Shown: piece by piece, positions 1 to 64,000 of the stretch
Layout: each line of letters begins with the position of its first letter
How positions within the stretch are numbered: the first letter of the stretch is position 1
From: Theobroma cacao
Lineage: Eukaryota > Streptophyta > Magnoliopsida > Malvales > Malvaceae
Assembly: GCF_000208745.1 (NCBI RefSeq)
Contig: NC_030858.1
Span: 29,977,234-30,041,233 of the forward strand
Length of the DNA stretch: 64,000 nucleotides
Direction of reading: 5' to 3'
The notes under the pieces: generated by a model
The model's database searches: none
Seen by the model: the letters and a program-made list of their open reading frames with translations, nothing else
What the model was told of the DNA's origin: nothing
Translations under genes and position numbers: made by a program

Positions 1-58
<58 letters not shown>
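1..58. repeat. (TA)n microsatellite
   Basis: Uninterrupted TA dinucleotide run at the window edge, so its true length is unknown. It lies directly left of the copia element. Confidence 0.95.
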
Positions 59-59
<1 letters not shown>

Positions 60-74
60 GCCTGGCAAGATAGT

Positions 75-606
75 TGTTGGATATTTTCAAATAAAATATA
101 TTAGAATAAAAAAATTATGACTGTTAAAAATTAAAAATTAAAAGAAAGATTATGTCCATTGAAAATAAATAAAATAAAAGAAAGTCACGTTTGTTGAAAA
201 AGATCAACAAGAGTAGCTGTTTGAAACAAACACAAACAATGTCTGTTGGGAACAAGCATCTAAGCTTATAAAAAAAGGACTTTCTTTGCCAACAGAAGGT
301 ACATCAAAAAATAAGAAAATCTTTCCTTCATTTCTCAAACATTCTCCAATTTTTCGTTTATATTATTTTCCTACAGAAAATTATTATAGAAGTTTGATAA
401 TCTTGTTATACTCTAGTAAGTGCTCAATGGAATGATTTCGTCAATGGAAAACACCGTCAATCACTAGGCTTCATTGTATTTTCAATATTTATACACTGGT
501 AACTCTTTTGCACACTACAAATGAAGGCAAATAAAACCTTAAAGACAGTGGCATTGATACATGCCTTGAAGCCAATTTTTAAGTTTTTCGGTTTGGTGTT
601 CTAACA
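75..606 (+). repeat. 5' LTR of the copia element
   Basis: It pairs with 3070-3393 plus 3891-4065. Shared landmarks include GAAGTTTGATAATCTT, ACTCTTTTG.ACACTACAA, and a terminal block around CATGCCTTGAAGCCAATTT. The end is placed at TAACA, but some similarity (AACAATRGCAAC) continues on both sides, so the 3' limit may be off by a few tens of bases. Confidence 0.75.
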
Positions 607-633
607 ATCTTAAAGTTTTATTTCATTTCAACA

Positions 634-735
634 ATGGCAACCGCAAGTGGAACACTAAGAGAATTGGCTTCTGTTTTCGTGAAATTGGACTGAGCTGATG
701 TTGACAAAGACAAAAGAAAAATGATTTTTCACAAG
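634..735 (+). pseudogene. Copia gag 5' remnant
   Basis: An ATG at 634 opens a short stretch whose translation contains the segment ASVFVKLD, typical of the N-terminus of plant copia Gag (the usual context is FVKLDRFDG). A TGA follows immediately. The rest of gag is not recognisable between about 735 and 1620, a stretch that holds only AT-rich sequence I cannot assign. Known for the family: the segment precedes the UBN2-type capsid region. Inferred: internal deletion. Confidence 0.55.
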
Positions 736-1639
736 ATTAACAGATAAGATTTCTTTCTTTAATTAATTTGTTTTACATGAATTGTTCTAACAAAGCCTGT
801 TGCCATTCAATAACATTTCGTTATCCCTCATTATCAAGTCAAAAGGGGAAGATCGAAATTGCATAGCAATTTTATTTCTTAATGATTAATTTTAATTGGT
901 AGTCGATAAATATGACCTCAAAGACCACAAAATAAGAATCAAAAAACATAGTTGTATTAGGAGAGAAACTATAAAAATAAGAATTATTTGTTGTTGATGT
1001 ATTTCCATTTATCTTGAACTTTTCTTCTTCTTTTTTGAAAAATATCTTGAACTTTTCTTCTCAGATCAGAAATAAAAATTCAGAGGTGGAAGGATAATTG
1101 ATTAATCTGTTCTAAAGTTGACTTAAACAAGTCATTATTTATTTGATGTGATTTTTTGAAATAAAAATGACACTATAGACACTTAACGTGTTGAAGGCTT
1201 GTTTATGTTTCAAAATTTTCATAAAGATGTTAGTAGGCTTGCCTTTCGAGTCTCGCACTTTAATCGATGCCATAAACTTAAGTTCATTAATTAAAACATG
1301 TCAATTATTATAAGTTAGAACAAAGGTTCATTGTTTCATTCATAGAATAAGAAAGCAGATACGTGATGCCTATTTTTTTATTTTTTGGAGTTGTGATAAA
1401 GAAGAGAAAGACAAGCCGACATGAACAAGTTGGTTGGTCAAAATTTTATATATATACATATATATGGTTATTTTATGAAAAAAATACTAAAATTCTAGAA
1501 AATGAGAATTTTGAGATTGAATTAAAAATCGAAAGAAATAGAGCATTGGGGTGTTCTAGAATCGAAAGAAAAATGGGAGATAATAATTTGATGATCTCTA
1601 TTATCATATTCTTTTAAGTGATTTAGATGGAAATTTTGT

Positions 1640-2480
1640 TGGGCATCTAAACTCAAAGCCAACAGCAACATTTTCTTCAATACAACTTTCCTTAGAAAAA
1701 AGGAAATGCTAAATTGGTTCAGCAACTTGAGAATTCTCTTGTAAAAGATTTCTAAAGGAAATATGGATTTGATAGGATATTTCCTGGATATCATCAAACA
1801 ATGAAAGGTATGAGTGTATCAGATGTTATTTTAGAACTTAAAATATTTCAAAATGAAAATAACATAGTTCTATCACAATCGTTCTAAATTGAAAAAGTGC
1901 TTTAAAAGTTTGATCTCAATAATTGTATATCAACATTTACACCCATGAATCCTCAAATTAAATTAGTACCTAATTTTGGCAAGGTTGTTGACCAATTACA
2001 AATATACAAGAGTAATTGGTTGCTTAATATGTTGCAATGACATGTACAAGGCTAGACATAGCATTTGCTATTGGATTACAAGTTTAGAAGATCATGCTCT
2101 CACAAGCTGATGGATCTTCATGCTTGGTGGGGGTGCCATTTCTTGGGGGTTCAAGAAACAAATGTGTATAATGGATTCTACCATGGCAGCTAAATTTATT
2201 GCATTGGCTGCTGCCACTAAGAAAGTTGAATGGTTAAGAAATTTACTCTATGGTGTGCCTTTATGGCCTAAACCAATTTCTCCAATTTCTATTTGATAGT
2301 GAAACAACTCTAGCAAAAGCATATAGCCAAGTGTATAATGAAAAGTCTAGACATATTAGATTAAGACATAGCTATGTTCGACAATTAATTTTTGACAGAG
2401 TGATTACTATAACGTTTGTAAGGTCTAGTGAAAACTTGACAAATCCTCAACAAAAAGTCTTGCTAGAAATCTTGTAAATA
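1640..2480 (+). pseudogene. Copia reverse transcriptase/RNase H remnant
   Basis: Translating in shifting frames gives copia landmarks in order. Near 1850-1900 is an LSQS...IEKVL-like segment. At 2035-2080 is the TCTRPDIAFAI-type motif in decayed form. At 2125-2250 is the RNase H stretch GAISWGFKKQ...DSTMAAKFIALAAA. At 2290-2440 is the C-terminal RNase H segment (LAKAYSQVYNEKSRHI, then TFVRSSENL). Several frameshifts and stops separate them, so no functional polymerase is encoded. This fixes the orientation of the element as +. Confidence 0.8.
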
Positions 2481-3069
2481 AGACCTCAAAAGGAATGGAG
2501 CTAATAAATTGAAAGTCACCCATGGTGAAAACTCGATTCAACGCTTGGTATAAAGTCAAGTCTTGAGTTCAATGAGACAAAGTACATCATATGTATGTGG
2601 CTACTAGCACTATAATATAACATATTATATTCCATCCCCAGTGAAGTGCTAGGTACTCGTAATGGTAAGGAAAGGATGAGTTATATATCTTAATAGACTC
2701 ATAACATAAATTTGTTAGAATGCTTTAGTTACGGGGAGCATTCATGGGATCTACCTATGTGAGTCTGAACTGTAGCCGTTTCTAGGAGTTCAAGAGCTTA
2801 GCTCTAACAGCACTCATGAAATGATGATACAGATGCATGGCTATTAAAACGTCGTCGGATACTATGCATTCATTAGTGTTGAAATCGTTGTGTAGATGTG
2901 TTTGATTAACAAAATGGAATAGCTGGTTCAAATCATAGTTTACCATGCAATTCCGATTAACTTTAATACGTTTTCACTAAATGAAGGTTCAATCGGAAGA
3001 CACCTTCATTTATACAATTGATTTCCAAGATTATCAAAAATTTAGATTAATTTGAAAACGGTGGGGGAT

Positions 3070-4065
3070 TGTTAGATATTTTCAAATAAAAGATATCAGA
3101 ATAAAATTATGACGATTGGAAATTAAAAATTAAGAGAAGGGTTATGTCTGTTAAAAATAAATAAAATAAAAATCACGTCTGTTGAAAATGACCAAGAGGA
3201 GCGACTGTTTAAAACAGACACAAATAGTGTCTGTTAAGATTAGGCAACTAAACCTATAAAAAGGACCTTTTTTATCAACAGAACGTAGATCAGAAAACAG
3301 GAAAATCTTTCCTTCCTTTCTTAAACATTCTCCAAGTTTTCTTTTATATTAATATTATAAAAGTTTGATAATCTTATTATACTCCAGTGAAGATGTAACG
3401 ACCTAAGTCCAATCATTGGTCAAGCAATTTTTTGAGCCTAAACCACGTGGTCATCAAGTTACTAGTAGTTATGGATTTGGATTGTTATATAGGTCTTAAT
3501 AATCACATTCATATCTGATGTGGGATGTGAGGTATCGCATTCCCACCCGCTCAAATCCTTGATGTCCTCATCAAGGCTACACATCATATCCACAGAACCA
3601 ACATCATATCCACACACCCACTCAAATCCTTGATGTGCTCATCAAGGCTACACATCATATCCACAGAACCAAAATCTCACCAGAGCAATGTGAAAGCTTA
3701 CATCGGACTAGCACAGGCTCTGATGCCATTTGTAACGACCCAAGTCCAATCACTAGCTCAGTAGCTTTTTGAGTCTAAACCACGTGATCCTCAAAAGCTT
3801 AAGCTCAAAATGCTAATAGTTATGGACTTGGATTATTATATAAGTCTTAACAATCACATTCATATCTGATGTGGGATATGAGGTATCACAGGATTGATTT
3901 TATCAGTGCAAAACGCCATTACTAGGTTTCATTATATCTTCGAGGTTTATACACCGATAACTCTTTTGTACACTACAAGTGAGGACGAATAAAACCTTAA
4001 AAGATAATGACATTAATACATGCCTTGAAGCCAATTTCTAAATTTTTCAGTTTGTTGTTTTAACA
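3070..4065 (+). repeat. 3' LTR of the copia element, split by a TRIM
   Basis: It begins directly after the polypurine tract at 3058-3069. It is interrupted at 3394-3890 by a TRIM and resumes with the same sequence order as the left LTR (ACTAGG, TTCATT, TATACACYG, ACTCTTTTG). Without the insertion the LTR is about 500 bp, close to the 532 bp of its partner. Confidence 0.75.
3394..3890 (-). mobile_element. TRIM element inserted in the copia LTR
   Basis: Terminal direct repeats of about 150-160 bp: 3394-3540 and about 3731-3890. Both begin TGTAACGACC and end GAGGTATC(A/G)CA. On the - strand the internal side of the right repeat starts with TGGCATCAGAGCC, a good match to the initiator-tRNA-Met primer-binding site, so the element reads on the - strand. 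The internal domain of about 190 bp is non-coding and contains a tandem duplication (about 3548-3602 and 3618-3672, CAAATCCTTGATGT.CTCATC). The total is about 497 bp, the usual TRIM size. Flanking target duplications are not evident. Confidence 0.8.
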
Positions 4066-5497
4066 ATAGCAACACCAGTGTGGGGGCACAAGATGGGACC
4101 ACAAAATGCTTTAGTCTCTGTGAGTCTTTAAATGTTGTTTTTAATTATGAGGCCCTTACAAAAGTGTTTGCTTCGAGGGAGTTTATGTAATGTATCAAAT
4201 GGCGGCTGGGATGATTTGCCAATAAGTTGGAGGGGTTATGCATGATGGTCGTGTTTAGGGAGGACAAGGGGTGTCTGTACAGGGGCTGTTGGTAGTGCAG
4301 AATGTTGTATAGGGTATAGGTAAAATGTCAAACTTTTGTTATTTAGATGGATTACGAAATTGAGTCATTCCCACGATTTAATGAAATTTTCTAATGGCTT
4401 ATCGAAGAAAGAAAAGAGAGCAACACCGGTGTTCCCCTACAGGTCTTGAGAACTGGTTGTGTGTGACATAGTAGACTAATTTATACTAAAAAACGGGTGA
4501 CTTGTGGGTGGACAGGTTCATGAGAATGACAGGTTGGACGTGGTGGAGGGCAGGAATGATTCGATGCAATGGTGACCTTGGTATTGGGCGCCCTGTTTCC
4601 AGAGTTCAGATCACGAAACAGAGTAATGCCGTTTATTGGGAGCTATTTGTATTTGACTAGTGCAAGGTTATGTATTGAATTGAGGATCTGGTTCTTAGTT
4701 CATGATAATTACTTTGTTGAGCGATGTAAAGCTGTTTGGTTATCTGTTAATGTTTAAAGTTTACTGTTTGATTATCTATTAATGTGTAAAGTTTGAGTGT
4801 ATGGGTACATGTCAATTTTGTAAGTTGTGTTTAGATTGTATACTGTATTCCAATGTGTTGTTTGGCTAAATTTTAAATATCTATGGATCTGGAATTTTGT
4901 TGATTGTGTTAGACGGTAGTGTCATATTTTTTTTCAAAAAATAGTATTTTATTGAGATCTCACAAGCTAGTATGATATCATAAATCTTGAATCATGATGA
5001 TAAAAGACTTCTAGTGGCATAAGAAGATTAACTTTGGAATAAGAGAGTCCTCTACAATTACAAAAGCCGATTGTTGCTCAATTAAGTAGTTGGCAGCATC
5101 TACTCTCTATTATGTCCTCTGTACACATATGTTTAAGCTTTCCTATTGCAAAATAGCATATAGCAAATTCATTGAAGAAATTAAGTAGGCTTAAATAAGA
5201 GCATCACAAAAAAACAGATTCATGGTAAAGTAAACTAGTAAAGAGCACACCCATTGTTGTGTTAGATTTTTGTATACGTAGAGCGTTGAGGTTTTTATGT
5301 CGATAGGCTTTACATGTAGGAACATAAAACCATCAAATCCTCTTTATTGTATATACAAGGAAAATTACACCCCTATATCAATGAAATTCAACTTCACAAA
5401 AAAAAAAAATAACACCACCAATAATATATCATCTTACATCAAGTGCCCGACGAAAGCTTAAAGATAAGGATGGTCAAATTAAACATGCATCTATAAA
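4066..5497. other. Unassigned intergenic DNA
   Basis: I see no convincing gene. The motif GCAACACC(A/G)GTG occurs at about 4070 and again at about 4420. A stretch from 4480 to 4760 has somewhat higher GC and short open frames on the + strand but no recognisable protein family. 5270-5420 ends in an A-rich run and could be a decayed 3' end of some transcript or retroelement. Confidence 0.4.
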
Positions 5498-5499
5498 TC

Positions 5500-5672
5500 G
5501 TTACCCATGTTTCAAGAACGAGAGAAGTAATTTTTTTCTCTTGAGATTTGTTTTGGGATTACCCATGTTTTAAAAGAATGAGATGGATAAGTTTTTCTCT
5601 TCAAATCTGTTCTATATATGGTTATCCACGAAATGAAAGAGATAACTTCTTCTTTAGAAAAATGCCTTGGGA
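5500..5672. repeat. Degenerate ~60-bp tandem repeat (3 units)
   Basis: Units start at about 5500, 5558 and 5620. Each runs TTACCCATG (TTATCCACG in the third), then GAA/GAGA, then a TTTTTCTCTT-like block, then a TTTG/CTG segment. They diverge enough to be old. An open frame on the - strand (5512-5844) runs through them, but it resembles no family I know and I do not call it a gene. Confidence 0.5.
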
Positions 5673-8150
5673 TACGAACGCGGTTGGGTATGATCTGTGG
5701 GAAGTTGGACGAGGATAGTTTCACCAAGATCCAAGGAATGATCTTGGATTCGATGAGCCCATCTGGTAATGAAGTGTGACTTGATGAGTGTTTGTCTATC
5801 ATTTTAGCACCATCAATTTGGATTTGGACTTTTAAGGTTGACAAAGGCTTTGGATCCTAAAGAGCCACTTTAAAATCCAAGAAGCGAATAGAAGTTTACA
5901 CTATGCTCGTGCAGCCATGCTTGTATTCTTTGAGTCTCGCGTCATGGCTATCCTTGAGAGGATATAGGAACACACCTTTTTGTGTCATCAAAGGTAAATG
6001 CAGTTGTTGCAGAATTTTATATCCAATAGGTAAGAAACAGATATCGGATTGTATTAATTTAGTTTTTTGAGAAGAGAGTAATGATTTCATGACAAATTAA
6101 TATAAAAAATTTTGAATTCAACTTTGATATCATATAAGTAGTCTAATGAGTGAAGTATGTAAAGTGATTCGATCTACTTGATCTATGATAATAGGGTCAT
6201 AAATACAAATAAGAGAGAATATTACGAAATTCCACATCAAATAAGTAAAATAAAATTCTTAAATTTATAAGTGTGAGCATTGTATATCTCATTAAATTAA
6301 TTTTTTGAAAAGAATAATAATTTAGTGACAAAATAATATCAAAATTAACTCCAACTTGACTATGATGTTTAATAAGTGAAATGAGAATATTATAAAATCA
6401 AGTGAGAGAGAATAAAATCTCATATTAAGTAATAGAGACCATGTACATATAAATATGAGCTCAACTTATCTCATTAAATTAAATTTTTTTTTTAAAAATC
6501 ACTCGCCCAAAGAATAATGACCGGTGACATAAACTTGATGGCTCAAAAGATACGACAAATAAATCTTCGAGCAATCCATCGGTGAGGGAATTCAAGAAGG
6601 CTGACAAAATGTCTTGTACTCGTGAGGAAATTAATCATTCTATCGAATTTGGATGATTGAATAGATTCTTTTGGGTTAAGTGGATTACTCTCTATTATAA
6701 TAAGAGTTAATTAGAAATACGAAGTTTTATTAGGCGTAGCACCAAATTAATTATCAAAGTTCAAGTATAATTAAACTAAAAATAATCCTTGAAAAAGCAT
6801 CGAAATCAATCATGCGCTTTAAAACTAAAAATGGAACGAGGAAGGAGGAGCAGATCGGGAGAGAAATGATTGGGCTAAAACGACGTTGTATTATAGAGGA
6901 AAAGCAAAAATATAAAACGTATAAAATAAAAGAGGAGTAGCAAGGAGAATGGGCTGGTGGTATTCTGTGGGCCCAATAAATTCGGCCCGAATGAATTTTC
7001 CTAATCCATTTCACCAATTCAAAAGTCGAGGTGTTTTTTTATTGTCAAGTACAATTTTCAATTGTTTAATTTTTTTTATATATTCATTTTGCTAATTAAA
7101 ATAAAAATTTTAATTTTTTAGATGAATTAATTAATTAATAATAAATAACATTGCTTAATAATTGCTTGAAATTTCTCCAATAATGGATTTAAAAGAAATT
7201 TTTGTGACATTTTTTAAGAAATTTATACGAGGGGAATAGTTAAATGGGCTTCATTAAATTGTTGGAAAAATTTTAAATAATAATTATCTCAATTTGAGAT
7301 AATTTTGAATGATAATAAATAAGAATAAAAATAATTTATTTTATAAAATAGATAATTATTTCAAAAATAATGACAATAAAAATGGTAAAATAATTATATA
7401 AATTAAAATTTATAATCAATTCCTTCCATAAAATACCAAATGAAATCTGAAGACAAATTTTCCTTAAAGAAAATAGTACAAATTTTCTGAAAATAATTGT
7501 GTTTTTTGAATGCTCTTGATATGAACAAAATTTTCTTAAGTCTCACAAATATTTAATGTTGGATAAAAAATGAAATAAAATGATAATATAAATAAGTAAA
7601 TAAAATATAAGTAAATATGAAGTTAAGGATTATTAATTAAGACTAAGATAGGAAAATACATAATTAATTGATACTATTCTTTGAACAAGCATTGTAATGT
7701 GATAATATACCTTCTCGTATATAATTGTATTTTCGATTTTGAATTCTAAATCAGTTTCATATATAGATCGAAACTTATTCTTTTTAATAAACTTAAATCA
7801 TGTTAAGCATCTCGTTAAAAAGTAGGTGACCTATCACATTTAAACAAAAAAAAAATTGATGACGACTCTTAATTTCACAATAAAATTCTCAATTCATATG
7901 TTACACCAACACGAAAAAAAAAATAAAAGTGTACATTGTTTACCCAACCTAACCAAAATGACACTTGCAAAACCAAATTTTATCCATTTAAATTACATTT
8001 ATTATTAAAATATTAAAATTAAAAATAATTTTTATACTAAATATTTTAATATTTTAGAATTAAAATTAAATAAAAATAAATATTTTCAATTGTTTACTTA
8101 TTTTTATTTATTTTATTAAGTAAAATAAAAACTTAGTGTTACAATGTACA
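5673..8150. other. AT-rich intergenic DNA
   Basis: No gene recognised. A block built around ATTAAATTAATTTTTTGA-like sequence plus AGTGACAAAATAATAT recurs at about 6055-6110, 6290-6350 and 6470-6530, probably decayed copies of a unit of a little over 200 bp. From about 7020 to 8110 the sequence is very AT-rich with runs of A and T and no clear structure. Confidence 0.4.
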
Positions 8151-8238
8151 GCTTCTAATTGGATTTTGTAAATCATGAACATGCTTTGTGCAGCTTCTCA
8201 TTAATTGAATTTTGTAAATCTTGTGCATGCTTTGTGCG
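8151..8238. repeat. Tandem duplication upstream of the glucanase gene
   Basis: Two adjacent copies of about 42 and 46 bp, each AGCTTCT.ATT...TTTTGTAAATC.TG..CATGCTTTGTGC (8151-8192 and 8193-8238). They lie about 600 bp upstream of the glucanase start. A regulatory role is possible but not shown. Confidence 0.7.
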
Positions 8239-8737
8239 GTTATATGATCTGGGAGAATTGCTATGGTTACATTACCTAGGAGAACTGTTAGGTTTTCTTT
8301 TTTTGTAAAAGACCGGTTATGATTTTTTTTATAGAGAGTATATTTTAGGTTGTTTGAGGGGTGACTCGGTTTTTTGTTTTGTTTTGAAGTCCTTCTTGGA
8401 AGAATTTGCAGAACTTACAGATAATGTATTCCAGCTTTTTTAAAAGAACAAAATAAAAGGATAATAAAAGGATTTTGATAAGCATGCTAACAATATTTTC
8501 ATCATTAATTCCGATATTATCACACAATACATTTATGGCTATAAATCTGTAATGATTGATTTAATATTACATTTTTTGCGTGATGAGATTTTCTGTCGTT
8601 GAAATCTTTCAGAAATATATTACTATATATTACTATCAGAGATACAGCATCAGAGATACAGCATAGATGTAGGAATCAAAGATTTACTCCATTGAAGGCT
8701 AGTGCGTGCTCCTCTTCTTCAGAAATATATTACTATC

Positions 8738-8738
<1 letters not shown>

Positions 8739-8771
<33 letters not shown>
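8739..8771. repeat. (TA)n microsatellite in the glucanase 5' region
   Basis: A TA run about 65 bp before the first start codon of the glucanase gene. The sequence before it (AGAAATATATTACTA, at about 8610 and 8720) is itself locally duplicated, together with a doubled CAGAGATACAGCAT at 8637-8665. Confidence 0.9.
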
Positions 8772-8774
<3 letters not shown>

Positions 8775-8833
8775 AGAACAATAATCTACATAATCATACT
8801 CCAAAAATTTTAGTCCTCTGCTTCTTCTTCTTC

Positions 8834-10160
8834 ATGGCTTTCTTCTTCATGGCTTTCTTCAGTGCAAGAAATAACAAAAGCTTTTCCATGGCAGTCATGT
8901 TTCTACTTCTTGGAATTTTCATGTCTAGTTTGGAGTTCACAGGTTCGATTTTATCTATAATCTCACAATTTTAATTACGTTTTCTATCTGTATTTAGTTT
9001 GTAACACTTTTTTGTACTTAAGTAGTTGATTATAATAATTATGTATATGCGTTTCAAAAAATTAAATTTAACTTTTTTTACTAATTAAAAGAAAAATGTG
9101 ACACCCTTTAGAAAACTTTACAATTATTGTTGGAATATTGAAAGGTTTAGTAAGGTATAGAAGTTACCATGCATGTTTGAATATGTTTGAAATAGGGGCA
9201 AAATCCGTAGGCGTTTGCTATGGAAGAATCGGCGACAATTTGCCAAGTGAACAGGAAGTTTTGGAACTTTATAAAGCTAGTGGCATCGAAAAGATGAGAA
9301 TCTATGATCCAAATCAAGCAACTCTGCGAGCCCTCGGAATGTTTCCAGACATAGAACTCATCCTTGGTGTCCCTAACGGTGACCTTGAGGCCCTTGCTAC
9401 AGATGCCTCATCTGCAACCGATTGGGTCCAACGTAACATACTGCCCTACGCACCGGCGGCCAATATTCGTTACATCTCTGTTGGAAACGAAGTGAGACCG
9501 ATGGATCCGGCTGCACAATTCGTTCTCCCTGCAATGCAAAACATTTACAATGCTTTGGAGTCAGCAAACAACGCAATGGAAGTACTCCAAATTAAGGTTT
9601 CTACTTCGGTGGATGCAACTTTGTTAGGCAGTTCGTATCCTCCTTCAGCTGGCGCATTCAGTGACAGTGCAAGCTCATACATAATTCCCATCGTTCAATT
9701 CCTAGCAGACAAAGGGGCACCTTTACTCGCCAACATCTACCCTTATTTTAGCTACATTGGTGACCCTACAAGCATCGATCTTAACTACGCCTTATTTACA
9801 TCACCGGGAGTTGTGGTTCAGGACGGCGCATTCGGGTACCAAAACCTGTTTGATGCAATATTGGATGCCTTTTATTCTGCTATTGAGAAAGCTGGTTTCT
9901 CTAATATGGAAGTGGTTGTATCCGAGACTGGCTGGCCGTCGGATGGAGGCACCGCCGCAACTATTGAAAACGCAAGCACTTACTACCAGAATTTGATCAA
10001 TCATATTCAGAATGGAACCCCAAAGAGGCCTGGACAACCCACGCAAACTTACCTGTTTGCAATGTTTGATGAAAATCAAAAGGGTCCTGCTGAAACTGAG
10101 CGCCATTTTGGCCTCTTCTCCCCTGATAAGCAGCCCAAGTATCCGATAAGCTTCTTATGA
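8834..10160 (+). CDS. Glucan endo-1,3-beta-glucosidase (GH17, PR-2 type)
   Basis: Hydrolyses 1,3-beta-glucan (callose, fungal wall glucan) and is probably secreted. Exon 1 is 8834-8942 and exon 2 is 9196-10160, with a 253-bp GT-AG intron in phase 1. The spliced product is about 357 residues. Exon 1 encodes a hydrophobic signal peptide containing VMFLLLGIF. Exon 2 opens the mature enzyme at SVGVCYGR, the usual GH17 start. The acid/base glutamate is in ISVGNEV (E135) and the nucleophile in VVSETGWPS (E280). The C-terminal FDENQKGP and ERHFGLF motifs are present. There is no X8/CBM43 domain and no GPI or long vacuolar tail. Three in-frame ATGs (8834, 8849, 8888) could start translation, and I chose the first. 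The intron before the mature sequence is standard for this family. The reading frame is intact. Confidence 0.95.
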
Positions 10161-11690
10161 ATTAATTGTTATGTTCCTTTTTTATTATTTTTTGGATATA
10201 TAGTTCCTTAGGATTGGTCTTTTACAAGCTCAATTGTGACTTGAGCCATATATATTTTCCTCCTAATTAATTCAGCCATCTAACTTCTTATTTTTTAGAT
10301 GAATAATTCCAAGCCTTACCTTTATTATTATTATTATTATTCTTTGGTTATATGAATTTCGTTTATTATCAAAACATATTGGAAAGAAGGTGCACCTATA
10401 CTTTCTTATGCTTGGATGAGATTCTAGTAATTGCTGTTGGATTATATAACTATATAAGTACATTAACAAATTAAAAAAAAAATTACTCTAAACATGTTTA
10501 GAGACTGGAACAAGTCATATATTTGTGAAATCATCGACTATATTGTTTCTTGTAATTATACGATGAAATTACATTTGATGTGTCACAAGTAAATTATAAT
10601 TAAATAATCTTATCTATATCTAGTGAAAGAAATCAATTCTAATTCATCCTCTTTTTTTTCTTATTTTTTGGATGAATAGTTGAAGCCTTCCAATATTGGT
10701 TACAAACACTTTTATTTACGTATGAGTTTCCAGTAATTCCTATTGGAGTACGTATATATAAATATATTGACAAAAAAAATTATAGTAAATATATTTAGAG
10801 GTTGGAACAAACCATATTTGTTAAGTCATGGAACAAGAGTTACTATGTTTTCTCACATTGACCAAGAATACTAGTTAATATTGGAGTTTATTAGAAATTA
10901 ATTAATTATTTAAATTTGACTGGTCAATTTAATATATAATTTTTAAATAAATAGAAATGTTTTCAACAAACACAATTGATTAATTATTCAATGTTTTCAA
11001 TAGACATAACTGTTAACATAGTAGTACAGTAGGAAGAGAACATACTTTCAAAACAGATTTCAATTTTTAATAAAATTCTAAAATAAACTTGTTGATTCTA
11101 GAAAATCCTGTTTGTAATTGTGGTCTCTTGCCTTGTATTTTCGTACGTTAAAATTATTGTACAGGTTATATGTTGTCGCTGGCTAATTTTTTGTAAGCCA
11201 GCCTCAAGGTAGGATCCCGGGCTGATTCTCCTGCCAGGTTCCCTCCTTTTTTGTGTATATGGGATCTTCCCTTTTGATATGAATCTATTCCACATTTAAC
11301 TTAAAAAAAAAGCATGCCTCAAGCCTTTTTATCCCTTTTCTTATACTACTTTTTTAACAGTTTTCTATAATTATTAACTTGCTTTGCAGGTAAAAGATTT
11401 GTCATAATTACTCAATAATCATAAAACCATATAGTATTAATGAGCAAATATTACCGAGTTTGAGATGCATCCTTTGACACAATTTGAAATGCGATAAATA
11501 TTAAAGCAAAAATATTTAAAATAATAAACATAATATTTTTTGTAATTATAATCAATTAGTCAAATGTTAAGATATCATATGGTAACAAAATAAAATAATA
11601 TTCAAAGGAAAAAGTTTGGGATATTAAGCAAGTGTTTGATATCGTAAAATTAAGGATGGCTTGGTGACATAAAGCCAGACTATCGAATAA
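10161..11690. other. Glucanase 3' flank with duplicated blocks
   Basis: A block starting TTCTTATTTTTT(A/G)GATGAATA and ending near TTTAGAG.(C/T)TGGAACAA recurs at about 10285-10540 and 10655-10840. A related TTATTTTTTGGATATATAGTT lies right after the glucanase stop (about 10182), so these may be decayed copies of the gene's 3' flank. 10850-11690 is AT-rich with no gene seen; 11200-11310 has a short GC-richer patch of unknown origin. Confidence 0.5.
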
Positions 11691-11724
11691 CAAAAGCACA
11701 ATCCGGGATATCCCACGCTAACCT

Positions 11725-12240
11725 AATAGGGTAGTGGTTCCTTGGAGGATAAAACGACCAAGGAAATCTACTAATTAGGTGTGCCCACCTAATCATGGAG
11801 CACTAAATTTCAATGTTGATGAGACATCAAGGGAAATACTGGGGAAACTGGCATTGGTGATATGATTCGTGATGAGGTTGGTATAGTTAAACTTATGTTT
11901 TCTAGAATGATAGAAGTAATGGAATCAAACTAGCTCAACTTTGAGTTATTAAACAAGTGTTTAAATGTCTTAAAATGGGCGAACTTGATTTCACCAATTG
12001 TTAATGGAAAGTGAATCTACAAATGTGGTAAATTGGGCGCTTAATTAACCCCAACACTGCTCCATGGAGATTAAGAAGCACATTGAATTGTATAAGTTAC
12101 ATATTAGCGTACGGCAAATCCAGAATTCTGCCGTGAAGCAACTGAAATGGCAGACCAACTGGCCAAAGTTGGTGTCCAATATCCTCCGGACTTTCTGTTG
12201 ATGCTGGAGAAAATTGTTGCACAGGAACAAGCCGCCTTCA
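11725..12240 (+). pseudogene. Decayed LINE-type RNase H domain
   Basis: Translation in shifting frames gives the plan of the plant RVT_3 RNase H domain: a FNVDE start near 11810 (functional copies read FNVDG), GIGDMIRDE-like sequence near 11850, a segment around 11935-11975 read as ..VIKQ.FKCLKMGE, PNTAPWRLR near 12045, and the C-terminal REANEMADQLAKVGVQ-like segment at 12125-12185. Stops and frameshifts are frequent. Known for the family: this domain closes many plant LINE ORF2s and also occurs as stray genomic copies. No reverse transcriptase is seen next to it. Confidence 0.7.
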
Positions 12241-13956
12241 TTTTAAACTTTATAAAATAATAATCTTTTGTTTTTTTTTTCAATTTCTTTTACAGTTATT
12301 TATATATTTTTTTAATATATAAAAGTGTAAATTACATTAATCATCGTAATCAAATAATTTTTAAAATGTATAAAAAAACTCATTATATGTATAAAAAAAT
12401 CAAACAAACTAATAAATCAACATAAATTGGACCAAATCCACCGTTGAAACCTGAGAAATTTTGCCAATTTTGCCATTTCGTTGTTATCTTCGCATGTAGT
12501 TCAATTGTGGAAAAAATTTTCTATTAAATTGAAGGATTCAAAGTTTTCAACACATGAATTATTTTAAAAATAGAAATTGAACCAATACCAAATTCTCATT
12601 CTCATGATTCAAATTTTCAGTTTTTAGTATTTAAAGATTTTTAATTTTTTTAATATTGTATTTGAGATTTTATTTAAATTTAAAAAGAAAATATTGTTTT
12701 CAATTTTAAAAACAAAATAAAAACAAGTAATATAAAAGCCGAAGGTAAGTAGTTAGGTAACTTGGGGTTTCAAAAACCAACACAAAGGAGGCTTTTTGTA
12801 CATGGAGAGTAGATCACTTTATTTATAGTGATTTTATTTGGATGTAATGTGTTTACAACGTTTTCTTTGCCAAAAAAACATGACAAGTGATTACAAAGCG
12901 TAAAGGGAACCTCTTCTCATGATGCAAAGTTATTTTCCCTTTGCCAAAAAAATATTACAACTTTGATTATTCCCAAATTATCCTATCCATCACTCGACCC
13001 TCTCTTCTATTTTCTCATCTCTTTTTTCTTTCATCTTTCGTCTTCTCCTTCATCTTTTTCCTCTAGCCGACTAGTCTTTCTTTTCTCCTTCTTCTTCCTC
13101 TAGCTGCCTGTAAAAACCCTAACCGCTCACCTTCACAGTTCGGTCAAAGGTAGAGATCGAGATTTGAATCTAATCTGTTGAGTGCTTTTGAAGGTTTTTA
13201 TCTATGTTTGCCTTGCTTGGTTGCTTGGGTTTTTGGAGTCTTGAAGAGAGGAATCACTTTTCATTTCAGTCTTGCGATGAAGGAAGGATTAAAGAAGTTG
13301 GAGGAAGAAGCTGTCATGTGAACTAAGGTGGAGTGGAGATAAAATAAAATTATTAAGAGAAGGGACGTTGGTCTTTGGAAAAAATAAAGATAGATTAAAA
13401 ATAAGGATAGATTAAGGTTTAATTTAAATATATAAAAAAGGTGCTTTCCGTTTGTTTAATTTATCTTTATTTTTTAGATTTTTTAATTTAATTGTTTTAA
13501 ATATAAACTTGCTTTTACTATTTATGTATACTTATAAATAATACTACTATTAATGTTATTAAAAACGTTTGTTATTTATTTTTTAAAAAATACAAAGAGA
13601 AATCATTAGTCAAAGAAGCTCAAGACAAAAAAAATTAAAAAAACTTTTTGAATAATATTTTTTATTATTCATGTGATAATTCTAGGTATTATTTTTTATA
13701 TTTATAGTTATTATTATAAAAATAAATATTTAGTAATTTTGCATTTAAAATGAATATATATTACATTTAAAGAGATAAAGTTTGAAAAGTTAAATATTTA
13801 CATTAAAAGAATATAATTTTATTCAACTTTATATTTTCTAACATAAATGTAATTTTATAAATTTGCATTACATTCCTAGTAAAATGCTTTCAAGCCAAAC
13901 ACTACAATTTAATTTTCTCAATAATCATATGCTTTACAATCATTACTCTTTCATAT
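12241..13956. other. Unassigned region with a UTR-like pyrimidine-rich patch
   Basis: 12950-13360 differs from its AT-rich surroundings. It has a long CT-rich stretch (about 12990-13115), an AAACCCTAA element at about 13115, and a run of sequence resembling a plant 5' UTR and short first exon. No open frame continues. Two similar TTTGCCAAAAAAA blocks (about 12868 and 12938) precede it. It may be a captured or orphaned promoter/5' UTR. The remaining parts are AT-rich without recognisable features. Confidence 0.35.
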
Positions 13957-15191
13957 TAGAGGTGAGTAAATGGGTGGATTGAAAAATTTAGTCCGTTATA
14001 CCTAAAAACTAAATGGATTAAATATTTTTAAAAAACAACCAAAGTTGACCCAACATAAAAGAAGAACAAATTGATCAAATATAGAATTGGTTTGATCTGT
14101 TCAGTTTTGGACCAATTGATCAAAATTTTATCACTTTTTTTTTTTTACAAATTACAATGTTAAAACTTATAAACTTCATCCATAATTAAAAAATATACAA
14201 ATAATCTAAACAAAAAAAACAAATATTTATTCCTTCACTCACATAATTATGTCTTTTTATATAAACCATTAAATTAACATTCAAGATTCAATATAACAAA
14301 AGGTCAAGGAAAATAAAATTAACATCTACAAAATAAAACTATAATGTTATAATGTTTTATATCAAAGTTTATATAAATAATAATTAATTATAAATAATAT
14401 GTTATAAAATCTAAGGTGATAACTAATAAAGTTATTAAATATAATTATATAAATAAAATCTATTATAAGTAATAGTAATGGTTATATATAAATTAAATAT
14501 ATGTATATATAATATTACTTTATTATATATAGAGAAAATTAATGATACAATTTATATGTTATAATATTTTGTATCAAAATTTATATAAATAATAACTAAT
14601 CATAAACAATAGGTTATAAAAACTAAACTGATAACTAATAAAGTTATTAAGTGTAATTATATAAATAAAATTTATTATAAGTTATAGTATTACTTATATA
14701 TAAATTAAATATAAGTATATATATATTTATACAATTATATATATATTCATAAAATTTTATATTACGAAACATTACTAAGGTGTAATAATTATAACATATT
14801 AATATGTAAGATATTTATTATTATANATAATTCATATTATTACAGATTTATAAATTAAATAAATATATATATATAGTTAATATTAATTGTTATGAATATG
14901 ATTTATATATGTATATATAATAAACTAATATCTTTTAAGTATATTATTAATTCAGTTTATGATCAATTCTTCTTAATATATATAAAACATATTATATATA
15001 ATATATATATAATTATTATGATTTTTTGGATGAATTGGTTTAAAAATTTTTAAATTCTGAATTGATAAAAATGAATTAAACTAAATATTTTAGATCAATT
15101 AACCCATTAGATTAATTTAACCGAATCGTTTTACCTAAATTGTATTTAATTTGGATAAATAATTAATCTAATTTTATTTTATTCACCCTTA
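13957..15191. mobile_element. Non-autonomous hAT-like element, 1,235 bp
   Basis: The left end TAGAGGTGAGTAAA and the inverted right end TAAGGGTGAATAAA form imperfect terminal inverted repeats (11 of 14). The flanks TTTCATAT (13949-13956) and TTTCATGT (15192-15199) are an 8-bp target duplication with one mismatch, the length made by hAT transposases. The interior is very AT-rich, has no transposase frame, and carries one undetermined base at 14826. It ends about 260 bp upstream of the TFIIB start codon. Confidence 0.75.
14339..14735. repeat. Two ~190-bp direct repeats inside the hAT-like element
   Basis: 14339-14515 and 14548-14735 share a common order of blocks: TTATATAAATAATAA, GATAACTAATAAAGTTATTAA, then ATTATATAAATAAAAT. 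This internal duplication accounts for part of the element's length. Confidence 0.7.
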
Positions 15192-15457
15192 TTTCATGTT
15201 GTATCAAATGTCGTAAAATTATACTAAAAAATCACATTTTCTGCCCTCACAATCGCAGTAGAATGGCAGAGGCGACAAAAAAGGTAAGCAAACCCCACGT
15301 TGAAACCAAAAAAAAAAAGACGAAAAAATGACAACCATCCCAACCCCCCTTGGCAGAGAACTGGATAAGATCATCATTCTCTTCACACATATCTAAGCAA
15401 ACACCCCGGGTGAAGAAAAAACCGAAACCAACCTCTCCCTACTACCGAAATGCTGAC

Positions 15458-18400
15458 ATGGCTGACTCTTTCTGCCCAGATTGCAAGCGTCCAACCGAAG
15501 TTGTCTTCGACCACTCAGCCGGAGACACTGTCTGCTCCGAGTGCGGTCTTGTTCTTGAGGCTCATTCCATAGACGAGACCTCTGAGTGGCGAACCTTTGC
15601 CAATGAGTCTGGGGACAATGACCCAGTTCGTGTCGGCGGTCCTTCTAATCCTCTTTTGGCCGATGGTGGCCTCTCTACCGTCATTTCCAAACCTAATGGC
15701 TCCTCTGGTGATTTCTTGACATCCTCTTTGGGACGCTGGCAGAACCGCGGGGCAAACCCGGATCGTTCCCTTATCCAGGCCTTTAAGACCATTGCCACCA
15801 TGTCTGACAGGTTCGTTGGTTTTTTCTTCTTTTTCTTTTTAACATGAATGCATTGTTTTATGTTAATTGTGTGTTTATTTTTTTCATTTGTATTATAGTG
15901 CTTTTTTTTTGTATGTATGGCGAGATAGTTTTGTGTTTGGTTAATGAGAAAAAAGTAGGATAGAATAGATTTTCTTATTCTTTTTTTTTTTTTTTTTGGT
16001 TTTCTCTTACAGACTCAAAGACTTCATTAGATGGTAGTGACAAGAATTACAAGACCATCAGATTCATTTTTGTCTTTTTGGTACATATTGAAACCTGTTG
16101 GATGTTGTTGTATATCTTCAATTATTTAACTGGAGGTATAAATCACATTGTCCCATTTCCTTAAGTTCAAATCTAATATCTTCAACTTAGAAATTTCAAC
16201 TTCTAACTGTTGGTTTGTTCCTTCATGGGCAAATTATATTACATAAAGAAAGAAAGCTTGTCTGAGCAGCTAAGGCCCTGGATGTTGAAAATTTTGGGGA
16301 AGGGAGATATTGTGACAGTTGTTACTCATTCATGAAAGTTGAACTCAGGTTATGGTTCATTACTAGGCTAAGATTAGGTATAGAGATTATGGTATCAGTG
16401 TTCAATTAACCATGAATTTAATCAAAGAAAAGAGAAAGGAAGGAATGATTTGTGTTTGAGATATACTTAAACAATTACTCAGAAACATCTATTTTGGTTA
16501 AACATTTTCAAGACAAGATTTGTTTATACACCTCTAAAAATTGTAGCAAATATAACTGATCCTATATTGGATGTTTCAGGTTGGGCCTTGTTGCAACCAT
16601 TAAGGTACGAAGCTGAACTCTGCTTTTGTTGGGTTTTTTTTTTTTCACACATATTTTCATAGCTCCTTTTTTTCGCAATTCCTTTAAATAAATTTACTGA
16701 AATTCATGCATAGATGTTTAACAGGTTTGTTATATTGGAACTTAATAACTGTATATATACATATTATTAGATTATTATTACTTAATAGGAACTTTTTTTT
16801 CTTATTTTAATAGAACTTAGTATCTTGCTCATTGCTCTTGTTTATTTTAATTGATACTTATAAATAATACCAAGCTGTGAATTTATGTTTGTATTCAATT
16901 TTATCACAAACGTATAATGGAAATTGTTTCCAAGGATTATAGTGAAGTATTGTGTTATGCAACAATCTCTCCAGAAAAAGGAAAAAAAGGACACCACATA
17001 TTAATGCTTGGTTTTAGATATGTGAGTGGCCAACCTGCATCATTGCTTTTCAGACATCACAATTGCAGGTTGGATCTTGGAGAGGAAAGCATAGATTGTT
17101 TTCAAGTGACAACGCAAATTACTAAGTATCAAATAGATAGAGAGGTGAAAGAAGAGTGTCAAATAGTTGTTTGCCGATATCACTATTGGAAAATGTAAAA
17201 TTTGAGGAACGGTTTGTATGATCAATGTGGGAAATTCATATCTTGAGGATGAATAAAGAATCAGTTTTAGATGTTATTCTATGAGATATGAACAGCAATT
17301 GCCTATTAGGATGGAAATTTGGTCGCAATTGCTATGGATTTGACCCTGGTTTGATGGAGGCTTGTTTTAGAGTTTAAAAGGAATGAATTATGATTTTTTT
17401 TATAAGTTTTTGAAGTGCTGAAAATTGAAGAAAATAGGAAAATGATCAATTCTAGGTTCCTTAGGCATCACTCCTATTGGTGATTGTTTTACACAAATTC
17501 AAAGCACATATTTACCAAAATATTCCTGATCATAGTTCCTTTTAAGTAGTCAATGCAGGTGACATCCAAATAGCACTGCCAAGCATTCCTAGTCAGTAGG
17601 AGACTATATTTATACAATTCTTGAATCTCAAAGAAAAGTTCTGTCACTTAGAAAGACTCAAGTCAAAGTTCTTACTTTTTATTTTTGATTGTTTGTTATC
17701 TTTCTCTCTTAAATGTAAGTGCTTCTCCAATACTTCATGGTTGATTATGCTTAGTTTCAACTTTTTGATCCTATATCTTTTGCTTCTATTGCACAAAATT
17801 TATATTGTGTTTTCCTTGTTTCCTGCTGATATAATGTCAAGAGGCATTGTAATATAGAAACTAATCTGGCTAGTGGGTTTGGGAATTTGATTTGAGGATC
17901 GAGCCAACGAAATATATAAGAAAGTTGAAGATCAGAAACCTCTTAGAGGCCGAAACCAGGATGCAATTTTGGCTGCTTGCCTCTATATTGCCTGTAGGCA
18001 AGAAGACAAACCCCGCACCGTAAAAGGTATGATTTCCAATACAATGCTTAAGAAACATCTTTTCTTAGCATGTATTAAAATTCCTGACATGTGAATTTCA
18101 ATCAGAAATATGCTCTGTTGCCAATGGAGCCACAAAGAAAGAAATTGGTCGTGCAAAAGAGTATATCGTGAAGCAATTGGAGGTGGAGATGGGTCAATCC
18201 ATGGAAATGGGAACAATACATGCTGGGGACTTTCTGGTGAGTTTGGTGCTGAAATAACCCACCATTTAATTGCTGTAGTTCTTTCTTTTCCCTATACACT
18301 GTTCCTTTCTGTATCTCGTAACTGTTCTGTTTTTCGAATTTGTCATTCCAACCACTGACATCCACAAATTTACAGAGACGTTTCTGCTCCCATCTTGGTA

Positions 18401-19078
18401 TGAGTAATCAAACAGTTAAGGCTGCTCAAGAAGCTGTACAAAAATCTGAAGAGCTGGATATAAGGTCCTTTTAGTTTCAAGCAGAATTTTTGCTTCTATC
18501 TGTGGTTATTGCCTGTAGGAGTTCATTCTCTAACCACCAAGAACGGTTGCACTATGTGCCAGTAATTTTAACCTGTCTTCTCTCGAGTGATGCTTGAAAG
18601 CTTTCTGTCTATATGGCATGCCCTCTATGTTTCTCAATGAGAGTCATTGGAGAATTATTAGCCATGTGATTCTATAGATGTTGTTTTCATTCTGTCAAGG
18701 AATTTCGATTTTAAACCTATCCCCAATGATTTTTGAATTTTCTGTCACAAGTTGTTATTTTATAACTTCTAATTTTTGTCTACTGCCGCAGGAGAAGCCC
18801 AATATCAATTGCAGCTGCTGTCATTTACATAATAACCCAACTGTCAGACGATAAGAAGCTTCTCAAAGGTTAGAAAGTTGACATACAATAATTTCTCATC
18901 CCAGTTCTTGTCTTCATTAAGGTAACAAAGCCATTTGGATGCAGATATATCTCTAGCAACAGGAGTGGCTGAAGGGACCATTAGAAATTCCTACAAGGAC
19001 CTCCATCCCCATGCTTCGAAGCTTGTACCAAGCTGGTATGCCAAAAAGGAAGACCTTAAGAATCTCTGCAGTCCTTAA
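15458..19078 (+). CDS. TFIIB: Transcription initiation factor IIB (TFIIB)
   Basis: Bridges TBP-promoter complexes and RNA polymerase II in the nucleus. Seven exons: 15458-15810, 16580-16604, 17897-18026, 18106-18236, 18376-18464, 18792-18868, 18945-19078. Together they give 939 bp, 312 residues, the usual plant TFIIB length. All junctions are GT-AG and keep frame. The N-terminal zinc ribbon has C6-x2-C9 and C26-x2-C29. The B-reader region contains SEWRTFAN. Two cyclin-like repeats follow (about 110-200 and 210-300), with landmarks [12 protein letters not shown] and [13 protein letters not shown]. The start is the ATG giving MADSFCPDC. An in-frame upstream ATG (15350) would add 36 residues absent from the family. 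Exon 2 is only 25 nt. Nothing looks broken, so I regard the gene as functional. Confidence 0.97.
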
Positions 19079-19541
19079 ATAACGACAGGAACCCATGCAC
19101 CACCTTTTTGGTAGCTGCTTTTGTTTGTTTGGACAGGCAAAGTCACAATTCCCACTCTGAGTAATTTATTTCACCTCTAACTTGTATCAGTAAGTTGTTT
19201 GATCCTACTTTTCTTAGTGAAAACAATATCCCTTACTTTCAGCAGCAAGAGATATACTGCCGCAGTGTAGTTTAAAGTAGTCAGGTCTTTTAACACATCA
19301 TGATGCAACTGGCAGATAGGATAATTGTTTCTTTCAGGTATGCGAGTGAGTCAAGTAGGTCTAAACTCTTACTCAGTTAAGAGAACCTTTTTCCATTCCT
19401 TGTAATTGAAATGTAGTCAGGTGACATTGTGAACTGATAGCTTGTTTGTAGGGCAGAATTATGCATTCATACATCAATGCCAAGTGCAAACCAAAGTGTC
19501 AAGCCCAGTTTTTAATTTTGTTTGTTATTTTTAATTTTAAA

Positions 19542-19581
<40 letters not shown>

Positions 19582-20550
19582 TTTTTCCTTGGATGCAACT
19601 CCATTTAATACTCAAATAAATGCTGTTATCTTCTGAAAAAGGGATTTAGAGGACATGATGAAAGAACGAACGAAGAGGTTTGGTTGGGAGCAAAAAGGTT
19701 TGAATCAAATGACCTTTGATTTGTATCTTTTCATTCTGTGCAAGATATTAGAGTGGTAGGTATTTGATCGGATTTAGGAAGAGAAGGTGGGTTGAGAAGT
19801 CCAGCAAGTATAAGTCGAGGTTCTGAATTCGTTCAGAAGATACTTGTCCGCAGTGGTTTGTACTGAGGAATCAAAATGAGGGAGAGAACAAGCTTGAACT
19901 GTAATCCCTTTGACTAGTGGACAAGCATGACAGGCAGCCATTAATTGATGTACAAACTCTTTCACCTCGACAATATTTGTCTATAGGATGTAACAACTTG
20001 TAACTGATCCATTAGCAATAACATGCATAGGGAAACTCAACCAATCACGGAGAATTTGTGCTATTGGTGTTGGCATAAAAGTGCATCATGGACAAGTAGT
20101 CCATAGCACTAAATATAAATTAAAGTATTCTAATCGGCTTTTCGACCCGCGAACGTCCTCTTGGTATCATGATTTATCAAAGCTTGGCTTTTATGATTTT
20201 ATGTTGTCATGTTACAATAACCTGTTACAGCGAACTTTGTTACAACACTTCTTCTGCAATGATATAATGATTTATAAACAATTTCATGAGATAAAGGATC
20301 CACCGGAATAACAACTACAAAACATATGAGTCATGTCATTACTTATAAAATGTGAACAATGTTTATACTAAAAAGATATTTTTTGAAGTTAAGTGATGCG
20401 TCCTTCGTAAGGAAGGAGTTCCAATTTATACGCAAACCAAAGACACTAGTAGCTCAATATGTCTTCACATGGGCAATAGTAACTTGACAATGATTAAGCT
20501 TGAAAAATATAAAAGAGTATATTCTTTAATACACGTTCTTAACAAATAGA

Positions 20551-20581
<31 letters not shown>

Positions 20582-21636
20582 GAGGTGGATTAAACGGGAC
20601 ATACTTCTAAAACACACTAACACACTTAATTATACATGTTTTTAAAGCGGAAAATCTTTTAGTCATTGTCATCCGAACAGATTGAAATAGGAATTATGGG
20701 CTTCAGGAATAAAATCATAACCAAGAGACAGTAGCCAATGATAGTGTAAGAGCATGCCTCCTTAGTCCGCGAGATCTGGGTGGTTGAATTATGAGAAGCA
20801 AACTAACGTTAAAGATCCTGGTAGCGTCTAGGGTCACTCCCTATCCATAGCGAGATCTTGCCACGTGGCCTGTGATAGGATCTCGACACATGTAAAACAT
20901 GTGGTTTGGCATGTTCACGACTGAGCGTGTGCTTGAAACATAATCATCCAAGAGCTTTGTAATTTCCACGGTGAGCACCCTATCCCATCTCATCCAGCCA
21001 ACCATTGTAATGGCTTCAATGGTACTTGGTAAGGTGTTGAGCGAGTCATAGTAATGAAGTTTTATGCTGGCAATTCTCTTGACTATAAGCTACGCAACCT
21101 AAATACATAGGCTTATGCAAAAAGCTCATGGTTACAAGCACTTTCTTATATGGCTTATACAAAATTACATAGGCTTACCAATTGAGGAGAGCATCAGGTC
21201 TGTCTCGTTCCCCAACTTCAGGTATATTGATTTCAACTTTCAACTTCCAAGTTCCAACATCGTTGCTTTTACTTGTAGAAGTGTTCCTACCTTGTATTAT
21301 GGTGGACTGGGAATAAGGGATAAGGTTTAAGTTAGCAATCGGGGTTCAACTGAATTAACAATCAGGTTAGATCTCAAAATAGGTTTGGATTTAGGCATTT
21401 ATGCCATAATACAGCAAAACACTTATAATTTCATTCATCAAGTATTTACTAAAAATGAAGATTACATAAATATTTATAAAGATTGCTAGATACTTCTAAA
21501 CCAACTACAACCAGGGTCAACAATAAGAAACTAACTTGAAACCCCTAGTAAGCAACCAACTTGGACCCCAGAATGAGAAAACCTAAATTCCTTGAATAAT
21601 GTTAAAATAAAATAAAATAAACAATGCAAAACTAAA
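19079..21636. other. Intergenic region between TFIIB and RRP45
   Basis: The TFIIB 3' UTR probably occupies the first few hundred bases. A TA run followed by a long T run sits at about 19540-19588, and another TA/T run at 20550-20580. 20740-20960 has higher GC and an imperfect inverted motif (ACACATGTAAAACATGTGG) but no protein frame. An open frame on the - strand at 19774-19965 encodes a cysteine-containing peptide I cannot assign. I do not call a gene here. Confidence 0.4.
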
Positions 21637-21779
21637 TTACACAAGAACAAGTAATGAATGAGGATCCTTGATGACTGCATCAACAGTTTTCCCATGGTTC
21701 CACTTTAAACTCTCCATACTGCATCCATAGGTTTCCCACGGTTCCACTTTTAAACTCTCCATATACTTTTCTGGTGACC
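21637..21779 (-). other. Possible out-of-frame RRP45 C-terminal exon
   Basis: Downstream of the TAA, the - strand is open to a TAA at 21637-21639 and encodes YMESLK, WETYGCSMESLK and TVDAVIKDPHS. The W-(D/E)-x-Y-x(3)-(S/M)-(M)-x-SLK pattern resembles the C-terminal tail of long plant RRP45 (CER7-type) proteins. It lies in another frame than exon 7, and splicing from the perfect donor at 21789-21790 would need an intron of about 20-45 nt, too short for a plant intron. It also contains a near-duplicate of ATGGAGAGTTTAAA.TGGAACC. Likely a tail exon damaged by deletion, or a distant alternative exon. Confidence 0.45.
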
Positions 21780-21782
21780 GAT

Positions 21783-24700
21783 TTACTTACCAACAGACTG
21801 GTCTTGTCTCTCTTTAACATTAACACCAGTAGAGGTAGGGTGGCGCTTGATCTTTCGCAAAGCTCTTTCTGTGTTGTACACTTCAACCTACATTGATTTA
21901 TGATGAAACTCAATTGCGGAGCAAATAATACAAGCTTTAATAGGTAAAGTACTATTTGTAACAAGCAATTTGACAGATGAAATGAAGGATAATGGAAATT
22001 TTACATAAAGAAATGAAATAAGACATACTCGCCAGTTTCTAAAGTTGTTTCCCTAAGCAAATGATACCATAAAATGTCATATAGCTGCATGATAACAACT
22101 AGAATTTTAGGGAAGAAGTGGAAGAACTTTGTTCTAGGTTGAATATCAATACAAAGCTTCATTCTAGGGAAGAAGTAGAATTTGGCTAACCATATAATAT
22201 AGGACTGCTTTTCTTTTCCTGTTTCTGAATTAGTTAGGTTACAACACAATTTTTTTTTCTGTTTAGTAGTTGGAGACAAGCAGCAAAGTAGTCAGTGTCA
22301 TGAGTCTGAGAGAACTAGTATACTGGATTTTTTTGTGCTTCAGTTATCTGTTTTAACAACCAAATCTACCAAGAATTTCAAAATCAAAGAGCTTATAATT
22401 TATACAAAGTTCTCCACTTTCAAAGGTTATCCTTTGTCATTTAGTTTCATATTACATCACTGCATGTTATCAAAATTTCAAAGTTTTCTTTCTCCCTTCA
22501 CATTTAGCACTTTAGTACAACCAATTATATTTCAGACACCCAACTATAGATTTGTAAAGAAATCTTTATACCATGACAAGAAAATAAATTAAGTAGCTAA
22601 GAAGAAGTCAGGTCCTTCAAGTTTAAGAAAACTATTTTGAAGATAATATTCTTACGGCTTCTTTAATTTGCTTTGTTATTCCCGCAGCCTTTGCCGTAGC
22701 AAGCTGCAAACATTGCATGATAACTCTTTGAGGGACACCTTCTCCACCAGCCTTTTGAATTGCACAAATATCACCATTTGCGTTAACTGTTGTAGTCATT
22801 CGTCCACCCATAACAGCTTCCTCATTGTGGGTTGGATCTATTACCTGAATTTCATCACATTTAAAGAGACCACAACTTTGGCTGTGAACAAGATGTGTTA
22901 ATCAAATGTAGTTAGAATATCCTGATGTCAAAAATTAACTTACCAGAATGCTATCATTACTAAAAAACCCAAAGGTTATCGCAATTGGAAGATGATGCAC
23001 AATCAAAGGAAGAGGCTCCCTTATCTGTCAAAAGAGAAGATATTTTCAACTACCATAATTACACATTCGATGGAGTCAAAATGAGAAGTGTGTTCAATAT
23101 GATGGGAGACAAGAGGAATAGGAATGGTAAGAAAGAAGTGGAAAAAGTGATTAAAAGTGGTATTCAAGTTTTCAATAGTTCCATAACAAGGTTAAGGAGA
23201 AAAAATAAGATGATTGTACCATAACAGAACCATGATTCTTATTAAAAATCATAAGTTTAAGGAAAATTCACAATATTATGAGTATTTCTTTGCATTAGTT
23301 ATATTCTCTCTCTTTGATTTTATTTCTTTTTCCCTCCACTTTTGTAGATACTTGAAAACAGATTGGAAGAAAATGTTAAAAGACAATAATTCTCTTCTTT
23401 TTTTTTCTCTCCTGATTTAAGTAACTAAACAAGAGAAACTTTAATATTCTCTCCAGCCAATCACAATGTAACAGTTGTAATTCACACCGCCACATCACAC
23501 CCAACTACCCCCCCCCCCCCCCCCTCCCCCTCTCGGCATCCATACTCTTCTAAGGGAAAGGAAGTGCAAAACACAGGGAGGGAAGAAACCCCAGTAGCAA
23601 AGACAGTAGATATGTCAATTGGCTTTTAAAGGGCCATCCAATTAAGTAGGTTGATTGCATTACAAGCCTGAACTACAGCAACAACCCTGAAAGAGACACA
23701 GAAGTAACAGAAAGACCAAAATCTATTATCACTCAGCTTTTACACAACATTATAGCCGCTATTTAAAATTAGGATAAGCAAGAGACTCCACAAGCCAATT
23801 TCCCCCACGAGGTAAAAACAAGTCAAGTGAATTCTAAGTAGAACGAACATCAAACATCACCAATTGTTCAAAATTATCAATTTCTGGTACCTCTGTTAAA
23901 ACAAAAAGAAGAAGAATAAAAATACAAAACAAAAACAAAAAGGAAAGCATATCATTCATATCTATTTACTTTACATGTAATCATGGCTGTTTGACTCATT
24001 GCATTAGGCATACAGTTTAATGTTGCGCGGTAATCATAGAAAATTGTAGTCACAAGTTGAACCTTGAGTTGGATGAGAAACTTTTTTTATTAGTTAGATA
24101 AGGAACTTAAAGACCTAAACAGCATCAGTCATGAAGCCTAGGTCAACAACCCACTAATCAATTGACTCCAAAACATGATTGAATTGATCCTTGCCAGTTT
24201 ATTCAGATTTGATGAACATACTTCTTGTTGTTAAGTAGCAAAATGTAAAGAAAGTAAAATAAAGTTTCTTCTTGATGATGCTCAGGATTCATATTCTTAA
24301 GCACAATATTCACCTAGTTGTAAGAGCATTGAATGTAAGTGTCAAAACTCACTAGATGATTCCCATCTTAACAGTAGTGCTTTTAAAAGGTAATATTAAA
24401 AGCCAAAACAGTTAGGAATCTGACCTCAGGTGGATGTACTATTACTTCCTGACCATCTTCTCCTCCTAATGAGCATTCAGGCCTCCGGAATGTCAGTAGA
24501 GCAGCCAAAGCAGCAATATTAGCAGCATCAACAAGGTTTCTGTTTCCACAAAAAATATATTAGTTCCAACTGAAAATGAACGTCTAACATTAGCAGTGAA
24601 AAAAGTTATGGAATGATATAAAGTATAGGAAAATAAAAGCATAGAAAGATTGCAGTAGTACCCTCCATTATCTAGAATGTGGAGATCAATACGAATAGCC

Positions 24701-26314
24701 CACACAAACTTGCCAGCTAGAACACACAGTGATTCAGTATCCACAGCCTTGCTTTCCCTGTAAGATCACTCTAAACCTTCAATTACCTTTATTTCAATAA
24801 GAACAGCACAGTGACAAACCAGAAAGTAAGTTCCACCACATTCCCAAAAGCTTATTAAAGCTCACTTTAACCAAGAAAAATCTCAATCATTAGCAAAATA
24901 GCAATCATGAAAGAAAATGCACTTGAGAGCAAAGAAAGAAAATACATGTTCATTAGGTGACATCTAATTTAATAGAACAGTAACATATTACTGAAGAATC
25001 AAGCTTATAACAACAAAAGAAAAACTCACACACTATAAGCCCTATACATTCGAGGAAAAAGGAAAGACAGCGGGTTGGAGGAGTAAAGCTGACAAACTTC
25101 AGCTTCAATCAAATCTTTCAAAAGATAACAAAAGTACCTTAGACCACGATCAATTATACGTCCCAACTCCACAGCCAATTCTCCAGGATGGCCTGGCTCA
25201 AATGAAGGATCAGCCATTGGAGAAACCTCGGTGAAGATCGAAAGTATCCCTTCCTTAGGTCGGTCTCTATAAGGCTGAACCAGTTGAGCAGTAACAATGC
25301 CCATAACACGAGTCTGGCCTAGCTGCACCTCTGATGAGCCATCCTCTCTGCAAATTCACCATAGCAATTAAACAGTCGATTTTACCAACATATCCACCAA
25401 GCAAGCTACTTATAGTAACCTAAAAGAGGGAATTAAAAAATATATTAATTTATAATTTAATATCATCAGACAATGCAAAACAATTTTTGTTTCAACTAGA
25501 AGAACAGCATCAAACGTGATCCTCCAATTCCTAAACCAGAAATTGCACAAAGAACAGGGATATAAAGACATCTCACCTAAATAGGTACAAACATTGGTTC
25601 GAACCAAGACATCCAATTATTCACATACACATACATTTTCTTACATTCATGCAAGCATGCATACACATACAAATACTATTAAGGGATGTTAACCCACATC
25701 CATTAAGTTTAGAATTTGTTGTGGCCTCATGTTCAGGCACAGCTTCTCCACCAATTTGCCCATTAGTTTTAGCTTAACATGGTATTAGAGGCTAGGTTAT
25801 TTGTCACCCTGTTTCATACTCTATTATGTTATTTGTTGCACGCATTGTCCACATCTTAGGCTCGTCTACTTCAATTTTAAGTATTAGCCTACACGTGAGG
25901 GGAGTGGTGTTATCCAATGGTAATTAAGTTTAGAGTTAGTTGTGGTCTTATGTTCGGGTTGAGCAATCTCCACGGAAATAGATTTTAGGTTGATTACACA
26001 ATACAAAAGTCATAGACTGCAAGTGCAAACAACCCAAGCTTCGAATTAAGCAATTTTAATACAACAGCGTTAGACAGAGTAATTATAAGCTGAAAAAGAA
26101 AGAAACCCATTACTGCAAATAGCCAAATGCATATAAGTTGGTTTTTATATACGTACATTGAATAATGCTAAACTTGCCTGCCAAACTTGACAACAATCTT
26201 ACGGTATTCATAGGGCTTTCGTCCATCGATTCGAATTTCAGAAAGCAAAGCAGTTCTGATGAAACTCTTGTCGTTCGCTGTCAACCGCCACGCATTCGCC
26301 AATCTACCTTCCAT
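21783..26314 (-). CDS. RRP45: Exosome complex component RRP45 (RNase PH-like)
   Basis: Subunit of the RNase PH-type ring of the RNA exosome (3'-5' RNA processing and decay in nucleus and cytoplasm). Exons in gene order: 26178-26314, 25138-25347, 24662-24757, 24425-24539, 22944-23024, 22656-22844, 21783-21887. They read in frame to a 310-residue product starting MEGRLANAWRLT. Landmarks: RIDGRKPYEYRK, VTAQLVQPYRDRP, FEPGHPGELAVELGRIIDR, RIDLHILDNGG, VHHLPIAITFGFF, GRMTTTVNANGDICAIQK, NTERALRKIKRHP. Six introns; the first uses a GC donor (AG|GCAAGT), the others GT. Plant RRP45 forms exist with and without a long C-terminal tail. Here the last exon runs through GTAAGTAA, so TAA at 21783-21785 either ends the protein or is intronic. 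Introns are long, and the first contains a TRIM. Confidence 0.93.
23508..23524. repeat. Poly(C) tract in an RRP45 intron
   Basis: Seventeen consecutive C, followed by T and five more C, in the long intron between exons 4 and 5. It is unusual in this AT-rich sequence, and on the sense (-) strand it is poly(G). Confidence 0.9.
25687..26000 (+). mobile_element. TRIM in RRP45 intron 1
   Basis: The left terminal repeat 25687-25779 (TGTTAACCCACATCC ... TTAACA) is followed directly by TGGTATTAGAGGC, a variant initiator-tRNA-Met primer-binding site. A purine-rich GTGAGGGGAGTG precedes the second terminal repeat, starting TGTTATCC at 25908 and ending near 26000. The two repeats share TTAAGTTTAGA.TT.GTTGTGG and TTATGTTC-type blocks but have diverged. 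The internal domain is about 128 bp and non-coding. The element lies antisense to the gene. Confidence 0.7.
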
Positions 26315-26590
26315 TCTTTCTCAGTTCCACTGCAACAATTGCTCCGATGCATTCTCTTAGCCGTTTTATCAAACAGTTTTTACCTTCTACTTAAGCTAAA
26401 CTAATTAATTATTAAAAGGATTTAAAAAAAAAAAAAACAACAAAGCTTGAAACTTACCGCTTTTATCGTATCCTATTTTCTTTCTTTTTTTTCTATTTAT
26501 TAGTGTTGAAGGGTTGGATTTTCCATAAAAAAGTGACAGCATCCAGAGAGAAATGCTTACAGTGAACGAAGAAGAACAGTGTAAGTGACT

Positions 26591-26606
26591 AAAACCCTAG
26601 GGTTTT
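26591..26606. promoter_or_regulatory. Telo-box palindrome upstream of RRP45
   Basis: AAAACCCTAGGGTTTT is a perfect palindrome holding a telo-box (AAACCCTA) on both strands, about 280 bp upstream of the RRP45 ATG. Telo-boxes are common near the start of plant genes for translation and RNA processing. A role in RRP45 expression is inference. Confidence 0.6.
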
Positions 26607-28039
26607 GCTTTATTTCCTTCCCTGGCGTTTAATATTAATTACTCAAAACTCTTTTTTTTTTTTTTTTCATTTCAAGTTTTATATCTTTTTCTGCTGCTTT
26701 ATTATTTGTTCAAAACTTTTTGTTTTTAAATTACGAAATTATAATTTTTTTAAAATACAAAATTAAAAGTGTGGTGCCTAATTAAACTCAACATTGGGCC
26801 AAGCCCAAGTTAAGATAATGCAGAAAATTCAGTAAGGTAGGAGGAGTGACCAAGATTGGCAAGAAAACCAACACACTTGTGACCTTGTTTGCAACTATGG
26901 GCGATCCATGAAATCTGTATAAGATGTCCATATTACAAATTTGAAGCTCGACCTTGTTATTATCAAATAGTTACAAATACTATATCATAAATTTCATATT
27001 AATAAGAGATGAGATAGATTTGTATATATAAATATTAATCGTTCATCACTTATCAAACATATCTTTTGAATTAAAAACGTGAACATATAATTTATAAATT
27101 TAAAAACTTAGACTAGTAACACATTGGGTCTAGCACGGTCTTTGTCTTCTTCCATAGTTATTTCAGTAGTTTTTAGATTAAAGCAGTTTGGTGGAGGTGG
27201 TGACCAACCAATCCAACGCGACGTGTATTTGTCATTCTGAATTACAATATATTTCTGATCGTTTGAATTTCAGCTCCAGTAACTCTTCCTGCCAAAGTTT
27301 TAAGCTTCATGCAACCCCGTAACTAGACATAAGATGGAAATGAACACCCCCACCCCTTTTTTTTTGGCTTATGATTGACAATATTTCTATTTATTAATTT
27401 ATTAAAAATCACTTTCATATTCATATATTAAAAAACCAAAAAGAATAACATAGATACAGGTTTGGTTTTTCTGATAAGCAGCAGTGGTAATTGGGCTCAC
27501 CAACCCCCACAACTAAATTCATGTACAAACAAACGAAACCTGCTCTCATTAACACCCCATTTAAATACGCTATACGTGGCATTACCTTACCTTACTTTTT
27601 TTTTTATTTTTTCAACTCTAAATTAATTCCTCTTTTGAATACACCAACCACACTTACATCATCGTCCATAAAAGAAAATTGATTTTTTTATAAAAAAAAA
27701 ATCGCTTTCAAATTTTATATTTTCTTGAGAAAATAGGATTTATTTTTATGATTTTATTTTGTGATTAAATTTTCAAAAATTAAGTTTTAAAAAAAATTTA
27801 ACTTCAAAATTTTCCAAATCTTACTTTTAAAAATTTTAATTCTACATGATATGGTAAAACATTTAAAGTTGATAAAAAATCCTGAAAGCAGAGCTCAATG
27901 TATATAGTTCCAAAAGATGGTGAATTAGAATATTTTAAATATTTTTAAAATTTTCTTTTTAATTTCAAGAAAATGAGGTTTCTTCAAATCAAATCTCCTT
28001 CTTGTGAATAAATAAGATAATTGATTTCTTATATAATAA
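26607..28039. other. Intergenic DNA left of the retroelement array
   Basis: AT-rich with homopolymer runs. I see no gene, RNA or complete element. A short + strand frame at 27491-27682 is low-complexity. Confidence 0.4.
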
Positions 28040-28269
28040 AAGAAGTTAGAAACACAAATAAGATTAAATGAGTGAGAGAGAAAAATCAACACAATGAGTT
28101 TTATAAAGGTTTAGCCTTTTTGCCTACGTCCTCTTCCTTAGATCAATTAAGGAGTTTAAATTCACTATTTAGAAAAAGATTCAATACAATGCCGTTTGTG
28201 GATAAAGTACAATCTTATAATATAATACCCTTTTATGGTTAAAGCACAACCACTCTACCTTTTATCTTG

Positions 28270-28274
28270 GTTAA
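28270..28274. repeat. Target-site duplication, left copy
   Basis: GTTAA next to the TG end of LTR1. It matches 46619-46623 exactly. Five bp is the length made by Ty3/gypsy and copia integrases. Confidence 0.9.
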
Positions 28275-31234
28275 TGTCACGACCCGGAACTCCCATCGAG
28301 CCCGTGACAACCGTCGCGACGTCCCGATAAGCACTCATTACCCCGAATGCCAATCGAAACCCCGCAAGGCTTAGCATCAACTTTCGCATCTCCCCGGTGA
28401 GTGACAGTTATTAAATCTCGCATTTCAAGAAATCATAAGTTGGTTCCAACTCAAAACAATAAAATATTATTTTCTAGCTCACTGGGGCATTTTCGTCAAT
28501 TTTTTTTTTTTAAATTTCGAAATCCGAAAAAATGTAATATGTAAGTGGAAACACGTAATTCATGATTTAAATTAAATTTTGAAGTCTAAAACATTCGTTT
28601 AAAGTAAAATTATAGCTATTTGAATATAATAAAAACATTAAATAAAATATTCTATTTTCTTAAAACACAATATTTTCAAAGTCTTCCTAAAATAACTTTT
28701 GTAGCGTAAGAGTAAAATAAATTTATTCATATAGTAATAAAGATAATTAAAGTATGAAATTTCGTTTACAGTGACACGTGGGCCCCCAACTAACCAAGAA
28801 GGTGTAGAGCTACGAACCCTTACTTCCTATGATGCAACTCCGAGATTAATTCTCGTCTTAATCAACTATCAACAAACTGTCCTGAGCCTGAAAAATGGAT
28901 AGGAAGAGGGGTGAGATTAAATAATCCCAGTGAGTAAACAATTACCATCAAAAGCATCTAAAGCCGAGTAGATGGAGACAATATAAAAACGTTATATCTC
29001 AATAATGTTCATAACACAAAATTCGTTTCAATCTATACCAAATAATTTCTTTTCATCAAAATTTCCCCGACTTATGAATTTTTTTAAACTTGGCCCCTGC
29101 CAATATCATTCTCGCGGGTACCTTCGTCAAGGTATCCCACTGAGACCGCCAAGGCTGTTCAATGACCCATACCCATAAACATGTTTTCACATCTGACACA
29201 CAGCCGTTCCTTGGCGTTGGCTGAGTCTCACTCTCACGTGGTGGCCCGAACGTGAGGTGCACTCAAATCATACCTCAGGAGATACTTCACCCAACATCTC
29301 CCCCCGGAGGTAAGTATATAATTGAGTTACCGTGCCCCTCTCATAGGCAGTCCACGGAAACCCCCACCACTGCAGTGACCGTTTAATATACCACCAGACC
29401 CATAAAAATTCCAGTAGCATAATATGGCGAATAAAATGTAATCCAGTCTACCGAGACCAATCCAAAATTGTTCATATATTTCATGCCAACCCCAAAAATT
29501 TAGCCATCATGCTACCATAGTGTCATAAGCCCCAATTTCAATAACATATAAAATCATAAATTTCAACACAGTCTCCATATACTCAATTTTCCCAAAACAA
29601 TATTTGATTTCAAAACCAGTATAAATCTCATTTTTATTAAAAAACATTTTAATTGGAAAACATAATATTTTATAATTTAAATTCACCATTCAATAAAAGC
29701 ATCAAACAAGTATAATTACTCTAGATATTTAAGACGATAAATTGTCCACTCACAGTTCTAGGAGTCGATGTACTCCTAATCCCAGTCTTCAAGCACAATT
29801 TTGGTACTTTTACCAGTGTAATTTGCTCACCACCTATCCACAATGTACAATACATAATTCACCACATCAATGCTTGACCATTATAAAATCAATTCAGGCT
29901 CGGTATATATGCATGATATGACATGCAACTTATCCGACTACCGCTTAAATGCGGTGCTGACCTAATTCGGCCTATTACCCGATTAAATTACTAACGCGTC
30001 CAATTTAATCTCAAATTAATTTTTTTCAGTTTCTATACCTCAATTGCACCCAAATTGACTTAATGTCCCTCGGTGTGGTGCAAATTATCAGTCCTGATAG
30101 CAAATTACGAAAATACCCCTAATGGGTAAAAATTCATATTTTTGCTCCGAAAATTTCCATTATTTTTCTAGACTCATAATTCATCATTATTCATCATAAT
30201 TCCTCAAATAAACATCAAGATCATCAGCCAATATTCCCCTAGAAAATTCAGCCAATAATGGTAATGGAGGAAAATAAATTCTTTTCTTGTTGTTTTGTTC
30301 CTAAATATGCTAAACTAACTTAAAACACTAACATAACTTAAAATCAAATTAATCTAACAAGTTTCTCTCTCCTAACCCATTTTTCCAGAATTGAATTCAT
30401 CCTCAAATCACATGATTCAACCATGGAAAATGATGGGAAATGCATGGGAAAGGTAAAGCACAAGTCAAAATCAAGAAATTTTACCTTTGGTCACTTGTTT
30501 CCTTGAATTTTCACCAATTTTTCCTTGAATTTCTCCCCCTAGGTTTTTGTTTTTCTTTTCCCCTTTGTTTTCTTGCTATGGCCGGCCATAATGAAGAGAA
30601 AATGGTGGTGTGGGCTGATTTTTATAGTTAAATAATATAATAATCTAAACTTGCCACATGTCACTACATTATTGGTCCATTTTTTAAATTCTTATCTTTT
30701 AAGCTTTAAATCTCCACCACACATTATTCCTTAAAATATCCATAACTTAGATAAAATTCTCAAACTTATCCAAAGTCTTGGTGAAGTAATTTTTGATATT
30801 TACACTTTTGCCCCCGTAAAAATCAAAAATTACATTTTTGCCCCAAAAACTGAAAAATTGCCCATAGACATATTTTTTATCCCTTATACTCATATCATTC
30901 CCCAATTTGTCAAATGTGATCTAAATTCTCTCAAAATCTCAAATTTTGTCCGCAGATGGAAAAATTACAATTTTACCCCTATATAGTGAAAATTTCAATT
31001 TGACTCCGAATTGATCCTCGAACTCCTAATTACCATTTTGAGTCATCCCTGAACTGTGAAACTCTTAATTTCACCTTAAAATTCCTATTTGAACTAGTTC
31101 GAGGCTTAATCGACTTAATGATACCATTAGGGGCAATATCGTCTTTTAACGATTTCTCGAACTTCCTAAATATACAAACATTCTATCGAGCATGTGAATG
31201 ATATTATAATTATTTTACAAAGCAGGGTTTGACA
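28275..31234 (-). repeat. LTR1 (outer, 3' LTR of the array)
   Basis: 2,960 bp with TGTCA/TGACA inverted ends. In its first 290 bp it differs from the other three LTRs at about nine places, including T or A for C or G at 28299, 28314, 28352, 28384 and 28402. The rest is almost identical to LTR2. On the - strand it has a TATAAAAA box at 30619-30626 with the palindrome ATGGCCGGCCAT about 40 bp downstream. Short open frames inside recur in all LTRs only because the LTRs are copies. Confidence 0.93.
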
Positions 31235-31248
31235 ACACTACCCCCCTT
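31235..31248 (-). promoter_or_regulatory. Polypurine tract, unit 1
   Basis: On the - strand AAGGGGGGTAGTGT lies directly against the TGTCA end of LTR1, the place where plus-strand DNA synthesis starts. The same site is at 36363-36376 and 41491-41504 in the other units. Confidence 0.8.
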
Positions 31249-31774
31249 AAAATAAAATTTTGTCCTCAAAATTTCACTTATCAACTCAAAGAAAAGGCGG
31301 GGTATTATCTTTTATTCGATGCTCAACTTCTCCTGTTATCTCCTTTATAGGGAATCTTAATTCACTAAAAATCATTCTTTATTTTAGTTAATCACAATAT
31401 CAACCCCACATATGTGTATATGCTTTATAATCCCATTTATGCATCCAAGATCTATCTTGATTTAATCATCGCATACGATGCAGTATCATAATTCCTCAGA
31501 GTCATCCCTTTGTCCTTAATCATCTTTCGTGCCTCTATATTGCTTTGTATCCTTCTTGTATTTCGACATCAATTTATTGCTTAAGATTTAAGTTCATTTG
31601 AACTTTGTATACCTCAAGTATTTTTGAGTTCTAATTTCCACAATATAGTAAGAAATTCTTACAACCATATTCCATATGAACTCATTTACTATATTATTCT
31701 TGAAACCTTTATTTACACGTCCATCACTTGGTATTTACATCCCCTGTCACTATGTTACACCTTCGTCTAACTTT
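31249..31774 (-). other. Non-coding remnant where pol would be, unit 1
   Basis: About 525 bp separate the gag stop from the polypurine tract. I see no protease, reverse transcriptase, RNase H or integrase motif. The same stretch is present in units 2 and 3 (36377-36902, 41505-42030), so the pol deletion predates the array. Confidence 0.75.
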
Positions 31775-33178
31775 TCACTCACTTTCTCCAGATCGGACTC
31801 GTGCTTCATCTTCCGTTACAGCGAAAACTCTTGTTGAAGAACGAGTCAATGGCCTCAAAGGTGGTTGTGCTGGGGTGTTGCTACCCATTTCAGATCGTAC
31901 AGTTACCCCCTGCCTCGGGTGTACTCCAGAGGAATCTCTCCTCTGCATATCCGTATGAGTTAGTGGGGATGGAGCAGCTACTGTAGCCCGTCCTAACTGT
32001 GGGCAGTCACTCCTAATGTGGCCCGGCTGGTCACAATGAAAGCATCTTATGCCCCAACACTCCCCAACATGATATCTCCCACATTTTTCGCATTTATTTA
32101 AACCTCCAAAACTCTTCTCGGAAGTACTACTCATCCCAGACCTGTTAAATCTCGGAGGTCTCTGCTGTAACTGTGAAAGTGGGGGTCGAGGAGATATCAC
32201 CGGAACAGAAACAGTACTCTCAGAAGCAAATGTGTCCTTACCTCTTTTGGGCAGTTGACTAGAGGATACATTCGGGTTTCTCCTCTTTGCAAACTCAGCT
32301 CGCATTCTCCGATTTTCATTCGTGAGTTTTTCGGCCCTTAAAGCCATCTGTACAACTTCTTTATGAGGCTCCCGGCCTGTCACAGTCATCCTCTCTCTGA
32401 TCTCGTTACGGAGCCCTTCTTCAAAATAACTAGCTTGATCTTGCTCAGACTTCACCAGGTCTGGCACATATGACATCAGCTCGTTAAAACGAGCCTCGTA
32501 CTCTTCTATGGTTAAATTCCCTTGTTGTAAACTTAGGAATTCTCTCTTCTTCTCTTTTTGATGAAAGTAGGTGTAGTATTGACCGTCGAATTCTTGTAGG
32601 AAGTCTATCCAAGTCAACGAAGTAATGGAACGTGATTTTACCGAGCTCCACCATGTACGAGCCCTCTTCTCTAGTAATCTTGTGGCCACCATTAACTTCA
32701 TATCATCATCCAATTTCATATCCACAAATGTCTCCGTTACCTGAGTAATCCAATCTTTAGCTGCGGTTGCATCCAAATCACCAACAAAAGAAGTGCAACC
32801 CAGCTGCCTAGCTTCCTTAAGCTTTTTGGAAATGGAGACATCTGGCACTGGTGGTGGAACAAGAGGTGGTGGTGGTGGCACTGGAGATACTGCTGGGGGA
32901 ACAGTATGAGGGACTCGACCAGCTTGAGCTTGGCCCATAATGACATTAAGAAAAGCTGCTAATGCCTGGACTGCCTCAAGAGACATGGCATGAACACCAG
33001 GAGTAGCAGTAGGTGGTGGAGGAGGTGGAGGAATCTCAGTAGGCTCAACAGCAGGTGCTGCTCGAAAAGTAGGTGCAGCAGACTCCCTTTCCACGGGATC
33101 TGGCTGACTAAGTCTAGCACGGCCTCTTCCCCTCCCTACTGACCTATAGAGAGGTGGACGCCCACGTCGAGGAGGCAT
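31775..33178 (-). CDS. Gag polyprotein, GAG-only element, copy 1
   Basis: 467 codons, intact. Order: a basic N-terminus with RG-rich stretch (residues 1-25), a proline-rich linker (about 45-115), a Retrotrans_gag capsid domain (about 120-290; landmarks KDWITQV, ARTWW, FLSLQQGNLTIEEYEARF), a basic region, and a C-terminal zinc knuckle C-x2-C-x4-H-x4-C at 379-392, preceded by CEKC and HVGEC. It stops just after TRVFAVTEDEA, a motif that in full-length Ty3/gypsy polyproteins leads into the protease. The capsid and nucleocapsid halves are thus complete and everything after is gone. Known role of Gag: particle assembly and RNA packaging. Transcription would start in the LTR to its right. This unit differs from units 2 and 3 at two bases just downstream of the stop (about 31739 and 31749). 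Confidence 0.93.
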   Translation of the reverse strand: MPPRRGRPPLYRSVGRGRGRARLSQPDPVERESAAPTFRAAPAVEPTEIPPPPPPPTATPGVHAMSLEAVQALAAFLNVIMGQAQAGRVPHTVPPAVSPVPPPPPLVPPPVPDVSISKKLKEARQLGCTSFVGDLDATAAKDWITQVTETFVDMKLDDDMKLMVATRLLEKRARTWWSSVKSRSITSLTWIDFLQEFDGQYYTYFHQKEKKREFLSLQQGNLTIEEYEARFNELMSYVPDLVKSEQDQASYFEEGLRNEIRERMTVTGREPHKEVVQMALRAEKLTNENRRMRAEFAKRRNPNVSSSQLPKRGKDTFASESTVSVPVISPRPPLSQLQQRPPRFNRSGMSSTSEKSFGGLNKCEKCGRYHVGECWGIRCFHCDQPGHIRSDCPQLGRATVAAPSPLTHTDMQRRDSSGVHPRQGVTVRSEMGSNTPAQPPLRPLTRSSTRVFAVTEDEARVRSGESE

Positions 33179-33384
33179 GGTACTCTACAATAAGAAATGG
33201 AATAGACTTAGATGACTTTAAATTCTATATGCAACTAACTCGATATAACCTAACTTAACTTGACTTACTTAACTTAACTTAACTTGGGCCACGCAGTGTC
33301 AGTGTGGATTTCTTAAAACAACTTTAAAATCAAAAACTTTGAAATCCAAAGCTTTAAAATCAAAATCTTTGATCTTTAAACCAT

Positions 33385-33396
33385 GCTCTGATACCA
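33385..33396 (-). promoter_or_regulatory. Primer-binding site, unit 1
   Basis: On the - strand TGGTATCAGAGC, complementary to the 3' end of initiator tRNA-Met, 7 nt from the end of LTR2. It proves that the element reads on the - strand. Repeated at 38513-38524 and 43641-43652. Confidence 0.9.
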
Positions 33397-33403
33397 ATCT
33401 AAT

Positions 33404-36362
33404 TGTCACGACCCGGAACTCCCATCGGGCCCGTGACAACCGCCGCGACGTCCCGATAAGCACTCATTACCCCGAATGCCGATCGAAACCCCGCAAGGCT
33501 TAGCATCAACTTCCGCATCTCCCCGGTGAGCGACAGTTATTAAATCTCGCATTTCAAGAAATCATAAGTTGTTTCCAACTCAAAACAATAAAAATATTAT
33601 TTTCTAGCTCACTGGGGCATTTTCGTCATTTTTTTTTTGAAATTTCGAAATCCGAAAAAATGTAATATGTAAGTGGAAACACATATTTCATGATTTAAAT
33701 TAAATTTTGAAGTCTAAAACATTCGTTTAAAGTAAAATTATAGCTATTTGAATATAATAAAAACATTAAATAAAATATTCTATTTTCTTAAAACACAATA
33801 TTTTCAAAGTCTTCCTAAAATAACTTTTGTAGCGTAAGAGTAAAATAAATTTATTCATATAGTAATAAAGATAATTAAAGTATGAAATTTCGTTTACAGT
33901 GACACGTGGGCCCCCAACTAACCAAGAAGGTGTAGAGCTACGAACCCTTACTTCCTATGATGCAACTCCGAGATTAATTCTCGTCTTAATCAACTATCAA
34001 CAAACTGTCCTGAGCCTGAAAAATGGATAGGAAGAGGGGTGAGATTAAATAATCCCAGTGAGTAAACAATTACCATCAAAAGCATCTAAAGCCGAGTAGA
34101 TGGAGACAATATAAAAACGTTATATCTCAATAATGTTCATAACACAAAATTCGTTTCAATCTATACCAAATAATTTCTTTTCATCAAAATTTCCCCGACT
34201 TATGAATTTTTTTAAACTTGGCCCCTGCCAATATCATTCTCGCGGGTACCTTCGTCAAGGTATCCCACTGAGACCGCCAAGGCTGTTCAATGACCCATAC
34301 CCATAAACATGTTTTCACATCTGACACACAGCCGTTCCTTGGCGTTGGCTGAGTCTCACTCTCACGTGGTGGCCCGAACGTGAGGTGCACTCAAATCATA
34401 CCTCAGGAGATACTTCACCCAACATCTCCCCCCGGAGGTAAGTATATAATTGAGTTACCGTGCCCCTCTCATAGGCAGTCCACGGAAACCCCCACCACTG
34501 CAGTGACCGTTTAATATACCACCAGACCCATAAAAATTCCAGTAGCATAATATGGCGAATAAAATGTAATCCAGTCTACCGAGACCAATCCAAAATTGTT
34601 CATATATTTCATGCCAACCCCAAAAATTTAGCCATCATGCTACCATAGTGTCATAAGCCCCAATTTCAATAACATATAAAATCATAAATTTCAACACAGT
34701 CTCCATATACTCAATTTTCCCAAAACAATATTTGATTTCAAAACCAGTATAAATCTCATTTTTATTAAAAAACATTTTAATTGGAAAACATAATATTTTA
34801 TAATTTAAATTCACCATTCAATAAAAGCATCAAACAAGTATAATTACTCTAGATATTTAAGACGATAAATTGTCCACTCACAGTTCTAGGAGTCGATGTA
34901 CTCCTAATCCCAGTCTTCAAGCACAATTTTGGTACTTTTACCAGTGTAATTTGCTCACCACCTATCCACAATGTACAATACATAATTCACCACATCAATG
35001 CTTGACCATTATAAAATCAATTCAGGCTCGGTATATATGCATGATATGACATGCAACTTATCCGACTACCGCTTAAATGCGGTGCTGACCTAATTCGGCC
35101 TATTACCCGATTAAATTACTAACGCGTCCAATTTAATCTCAAATTAATTTTTTTCAGTTTCTATACCTCAATTGCACCCAAATTGACTTAATGTCCCTCG
35201 GTGTGGTGCAAATTATCAGTCCTGATAGCAAATTACGAAAATACCCCTAATGGGTAAAAATTCATATTTTTGCTCCGAAAATTTCCATTATTTTTCTAGA
35301 CTCATAATTCATCATTATTCATCATAATTCCTCAAATAAACATCAAGATCATCAGCCAATATTCCCCTAGAAAATTCAGCCAATAATGGTAATGGAGGAA
35401 AATAAATTCTTTTCTTGTTGTTTTGTTCCTAAATATGCTAAACTAACTTAAAACACTAACATAACTTAAAATCAAATTAATCTAACAAGTTTCTCTCTCC
35501 TAACCCATTTTTCCAGAATTGAATTCATCCTCAAATCACATGATTCAACCATGGAAAATGATGGGAAATGCATGGGAAAGGTAAAGCACAAGTCAAAATC
35601 AAGAAATTTTACCTTTGGTCACTTGTTTCCTTGAATTTTCACCAATTTTTCCTTGAATTTCTCCCCCTAGGTTTTTGTTTTTCTTTTCCCCTTTGTTTTC
35701 TTGCTATGGCCGGCCATAATGAAGAGAAAATGGTGGTGTGGGCTGATTTTTATAGTTAAATAATATAATAATCTAAACTTGCCACATGTCACTACATTAT
35801 TGGTCCATTTTTTAAATTCTTATCTTTTAAGCTTTAAATCTCCACCACACATTATTCCTTAAAATATCCATAACTTAGATAAAATTCTCAAACTTATCCA
35901 AAGTCTTGGTGAAGTAATTTTTGATATTTACACTTTTGCCCCCGTAAAAATCAAAAATTACATTTTTGCCCCAAAAACTGAAAAATTGCCCATAGACATA
36001 TTTTTTATCCCTTATACTCATATCATTCCCCAATTTGTCAAATGTGATCTAAATTCTCTCAAAATCTCAAATTTTGTCCGCAGATGGAAAAATTACAATT
36101 TTACCCCTATATAGTGAAAATTTCAATTTGACTCCGAATTGATCCTCGAACTCCTAATTACCATTTTGAGTCATCCCTGAACTGTGAAACTCTTAATTTC
36201 ACCTTAAAATTCCTATTTGAACTAGTTCGAGGCTTAATCGACTTAATGATACCATTAGGGGCAATATCGTCTTTTAACGATTTCTCGAACTTCCTAAATA
36301 TACAAACATTCTATCGAGCATGTGAATGATATTATAATTATTTTACAAAGCAGGGTTTGACA
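33404..36362 (-). repeat. LTR2 (inner, mosaic)
   Basis: 2,959 bp. Its left about 290 bp matches LTR3 and LTR4 (CGGG, CCGCCG, GCCGATC, GAGCGAC states). Further right it matches LTR1 (CTCGGTGTGG and CAGTCCTGATAG near 35200). This is the chimera expected if the right LTR of one copy recombined with the left LTR of a sister copy. Confidence 0.92.
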
Positions 36363-36902
36363 ACACTACCCCCCTTAAAATAAAATTTTGTCCTCAAAAT
36401 TTCACTTATCAACTCAAAGAAAAGGCGGGGTATTATCTTTTATTCGATGCTCAACTTCTCCTGTTATCTCCTTTATAGGGAATCTTAATTCACTAAAAAT
36501 CATTCTTTATTTTAGTTAATCACAATATCAACCCCACATATGTGTATATGCTTTATAATCCCATTTATGCATCCAAGATCTATCTTGATTTAATCATCGC
36601 ATACGATGCAGTATCATAATTCCTCAGAGTCATCCCTTTGTCCTTAATCATCTTTCGTGCCTCTATATTGCTTTGTATCCTTCTTGTATTTCGACATCAA
36701 TTTATTGCTTAAGATTTAAGTTCATTTGAACTTTGTATACCTCAAGTATTTTTGAGTTCTAATTTCCACAATATAGTAAGAAATTCTTACAACCATATTC
36801 CATATGAACTCATTTACTATATTATTCTTGAAACCTTTATTTACACGTCCATCACTTGGTATTTACATCCCCTATCACTATTTTACACCTTCGTCTAACT
36901 TT

Positions 36903-38306
36903 TCACTCACTTTCTCCAGATCGGACTCGTGCTTCATCTTCCGTTACAGCGAAAACTCTTGTTGAAGAACGAGTCAATGGCCTCAAAGGTGGTTGTGCTG
37001 GGGTGTTGCTACCCATTTCAGATCGTACAGTTACCCCCTGCCTCGGGTGTACTCCAGAGGAATCTCTCCTCTGCATATCCGTATGAGTTAGTGGGGATGG
37101 AGCAGCTACTGTAGCCCGTCCTAACTGTGGGCAGTCACTCCTAATGTGGCCCGGCTGGTCACAATGAAAGCATCTTATGCCCCAACACTCCCCAACATGA
37201 TATCTCCCACATTTTTCGCATTTATTTAAACCTCCAAAACTCTTCTCGGAAGTACTACTCATCCCAGACCTGTTAAATCTCGGAGGTCTCTGCTGTAACT
37301 GTGAAAGTGGGGGTCGAGGAGATATCACCGGAACAGAAACAGTACTCTCAGAAGCAAATGTGTCCTTACCTCTTTTGGGCAGTTGACTAGAGGATACATT
37401 CGGGTTTCTCCTCTTTGCAAACTCAGCTCGCATTCTCCGATTTTCATTCGTGAGTTTTTCGGCCCTTAAAGCCATCTGTACAACTTCTTTATGAGGCTCC
37501 CGGCCTGTCACAGTCATCCTCTCTCTGATCTCGTTACGGAGCCCTTCTTCAAAATAACTAGCTTGATCTTGCTCAGACTTCACCAGGTCTGGCACATATG
37601 ACATCAGCTCGTTAAAACGAGCCTCGTACTCTTCTATGGTTAAATTCCCTTGTTGTAAACTTAGGAATTCTCTCTTCTTCTCTTTTTGATGAAAGTAGGT
37701 GTAGTATTGACCGTCGAATTCTTGTAGGAAGTCTATCCAAGTCAACGAAGTAATGGAACGTGATTTTACCGAGCTCCACCATGTACGAGCCCTCTTCTCT
37801 AGTAATCTTGTGGCCACCATTAACTTCATATCATCATCCAATTTCATATCCACAAATGTCTCCGTTACCTGAGTAATCCAATCTTTAGCTGCGGTTGCAT
37901 CCAAATCACCAACAAAAGAAGTGCAACCCAGCTGCCTAGCTTCCTTAAGCTTTTTGGAAATGGAGACATCTGGCACTGGTGGTGGAACAAGAGGTGGTGG
38001 TGGTGGCACTGGAGATACTGCTGGGGGAACAGTATGAGGGACTCGACCAGCTTGAGCTTGGCCCATAATGACATTAAGAAAAGCTGCTAATGCCTGGACT
38101 GCCTCAAGAGACATGGCATGAACACCAGGAGTAGCAGTAGGTGGTGGAGGAGGTGGAGGAATCTCAGTAGGCTCAACAGCAGGTGCTGCTCGAAAAGTAG
38201 GTGCAGCAGACTCCCTTTCCACGGGATCTGGCTGACTAAGTCTAGCACGGCCTCTTCCCCTCCCTACTGACCTATAGAGAGGTGGACGCCCACGTCGAGG
38301 AGGCAT
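36903..38306 (-). CDS. Gag polyprotein, GAG-only element, copy 2
   Basis: The predicted protein is identical, over all 467 residues, to copies 1 and 3. It is bounded by LTR2 and LTR3. With copy 3 it shares CTATCACTATTTTAC in the segment just downstream of its stop, where copy 1 has CTGTCACTATGTTAC. Units 2 and 3 are therefore the closest pair, duplicated last. The primer-binding site is at 38513-38524 and the polypurine tract at 36363-36376. Confidence 0.93.
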   Translation of the reverse strand: MPPRRGRPPLYRSVGRGRGRARLSQPDPVERESAAPTFRAAPAVEPTEIPPPPPPPTATPGVHAMSLEAVQALAAFLNVIMGQAQAGRVPHTVPPAVSPVPPPPPLVPPPVPDVSISKKLKEARQLGCTSFVGDLDATAAKDWITQVTETFVDMKLDDDMKLMVATRLLEKRARTWWSSVKSRSITSLTWIDFLQEFDGQYYTYFHQKEKKREFLSLQQGNLTIEEYEARFNELMSYVPDLVKSEQDQASYFEEGLRNEIRERMTVTGREPHKEVVQMALRAEKLTNENRRMRAEFAKRRNPNVSSSQLPKRGKDTFASESTVSVPVISPRPPLSQLQQRPPRFNRSGMSSTSEKSFGGLNKCEKCGRYHVGECWGIRCFHCDQPGHIRSDCPQLGRATVAAPSPLTHTDMQRRDSSGVHPRQGVTVRSEMGSNTPAQPPLRPLTRSSTRVFAVTEDEARVRSGESE

Positions 38307-38531
38307 GGTACTCTACAATAAGAAATGGAATAGACTTAGATGACTTTAAATTCTATATGCAACTAACTCGATATAACCTAACTTAACTTGACTTACTTAA
38401 CTTAACTTAACTTGGGCCACGCAGTGTCAGTGTGGATTTCTTAAAACAACTTTAAAATCAAAAACTTTGAAATCCAAAGCTTTAAAATCAAAATCTTTGA
38501 TCTTTAAACCATGCTCTGATACCAATCTAAT

Positions 38532-41490
38532 TGTCACGACCCGGAACTCCCATCGGGCCCGTGACAACCGCCGCGACGTCCCGATAAGCACTCATTACCC
38601 CGAATGCCGATCGAAACCCCGCAAGGCTTAGCATCAACTTCCGCATCTCCCCGGTGAGCGACAGTTATTAAATCTCGCATTTCAAGAAATCATAAGTTGT
38701 TTCCAACTCAAAACAATAAAAATATTATTTTCTAGCTCACTGGGGCATTTTCGTCATTTTTTTTTTGAAATTTCGAAATCCGAAAAAATGTAATATGTAA
38801 GTGGAAACACATATTTCATGATTTAAATTAAATTTTGAAGTCTAAAACATTCGTTTAAAGTAAAATTATAGCTATTTGAATATAATAAAAACATTAAATA
38901 AAATATTCTATTTTCTTAAAACACAATATTTTCAAAGTCTTCCTAAAATAACTTTTGTAGCGTAAGAGTAAAATAAATTTATTCATATAGTAATAAAGAT
39001 AATTAAAGTATGAAATTTCGTTTACAGTGACACGTGGGCCCCCAACTAACCAAGAAGGTGTAGAGCTACGAACCCTTACTTCCTATGATGCAACTCCGAG
39101 ATTAATTCTCGTCTTAATCAACTATCAACAAACTGTCCTGAGCCTGAAAAATGGATAGGAAGAGGGGTGAGATTAAATAATCCCAGTGAGTAAACAATTA
39201 CCATCAAAAGCATCTAAAGCCGAGTAGATGGAGACAATATAAAAACGTTATATCTCAATAATGTTCATAACACAAAATTCGTTTCAATCTATACCAAATA
39301 ATTTCTTTTCATCAAAATTTCCCCGACTTATGAATTTTTTTAAACTTGGCCCCTGCCAATATCATTCTCGCGGGTACCTTCGTCAAGGTATCCCACTGAG
39401 ACCGCCAAGGCTGTTCAATGACCCATACCCATAAACATGTTTTCACATCTGACACACAGCCGTTCCTTGGCGTTGGCTGAGTCTCACTCTCACGTGGTGG
39501 CCCGAACGTGAGGTGCACTCAAATCATACCTCAGGAGATACTTCACCCAACATCTCCCCCCGGAGGTAAGTATATAATTGAGTTACCGTGCCCCTCTCAT
39601 AGGCAGTCCACGGAAACCCCCACCACTGCAGTGACCGTTTAATATACCACCAGACCCATAAAAATTCCAGTAGCATAATATGGCGAATAAAATGTAATCC
39701 AGTCTACCGAGACCAATCCAAAATTGTTCATATATTTCATGCCAACCCCAAAAATTTAGCCATCATGCTACCATAGTGTCATAAGCCCCAATTTCAATAA
39801 CATATAAAATCATAAATTTCAACACAGTCTCCATATACTCAATTTTCCCAAAACAATATTTGATTTCAAAACCAGTATAAATCTCATTTTTATTAAAAAA
39901 CATTTTAATTGGAAAACATAATATTTTATAATTTAAATTCACCATTCAATAAAAGCATCAAACAAGTATAATTACTCTAGATATTTAAGACGATAAATTG
40001 TCCACTCACAGTTCTAGGAGTCGATGTACTCCTAATCCCAGTCTTCAAGCACAATTTTGGTACTTTTACCAGTGTAATTTGCTCACCACCTATCCACAAT
40101 GTACAATACATAATTCACCACATCAATGCTTGACCATTATAAAATCAATTCAGGCTCGGTATATATGCATGATATGACATGCAACTTATCCGACTACCGC
40201 TTAAATGCGGTGCTGACCTAATTCGGCCTATTACCCGATTAAATTACTAACGCGTCCAATTTAATCTCAAATTAATTTTTTTCAGTTTCTATACCTCAAT
40301 TGCACCCAAATTGACTTAATGTCCCTCAGTGTGGTGCAAATTATCAGTCCCGATAGCAAATTACGAAAATACCCCTAATGGGTAAAAATTCATATTTTTG
40401 CTCCAAAAATTTCCATTATTTTTCTAGACTCATAATTCATCATTATTCATCATAATTCCTCAAATAAACATCAAGATCATCAGCCAATATTCCCCTAGAA
40501 AATTCAGCCAATAATGGTAATGGAGGAAAATAAATTCTTTTCTTGTTGTTTTGTTCCTAAATATGCTAAACTAACTTAAAACACTAACATAACTTAAAAT
40601 CAAATTAATCTAACAAGTTTCTCTCTCCTAACCCATTTTTCCAGAATTGAATTCATCCTCAAATCACATGATTCAACCATGGAAAATGATGGGAAATGCA
40701 TGGGAAAGGTAAAGCACAAGTCAAAATCAAGAAATTTTACCTTTGGTCACTTGTTTCCTTGAATTTTCACCAATTTTTCCTTGAATTTCTCCCCCTAGGT
40801 TTTTGTTTTTCTTTTCCCCTTTGTTTTCTTGCTATGGCCGGCCATAATGAAGAGAAAATGGTGGTGTGGGCTGATTTTTATAGTTAAATAATATAATAAT
40901 CTAAACTTGCCACATGTCACTACATTATTGGTCCATTTTTTAAATTCTTATCTTTTAAGCTTTAAATCTCCACCACACATTATTCCTTAAAATATCCATA
41001 ACTTAGATAAAATTCTCAAACTTATCCAAAGTCTTGGTGAAGTAATTTTTTATATTTACACTTTTGCCCCCGTAAAAATCAAAAATTACATTTTTGCCCC
41101 AAAAACTGAAAAATTGCCCATAGACATATTTTTTATCCCTTATACTCATATCATTCCCCAATTTGTCAAATGTGATCTAAATTCTCTCAAAATCTCAAAT
41201 TTTGTCCGCAGATGGAAAAATTACAATTTTACCCCTATATAGTGAAAATTTCAATTTGACTCCGAATTGATCCTCGAACTCCTAATTACCATTTTGAGTC
41301 ATCCCTGAACTGTGAAACTCTTAATTTCACCTTAAAATTCCTATTTGAACTAGTTCGAGGCTTAATCGACTTAATGATACCATTAGGGGCAATATCGTCT
41401 TTTAACGATTTCTCGAACTTCCTAAATATACAAACATTCTATCGAGCATGTGAATGACATTATAATTATTTTACAAAGCAGGGTTTGACA
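38532..41490 (-). repeat. LTR3 (inner, mosaic)
   Basis: 2,959 bp. The left part and the sites near 40327-40352 (CTCAGTGTGG, CAGTCCCGATAG) match LTR4. The right end (GTTCGAGGC, AGGGGCAAT, near 41355-41395) matches LTR1 and LTR2. Private changes include CTCCAAAAATTT (about 40405), TTTTTTATATTTAC (about 41048) and GAATGACATT (about 41453). The breakpoint differs from that of LTR2. Confidence 0.92.
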
Positions 41491-42030
41491 ACACTACCCC
41501 CCTTAAAATAAAATTTTGTCCTCAAAATTTCACTTATCAACTCAAAGAAAAGGCGGGGTATTATCTTTTATTCGATGCTCAACTTCTCCTGTTATCTCCT
41601 TTATAGGGAATCTTAATTCACTAAAAATCATTCTTTATTTTAGTTAATCACAATATCAACCCCACATATGTGTATATGCTTTATAATCCCATTTATGCAT
41701 CCAAGATCTATCTTGATTTAATCATCGCATACGATGCAGTATCATAATTCCTCAGAGTCATCCCTTTGTCCTTAATCATCTTTCGTGCCTCTATATTGCT
41801 TTGTATCCTTCTTGTATTTCGACATCAATTTATTGCTTAAGATTTAAGTTCATTTGAACTTTGTATACCTCAAGTATTTTTGAGTTCTAATTTCCACAAT
41901 ATAGTAAGAAATTCTTACAACCATATTCCATATGAACTCATTTACTATATTATTCTTGAAACCTTTATTTACACGTCCATCACTTGGTATTTACATCCCC
42001 TATCACTATTTTACACCTTCGTCTAACTTT

Positions 42031-43434
42031 TCACTCACTTTCTCCAGATCGGACTCGTGCTTCATCTTCCGTTACAGCGAAAACTCTTGTTGAAGAACGA
42101 GTCAATGGCCTCAAAGGTGGTTGTGCTGGGGTGTTGCTACCCATTTCAGATCGTACAGTTACCCCCTGCCTCGGGTGTACTCCAGAGGAATCTCTCCTCT
42201 GCATATCCGTATGAGTTAGTGGGGATGGAGCAGCTACTGTAGCCCGTCCTAACTGTGGGCAGTCACTCCTAATGTGGCCCGGCTGGTCACAATGAAAGCA
42301 TCTTATGCCCCAACACTCCCCAACATGATATCTCCCACATTTTTCGCATTTATTTAAACCTCCAAAACTCTTCTCGGAAGTACTACTCATCCCAGACCTG
42401 TTAAATCTCGGAGGTCTCTGCTGTAACTGTGAAAGTGGGGGTCGAGGAGATATCACCGGAACAGAAACAGTACTCTCAGAAGCAAATGTGTCCTTACCTC
42501 TTTTGGGCAGTTGACTAGAGGATACATTCGGGTTTCTCCTCTTTGCAAACTCAGCTCGCATTCTCCGATTTTCATTCGTGAGTTTTTCGGCCCTTAAAGC
42601 CATCTGTACAACTTCTTTATGAGGCTCCCGGCCTGTCACAGTCATCCTCTCTCTGATCTCGTTACGGAGCCCTTCTTCAAAATAACTAGCTTGATCTTGC
42701 TCAGACTTCACCAGGTCTGGCACATATGACATCAGCTCGTTAAAACGAGCCTCGTACTCTTCTATGGTTAAATTCCCTTGTTGTAAACTTAGGAATTCTC
42801 TCTTCTTCTCTTTTTGATGAAAGTAGGTGTAGTATTGACCGTCGAATTCTTGTAGGAAGTCTATCCAAGTCAACGAAGTAATGGAACGTGATTTTACCGA
42901 GCTCCACCATGTACGAGCCCTCTTCTCTAGTAATCTTGTGGCCACCATTAACTTCATATCATCATCCAATTTCATATCCACAAATGTCTCCGTTACCTGA
43001 GTAATCCAATCTTTAGCTGCGGTTGCATCCAAATCACCAACAAAAGAAGTGCAACCCAGCTGCCTAGCTTCCTTAAGCTTTTTGGAAATGGAGACATCTG
43101 GCACTGGTGGTGGAACAAGAGGTGGTGGTGGTGGCACTGGAGATACTGCTGGGGGAACAGTATGAGGGACTCGACCAGCTTGAGCTTGGCCCATAATGAC
43201 ATTAAGAAAAGCTGCTAATGCCTGGACTGCCTCAAGAGACATGGCATGAACACCAGGAGTAGCAGTAGGTGGTGGAGGAGGTGGAGGAATCTCAGTAGGC
43301 TCAACAGCAGGTGCTGCTCGAAAAGTAGGTGCAGCAGACTCCCTTTCCACGGGATCTGGCTGACTAAGTCTAGCACGGCCTCTTCCCCTCCCTACTGACC
43401 TATAGAGAGGTGGACGCCCACGTCGAGGAGGCAT
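42031..43434 (-). CDS. Gag polyprotein, GAG-only element, copy 3
   Basis: Identical protein to the other two copies. This unit lies next to LTR4, the true 5' LTR of the array, so a transcript from the outermost promoter would meet this gag first. Polyadenylation in LTR3 would then give a normal single-unit RNA, while read-through would give longer RNAs. The leader between gag and the primer-binding site contains tandem AACTTA repeats at 43505-43540, also present in the other units. Confidence 0.93.
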   Translation of the reverse strand: MPPRRGRPPLYRSVGRGRGRARLSQPDPVERESAAPTFRAAPAVEPTEIPPPPPPPTATPGVHAMSLEAVQALAAFLNVIMGQAQAGRVPHTVPPAVSPVPPPPPLVPPPVPDVSISKKLKEARQLGCTSFVGDLDATAAKDWITQVTETFVDMKLDDDMKLMVATRLLEKRARTWWSSVKSRSITSLTWIDFLQEFDGQYYTYFHQKEKKREFLSLQQGNLTIEEYEARFNELMSYVPDLVKSEQDQASYFEEGLRNEIRERMTVTGREPHKEVVQMALRAEKLTNENRRMRAEFAKRRNPNVSSSQLPKRGKDTFASESTVSVPVISPRPPLSQLQQRPPRFNRSGMSSTSEKSFGGLNKCEKCGRYHVGECWGIRCFHCDQPGHIRSDCPQLGRATVAAPSPLTHTDMQRRDSSGVHPRQGVTVRSEMGSNTPAQPPLRPLTRSSTRVFAVTEDEARVRSGESE

Positions 43435-43659
43435 GGTACTCTACAATAAGAAATGGAATAGACTTAGATGACTTTAAATTCTATATGCAACTAACTCGAT
43501 ATAACCTAACTTAACTTGACTTACTTAACTTAACTTAACTTGGGCCACGCAGTGTCAGTGTGGATTTCTTAAAACAACTTTAAAATCAAAAACTTTGAAA
43601 TCCAAAGCTTTAAAATCAAAATCTTTGATCTTTAAACCATGCTCTGATACCAATCTAAT

Positions 43660-46618
43660 TGTCACGACCCGGAACTCCCATCGGGCCCGTGACAACCGCC
43701 GCGACGTCCCGATAAGCACTCATTACCCCGAATGCCGATCGAAACCCCGCAAGGCTTAGCATCAACTTCCGCATCTCCCCGGTGAGCGACAGTTATTAAA
43801 TCTCGCATTTCAAGAAATCATAAGTTGTTTCCAACTCAAAACAATAAAAATATTATTTTCTAGCTCACTGGGGCATTTTCGTCATTTTTTTTTTGAAATT
43901 TCGAAATCCGAAAAAATGTAATATGTAAGTGGAAACACATATTTCATGATTTAAATTAAATTTTGAAGTCTAAAACATTCGTTTAAAGTAAAATTATAGC
44001 TATTTGAATATAATAAAAACATTAAATAAAATATTCTATTTTCTTAAAACACAATATTTTCAAAGTCTTCCTAAAATAACTTTTGTAGCGTAAGAGTAAA
44101 ATAAATTTATTCATATAGTAATAAAGATAATTAAAGTATGAAATTTCGTTTACAGTGACACGTGGGCCCCCAACTAACCAAGAAGGTGTAGAGCTACGAA
44201 CCCTTACTTCCTATGATGCAACTCCGAGATTAATTCTCGTCTTAATCAACTATCAACAAACTGTCCTGAGCCTGAAAAATGGATAGGAAGAGGGGTGAGA
44301 TTAAATAATCCCAGTGAGTAAACAATTACCATCAAAAGCATCTAAAGCCGAGTAGATGGAGACAATATAAAAACGTTATATCTCAATAATGTTCATAACA
44401 CAAAATTCGTTTCAATCTATACCAAATAATTTCTTTTCATCAAAATTTCCCCGACTTATGAATTTTTTTAAACTTGGCCCCTGCCAATATCATTCTCGCG
44501 GGTACCTTCGTCAAGGTATCCCACTGAGACCGCCAAGGCTGTTCAATGACCCATACCCATAAACATGTTTTCACATCTGACACACAGCCGTTCCTTGGCG
44601 TTGGCTGAGTCTCACTCTCACGTGGTGGCCCGAACGTGAGGTGCACTCAAATCATACCTCAGGAGATACTTCACCCAACATCTCCCCCCGGAGGTAAGTA
44701 TATAATTGAGTTACCGTGCCCCTCTCATAGGCAGTCCACGGAAACCCCCACCACTGCAGTGACCGTTTAATATACCACCAGACCCATAAAAATTCCAGTA
44801 GCATAATATGGCGAATAAAATGTAATCCAGTCTACCGAGACCAATCCAAAATTGTTCATATATTTCATGCCAACCCCAAAAATTTAGCCATCATGCTACC
44901 ATAGTGTCATAAGCCCCAATTTCAATAACATATAAAATCATAAATTTCAACACAGTCTCCATATACTCAATTTTCCCAAAACAATATTTGATTTCAAAAC
45001 CAGTATAAATCTCATTTTTATTAAAAAACATTTTAATTGGAAAACATAATATTTTATAATTTAAATTCACCATTCAATAAAAGCATCAAACAAGTATAAT
45101 TACTCTAGATATTTAAGACGATAAATTGTCCACTCACAGTTCTAGGAGTCGATGTACTCCTAATCCCAGTCTTCAAGCACAATTTTTGTACTTTTACCAG
45201 TGTAATTTGCTCACCACCTATCCACAATGTACAATACATAATTCACCACATCAATGCTTGACCATTATAAAATCAATTCAGGCTCGGTATATATGCATGA
45301 TATGACATGCAACTTATCCGACTACCGCTTAAATGCGGTGCTGACCTAATTCGGCCTATTACCCGATTAAATTACTAACGCGTCCAATTTAATCTCAAAT
45401 TAATTTTTTTCAGTTTCTATACCTCAATTGCACCCAAATTGACTTAATGTCCCTCAGTGTGGTGCAAATTATCAGTCCCGATAGCAAATTACGAAAATAC
45501 CCCTAATGGGTAAAAATTCGTATTTTTGCTCCGAAAATTTCCATTATTTTTCTAGACTCATAATTCATCATTATTCATCATAATTCCTCAAATAAACATC
45601 AAGATCATCAGCCAATATTCCCCTAGAAAATTCGGCCAATAATGGTAATGGAGGAAAATAAATTCTTTTCTTGTTGTTTTGTTCCTAAATATGCTAAACT
45701 AACTTAAAACACTAACATAACTTAAAATCAAATTAATCTAACAAGTTTCTCTCTCCTAACCCATTTTTCCAGAATTGAATTCATCCTCAAATCACATGAT
45801 TCAACCATGGAAAATGATGGGAAATGCATGGGAAAGGTAAAGCACAAGTCAAAATCAAGAAATTTTACCTTTGGTCACTTGTTTCCTTGAATTTTCACCA
45901 ATTTTTCCTTGAATTTCTCCCCCTAGGTTTTTGTTTTTCTTTTCCCCTTTGTTTTCTTGCTATGGCCGGCCATAATGAAGAGAAAATGGTGGTGTGGGCT
46001 GATTTTTATAGTTAAATAATATAATAATCTAAACTTGCCACATGTCACTACATTATTGGTCCATTTTTTAAATTCTTATCTTTTAAGCTTTAAATCTCCA
46101 CCACACATTATTCCTTAAAATATCCATAACTTAGATAAAATTCTCAAACTTATCCAAAGTCTTGGTGAAGTAATTTTTGATATTTACACTTTTGCCCCCG
46201 TAAAAATCAAAAATTACATTTTTGCCCCAAAAACTGAAAAATTGCCCATAGACATATTTTTTATCCCTTATACTCATATCATTCCCCAATTTGTCAAATG
46301 TGATCTAAATTCTCTCAAAATCTCAAATTTTGTCCGCAGATGGAAAAATTACAATTTTACCCCTATATAGTGAAAATTTCAATTTGACTCCGAATTGATC
46401 CTCGAACTCCTAATTACCATTTTGAGTCATCCCTGAACTGTGAAACTCTTAATTTCACCTTAAAATTCCTATTTGAACTAGTTCAAGGCTTAATCGACTT
46501 AATGATACCATTAGGGGTAATATCGTCTTTTAACGATTTCTCGAACTTCCTAAATATACAAACATTCTATCGAGCATGTGAATGATATTATAATTATTTT
46601 ACAAAGCAGGGTTTGACA
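43660..46618 (-). repeat. LTR4 (outer, 5' LTR of the array)
   Basis: 2,959 bp. Private states include TTTTTGTAC (about 45184), ATTCGTATTTTT (about 45519), TTCGGCCAATAAT (about 45632), GTTCAAGGC (about 46484) and AGGGGTAAT (about 46514). The right end abuts the second GTTAA target copy. Confidence 0.93.
46003..46010 (-). promoter_or_regulatory. TATA box of the 5' LTR promoter
   Basis: TATAAAAA on the - strand in LTR4, about 600 bp from the outer end of the LTR. The palindrome ATGGCCGGCCAT follows about 40 bp downstream, in the expected 5' UTR. The same pair occurs in every LTR at the 5,128-bp spacing. Promoter activity is inferred. Confidence 0.55.
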
Positions 46619-46623
46619 GTTAA
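46619..46623. repeat. Target-site duplication, right copy
   Basis: GTTAA directly after the CA end of LTR4, identical to 28270-28274. Confidence 0.9.
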
Positions 46624-47006
46624 GGTATAACTAATCAAAACCTACCTTTTCAATTGGTTAAGGTATTACCACTAAAGGGAAATAATAAGAGAAATATAAG
46701 TGTAACTAAAATTCCTCTTAAATGTTAAATAACAAGTTAAGTATAATGTTTGGTAAAGAAGAAAAAAAGCAATGAAAGCTCAATAAGTGGTACAATAAAA
46801 GATTTAAATGCTAAAAGAAGAATACCAAGAGCATTAAATGATTGTAGCTGAATTCTTCTTTTTAATGTTGTGTTTCAGAGTCTTTCAACCTTCATAAATG
46901 TTATGGGAGCTTAAATTTATAGTTGCTGAAGTTTCAGAGGTGGTTAAGGGTGTATTAAATGCGAAAATAATCATTTAACACACTATTTCAAGCTCCAACG
47001 ATCATC

Positions 47007-47327
47007 ATCTATCGATAGTTTTCCCGATCTATCAATAGATTACCTTCAATAATTTTCAAATTCGTGCCCATCTATCGATAGATGTAAGTATCTATCAATA
47101 GACTCAACTCAAGATCATTTTGAAGCATCCTCAAGTGGCTATCTATCTATATCTATCAGTAGATTCAAGTCAGGGTCTTTTTATATTATTCATGATTGAC
47201 TATCAATCAATAGTTGTTGTGTATCTATCAATAGTTGTTCATAATCTTTGATGTCCTGGTGCTAAAGTAACCAACTATTAATAGATTTTTTTCATCTATC
47301 GATAGATGAGTCATCTATCAATAAATT
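47007..47327. repeat. Array of ~10 ATCTATCGATAGAT-type palindromes
   Basis: Copies start at about 47007, 47027, 47070, 47099, 47151, 47192, 47222, 47272, 47293 and 47312. Three keep the full TCTATCGATAG core; most others read TCTATCAATAG. Spacing is irregular, 20-50 bp, and the DNA between copies is not repeated. The array starts about 86 bp upstream of a - strand TATAAAT box (46915-46921), so it occupies the position of an upstream enhancer in the U3 of the host copia-like LTR. Confidence 0.85.
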
Positions 47328-47559
47328 GAAAGTAGTTTTTAAATTTTAAGAGACTTTTTGCTTATTTTCTATTTAAAGTACTTAACTTTTTCATTAAACC
47401 TTTTTTAAAAACCATTTGGACTTGTTTGAACATTTGAAAAACAATTTTGATCACTTATTTGTCAAATCAAAACTCAAAATTAAATGAAATGTTAAATTTA
47501 ACAAGATTGAAACATCTAGTATCCCTAAAGCCCATACCCCGATCAAATTTAGACACACA

Positions 47560-50500
47560 CATTGATCCCTAGTTCTGCCAATGAATTTTCTTTACCAAGT
47601 CATTACCTCCTTACCAAAACCATGCTATAATCGCGTCAATCTCGCTACAAATTGACTTTAGGAGTTTAAAGCAACTCATTACATAATTAGATACTGCTTA
47701 AGCCATTACCTTTATGAGAATTTTTCTATCTACATCGGATAAAAATGTATTTTTCCAATTTAAGTTCTTTTCGTTACTCTCTCTTTCACATACCTAAATA
47801 ATTGTTTCTTAGATCCCCCGATTATCAAAGGCATTCCAAGATATGATCCCCCTTAATGTTCATCCTCGATTTTCAATATTCTACACACCCCCTCTTTATC
47901 TTTAGTTGTAGTGTTTCGACTAAAAAGAATAGAAGATTTCTCACAGTTAATTTTTTGCCCCAACGCTTGTTCATACTACACCAATGTATCTTTCAAAGCT
48001 TGTGCCTCTAACATTTTCGCCTTTTCGAACAACATGCTATCATCTGTAAATAGTAAATGAGATGTATTTGGTGTTCCTCTACAAACTGATTTCTCGGTAA
48101 TTGTTTTGTGTTCCTTAGCCTTGTTCAGTAAACTAGACAAAGCCTCAAAAATAATTACAAATAAGTATGAGGAAAAAGGATCACCTTGACGAAGTCCTTT
48201 GGTGGGAATAATCTTCTTAGCAAGACTCCCATTTACTAGTACAGAATTCGTTACTGATATTGAACACCTTATCACCATATTCAAAAATCTATCACAAAAA
48301 CCCATTTTAACCATAATAGCCTACACAAACACCCATTCGACTCTATTATAGGCTTTACTCATGTTTAATTAATTATGAAATTACCACTAATTCCCTACTT
48401 TTTATTATACAAATAGTGAAGCACTTCTAGGGCGATGATGACATTGTCATATATCAGTCTGCTTGGAACAGAAGCACTTTGGTTTTTAGAAATAACATCA
48501 AGTAAAATAACTTTCAATCTATTTGTCAGTACTTTTGATGCAATCTTATAAAGAACATTACATAAACTTATAGGTCTGTATTGACTTATCAGTTCTGGCC
48601 TTTCAATCTTTAGAATAAGCACAATAAGAGTATTATTAATATCTAGGAAATCAACATTACCTTCCAAGTAATAAGTAAAAAAATGGTGAACACTCTTACC
48701 TAATTTATGCCAGTATTTCTAAACGAAAGCAGTAGGTAGCCCATCAGATCCCAAGGCTTTTGTAAGGTGTATTTGAAAGAGAGCCATCCTAACCTCATTA
48801 ATAGAAATTGCATCACATAGCCCATTATTCGTCTCGTCCGTAACTTGTGTTTGTATGCTTGAAAAAACCTCCCAAATCATTGTTGGCCTTGATGAGGTAA
48901 ATAACTGAAAGAAGAAATTGTTGACTTCATTCAACAAATCATCCTATGATTCTGTCCACTCTCCATTACTTTTTTTAAATGCCCAAATTGTATTTTTCCA
49001 CCTTTATTCCTTAGCTTGTCCATGAAAAAACTACCTTCAACCATTCTACTTTCAAACGTTGTTTTTACATCTACTTTTCTTTTTCCAACAGCTCCTGTAA
49101 GTCACTTTGGATATTTTTCACCATACAACAGTGAGTATCACATTCATGCACCATTTGCAGCTCATCCCTTTTTCTTATAATATTCGATTGAAGAATTATA
49201 AGTGGATTCGGTCTTGTAGCCTTAAGCTTGTCTCTAACCGAACCTAACTTGTTAATGAAGTTGATAGAACTGCCATTATGATCACCCGATCCTTATCAAT
49301 AATTTGTTCACATCCTTTGTCTTCAAGCCATGCCCATTCAAAATGAAATCTCCTCCTCCATTTAACACTTCAATAATGATATAATTCAAGATGTTGCAAG
49401 ATGTGATCTAAAACTCCCATTACCTCATTGAAAACTATTGCTCTTGGAAACATATCACGCCATTTAAACATACGCAATACCCTATCAAGCCTACATCTAT
49501 AAAAGCATCCTTGTCTTTGTAATTCCACCATGTATATTTAAGGCCTATAAACTCCAAATCTTTCAAACCACAATTAATACAAGTCTCACGAAAATCTCTC
49601 ATATGTGTTTCATTCCGCCCAATACTAGACTTGGCAATTCATGTTTTCATGTCTTAAATGTGTCAAATATGATTAGACACAAAACATATTAAGGTTAAAC
49701 ACAAACACGACACGAATACTATTCGTGTCTTGAATTTGAAACACGTACACGTATACGTTTAATAATCGTGTAACATGACACGACACGACATGACACGATT
49801 AACACATTTGTTAAACGTGTCAATATATGACACAGCACGATTAATAACATGTTTAACACAATTAAATAAAAATATTTATAATTAAATATAATTTTATTAG
49901 TTAAATTTAAAATCAATAATTATAAAAATAATTATAACAAAACAAAATAACAATAACATCAAATATAACAAAACAAAATTCAAAATTAGGGTTTGGGTAT
50001 GACATAATTACATTATTATCTTTATAAAATTTAAAAATCTTATTAAAATAATTGTTTAAAATTATTTAAGTAAGGCTAAAACAATCTTTGACTATTAATT
50101 TTTAACAAGTTGATAAACGTGTCATGTATACACGTTTAAATATGATAACATGATTAAACACGTTTATACGTTTAAATACAATAACACGATTAACATCATT
50201 AATTAAACGTATTTTAAATGTGTTACTCATGTCAGACATGATTAGACACGAAGTATGTTAAAGCTAAACTTAAACATATTTAACCCCGTGTCGTGTTAAC
50301 GTGTTGTGTTTAAAATTGTTAGGTCTACCCAATACCACCAACTTGCTCATCTGCATAAAAAACCTCATTAATATCTCTCATGCAAAGCCAAGGGAGTTGT
50401 GATTACGAACTCAAACGATTCCAACTCAACTTTTTGCCTTTAGCACACGAGCTGCCATAAAAACTAGCAATCTTCCATCTACAATTTCTAGTAGCAATCT

Positions 50501-50770
50501 CCGTATCAATATGGTTAATTGAATACGACTTAACAATCAATTCTATGTCCCTCAACAAAAGCAACGCCAAACCACCTGATTTACCCACAACATTTTTTGT
50601 CAGACAATAATCCATACCAAACAACAATTTCAACATTTCCATTTTACTCTTGTTCTTCTTAGTTTCCATTAAGAACACAATATCGAGATTATGACTTCTC
50701 AAATATTTGAGGAACAATTGAACTGTCCAAGGGTTCTTGAGCTCTCAGCAATTCCAACACAAGATTCTCA
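47560..50770 (-). pseudogene. LINE ORF2 remnant: endonuclease plus reverse transcriptase
   Basis: Start near 50770 with MRILCWNC, the typical ORF2 opening, then a stop. Endonuclease landmarks at 50403-50717: LDIVFLMETKK and VGKSGGLALL. Reverse transcriptase segments: KALGSDGLPTAF (about 48725), SQYRPISLCNVLYKIASKVL (about 48540-48600), GLRQGDPFSSYLF (about 48170-48210). The catalytic box reads FTDD (about 48035) instead of the usual F/YADD. C-terminal landmarks are GQKINCEKSSILFS (about 47950) and SYLGMPLIIGGSKK (about 47820). Many frame breaks, plus the MITE insertion at 49626-50327. Confidence 0.85.
49626..50327. mobile_element. hAT-type MITE, 702 bp, rich in CGTGTC motifs
   Basis: Perfect 8-bp target duplication CCCAATAC at 49618-49625 and 50328-50335. 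Terminal inverted repeats TAGACTTGGCAATT and TAGACCTAACAATT (11 of 14). The left half and the right end carry many copies of ACACGA/CGTGTC and AAACGTGTCA-like subrepeats; the centre is AT-rich. No coding capacity. It is inserted in the LINE ORF2, so it is younger than the LINE. Confidence 0.9.
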
Positions 50771-51095
50771 TTTATTCAGGCAGTGTCGATCGTTTAGACT
50801 ATTTTACACTACCGTTTCAAACAAACTAACATCTCTAGTCCTTATTTTCTTCAATACCTCCATCTTCTTGGATTTAGAATATGAATTTTTCCTTTTACAT
50901 TTACATGCCATGTTCTAGTTATTATAAGTCTTATCAAATGGGTCCCATATCTCCTTAACTTTATTAGTTGACACCATTACCTATTTTCACTCTTGATTGA
51001 TGGTTCTTATCAAGATCAATAAACACGGTTTCACAAGGTGCAATATGTCGAGAACTGCCACTACCAAGAAGCCATTCACTATTATTAATGTGACT

Positions 51096-52015
51096 TTATG
51101 AATCTGAGTGAACCATGAACAACACTTTTTCTGCTAATTCTGAGTTTTCATTAGACTGTGCAAGTTTATCTTCAATTATTCTATTCTTACAAACTTTATC
51201 AGTATGTCCTAGTTGACTGCATATTTTGCATTTTGCATTTAGCTTAAACCAGCAAAAGTCATCTGTATGATTTCTTTTCTTGCAATAGGAACACAACTTG
51301 AACTTACTTTTCTTGTTTGAATATTGACCAATCTGAGTAGTCTTCTTATCTTTGTCTCTATAATTCTTCTTGGTAAATGCCTCAGCTTTTGTAGCTTTAT
51401 CTCTGGCTAATATTCTCAGTTCAGCAGCTTGCAGAGCACTAACAATTTCTATAATTGAAATGTTTGGCAGATCCTTTGATTGTAACAGGGATGCTATTGT
51501 AGCTTCAAACTTCCTTGGTACGCTATTGAGAATCCTTTCAGCTACTCGAACTTCTTTAAACTCTTCACCAAACAATTTTATCTGGTTAGCAAGCTTAAGT
51601 AACCGATCAATATATCCTTTCACTGACTAACTCTCCTTCATTCGCTTCATATCAAAGTGCCTTCTCAACTTCTGTGCCTGCATGTGTCTTGTTCTAGATG
51701 TCTTAACATATTCTTCTTATAACTTAATCCAAGCTGCTTTAGCTGTTTCACACTCCATAATTTTGCTGAAAATGTCCTTTGATATAGCAGACTGAATGAA
51801 TGAAAGAGCCCTGAACTTCTTTGCAATCTCTTTTTCATATTGCTTGACTTGTGCAACAGAGCATTATCCCTTGGTACTTGCAGCTCAACATCTTGTTCAA
51901 CAGCATTCCATAGATTATAACCTTTCAAATAAGTCTTCATTCTCACAGCCCATACACCATAATTGAAGCCATCAAAGACCGATGGAGGTTGTTGAGTTAT
52001 ATTAAGTGTTGTCAT
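51096..52015 (-). pseudogene. Copia Gag (UBN2 family), frameshifted
   Basis: Two open pieces. 52015-51665 encodes the N-terminal part (FDGFNYGVWAVRMKTYL, LWNAVE). 51623-51096 encodes the C-terminal capsid part (YIDRLLKLANQIKLFGEEF, VPRKFEATIASL) and two zinc-knuckle-like motifs (CSYCKKRNHTDDFC and CKICSQLGHTDKVC). A frameshift near 51900 and a stop near 51630 break it. This Gag is unrelated to that of the tandem array. Confidence 0.85.
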
Positions 52016-52131
52016 TATAACAATGGACTAGTCTAGAAACAAGAGGTTAAAAGAAGACCACTAAGAACTCAAGAGTATTAAAAGAAGGTTGTCTAAAGTC
52101 CTACAAGAGTCAGGAATTGCTTTGATACGAT

Positions 52132-52345
52132 GTTGATGTCATGATATATTACTATAACTTAAAACAGAGAGAAGCTTGAAGAGAACTAGTGAACTGATAA
52201 GCAAAACATGGTATTTATATCAGTACATGATGATCACACAATGATCATATATATTACAAGATGTTAAAGTGTATAACACCTGTAACAACTGCTTAACAGG
52301 TGTTCAACTAAGATGAAAACAACGCAACATTATACTATCCTAACA
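52132..52345 (-). repeat. Short copia LTR (214 bp)
   Basis: TGTTGATG...CCTAACA with TGTT/AACA ends, lying next to the primer-binding-site remnant and gag. No partner LTR was found in the window. Confidence 0.65.
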
Positions 52346-53112
52346 TCAGAGGTATTGACAACAAGTAAGCATACAAGGCACTGATTATGTTATCAAAATG
52401 CTTGCACGTCTCAAGTTTTTTATGTGAACTTGAGACCACAACTATTATCATTTTTATTTTTCCCATCGTTAACCGTACGAGTTTTACCTGTATCTTTCCA
52501 CTGCATACTCCCTTAAACACAATCTCTATTGCTTTTTTGCTCATCAGCGTAACTAAGAAATTCCCATACTGCTTTGCAACTTCTTCCCCATTTTCAGCTT
52601 TGCAGGGATTCATGCATTCAGTTTCATTATGGCTCATAACTCCACATCTATAGCAAAATCTAGGAAGTCTTTCATATTAAAAGGTAATCCATTTAACTTC
52701 GTTTTCATCCAATGAAAGAAACATTCCTCTCCGCAGGGGTTAATTTAAGTCTAGTAGTACCCAAATTCTCATGAAACTATCTCTTAGATCACCATTTTCA
52801 CCATCAACCTTATAACCCAATTGTGGTAGCCATTTCTTTATCCATGAACCTTAGTGGTAGTCTCGTCACATGAAGCCAAATCTCCTCTTTTCCGAAATCA
52901 ACCTCTTCAAGCTCCATAAACTCCGCATCAAACTCTTTCAAAACCATAAGATTTTTGTCAAACGACCACATCCTTCAATCTCTTACTTTTTCATAATCTC
53001 CCTTATCATCAAAATTAAACAAAAAATTATTGTCTCTAATCTCCCTTTCGTCTTCCATAACCCTTTTAGGGTTTTGATCATTACATTCTTATTTATTTTT
53101 CGTCTTTTCCAT
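52346..53112 (-). pseudogene. LINE ORF1 remnant (DUF4283 plus zinc knuckle)
   Basis: From right to left: an ATG at 53112 followed by an early stop; a DUF4283-like stretch at about 52980-52760 (SFDKNLMVLKEF, FGKEEIWLHVTRLPLRFM); a CCHC-type segment (CGVMSHNETEC) at about 52650-52605, followed by QYGNFLV. This order is usual for ORF1 of plant L1-type LINEs. The frame is broken in several places. Confidence 0.75.
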
Positions 53113-54147
53113 ACCGAACCAAGCAGGTAATGGCACTTACATTTTATCAATGGATTAGAACTTGATTCTCTATTAATACGAAATTAACATGCTTCATCCT
53201 TAGATAACTTAAAATTTTTCCACTTTTTGTTGATATCTTCCATCTTGTTATGTCAGCCTTTAGTAAACTAATCTCTAACCCTAATCCACACCAGCCAAAA
53301 CCCAAAAATCAAATTTAATAGCCACCCTTATTTTACCCTAAAACAAGACGTAGGCTCTTATAAACCTTAGGTTTAGAAAGACATTAATCTTTAAGTCTAA
53401 GTCAATTTTCTATTCATGTTATATTAATAAAGAATATGATCTTTCATACCATACACATATATTTGACTTTATCAAAACGCAAAACAACAATGTTAAGTAA
53501 ATTTCACTCTCAAATTCCACATCAACAATTCAAAAATGAAACTAAAAACATTTTTAAAAAAGTATAAATATTTAATTTAATGAGAAATGTAAGCATCTCA
53601 AAGAGTCGGACTCAAATTTGAGATGGTGCCACAATTAGTGCGGCTAAAAAGTCATGTGCCACGATAAAGTCAAGACTAGCAAAAAGTAGTTTTGTTTTTT
53701 TAATTAAAGTAAGGTCAATAAAGTAAGTGGGGGGTATGTGATGTCTCTTTCCCATTCAATTTCTTTCTACTACGTTGATCCTCTACAAGGCCATTTTCTT
53801 TTGGGCTCTTTTCTTTACAATTTAATTTCCTGTCAAACTCCATATCTCCACCCACAATACAAAACCCTCCTCAATAAAAACATTAAAAAGTAATAATTTT
53901 AATTTTTTTTAATTTTGCAAGACAAAAAATTAAGAGTCGAATTTAAGTTTTTAAACAGAAATATATATACATTGATTATTGAGTCAAAATTCAAATAAAT
54001 TTTTATTATTTTGTTACATTCAATCAAACTTTTGTATTTTTATTTGGATTAAATTGGCTCTTTTAACTAATTATTTGATTGATTGTCGTTAATCAAAAAC
54101 GTTACTTATCACTTATTATTTTTATACCACATGGTACTAACATATTA
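53113..54147. other. Intergenic DNA
   Basis: No gene recognised. The first 200 bp may be LINE 5' UTR (AACCCTAATCC). The rest is AT-rich. Confidence 0.4.
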
Positions 54148-54300
54148 TAATAAATGATGATGGACAAGATAACATGACTACATGATATTTTTCACCCTTC
54201 ATGTTAGCATCACATGATGTCATAATAAACGATGATGGACAAGATAACATGATCACGCGATATTTTTCATCTTCCATGTTAGCATCAAATGAGTATAAAA
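54148..54300. repeat. 75-bp tandem duplication
   Basis: Units at about 54148-54222 and 54223-54300. They share GATGATGGACAAGATAACATGA, a GATATTTTTCA block and ATGTTAGCATCA. A short open frame passes through, but its peptide repeats only because the DNA does. Confidence 0.75.
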
Positions 54301-54461
54301 TGACAAATGATGTTTTAACCAATAATAATAAATCACATGTTAATTATATAGTTATATTTGACTCAAAATAAAAATATAACAATTTAATTAAATATAAATA
54401 AAAAATTATTAAAACTTTTTTAATAATTCAAAAATCTTTTAAAAACAATATCTGTCAAAGA

Positions 54462-54850
54462 TAGACTTGACAATCGTGTTTTCGTGTCGTAAACGTGTCA
54501 GACACGATTAGACACGAAACACGTTAAGGTTAAATATGAACACGACAGGTTTAATATTCATATCTTAAATTTAAAATATGTACACATATACAGTTAATAA
54601 ATATGTAACACGACACGACACGATTAACACGTTTATTAAACGTGTTAATATACGACACGACACGATTAGCACGTTTACTAACATGTCAATATACGACACG
54701 ACATGATTAATAACACATTTAACAAGATTAACACGTTTAACATGATTAAATAAAATATTTACAATTAAATATAGTTTTATTATTTAAATTTAAATCTATA
54801 ATTATAAAAATAATTATAACCAAACGAAAATAATAATAATATCAAATATA
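54462..54850. mobile_element. Second copy of the CGTGTC-rich hAT MITE, 3' truncated
   Basis: Starts TAGACTTGACAATCGTG and follows the 49626 copy in order: the GTGTCGTAAACGTGTCAG region, the ACACGACACGACACGATTAACACG subrepeats, then the AATTATAAAAATAATTATAAC centre. The match stops near 54850 and no right inverted repeat follows, so its target duplication cannot be tested. Its CGTGTC repeats are better preserved than in the first copy. Confidence 0.8.
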
Positions 54851-55275
54851 ATAAAATTTATATAAATATAAATGTTATATTGATAGTTTATTTGTCTTAG
54901 ATATCCTATTTAATTTTTTAAGGTAAATTTATTACATTTTTAATTTTATTTCTTCTTTGTCGACTTAATTGATTTTAATTTAACCTTAGTTATTTTTTTA
55001 AAATTTATATCACATCCTTTAATTTATTAGGACCCAATTGGTTTTCATGTTGGTCTACTTATGCTTATTTCTGTGACACATCACCGAAAAAAAAAATTCA
55101 AATTTGGTTTTTAGTATCCAATTGAGTTTTCAACCCATAAAAAATACCTTTTTAAAGGGGCATTTTTAAAAATAGCCCTTAAAGATAAGATGTTTTCAAA
55201 AATAACCCTTTATAATTTTAACTATTTTTAATCAAGTTGGATAAAATTACCCATAATGAAATTACACGTTATAAT
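54851..55275. other. Intergenic DNA before the gap
   Basis: AT-rich, T-rich runs. Two similar AAAAATA(G/A)CCCTT(A/T) blocks at about 55170 and 55198. No gene seen. Confidence 0.4.
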
Positions 55276-55796
55276 NNNNNNNNNNNNNNNNNNNNNNNNN
55301 NNNNNNNNNNNNNNNNNNNNNNNNNNNNNNNNNNNNNNNNNNNNNNNNNNNNNNNNNNNNNNNNNNNNNNNNNNNNNNNNNNNNNNNNNNNNNNNNNNNN
55401 NNNNNNNNNNNNNNNNNNNNNNNNNNNNNNNNNNNNNNNNNNNNNNNNNNNNNNNNNNNNNNNNNNNNNNNNNNNNNNNNNNNNNNNNNNNNNNNNNNNN
55501 NNNNNNNNNNNNNNNNNNNNNNNNNNNNNNNNNNNNNNNNNNNNNNNNNNNNNNNNNNNNNNNNNNNNNNNNNNNNNNNNNNNNNNNNNNNNNNNNNNNN
55601 NNNNNNNNNNNNNNNNNNNNNNNNNNNNNNNNNNNNNNNNNNNNNNNNNNNNNNNNNNNNNNNNNNNNNNNNNNNNNNNNNNNNNNNNNNNNNNNNNNNN
55701 NNNNNNNNNNNNNNNNNNNNNNNNNNNNNNNNNNNNNNNNNNNNNNNNNNNNNNNNNNNNNNNNNNNNNNNNNNNNNNNNNNNNNNNNNNNNNNNN
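55276..55796. other. Assembly gap (521 N)
   Basis: Run of undetermined bases ending in a TA microsatellite. Any open frame across it is meaningless. Confidence 0.99.

Positions 55797-55831
<35 letters not shown>
55797..55831. repeat. (TA)n microsatellite at the gap edge
   Basis: TA run directly after the gap. It probably caused the assembly break. Confidence 0.95.
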
Positions 55832-55834
<3 letters not shown>

Positions 55835-57857
55835 CTTATCTTATAAAATTACCATGCCAAAAATCTGGATTAACTTATCAAACCACTTTTCATAAACCAG
55901 AATTCTCTTAAAATGAACCAGTCTAAATCAGGATTTGAATCCAATATTTCTTAGCTAGAGTTTCAAATTCTGACGTGTAAGATATATTTTCAACATAATA
56001 AGTTTGAACTTAGAAAAGGAAAGAAATGAAGCAGAAAGCAAGGTCATCGTATTCAACCAAAACACCTTTTGCAAAATATTCTACCCCATCCTTGAAGACA
56101 AAAACATTTGGTGAGGCCAAACACATGTTTTGCTAAAGCAAAATGCCATCAGATGAGTGCTGGAGCATACAGAGTTGAAGTTGGAAATTGATCTTCTTTT
56201 TGTTATTGTATCGTTTTTCTATGTTTTAGTTTATTTTTTAATTGAAAAAAATGAATTCGAACTCTACTTTGTATCTAAGAGATCATCCACTAAATAATAA
56301 AATAAATGTACTTATTTGTTGTTTGCTTCTTTATTAAAAGCATAAAAATCCGTCTGCTTAGTTCATTAATTCGTCATTTTCACTATTGTATATCTACAAA
56401 AGTCAATCCCCACAAGATTCATGCAGCATCCCAAAAAATGTTTTTGTCACCATTTGTTTAATCATCAACAACACCTCCTTGTGTACAAGGAAAAGATTAG
56501 CATCTTCATTTTTTTTTTCATATAATTTCCAGTGTCTACTCAAACTAAGTTTCCAATAATGAATGTCCTCCACTTTAGTATTCTCCTAATGTATCAGATA
56601 CTACAATGGAGGGGGAAAAATGAAATAAAAGTCAAATAACCCATTTTCAGTCTTAAGAAGGTTCTTTTCAGCCTCTTTCTAGTGGCCGACCCAAGATTCC
56701 AACGCTCAAGGATGGCACATGTTTTGCAGTAAATCCAAGGCCATAATAACTCCTCTAGACCCCACTTTTTGGCACCCTCTCCAATTGTGGCCATTGATGA
56801 ATGAATGATTTTAGATTCCTCCAATTGAATCAAGTTGAAAATTTTGGGTATTCACTACATGGTATGTGCCACAAGGGCTCACATCTACCAAAAGGTCATT
56901 GATCATATGTGGACCATGTATGGATGATGACAGATCTCAGACCCATCACCATGTCTTTCTGAGATGAACTCTTTTAAAAGGATTGCCTCTAAGGAAATAT
57001 GACGTTAGGAAAAAAAAAAAAAAAACCCCCTTAATCAGCCCAACTTGTAATGTGTCTCTTTCATTTACAAATAACCATAGAAAACTAGTAACATCATTAC
57101 CTCAGCTGACACATAGTCAAATGCATCCTATAAATTTGTAAATGAAAAGATACAAGTATTCTACTGAAAAACATTCACGATTATATGCTTGGAATCAAGT
57201 AACCAATGACCCTTACCGGCCAATGGACCCCACGAGTATTGATCTGAGAGGCTGTTAGTTGTAAAGTCATTTGATCATTTGAGCAGGATGGACTCACCTG
57301 AATGCAACATGTACAGTGAATCTATTCCTTGGTATAGAGTTAGTACAGGAAGTTTCAAGAAATGGATCTGCTTTATAAAAGCAGGCAAGGATGTTCCACC
57401 ACCATCATGTTTACCATACTGGTTAAACTTTAAACACAGCAATTAATTAATACAAGACTGACACAAAGTCGTTATAATTAGGTAAGAAAAAGGATCACTA
57501 GCTGCAAACAACACATGCAGAGTAAAAAAGAAGTTAAACAAAACCTACAGATAAACTTGGCTTTGCTGTTGTTTACCACAAGAGAGTTGACAAATAAAGA
57601 TGCCCAGCAATACGGGTGGTTACAATCTAGGAAATCTGTATATGTAATTATTTCTCTGCTCTTTCATGGACCCCCACCACCTTCCTTCCTGGCTCTCATG
57701 GCAATAGAGAGGCCATGAAAGGAGCAGTTGTCCTTCCAAATTTGATGGTTTGTCCTTTTTAAGTACTTGACAATCGCCTTTTCGACTATGGTCCATATGG
57801 GGCACCACAAACTGTATAGAACCAACCTAACTTACCCATGACACAATCAGCATATCT
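55832..57857. other. Intergenic/upstream region of the propeller gene
   Basis: No gene recognised with confidence. An open frame on the - strand at 56594-56833 has no family resemblance. The last few hundred bases probably hold the promoter and 5' UTR of the downstream gene; I see no certain TATA box. Confidence 0.4.
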
Positions 57858-57920
57858 TTGTTTGAAGGAGTTCTGTTGTCTCCGGCTTCCTCTTCCCTTG
57901 TTTCAGGTTCTTCAGCTACC

Positions 57921-60900
57921 ATGTCTATATTCCATTTAATAATTTTCATTTGGGTCCGTCTGTCGATAAGCGACCTTGTCCTTCTTACTTCTGCCTCATG
58001 TTGCCCACACTTTGTTCAACAAACAAGTCGACAGTTCGAGCAGAAAACAGATCGGTTCTGGGAGTTTCGAGAGCAATCTAACAGCTGGGTTGAAGTGAAA
58101 CCTCCTGTTGATCTTGTATCTTGTGTTAATGATAACTGTACTAAAGTGGGCTTGATTGATCAAACAACAAAAGCCAAAGAAGAGGACTTACAAAAAGAAA
58201 AAGATCCTTCTAAACAAAAGAAGCATTTAAAAACGAAGGAGGGTGATATAGGAGAAATAGAGGAGAACTGTTGGACAGTTTTGCCTCAAAGAAAAAGAAT
58301 TTCTTTGACTAAAATGTCAGAAACATCCATTTGGGTCACAGGTGAAAGTGGGTCTATCTATGAGAGGTTCTGGAATGGAGTTCAGTGGGTGATAGCACCA
58401 CATGACTTGCAGATGTCAGCAGGTCGTGCAATCTCTGTTTTGATAGTTAACCAGACAATTCTTGCTATCTCAGAAGAAGGAAATCTATATCAGGTACCAA
58501 TAAGCACCAGTTGCTTCAAATTTACATTTGATGAAACATTATGAACTATGCAGGATCATATAGTCAAACTTCATCACAACATATTACAATATTTCTATGC
58601 AAGTATAGAAACAACACTAGAATCAAACATCCTACTCAATTTTTTCTCCCCTTCCCTTCAATTTTGTTTTATTAGTTGCCTACTTATCCTAAAGTCTGGT
58701 GGGAGAAAGATTGCAATTTGGATGAGATGAATTTCTTCTCATGGTAAGTGAACAAAATGATTTCAACTAAACAATATTTAAATTATTTTTCCCCTTGTAT
58801 AAGTGCCTCTTATTAGAAAGTTTCTTCAATTTTCTGATGAGTACTTTAAGGCTAGTTATACAGGCACAAGATTAGAGTAAGGAGTCATGTTAGATGAGAG
58901 TTGCACCATAGAGCAGAAATAAAGCACGCACATACAACCACTGTGATCATCATGCATAAAAAGAACACCATGTAGTCTAATGTCAATTCTCCTGAAACCA
59001 AGGCCTGTAGGAAATGAATCCAGCAGTGTTTTGCAAATACATATAATATGAATGGAGGATCTCAGGCACCAGTGCTATCAGAATAGACTCCAATCTACCT
59101 AACAGGAAATAAAGCCAACACCTAGGCAAAGCACTTACTTTTACAGGGTGATTGGACAGACACAGGGGGAGTAGAAGAGAGTAGAGTGAAAAGGAGCAAA
59201 AGGTTTACTCTAAACCGTTTGAAGGTGAACCAATGTACTAAACCCTGAAAAACTCACTTCTTAAAATCTCTCAAATCAAATGATTTTAGAGTAAAATAGT
59301 CCACTTTGATGATCTCAGCTTGTTATCCCCTTTTTAGCCTACAAATTTTATTTCAACAATGATTCTAATTCGGGTTACTGTTGTAACTGAGCATAATCTT
59401 GCTAGTTATGACTCTCATTCCAAATAAGGCAGAAGTGCTATCATAGTCTACTTCAAAATTTAAACTAAAACCCCATTTTCAACATTTTGAATCCATACCC
59501 ACAATGAGATAGCATACAGCAGCATCCAAAAGGGACTTACTTAGATTGTGACCACAAGGGTTCCTTTGCTGCTATTATTGGCTGATTTATCCTCTTTCTT
59601 TTTTTCAGATGCAACTCGGTGACAGCTCACAGCCAATTTGGGTGGAGTTCAAACCTGCATTCAATCAAAGTACAAATAAAGAAGCAGAACAGAGTTCAGT
59701 AGTTCAAATAAAGTCTGGTACTGTTACAAATGATGGGCTGTAAGTACATTAATTCAATTTCGAGGTTTTTTTGCTTCAGGGAATAATACATAATGGAGGA
59801 TCGTTGTGTCTCTACCAATAATTCCTTTATTTTTCTGAACTCAATGCAGGAGAGTTTATTTCTGCACCAAGAATGGCTTGTTGCTGGAACTGAGTGAGGT
59901 TGAGCCTCTAAGGTAGAACTTTTTTCTTTCAAAATCTAAATGCAAGTAGAGCCCTTCATTTGTTACTGCCATTGATGCCTCAAGTTTCATACTCATATGC
60001 CAGTCTCTATAGATGAGATGTTGATTTCAATAGGAGACTCTAATATTCAATTGGGAATATGTGCTGTAAACATAGAACAGGTGGGAGAATCATGGCCGAC
60101 CACCAGGAGCAGATGTTGCAGCAATAGCTGATGCGGCGACTGTTAGAACAGAAGTAGTATATACAATAAGGTGCTCTCTCTCTCTCTCCATAAGTACAAT
60201 AAGGTGTTCTTTTTTGACCAATACACAACTCAGAGTTAGCTAGCTGAAAAGTATTATCAAATGAAGAAATCAATGCACAACAAAAATAAAGTAGTCACCG
60301 AAACAAGCTCCTAACATCTGACGGAAAGAGTTATGTGTGAGTGTCGTGATGTTTATGTATGCTGTCATCAGAGTATAAGTTATAATCTGCCCTTCATTTT
60401 AAAATTACCAAAGTGAGCTAAACATGAAATGGTGCAACAGCTCTACAGGTGATCTCTATGAATATGATAAGAGCTCGAGGCCATCATGGAAGAAACATCT
60501 ACACAGTGAAGAAACAGCAGAGGATGGTTCTCTGATACCATTAAAGGGGTGTACCATACATGGCTTTAGTGGAGATCACTCTGTGTCCTTGTTTCTGCTA
60601 ACACAGGTACTCTGCATAAACAATTTACGCTCTCACATATCACCAATACTTACAGACTAATTACACATTAGAGCACCCCAAAAATGTGTACTTGTCCTAT
60701 TATCCTACACTTGATGTCATGTCTTACAAAATTCCTTAAATATACAGGGGGGTATGTTGGTAGAGAGACGACTGCATCAAAGGAAATGGAAATGGATAAG
60801 CCACGGAAGTCCAGAAGCCCATCACCTCACATCTATTACTCCCCCACTGGAAGATGAGCCAAAAGAAAGGTTCTTGCCATTGTTTCTCACTACATCCACT

Positions 60901-63900
60901 GGATTGGTTTTTGAGTATCGAATACAGAAACATTCAGGTAAGTCAAGTAGTGTTGTAAAGCAACCAATAACTCTTCTCTTCGGTTTTCTTTTTCCTCATT
61001 CTGAATTACATCAGAGTATTTTTCTTGCTTTGATTATGATCAAGAAACAAGTTAAAATATGTGGACATGAGACAAACTGATATAGTCCATCAAAAAAAGT
61101 AGAAAAGACATAACAAGATTTAGAACGCCACAACTAAATGTAACTGCAAAATGTAGAAACCAATAATATGAGATGCTTCCACATCGATCTATACATATGC
61201 CAAAATTCAAGTATTGTCTTAGTCACTTCCTATATATTAGAGCAATCACCTATTGAAAAAAAGATGAAGAAGCATGAAAAGGACTAAGAAAAACACGTCT
61301 CAAGGGGCCATGACAGCAGATAATTTAGCAAGTCAAAATGAGTGAGCAGATGATAAAGCAATCAGAATTAAGTTCAGCAGTAAAAGAAATTTCAAAAAAA
61401 TAAACACAACTTCCAATTCAGTGAGTTTAATTGAACAATGAAGATGACTCAAATATCAGCCACAAAAAACCTTTTACCTACAATAGAAGGCTCTAAGTTC
61501 CTAGAACTAAATTCACTTGCAAAAACTCTAAAAGGCAATCGTGGAGAACAAATGAGGTTGTCCTTTTTTATATACCAGGAATTCTGGAAATCCAAGGCTT
61601 TTATTGTATGAGACCTCCAAGCAAGGTAGGATAAATGCATGAAATTTAATGTAGTCTTACAGTAATGATGCATTTGCATGACCTGCTATTTACAATTTTC
61701 AAGTAAATCTAGTGACAATACTACATCTTTGATGTAACTTGTGTATGTGAAGACAGGTACAGCTCAAGAGAACCAAATTTCAGAAGCATGGCTAAATCAT
61801 ATGCATCCACCAAACACAAAAGTTGCAAGAGGTATTGCTGGACTAAAATTTCAACTTGGCAGGACAATGTTTGTACTGGATGATGGTAGACTTGCAGAGT
61901 TACACATACCTGGCCTAGGTGGTGAAAATTCAGGACCGACGCATCAATTTAACATGCGAAAGAAATCATCATCTAAGTATGTTTGGTCAATATTGGATGC
62001 CCCTGAGACAGAAGGATGGAATGCAGACTATTGTACAGAAGAACGTGGACCTATGAATTGCATAGCAGGTATAAAAGATGAACCAAATGATTCAGGAACT
62101 ACAAGATTACTGACAAGGAGGAGAAAGGGTAACAAAGCACAACAGGAGTACTTATCTCTACGCACATCCAGGAGTAGATTAGTGAAAACATCAGAAGAAA
62201 ATAATTTCCCAGACAACTGGATCAACTCAAACTTCCGATTAAGGGTGATGTACGGAGGCATATCATTCTTTGTAATAACAGATGGTGGTTTAACCTTCGA
62301 ATATCTTTATACTGAAAGTGTATGGCTCTGGTTAAGACATGATCATTCAACACCTATGAGAGGAGCCCTAGGAAACTACAATGGAAGTTTATTTTTTGTT
62401 GACATGTATGGAACCTTGCTTATCAGAGAAAGCAGCAACAATGAGCTAACATGGATAAATTGCACTGCAATGAGGAAGGGAAGGCAAGTTATTGGGGGCC
62501 CTCCTTGGGATGGTATGCCAGGTAAAAATATGAAAGTCACAGCAGAAGATGCACTGTTCTTTGTGAGCAAAAGCGGAAGGCTGCTGCAGTTCACAGTAAG
62601 TTAAAATGAGTAAGGCAAACAGATTAGTTACATCATGATTTGTTTTGTTTATTTTTTTCTCCTGGAAAAAAAATGAAAATAAAAGAGCAAAAGGGCAGGA
62701 TAACAACAATGCTACTTTCAGTTGTCAGGGGCAACTGAGAAATGCTAGTTATCTATCAAAGTGTAAAATGTAAAATTTAACACTCCAAACATAGTTCCAG
62801 TATCTAGACTTCAAAAACTAGAGATGCTGATTCTTTGTACTGTTCCCAAAGTGTTGCACTAACCAACATCCTTAACTATCATGTAGGTTGCCCTGAGGCA
62901 GTTCAAATGGAAAGATTGCGGAAACCCTCCAGAAACCAAACTTGCATGCATAATAGATCAAGAAATATTCAGGGAAAATATAGTGTTTGTTGTTGGAAGA
63001 AATGGCCGGCTCTACCAGTATAACAAAGTGACTGAGTTGTGGCATGAGCATCACCAATCTCAGCATTTGGTTCTGTCCAGGTTGCCAGGAACTGCTATGA
63101 GGCCATCATTGTTGTCACTAACAGGCTCACTTTTCATGCTTTCAGAAGATGGTGGACTAGTTGAATATCACTGGAATGCATGGGATGGTTGGAACTGGGT
63201 GGAACACGGCACTCCATGCAAAGATGTTACCTTGGTTGGTCCACCCGGCCCATGTTTCGAAGGCAATCAACTGTTTTTGATTGGTTCAGACGGAAACTTA
63301 TACCTAAGGTACATGGACCAATTGACATGGAGATGGAAAAACTGTGGCTTCCCACGTAATGGAGACAAAGATCAAACAGAAACGGGAGCCCATGATGCAC
63401 AGCAAGAAGTTTGTATCGATAACGATATCACAGCTAGTTTAGGTAACAATATGGAGAATCCAAATGATCCCCACAGAAACTGTGACCCCAAGGTTTGTAT
63501 CCAGCTATCCACACACCAACTTACTAGTTATTCCTACAAGTCTACAGCAAATAGTGATAAACCAAACTGATTTATAAAATCTGTACAAATCATACAGGTT
63601 GCTGCTACAAGACCAATTCCATTCTCTGAAGATACAGTTATCTTTGAGCTAAAAGATGGCAGAGTAAGCAATCAAAACCACATTCCATCCTTGTTTCTAA
63701 TTTTCAACATCTTATTAATTATCCCAAGTAACCAAAAACATAGTCACACAAAGTATATCATAATCACAAACTCCATAAACATTTCATTCAGACAAAAATG
63801 CAATCCAACTCAAGTAAAGTTGCTTCTATCATTTGCTTCAAGTTTCCCAAAAAAAAAAAAAGAATCTGTGGGTTTTCATTGCCAACGTGTAACTTACTTT

Positions 63901-64000
63901 CATGGCGGAAAAAGTATGAAGGCAAACCTTAGTAAAGAAATAAATAAAGAGTAATAAGCTAATGGAAATTATGAAATGGTGCAGTTGGCGGAAATTCAAA
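57921..64000 (+). CDS. Large secreted-type beta-propeller protein (3' partial)
   Basis: Exons: 57921-58493, 59609-59739, 59850-59912, 60081-60170, 60441-60606, 60748-60937, 61757-62595, 62887-63492, 63598-63663, then 63985 past the window end. All junctions are GT-AG and keep frame, giving over 900 residues so far. The N-terminus is hydrophobic (IFHLIIFIWV), a likely signal peptide or anchor. The body holds about 14 spaced copies of a short motif, hydrophobic pairs then G-x-L-x-E/Y, for example IWVTGESGSIYERF, VYTISSTGDLYEY, LFFVSKSGRLLQF, VFVVGRNGRLYQY, LFLIGSDGNLYLRY. Many are preceded by W-x-(D/N/E)-H/C-G-x-P. This is the pattern of tectonin/DUF346-like propeller blades and would fit two seven-bladed propellers. 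A Lys/Glu-rich low-complexity segment sits at about residues 90-130. An alternative in-frame ATG is at 57858. Function unknown; ligand binding is only a guess. Confidence 0.85.
60173..60188. repeat. (CT)n tract at an intron 5' end
   Basis: CT run starting just after the splice donor of the fourth coding exon of the propeller gene. Confidence 0.85.

What the first reader, a model, noticed from the sequence alone, without database searches (positions are those of the whole stretch)
28275..46618. Triplicated GAG-only retrotransposon: four LTRs, three intact gag genes, one target duplication
Seen: exact 5,128-bp periodicity, TG/CA LTR ends, primer-binding sites and polypurine tracts in every unit, GTTAA only at the outer borders, and no pol anywhere. 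Known: GAG-only LTR elements (TR-GAG) are a described non-autonomous class in plants, usually found as single copies. A tandem series of complete units with three identical Gag frames is unusual. It could raise Gag dosage or produce multi-unit RNAs. This is the best candidate for something new in the window.
Basis: partly seen in the sequence, partly recalled or inferred. Interest (0 to 1): 0.9.

Follow-up and report, generated by a model that had tools for sequence, protein, structure and literature searches.

The report
Gag-only retrotransposon array, assembly doubtful
In the cacao genome, a retrotransposon that carries only its shell-protein gene is printed three times head to tail, but its sister copies suggest that the assembly scrambled the insides of these insertions, so the triplication is unproven, and tandem retrotransposons are in any case already known in plants.

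Summary
The described sequence is there: four LTRs of 2,959-2,960 bp, three 2,169-bp internal regions, three identical 467-aa Gag frames (minus strand), PBS and PPT in each unit, GTTAA only outside, no pol found. The window is chromosome 9 of Theobroma cacao Criollo V2: 454/Newbler contigs, gaps closed with corrected long reads averaging 2.6 kb, unlikely to resolve an 18.3-kb near-identical array. Alone, the LTR variants look like unequal LTR-LTR crossover. But six single-unit sister insertions show the same pattern without any array: locus-specific variants sit at the outer LTR ends, insides are nearly uniform (left:right departures 98:6 in the first kb, 6:385 in the last). In two of them the LTRs of one insertion carry different U3 types, which one reverse-transcription event cannot make; three older copies look normal. 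The insides were therefore probably filled from other copies, and the unit number is not established. For a real array: one internal base is shared by all three units and by none of seven other copies. If real, it is a gag-only element in a tandem LTR array, a structure reported as common in plants (PMC11899658).

The parts
28270..28274 (.). left target-site duplication GTTAA
   Evidence: sequence; matches 46619-46623, absent at inner junctions
28275..31234 (-). LTR1 (3' LTR of the whole array in element orientation); its first 285 columns hold all 12 variants that set it apart
31235..33403 (-). internal region 1 (two private bases at internal positions 512 and 520)
31241..31248 (-). polypurine tract, unit 1 (AAGGGGGG on the minus strand, 6 bases from the LTR)
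   Evidence: role inferred
31775..33178 (-). gag ORF 1, 467 aa
33385..33396 (-). primer-binding site, unit 1 (TGGTATCAGAGC; match to initiator tRNA-Met is recalled)
33404..36362 (-). LTR2 (shared)
36363..38531 (-). internal region 2
36903..38306 (-). gag ORF 2, identical 467 aa
38532..41490 (-). LTR3 (shared; three variants not in LTR1, 2 or 4)
41491..43659 (-). internal region 3
42031..43434 (-). gag ORF 3, identical 467 aa
43660..46618 (-). LTR4 (5' LTR of the whole array in element orientation)
46619..46623 (.). right target-site duplication GTTAA

Best explanation
At this site one gag-only Ty3/gypsy element inserted and duplicated GTTAA (shown: outer borders). It would move with reverse transcriptase and integrase from related autonomous elements while its own Gag packages its RNA (inferred). 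The printed interior, including the number of units, is most likely a product of the assembly: short reads collapsed the near-identical copies of this family, and scaffolding and gap filling rebuilt the inside of each insertion from pooled copies. An LTR-internal-LTR element forms a loop in an assembly graph, and going round the loop more than once prints a tandem array with one outer target duplication and inner LTRs that look like crossover products. Scrambling is strongly indicated at sister loci; that it also made the extra units here is inferred.
For: In six single-unit sister insertions the left LTR departs from LTR2 where its partner does not mainly in the first 1,000 columns (98:6) and the right LTR in the last part (6:385); left-end bias in 6 of 6, right-end bias in 5 of 6. 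The array's outer pair does the same: 12:0, 0:5, 0:2. L043 and L045 have LTRs of two U3 types within one insertion, though both have matching 5-bp target duplications. Three older copies have LTR pairs that share their subfamily differences and differ along the whole length. LTR3 alleles at 1874 and 2927 and the LTR4 haplotype occur at loci on other chromosomes. Assembly made from 454 contigs, corrected long reads averaging 2,573 bp and gap closers (PMC5603072).
Against: The units are not exact copies: LTR2 and LTR3 differ at five sites and internal region 1 has two private bases. Internal position 48 is C in all three units and T in all seven other copies compared. LTR3 has a base at 2520 found in none of the other 16 LTRs. 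The six sister loci were printed as single units, so the process did not regularly add units. No unrelated long-LTR family was tested; three Copia elements had LTRs too short to tell. No reads were available.
Confidence: 0.55

Rival explanations
1. A real tandem array. One element inserted, then unequal recombination between its LTRs on sister chromatids or homologues added units twice, at different points in the LTR (LTR3 at columns 1823-1862 first, LTR2 at 286-1529 later). The unit sequences may still have been evened out by the assembly.
For: Inner LTRs read as LTR4 on the left and LTR1 on the right, the product expected from LTR-LTR crossover in one insertion; one outer target duplication; array-specific base at internal position 48 in all three units; such arrays are common in plants (PMC11899658); a related, older locus on contig 8 has units 93.6% alike.
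Against: The same left-right pattern occurs at six insertions that are not tandem. The 12 LTR1 variants all fall in 285 of 2,961 columns (chance 6e-13 if uniform), which simple crossover does not predict even with the two- to threefold hot spot seen in older copies. LTR3 alleles at 1874 and 2927 occur at other loci.
Confidence: 0.35
2. A multi-unit cDNA, from template switching or a transcript of a one-LTR circle, inserted as a whole.
For: One outer target duplication and uniform units; such complex insertions are described in Triticeae, rice and maize (PMC1950507).
Against: The outer LTRs should be the most similar pair; LTR1-LTR4 is the most different of the six pairs (18 events).
Confidence: 0.04
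3. In vivo homogenisation: the transcribed parts of all seven insertions are kept alike by conversion from cDNA, while the 5' LTR U3 and the 3' LTR U5, which the RNA lacks, drift.
For: With all copies oriented to the element, the left (3') LTR departs mainly in the first kb and the right (5') LTR in the other two thirds, roughly U5 and U3 (R borders not mapped).
Against: The edges of the variable zones differ between loci; three older copies show no such effect; the assembly method accounts for the pattern without new biology.
Confidence: 0.04

Closest known systems
TR-GAG elements (terminal-repeat retrotransposons with GAG domain)
   Same: LTRs, PBS, PPT and one gag ORF, no pol; definition seen in passages of PMC6022998 and PMC8704663.
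   Different: Printed as three units sharing LTRs; the TR-GAG shown to move in Arabidopsis is a Copia element, this one has Ty3-type Gag.
Tandem LTR retrotransposons (IDENTAM set; PMC11899658)
   Same: Alternating LTRs and internal regions, starting and ending with an LTR, 5-bp target duplication outside, Gypsy type.
   Different: The 28 clear rice cases encode conserved domains, here only gag; the rice case examined in detail was checked with spanning long reads, this one is not.
Tandem Cassandra TRIM arrays (PMC7215508, abstract and outline seen)
   Same: Arrays of LTR and internal domain of a non-autonomous element.
   Different: TRIMs are small and encode no Gag.
Template-switch complex elements (Sabot and Schulman 2007, PMC1950507, part 1 of 2 read)
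   Same: Shared inner LTR with flanking target duplications.
   Different: There the outer LTRs are highly similar; here the outer LTRs are the most different pair.

Membership tests
TR-GAG | two LTRs with TG...CA ends and a target-site duplication | tested here: met
   outer LTRs 28275-31234 and 43660-46618, GTTAA both sides; six sister insertions also have 5-bp duplications
TR-GAG | intact gag ORF | tested here: met
   467 aa, three Pfam matches over their cut-offs
TR-GAG | no reverse transcriptase, RNase H or integrase | tested here: met
   84 Gag-related proteins hit only gag and LTR pieces; pol fragments unlike these relatives were not sought
TR-GAG | mobilised by an autonomous partner | not testable with these tools
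   candidate relatives with protease and RT exist; no mobility data
Tandem LTR retrotransposon | alternating LTR and internal regions, LTR at both ends | tested here: met
   in the printed sequence
Tandem LTR retrotransposon | structure confirmed by reads spanning it | not testable with these tools
   no reads held; assembly method unfavourable
Tandem LTR retrotransposon | LTR variants assignable to this locus, not to a mix of loci | tested here: not met
   LTR3 and LTR4 alleles are shared with loci on other chromosomes, and sister loci show the same pattern
Template-switch complex insertion | outer LTRs the most similar pair | tested here: not met
   LTR1-LTR4 18 events, the largest of the six pairs

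The most novel reading that the evidence does not exclude
The outer-end pattern at all seven loci is real biology: the parts of each copy represented in the RNA are kept nearly identical by cDNA-templated conversion, while the 5' LTR U3 and the 3' LTR U5, which the RNA lacks, drift freely; the tandem array would be a side product of the same recombination between cDNA and genome.
Probability: 0.04. Interest if true: 0.75.

Novelty: new member of a known kind. Interest (0 to 1): 0.17.

Why it matters
If the array is real, it is one more tandem LTR retrotransposon, gag-only and with a readable crossover record, which bears on a question the 2025 survey left open (recombination or complex insertion; PMC11899658). 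If it is not, it warns that LTR pairs, insertion dates and 'identical' ORFs of young long-LTR families in this assembly, and perhaps in others of its generation, can be assembly chimeras. The outer-end test used here (which LTR of a pair departs, and where) needs no reads and could flag such loci elsewhere.

Tried and rejected
Chance repeat or nested insertion: rejected by identity and the lack of inner target duplications. Two fused insertions: disfavoured by the matching outer target duplication. Multi-unit cDNA: disfavoured because the outer LTRs are the most different pair. Unequal crossover was my first reading after and is set down in the notebook; I lowered it when non-tandem sister loci showed the same pattern. 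A mutational hot spot at the U5 end is real (first 250-column bin about 2.3 to 3.5 times the mean of the other bins in L049-L051) but does not explain why mainly the left LTR shows it. Independent-family control: three Copia elements had LTRs of 351, 363 and 293 bp, too short to test the effect; no unrelated long-LTR family was examined. One search compared L022-L041 (20 loci) and found no pair above 96% identity over more than 1.5 kb, so no second young subfamily to test. Rfam (gathering threshold) found nothing in the window. Literature searches listed no paper.
Full report
What is there. The window holds LTR-INT-LTR-INT-LTR-INT-LTR at 28275-46618, minus strand. Four LTRs of 2,960, 2,959, 2,959 and 2,959 bp and three internal regions of 2,169 bp lie at a period of 5,129, 5,128 and 5,128 bp, with identities of 99.4-99.8% between shifted copies. 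GTTAA flanks the outer borders only. Each internal region has TGGTATCAGAGC after the upstream LTR and a G-rich tract before the downstream LTR (the match to initiator tRNA-Met is recalled). Each has one 467-aa frame, identical in all three; the first was scanned and matches Retrotrans_gag, Ty3_capsid and the zinc knuckle above their cut-offs. Comparing 84 Gag-related proteins with the window (11 with an RT domain and 3 with an integrase core, 12 in all, by the precomputed Pfam column) gave 436 matches; 347 lie within gag and the other 89 are gag matches that overhang it or pieces at or across the LTRs, which other gene models include.

Where it is. The best Gag match is from Theobroma cacao, and four matches bearing LOC names lie on contigs of 41,236,440, 26,303,135, 21,614,486 and 37,323,695 bases. 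These are the lengths of contigs 2, 6, 7 and 1 of the held genome. The window's contig 9 has 38,630,433 bases. I take the window to be chromosome 9 of the Criollo B97-61/B2 V2 assembly (PMC5603072; I saw the abstract, passages and part 1 of 4 of its main section). That assembly started from 454/Newbler contigs, was scaffolded with mate pairs and BAC ends, and was gap-closed with corrected PacBio reads of mean length 2,573 bp and with mate pairs. Its authors state that such assemblies collapse identical repeats or produce misassembled regions.

What the LTR variants seemed to say. Twenty-two alignment columns vary among the four LTRs. Twelve, all in the first 285, set LTR1 apart. Five (1530, 1863, 1977, 2828, 2861) set LTR4 apart, two (1799, 1822) separate LTR1+LTR2 from LTR3+LTR4, and three (1876, 2522, 2929) set LTR3 apart. 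(These columns run up to 2 ahead of the LTR2 positions used.) The inner LTRs thus read as LTR4 on the left and LTR1 on the right. This is what unequal crossing over between the two LTRs of one insertion leaves. By the criteria of Sabot and Schulman (PMC1950507, part 1 of 2 read) it fits neither two fused insertions (no flanking target duplication expected) nor template switching (outer LTRs should be alike).

Why I do not rest on that. The internal region was searched in the own genome: 51 matches, a lower bound since 40 of 3,315 candidates were scored. Besides the three array units, six copies are 99.7-99.95% identical to internal region 2, on contigs 10, 5, 10, 5, 2 and 2. All six are single-unit insertions with 5-bp target duplications GTTTT, TAATT, ATTTT, TTTGC, ACTAA and ACCCA. 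Ordinary ageing would spread the differences between the two LTRs of an insertion along the LTR and let them fall on either one. That is not seen. In the twelve sister LTRs, 568 columns depart from the majority of the 16 LTRs compared (the four array LTRs and these twelve; L048l, whose partner is cut off, left out); 493 lie within 1 kb of the outer border and 18 within 1 kb of the inner border. More than half of the 568 come from the two loci L043 and L045. Scored per insertion against LTR2 as yardstick, left against right departures are 98:6 in the first 1,000 columns, 3:44 in the next 1,000 and 6:385 in the rest. The left-end bias holds in 6 of 6 insertions, the right-end bias in 5 of 6 (L047 has 2:1). 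Without L043 and L045 the counts are 54:3, 2:25 and 6:41. The array's outer pair does the same, 12:0, 0:5 and 0:2, whether LTR2, L042l or L044l is the yardstick.

Two loci cannot be right as they stand. In L043 and L045 the right LTR differs from LTR2 by 28-31, 107-108 and 27-32 events in three successive 250-column bins near the U3 end, while the left LTR of the same insertion differs by 0-3 in those bins. One reverse-transcription event gives both LTRs the same U3 (established knowledge; the identity of new LTRs is also stated). As a control, three older copies (L049, L050, L051) have LTR pairs that share most of their subfamily differences and differ from each other along the length, with an excess in the first 250 columns. 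These control LTRs were bounded by BLAST matches and not checked for target duplications; L049 contains 356 N and the right LTR of L051 is 394 bp shorter. So the interior of the near-identical copies appears to have been filled from other copies during assembly. The haplotype at LTR positions 1528, 1797, 1820, 1861, 1874 and 1975 makes the same point: it differs between the two LTRs in 5 of 6 sister insertions, and LTR4's version is found in L045r and L046r, on contigs 5 and 2.

What speaks for a real array. The units are not exact copies: LTR2 and LTR3 differ at five sites, and internal region 1 has two private bases eight apart. Internal position 48 is C in all three units but T in the six sister copies and in L048. 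LTR3's base at 2520 is found in none of the other 16 LTRs tabulated. The six sister loci were not expanded by whatever filled them. Tandem arrays of this build are common in plants: 28 clear cases in one rice genome, 10 of them with perfect target duplications; 266 potential cases in a rice pangenome; 11 each in Arabidopsis and almond; 130 in cotton (PMC11899658; I read the abstract, part 1 of 6 of the text, the results and the discussion). That paper leaves open whether recombination or complex insertion makes them. A related older locus, contig 8 at about 8.587-8.597 Mb, has a 4.16-kb stretch repeated 5.09 kb apart at 93.6% identity. Units so diverged are hard to explain as a loop artefact, though I found neither a full left LTR nor looked for a target duplication there.

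Judgement. One insertion of a gag-only element at GTTAA is well supported. Three units are not established. I put an assembly-made interior at 0.55, a real tandem by unequal LTR-LTR recombination at 0.35, and the remaining readings at about 0.10 together. Both kinds are known: TR-GAG elements (definition seen in passages of PMC6022998; movement of one in Arabidopsis ddm1 seen in passages of PMC8704663; the founding paper is recalled, not seen) and tandem LTR retrotransposons. I saw no paper describing this family in cacao in the listings or in the passages of PMC3726317; none of these searches used a name for this family, since it has none that I know.

How it would work if intact. Gag would form particles, and the RNA would be primed at the PBS and copied by reverse transcriptase from autonomous relatives (inferred). 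Gag-protease-RT gene models with related Gags exist (P0015, 64% identity over 86% of the query; P0022, 84% over 41%, its RT match just under the cut-off). Two further gene models with protease or pol domains begin with LTR pieces close to this element's (P0066 93% over 41 aa, P0076 94% over 33 aa). One related Gag model, P0007, carries a Tf2-type SH3 domain and a below-cut-off chromodomain match, which hints at a chromovirus lineage. The frame here ends ...ARVRSGESE, where P0015 reads ARVRPGAVTG and on into its protease, so loss of pol just after gag is a fair inference. Expression, dosage and multi-unit RNA were not tested.

Noticed in passing
L043 and L045 (G000 C5:25731217-25740185 and C5:6613585-6622555): Insertions with matching target duplications whose two LTRs carry different U3 types; probable assembly chimeras.
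   Followed up: yes
L052/L053 (G000 C8, about 8.587-8.597 Mb): Older related element with a 4.16-kb LTR+internal stretch repeated 5.09 kb apart at 93.6% identity, a possible genuine old tandem.
   Followed up: partly
LTR columns 1-250 of this family: In three older copies the U5 end differs between the two LTRs about 2.3 to 3.5 times as often as the other bins; cytosine methylation of its GC-rich start is a guess.
   Followed up: no
window 54142-54291: A 75-bp direct duplication, copies 85% alike.
   Followed up: no
window 14826 and 55276-55796: A single N and a 521-base N gap, the only unread bases in the window.
   Followed up: no
P0055 (Dioscorea) and P0043 (Reevesia) against the window Gag: A yam Gag is 48% identical over 64% of the query, a Reevesia Gag 43% over 78%; similar scores in a monocot and in what I recall to be a plant of the cacao family.
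   Followed up: no
window 9183-10160 and 57921-63570: Plant gene ORFs on either side of the array; the first looks like a beta-1,3-glucanase (recalled resemblance, no search; ORFs).
   Followed up: no
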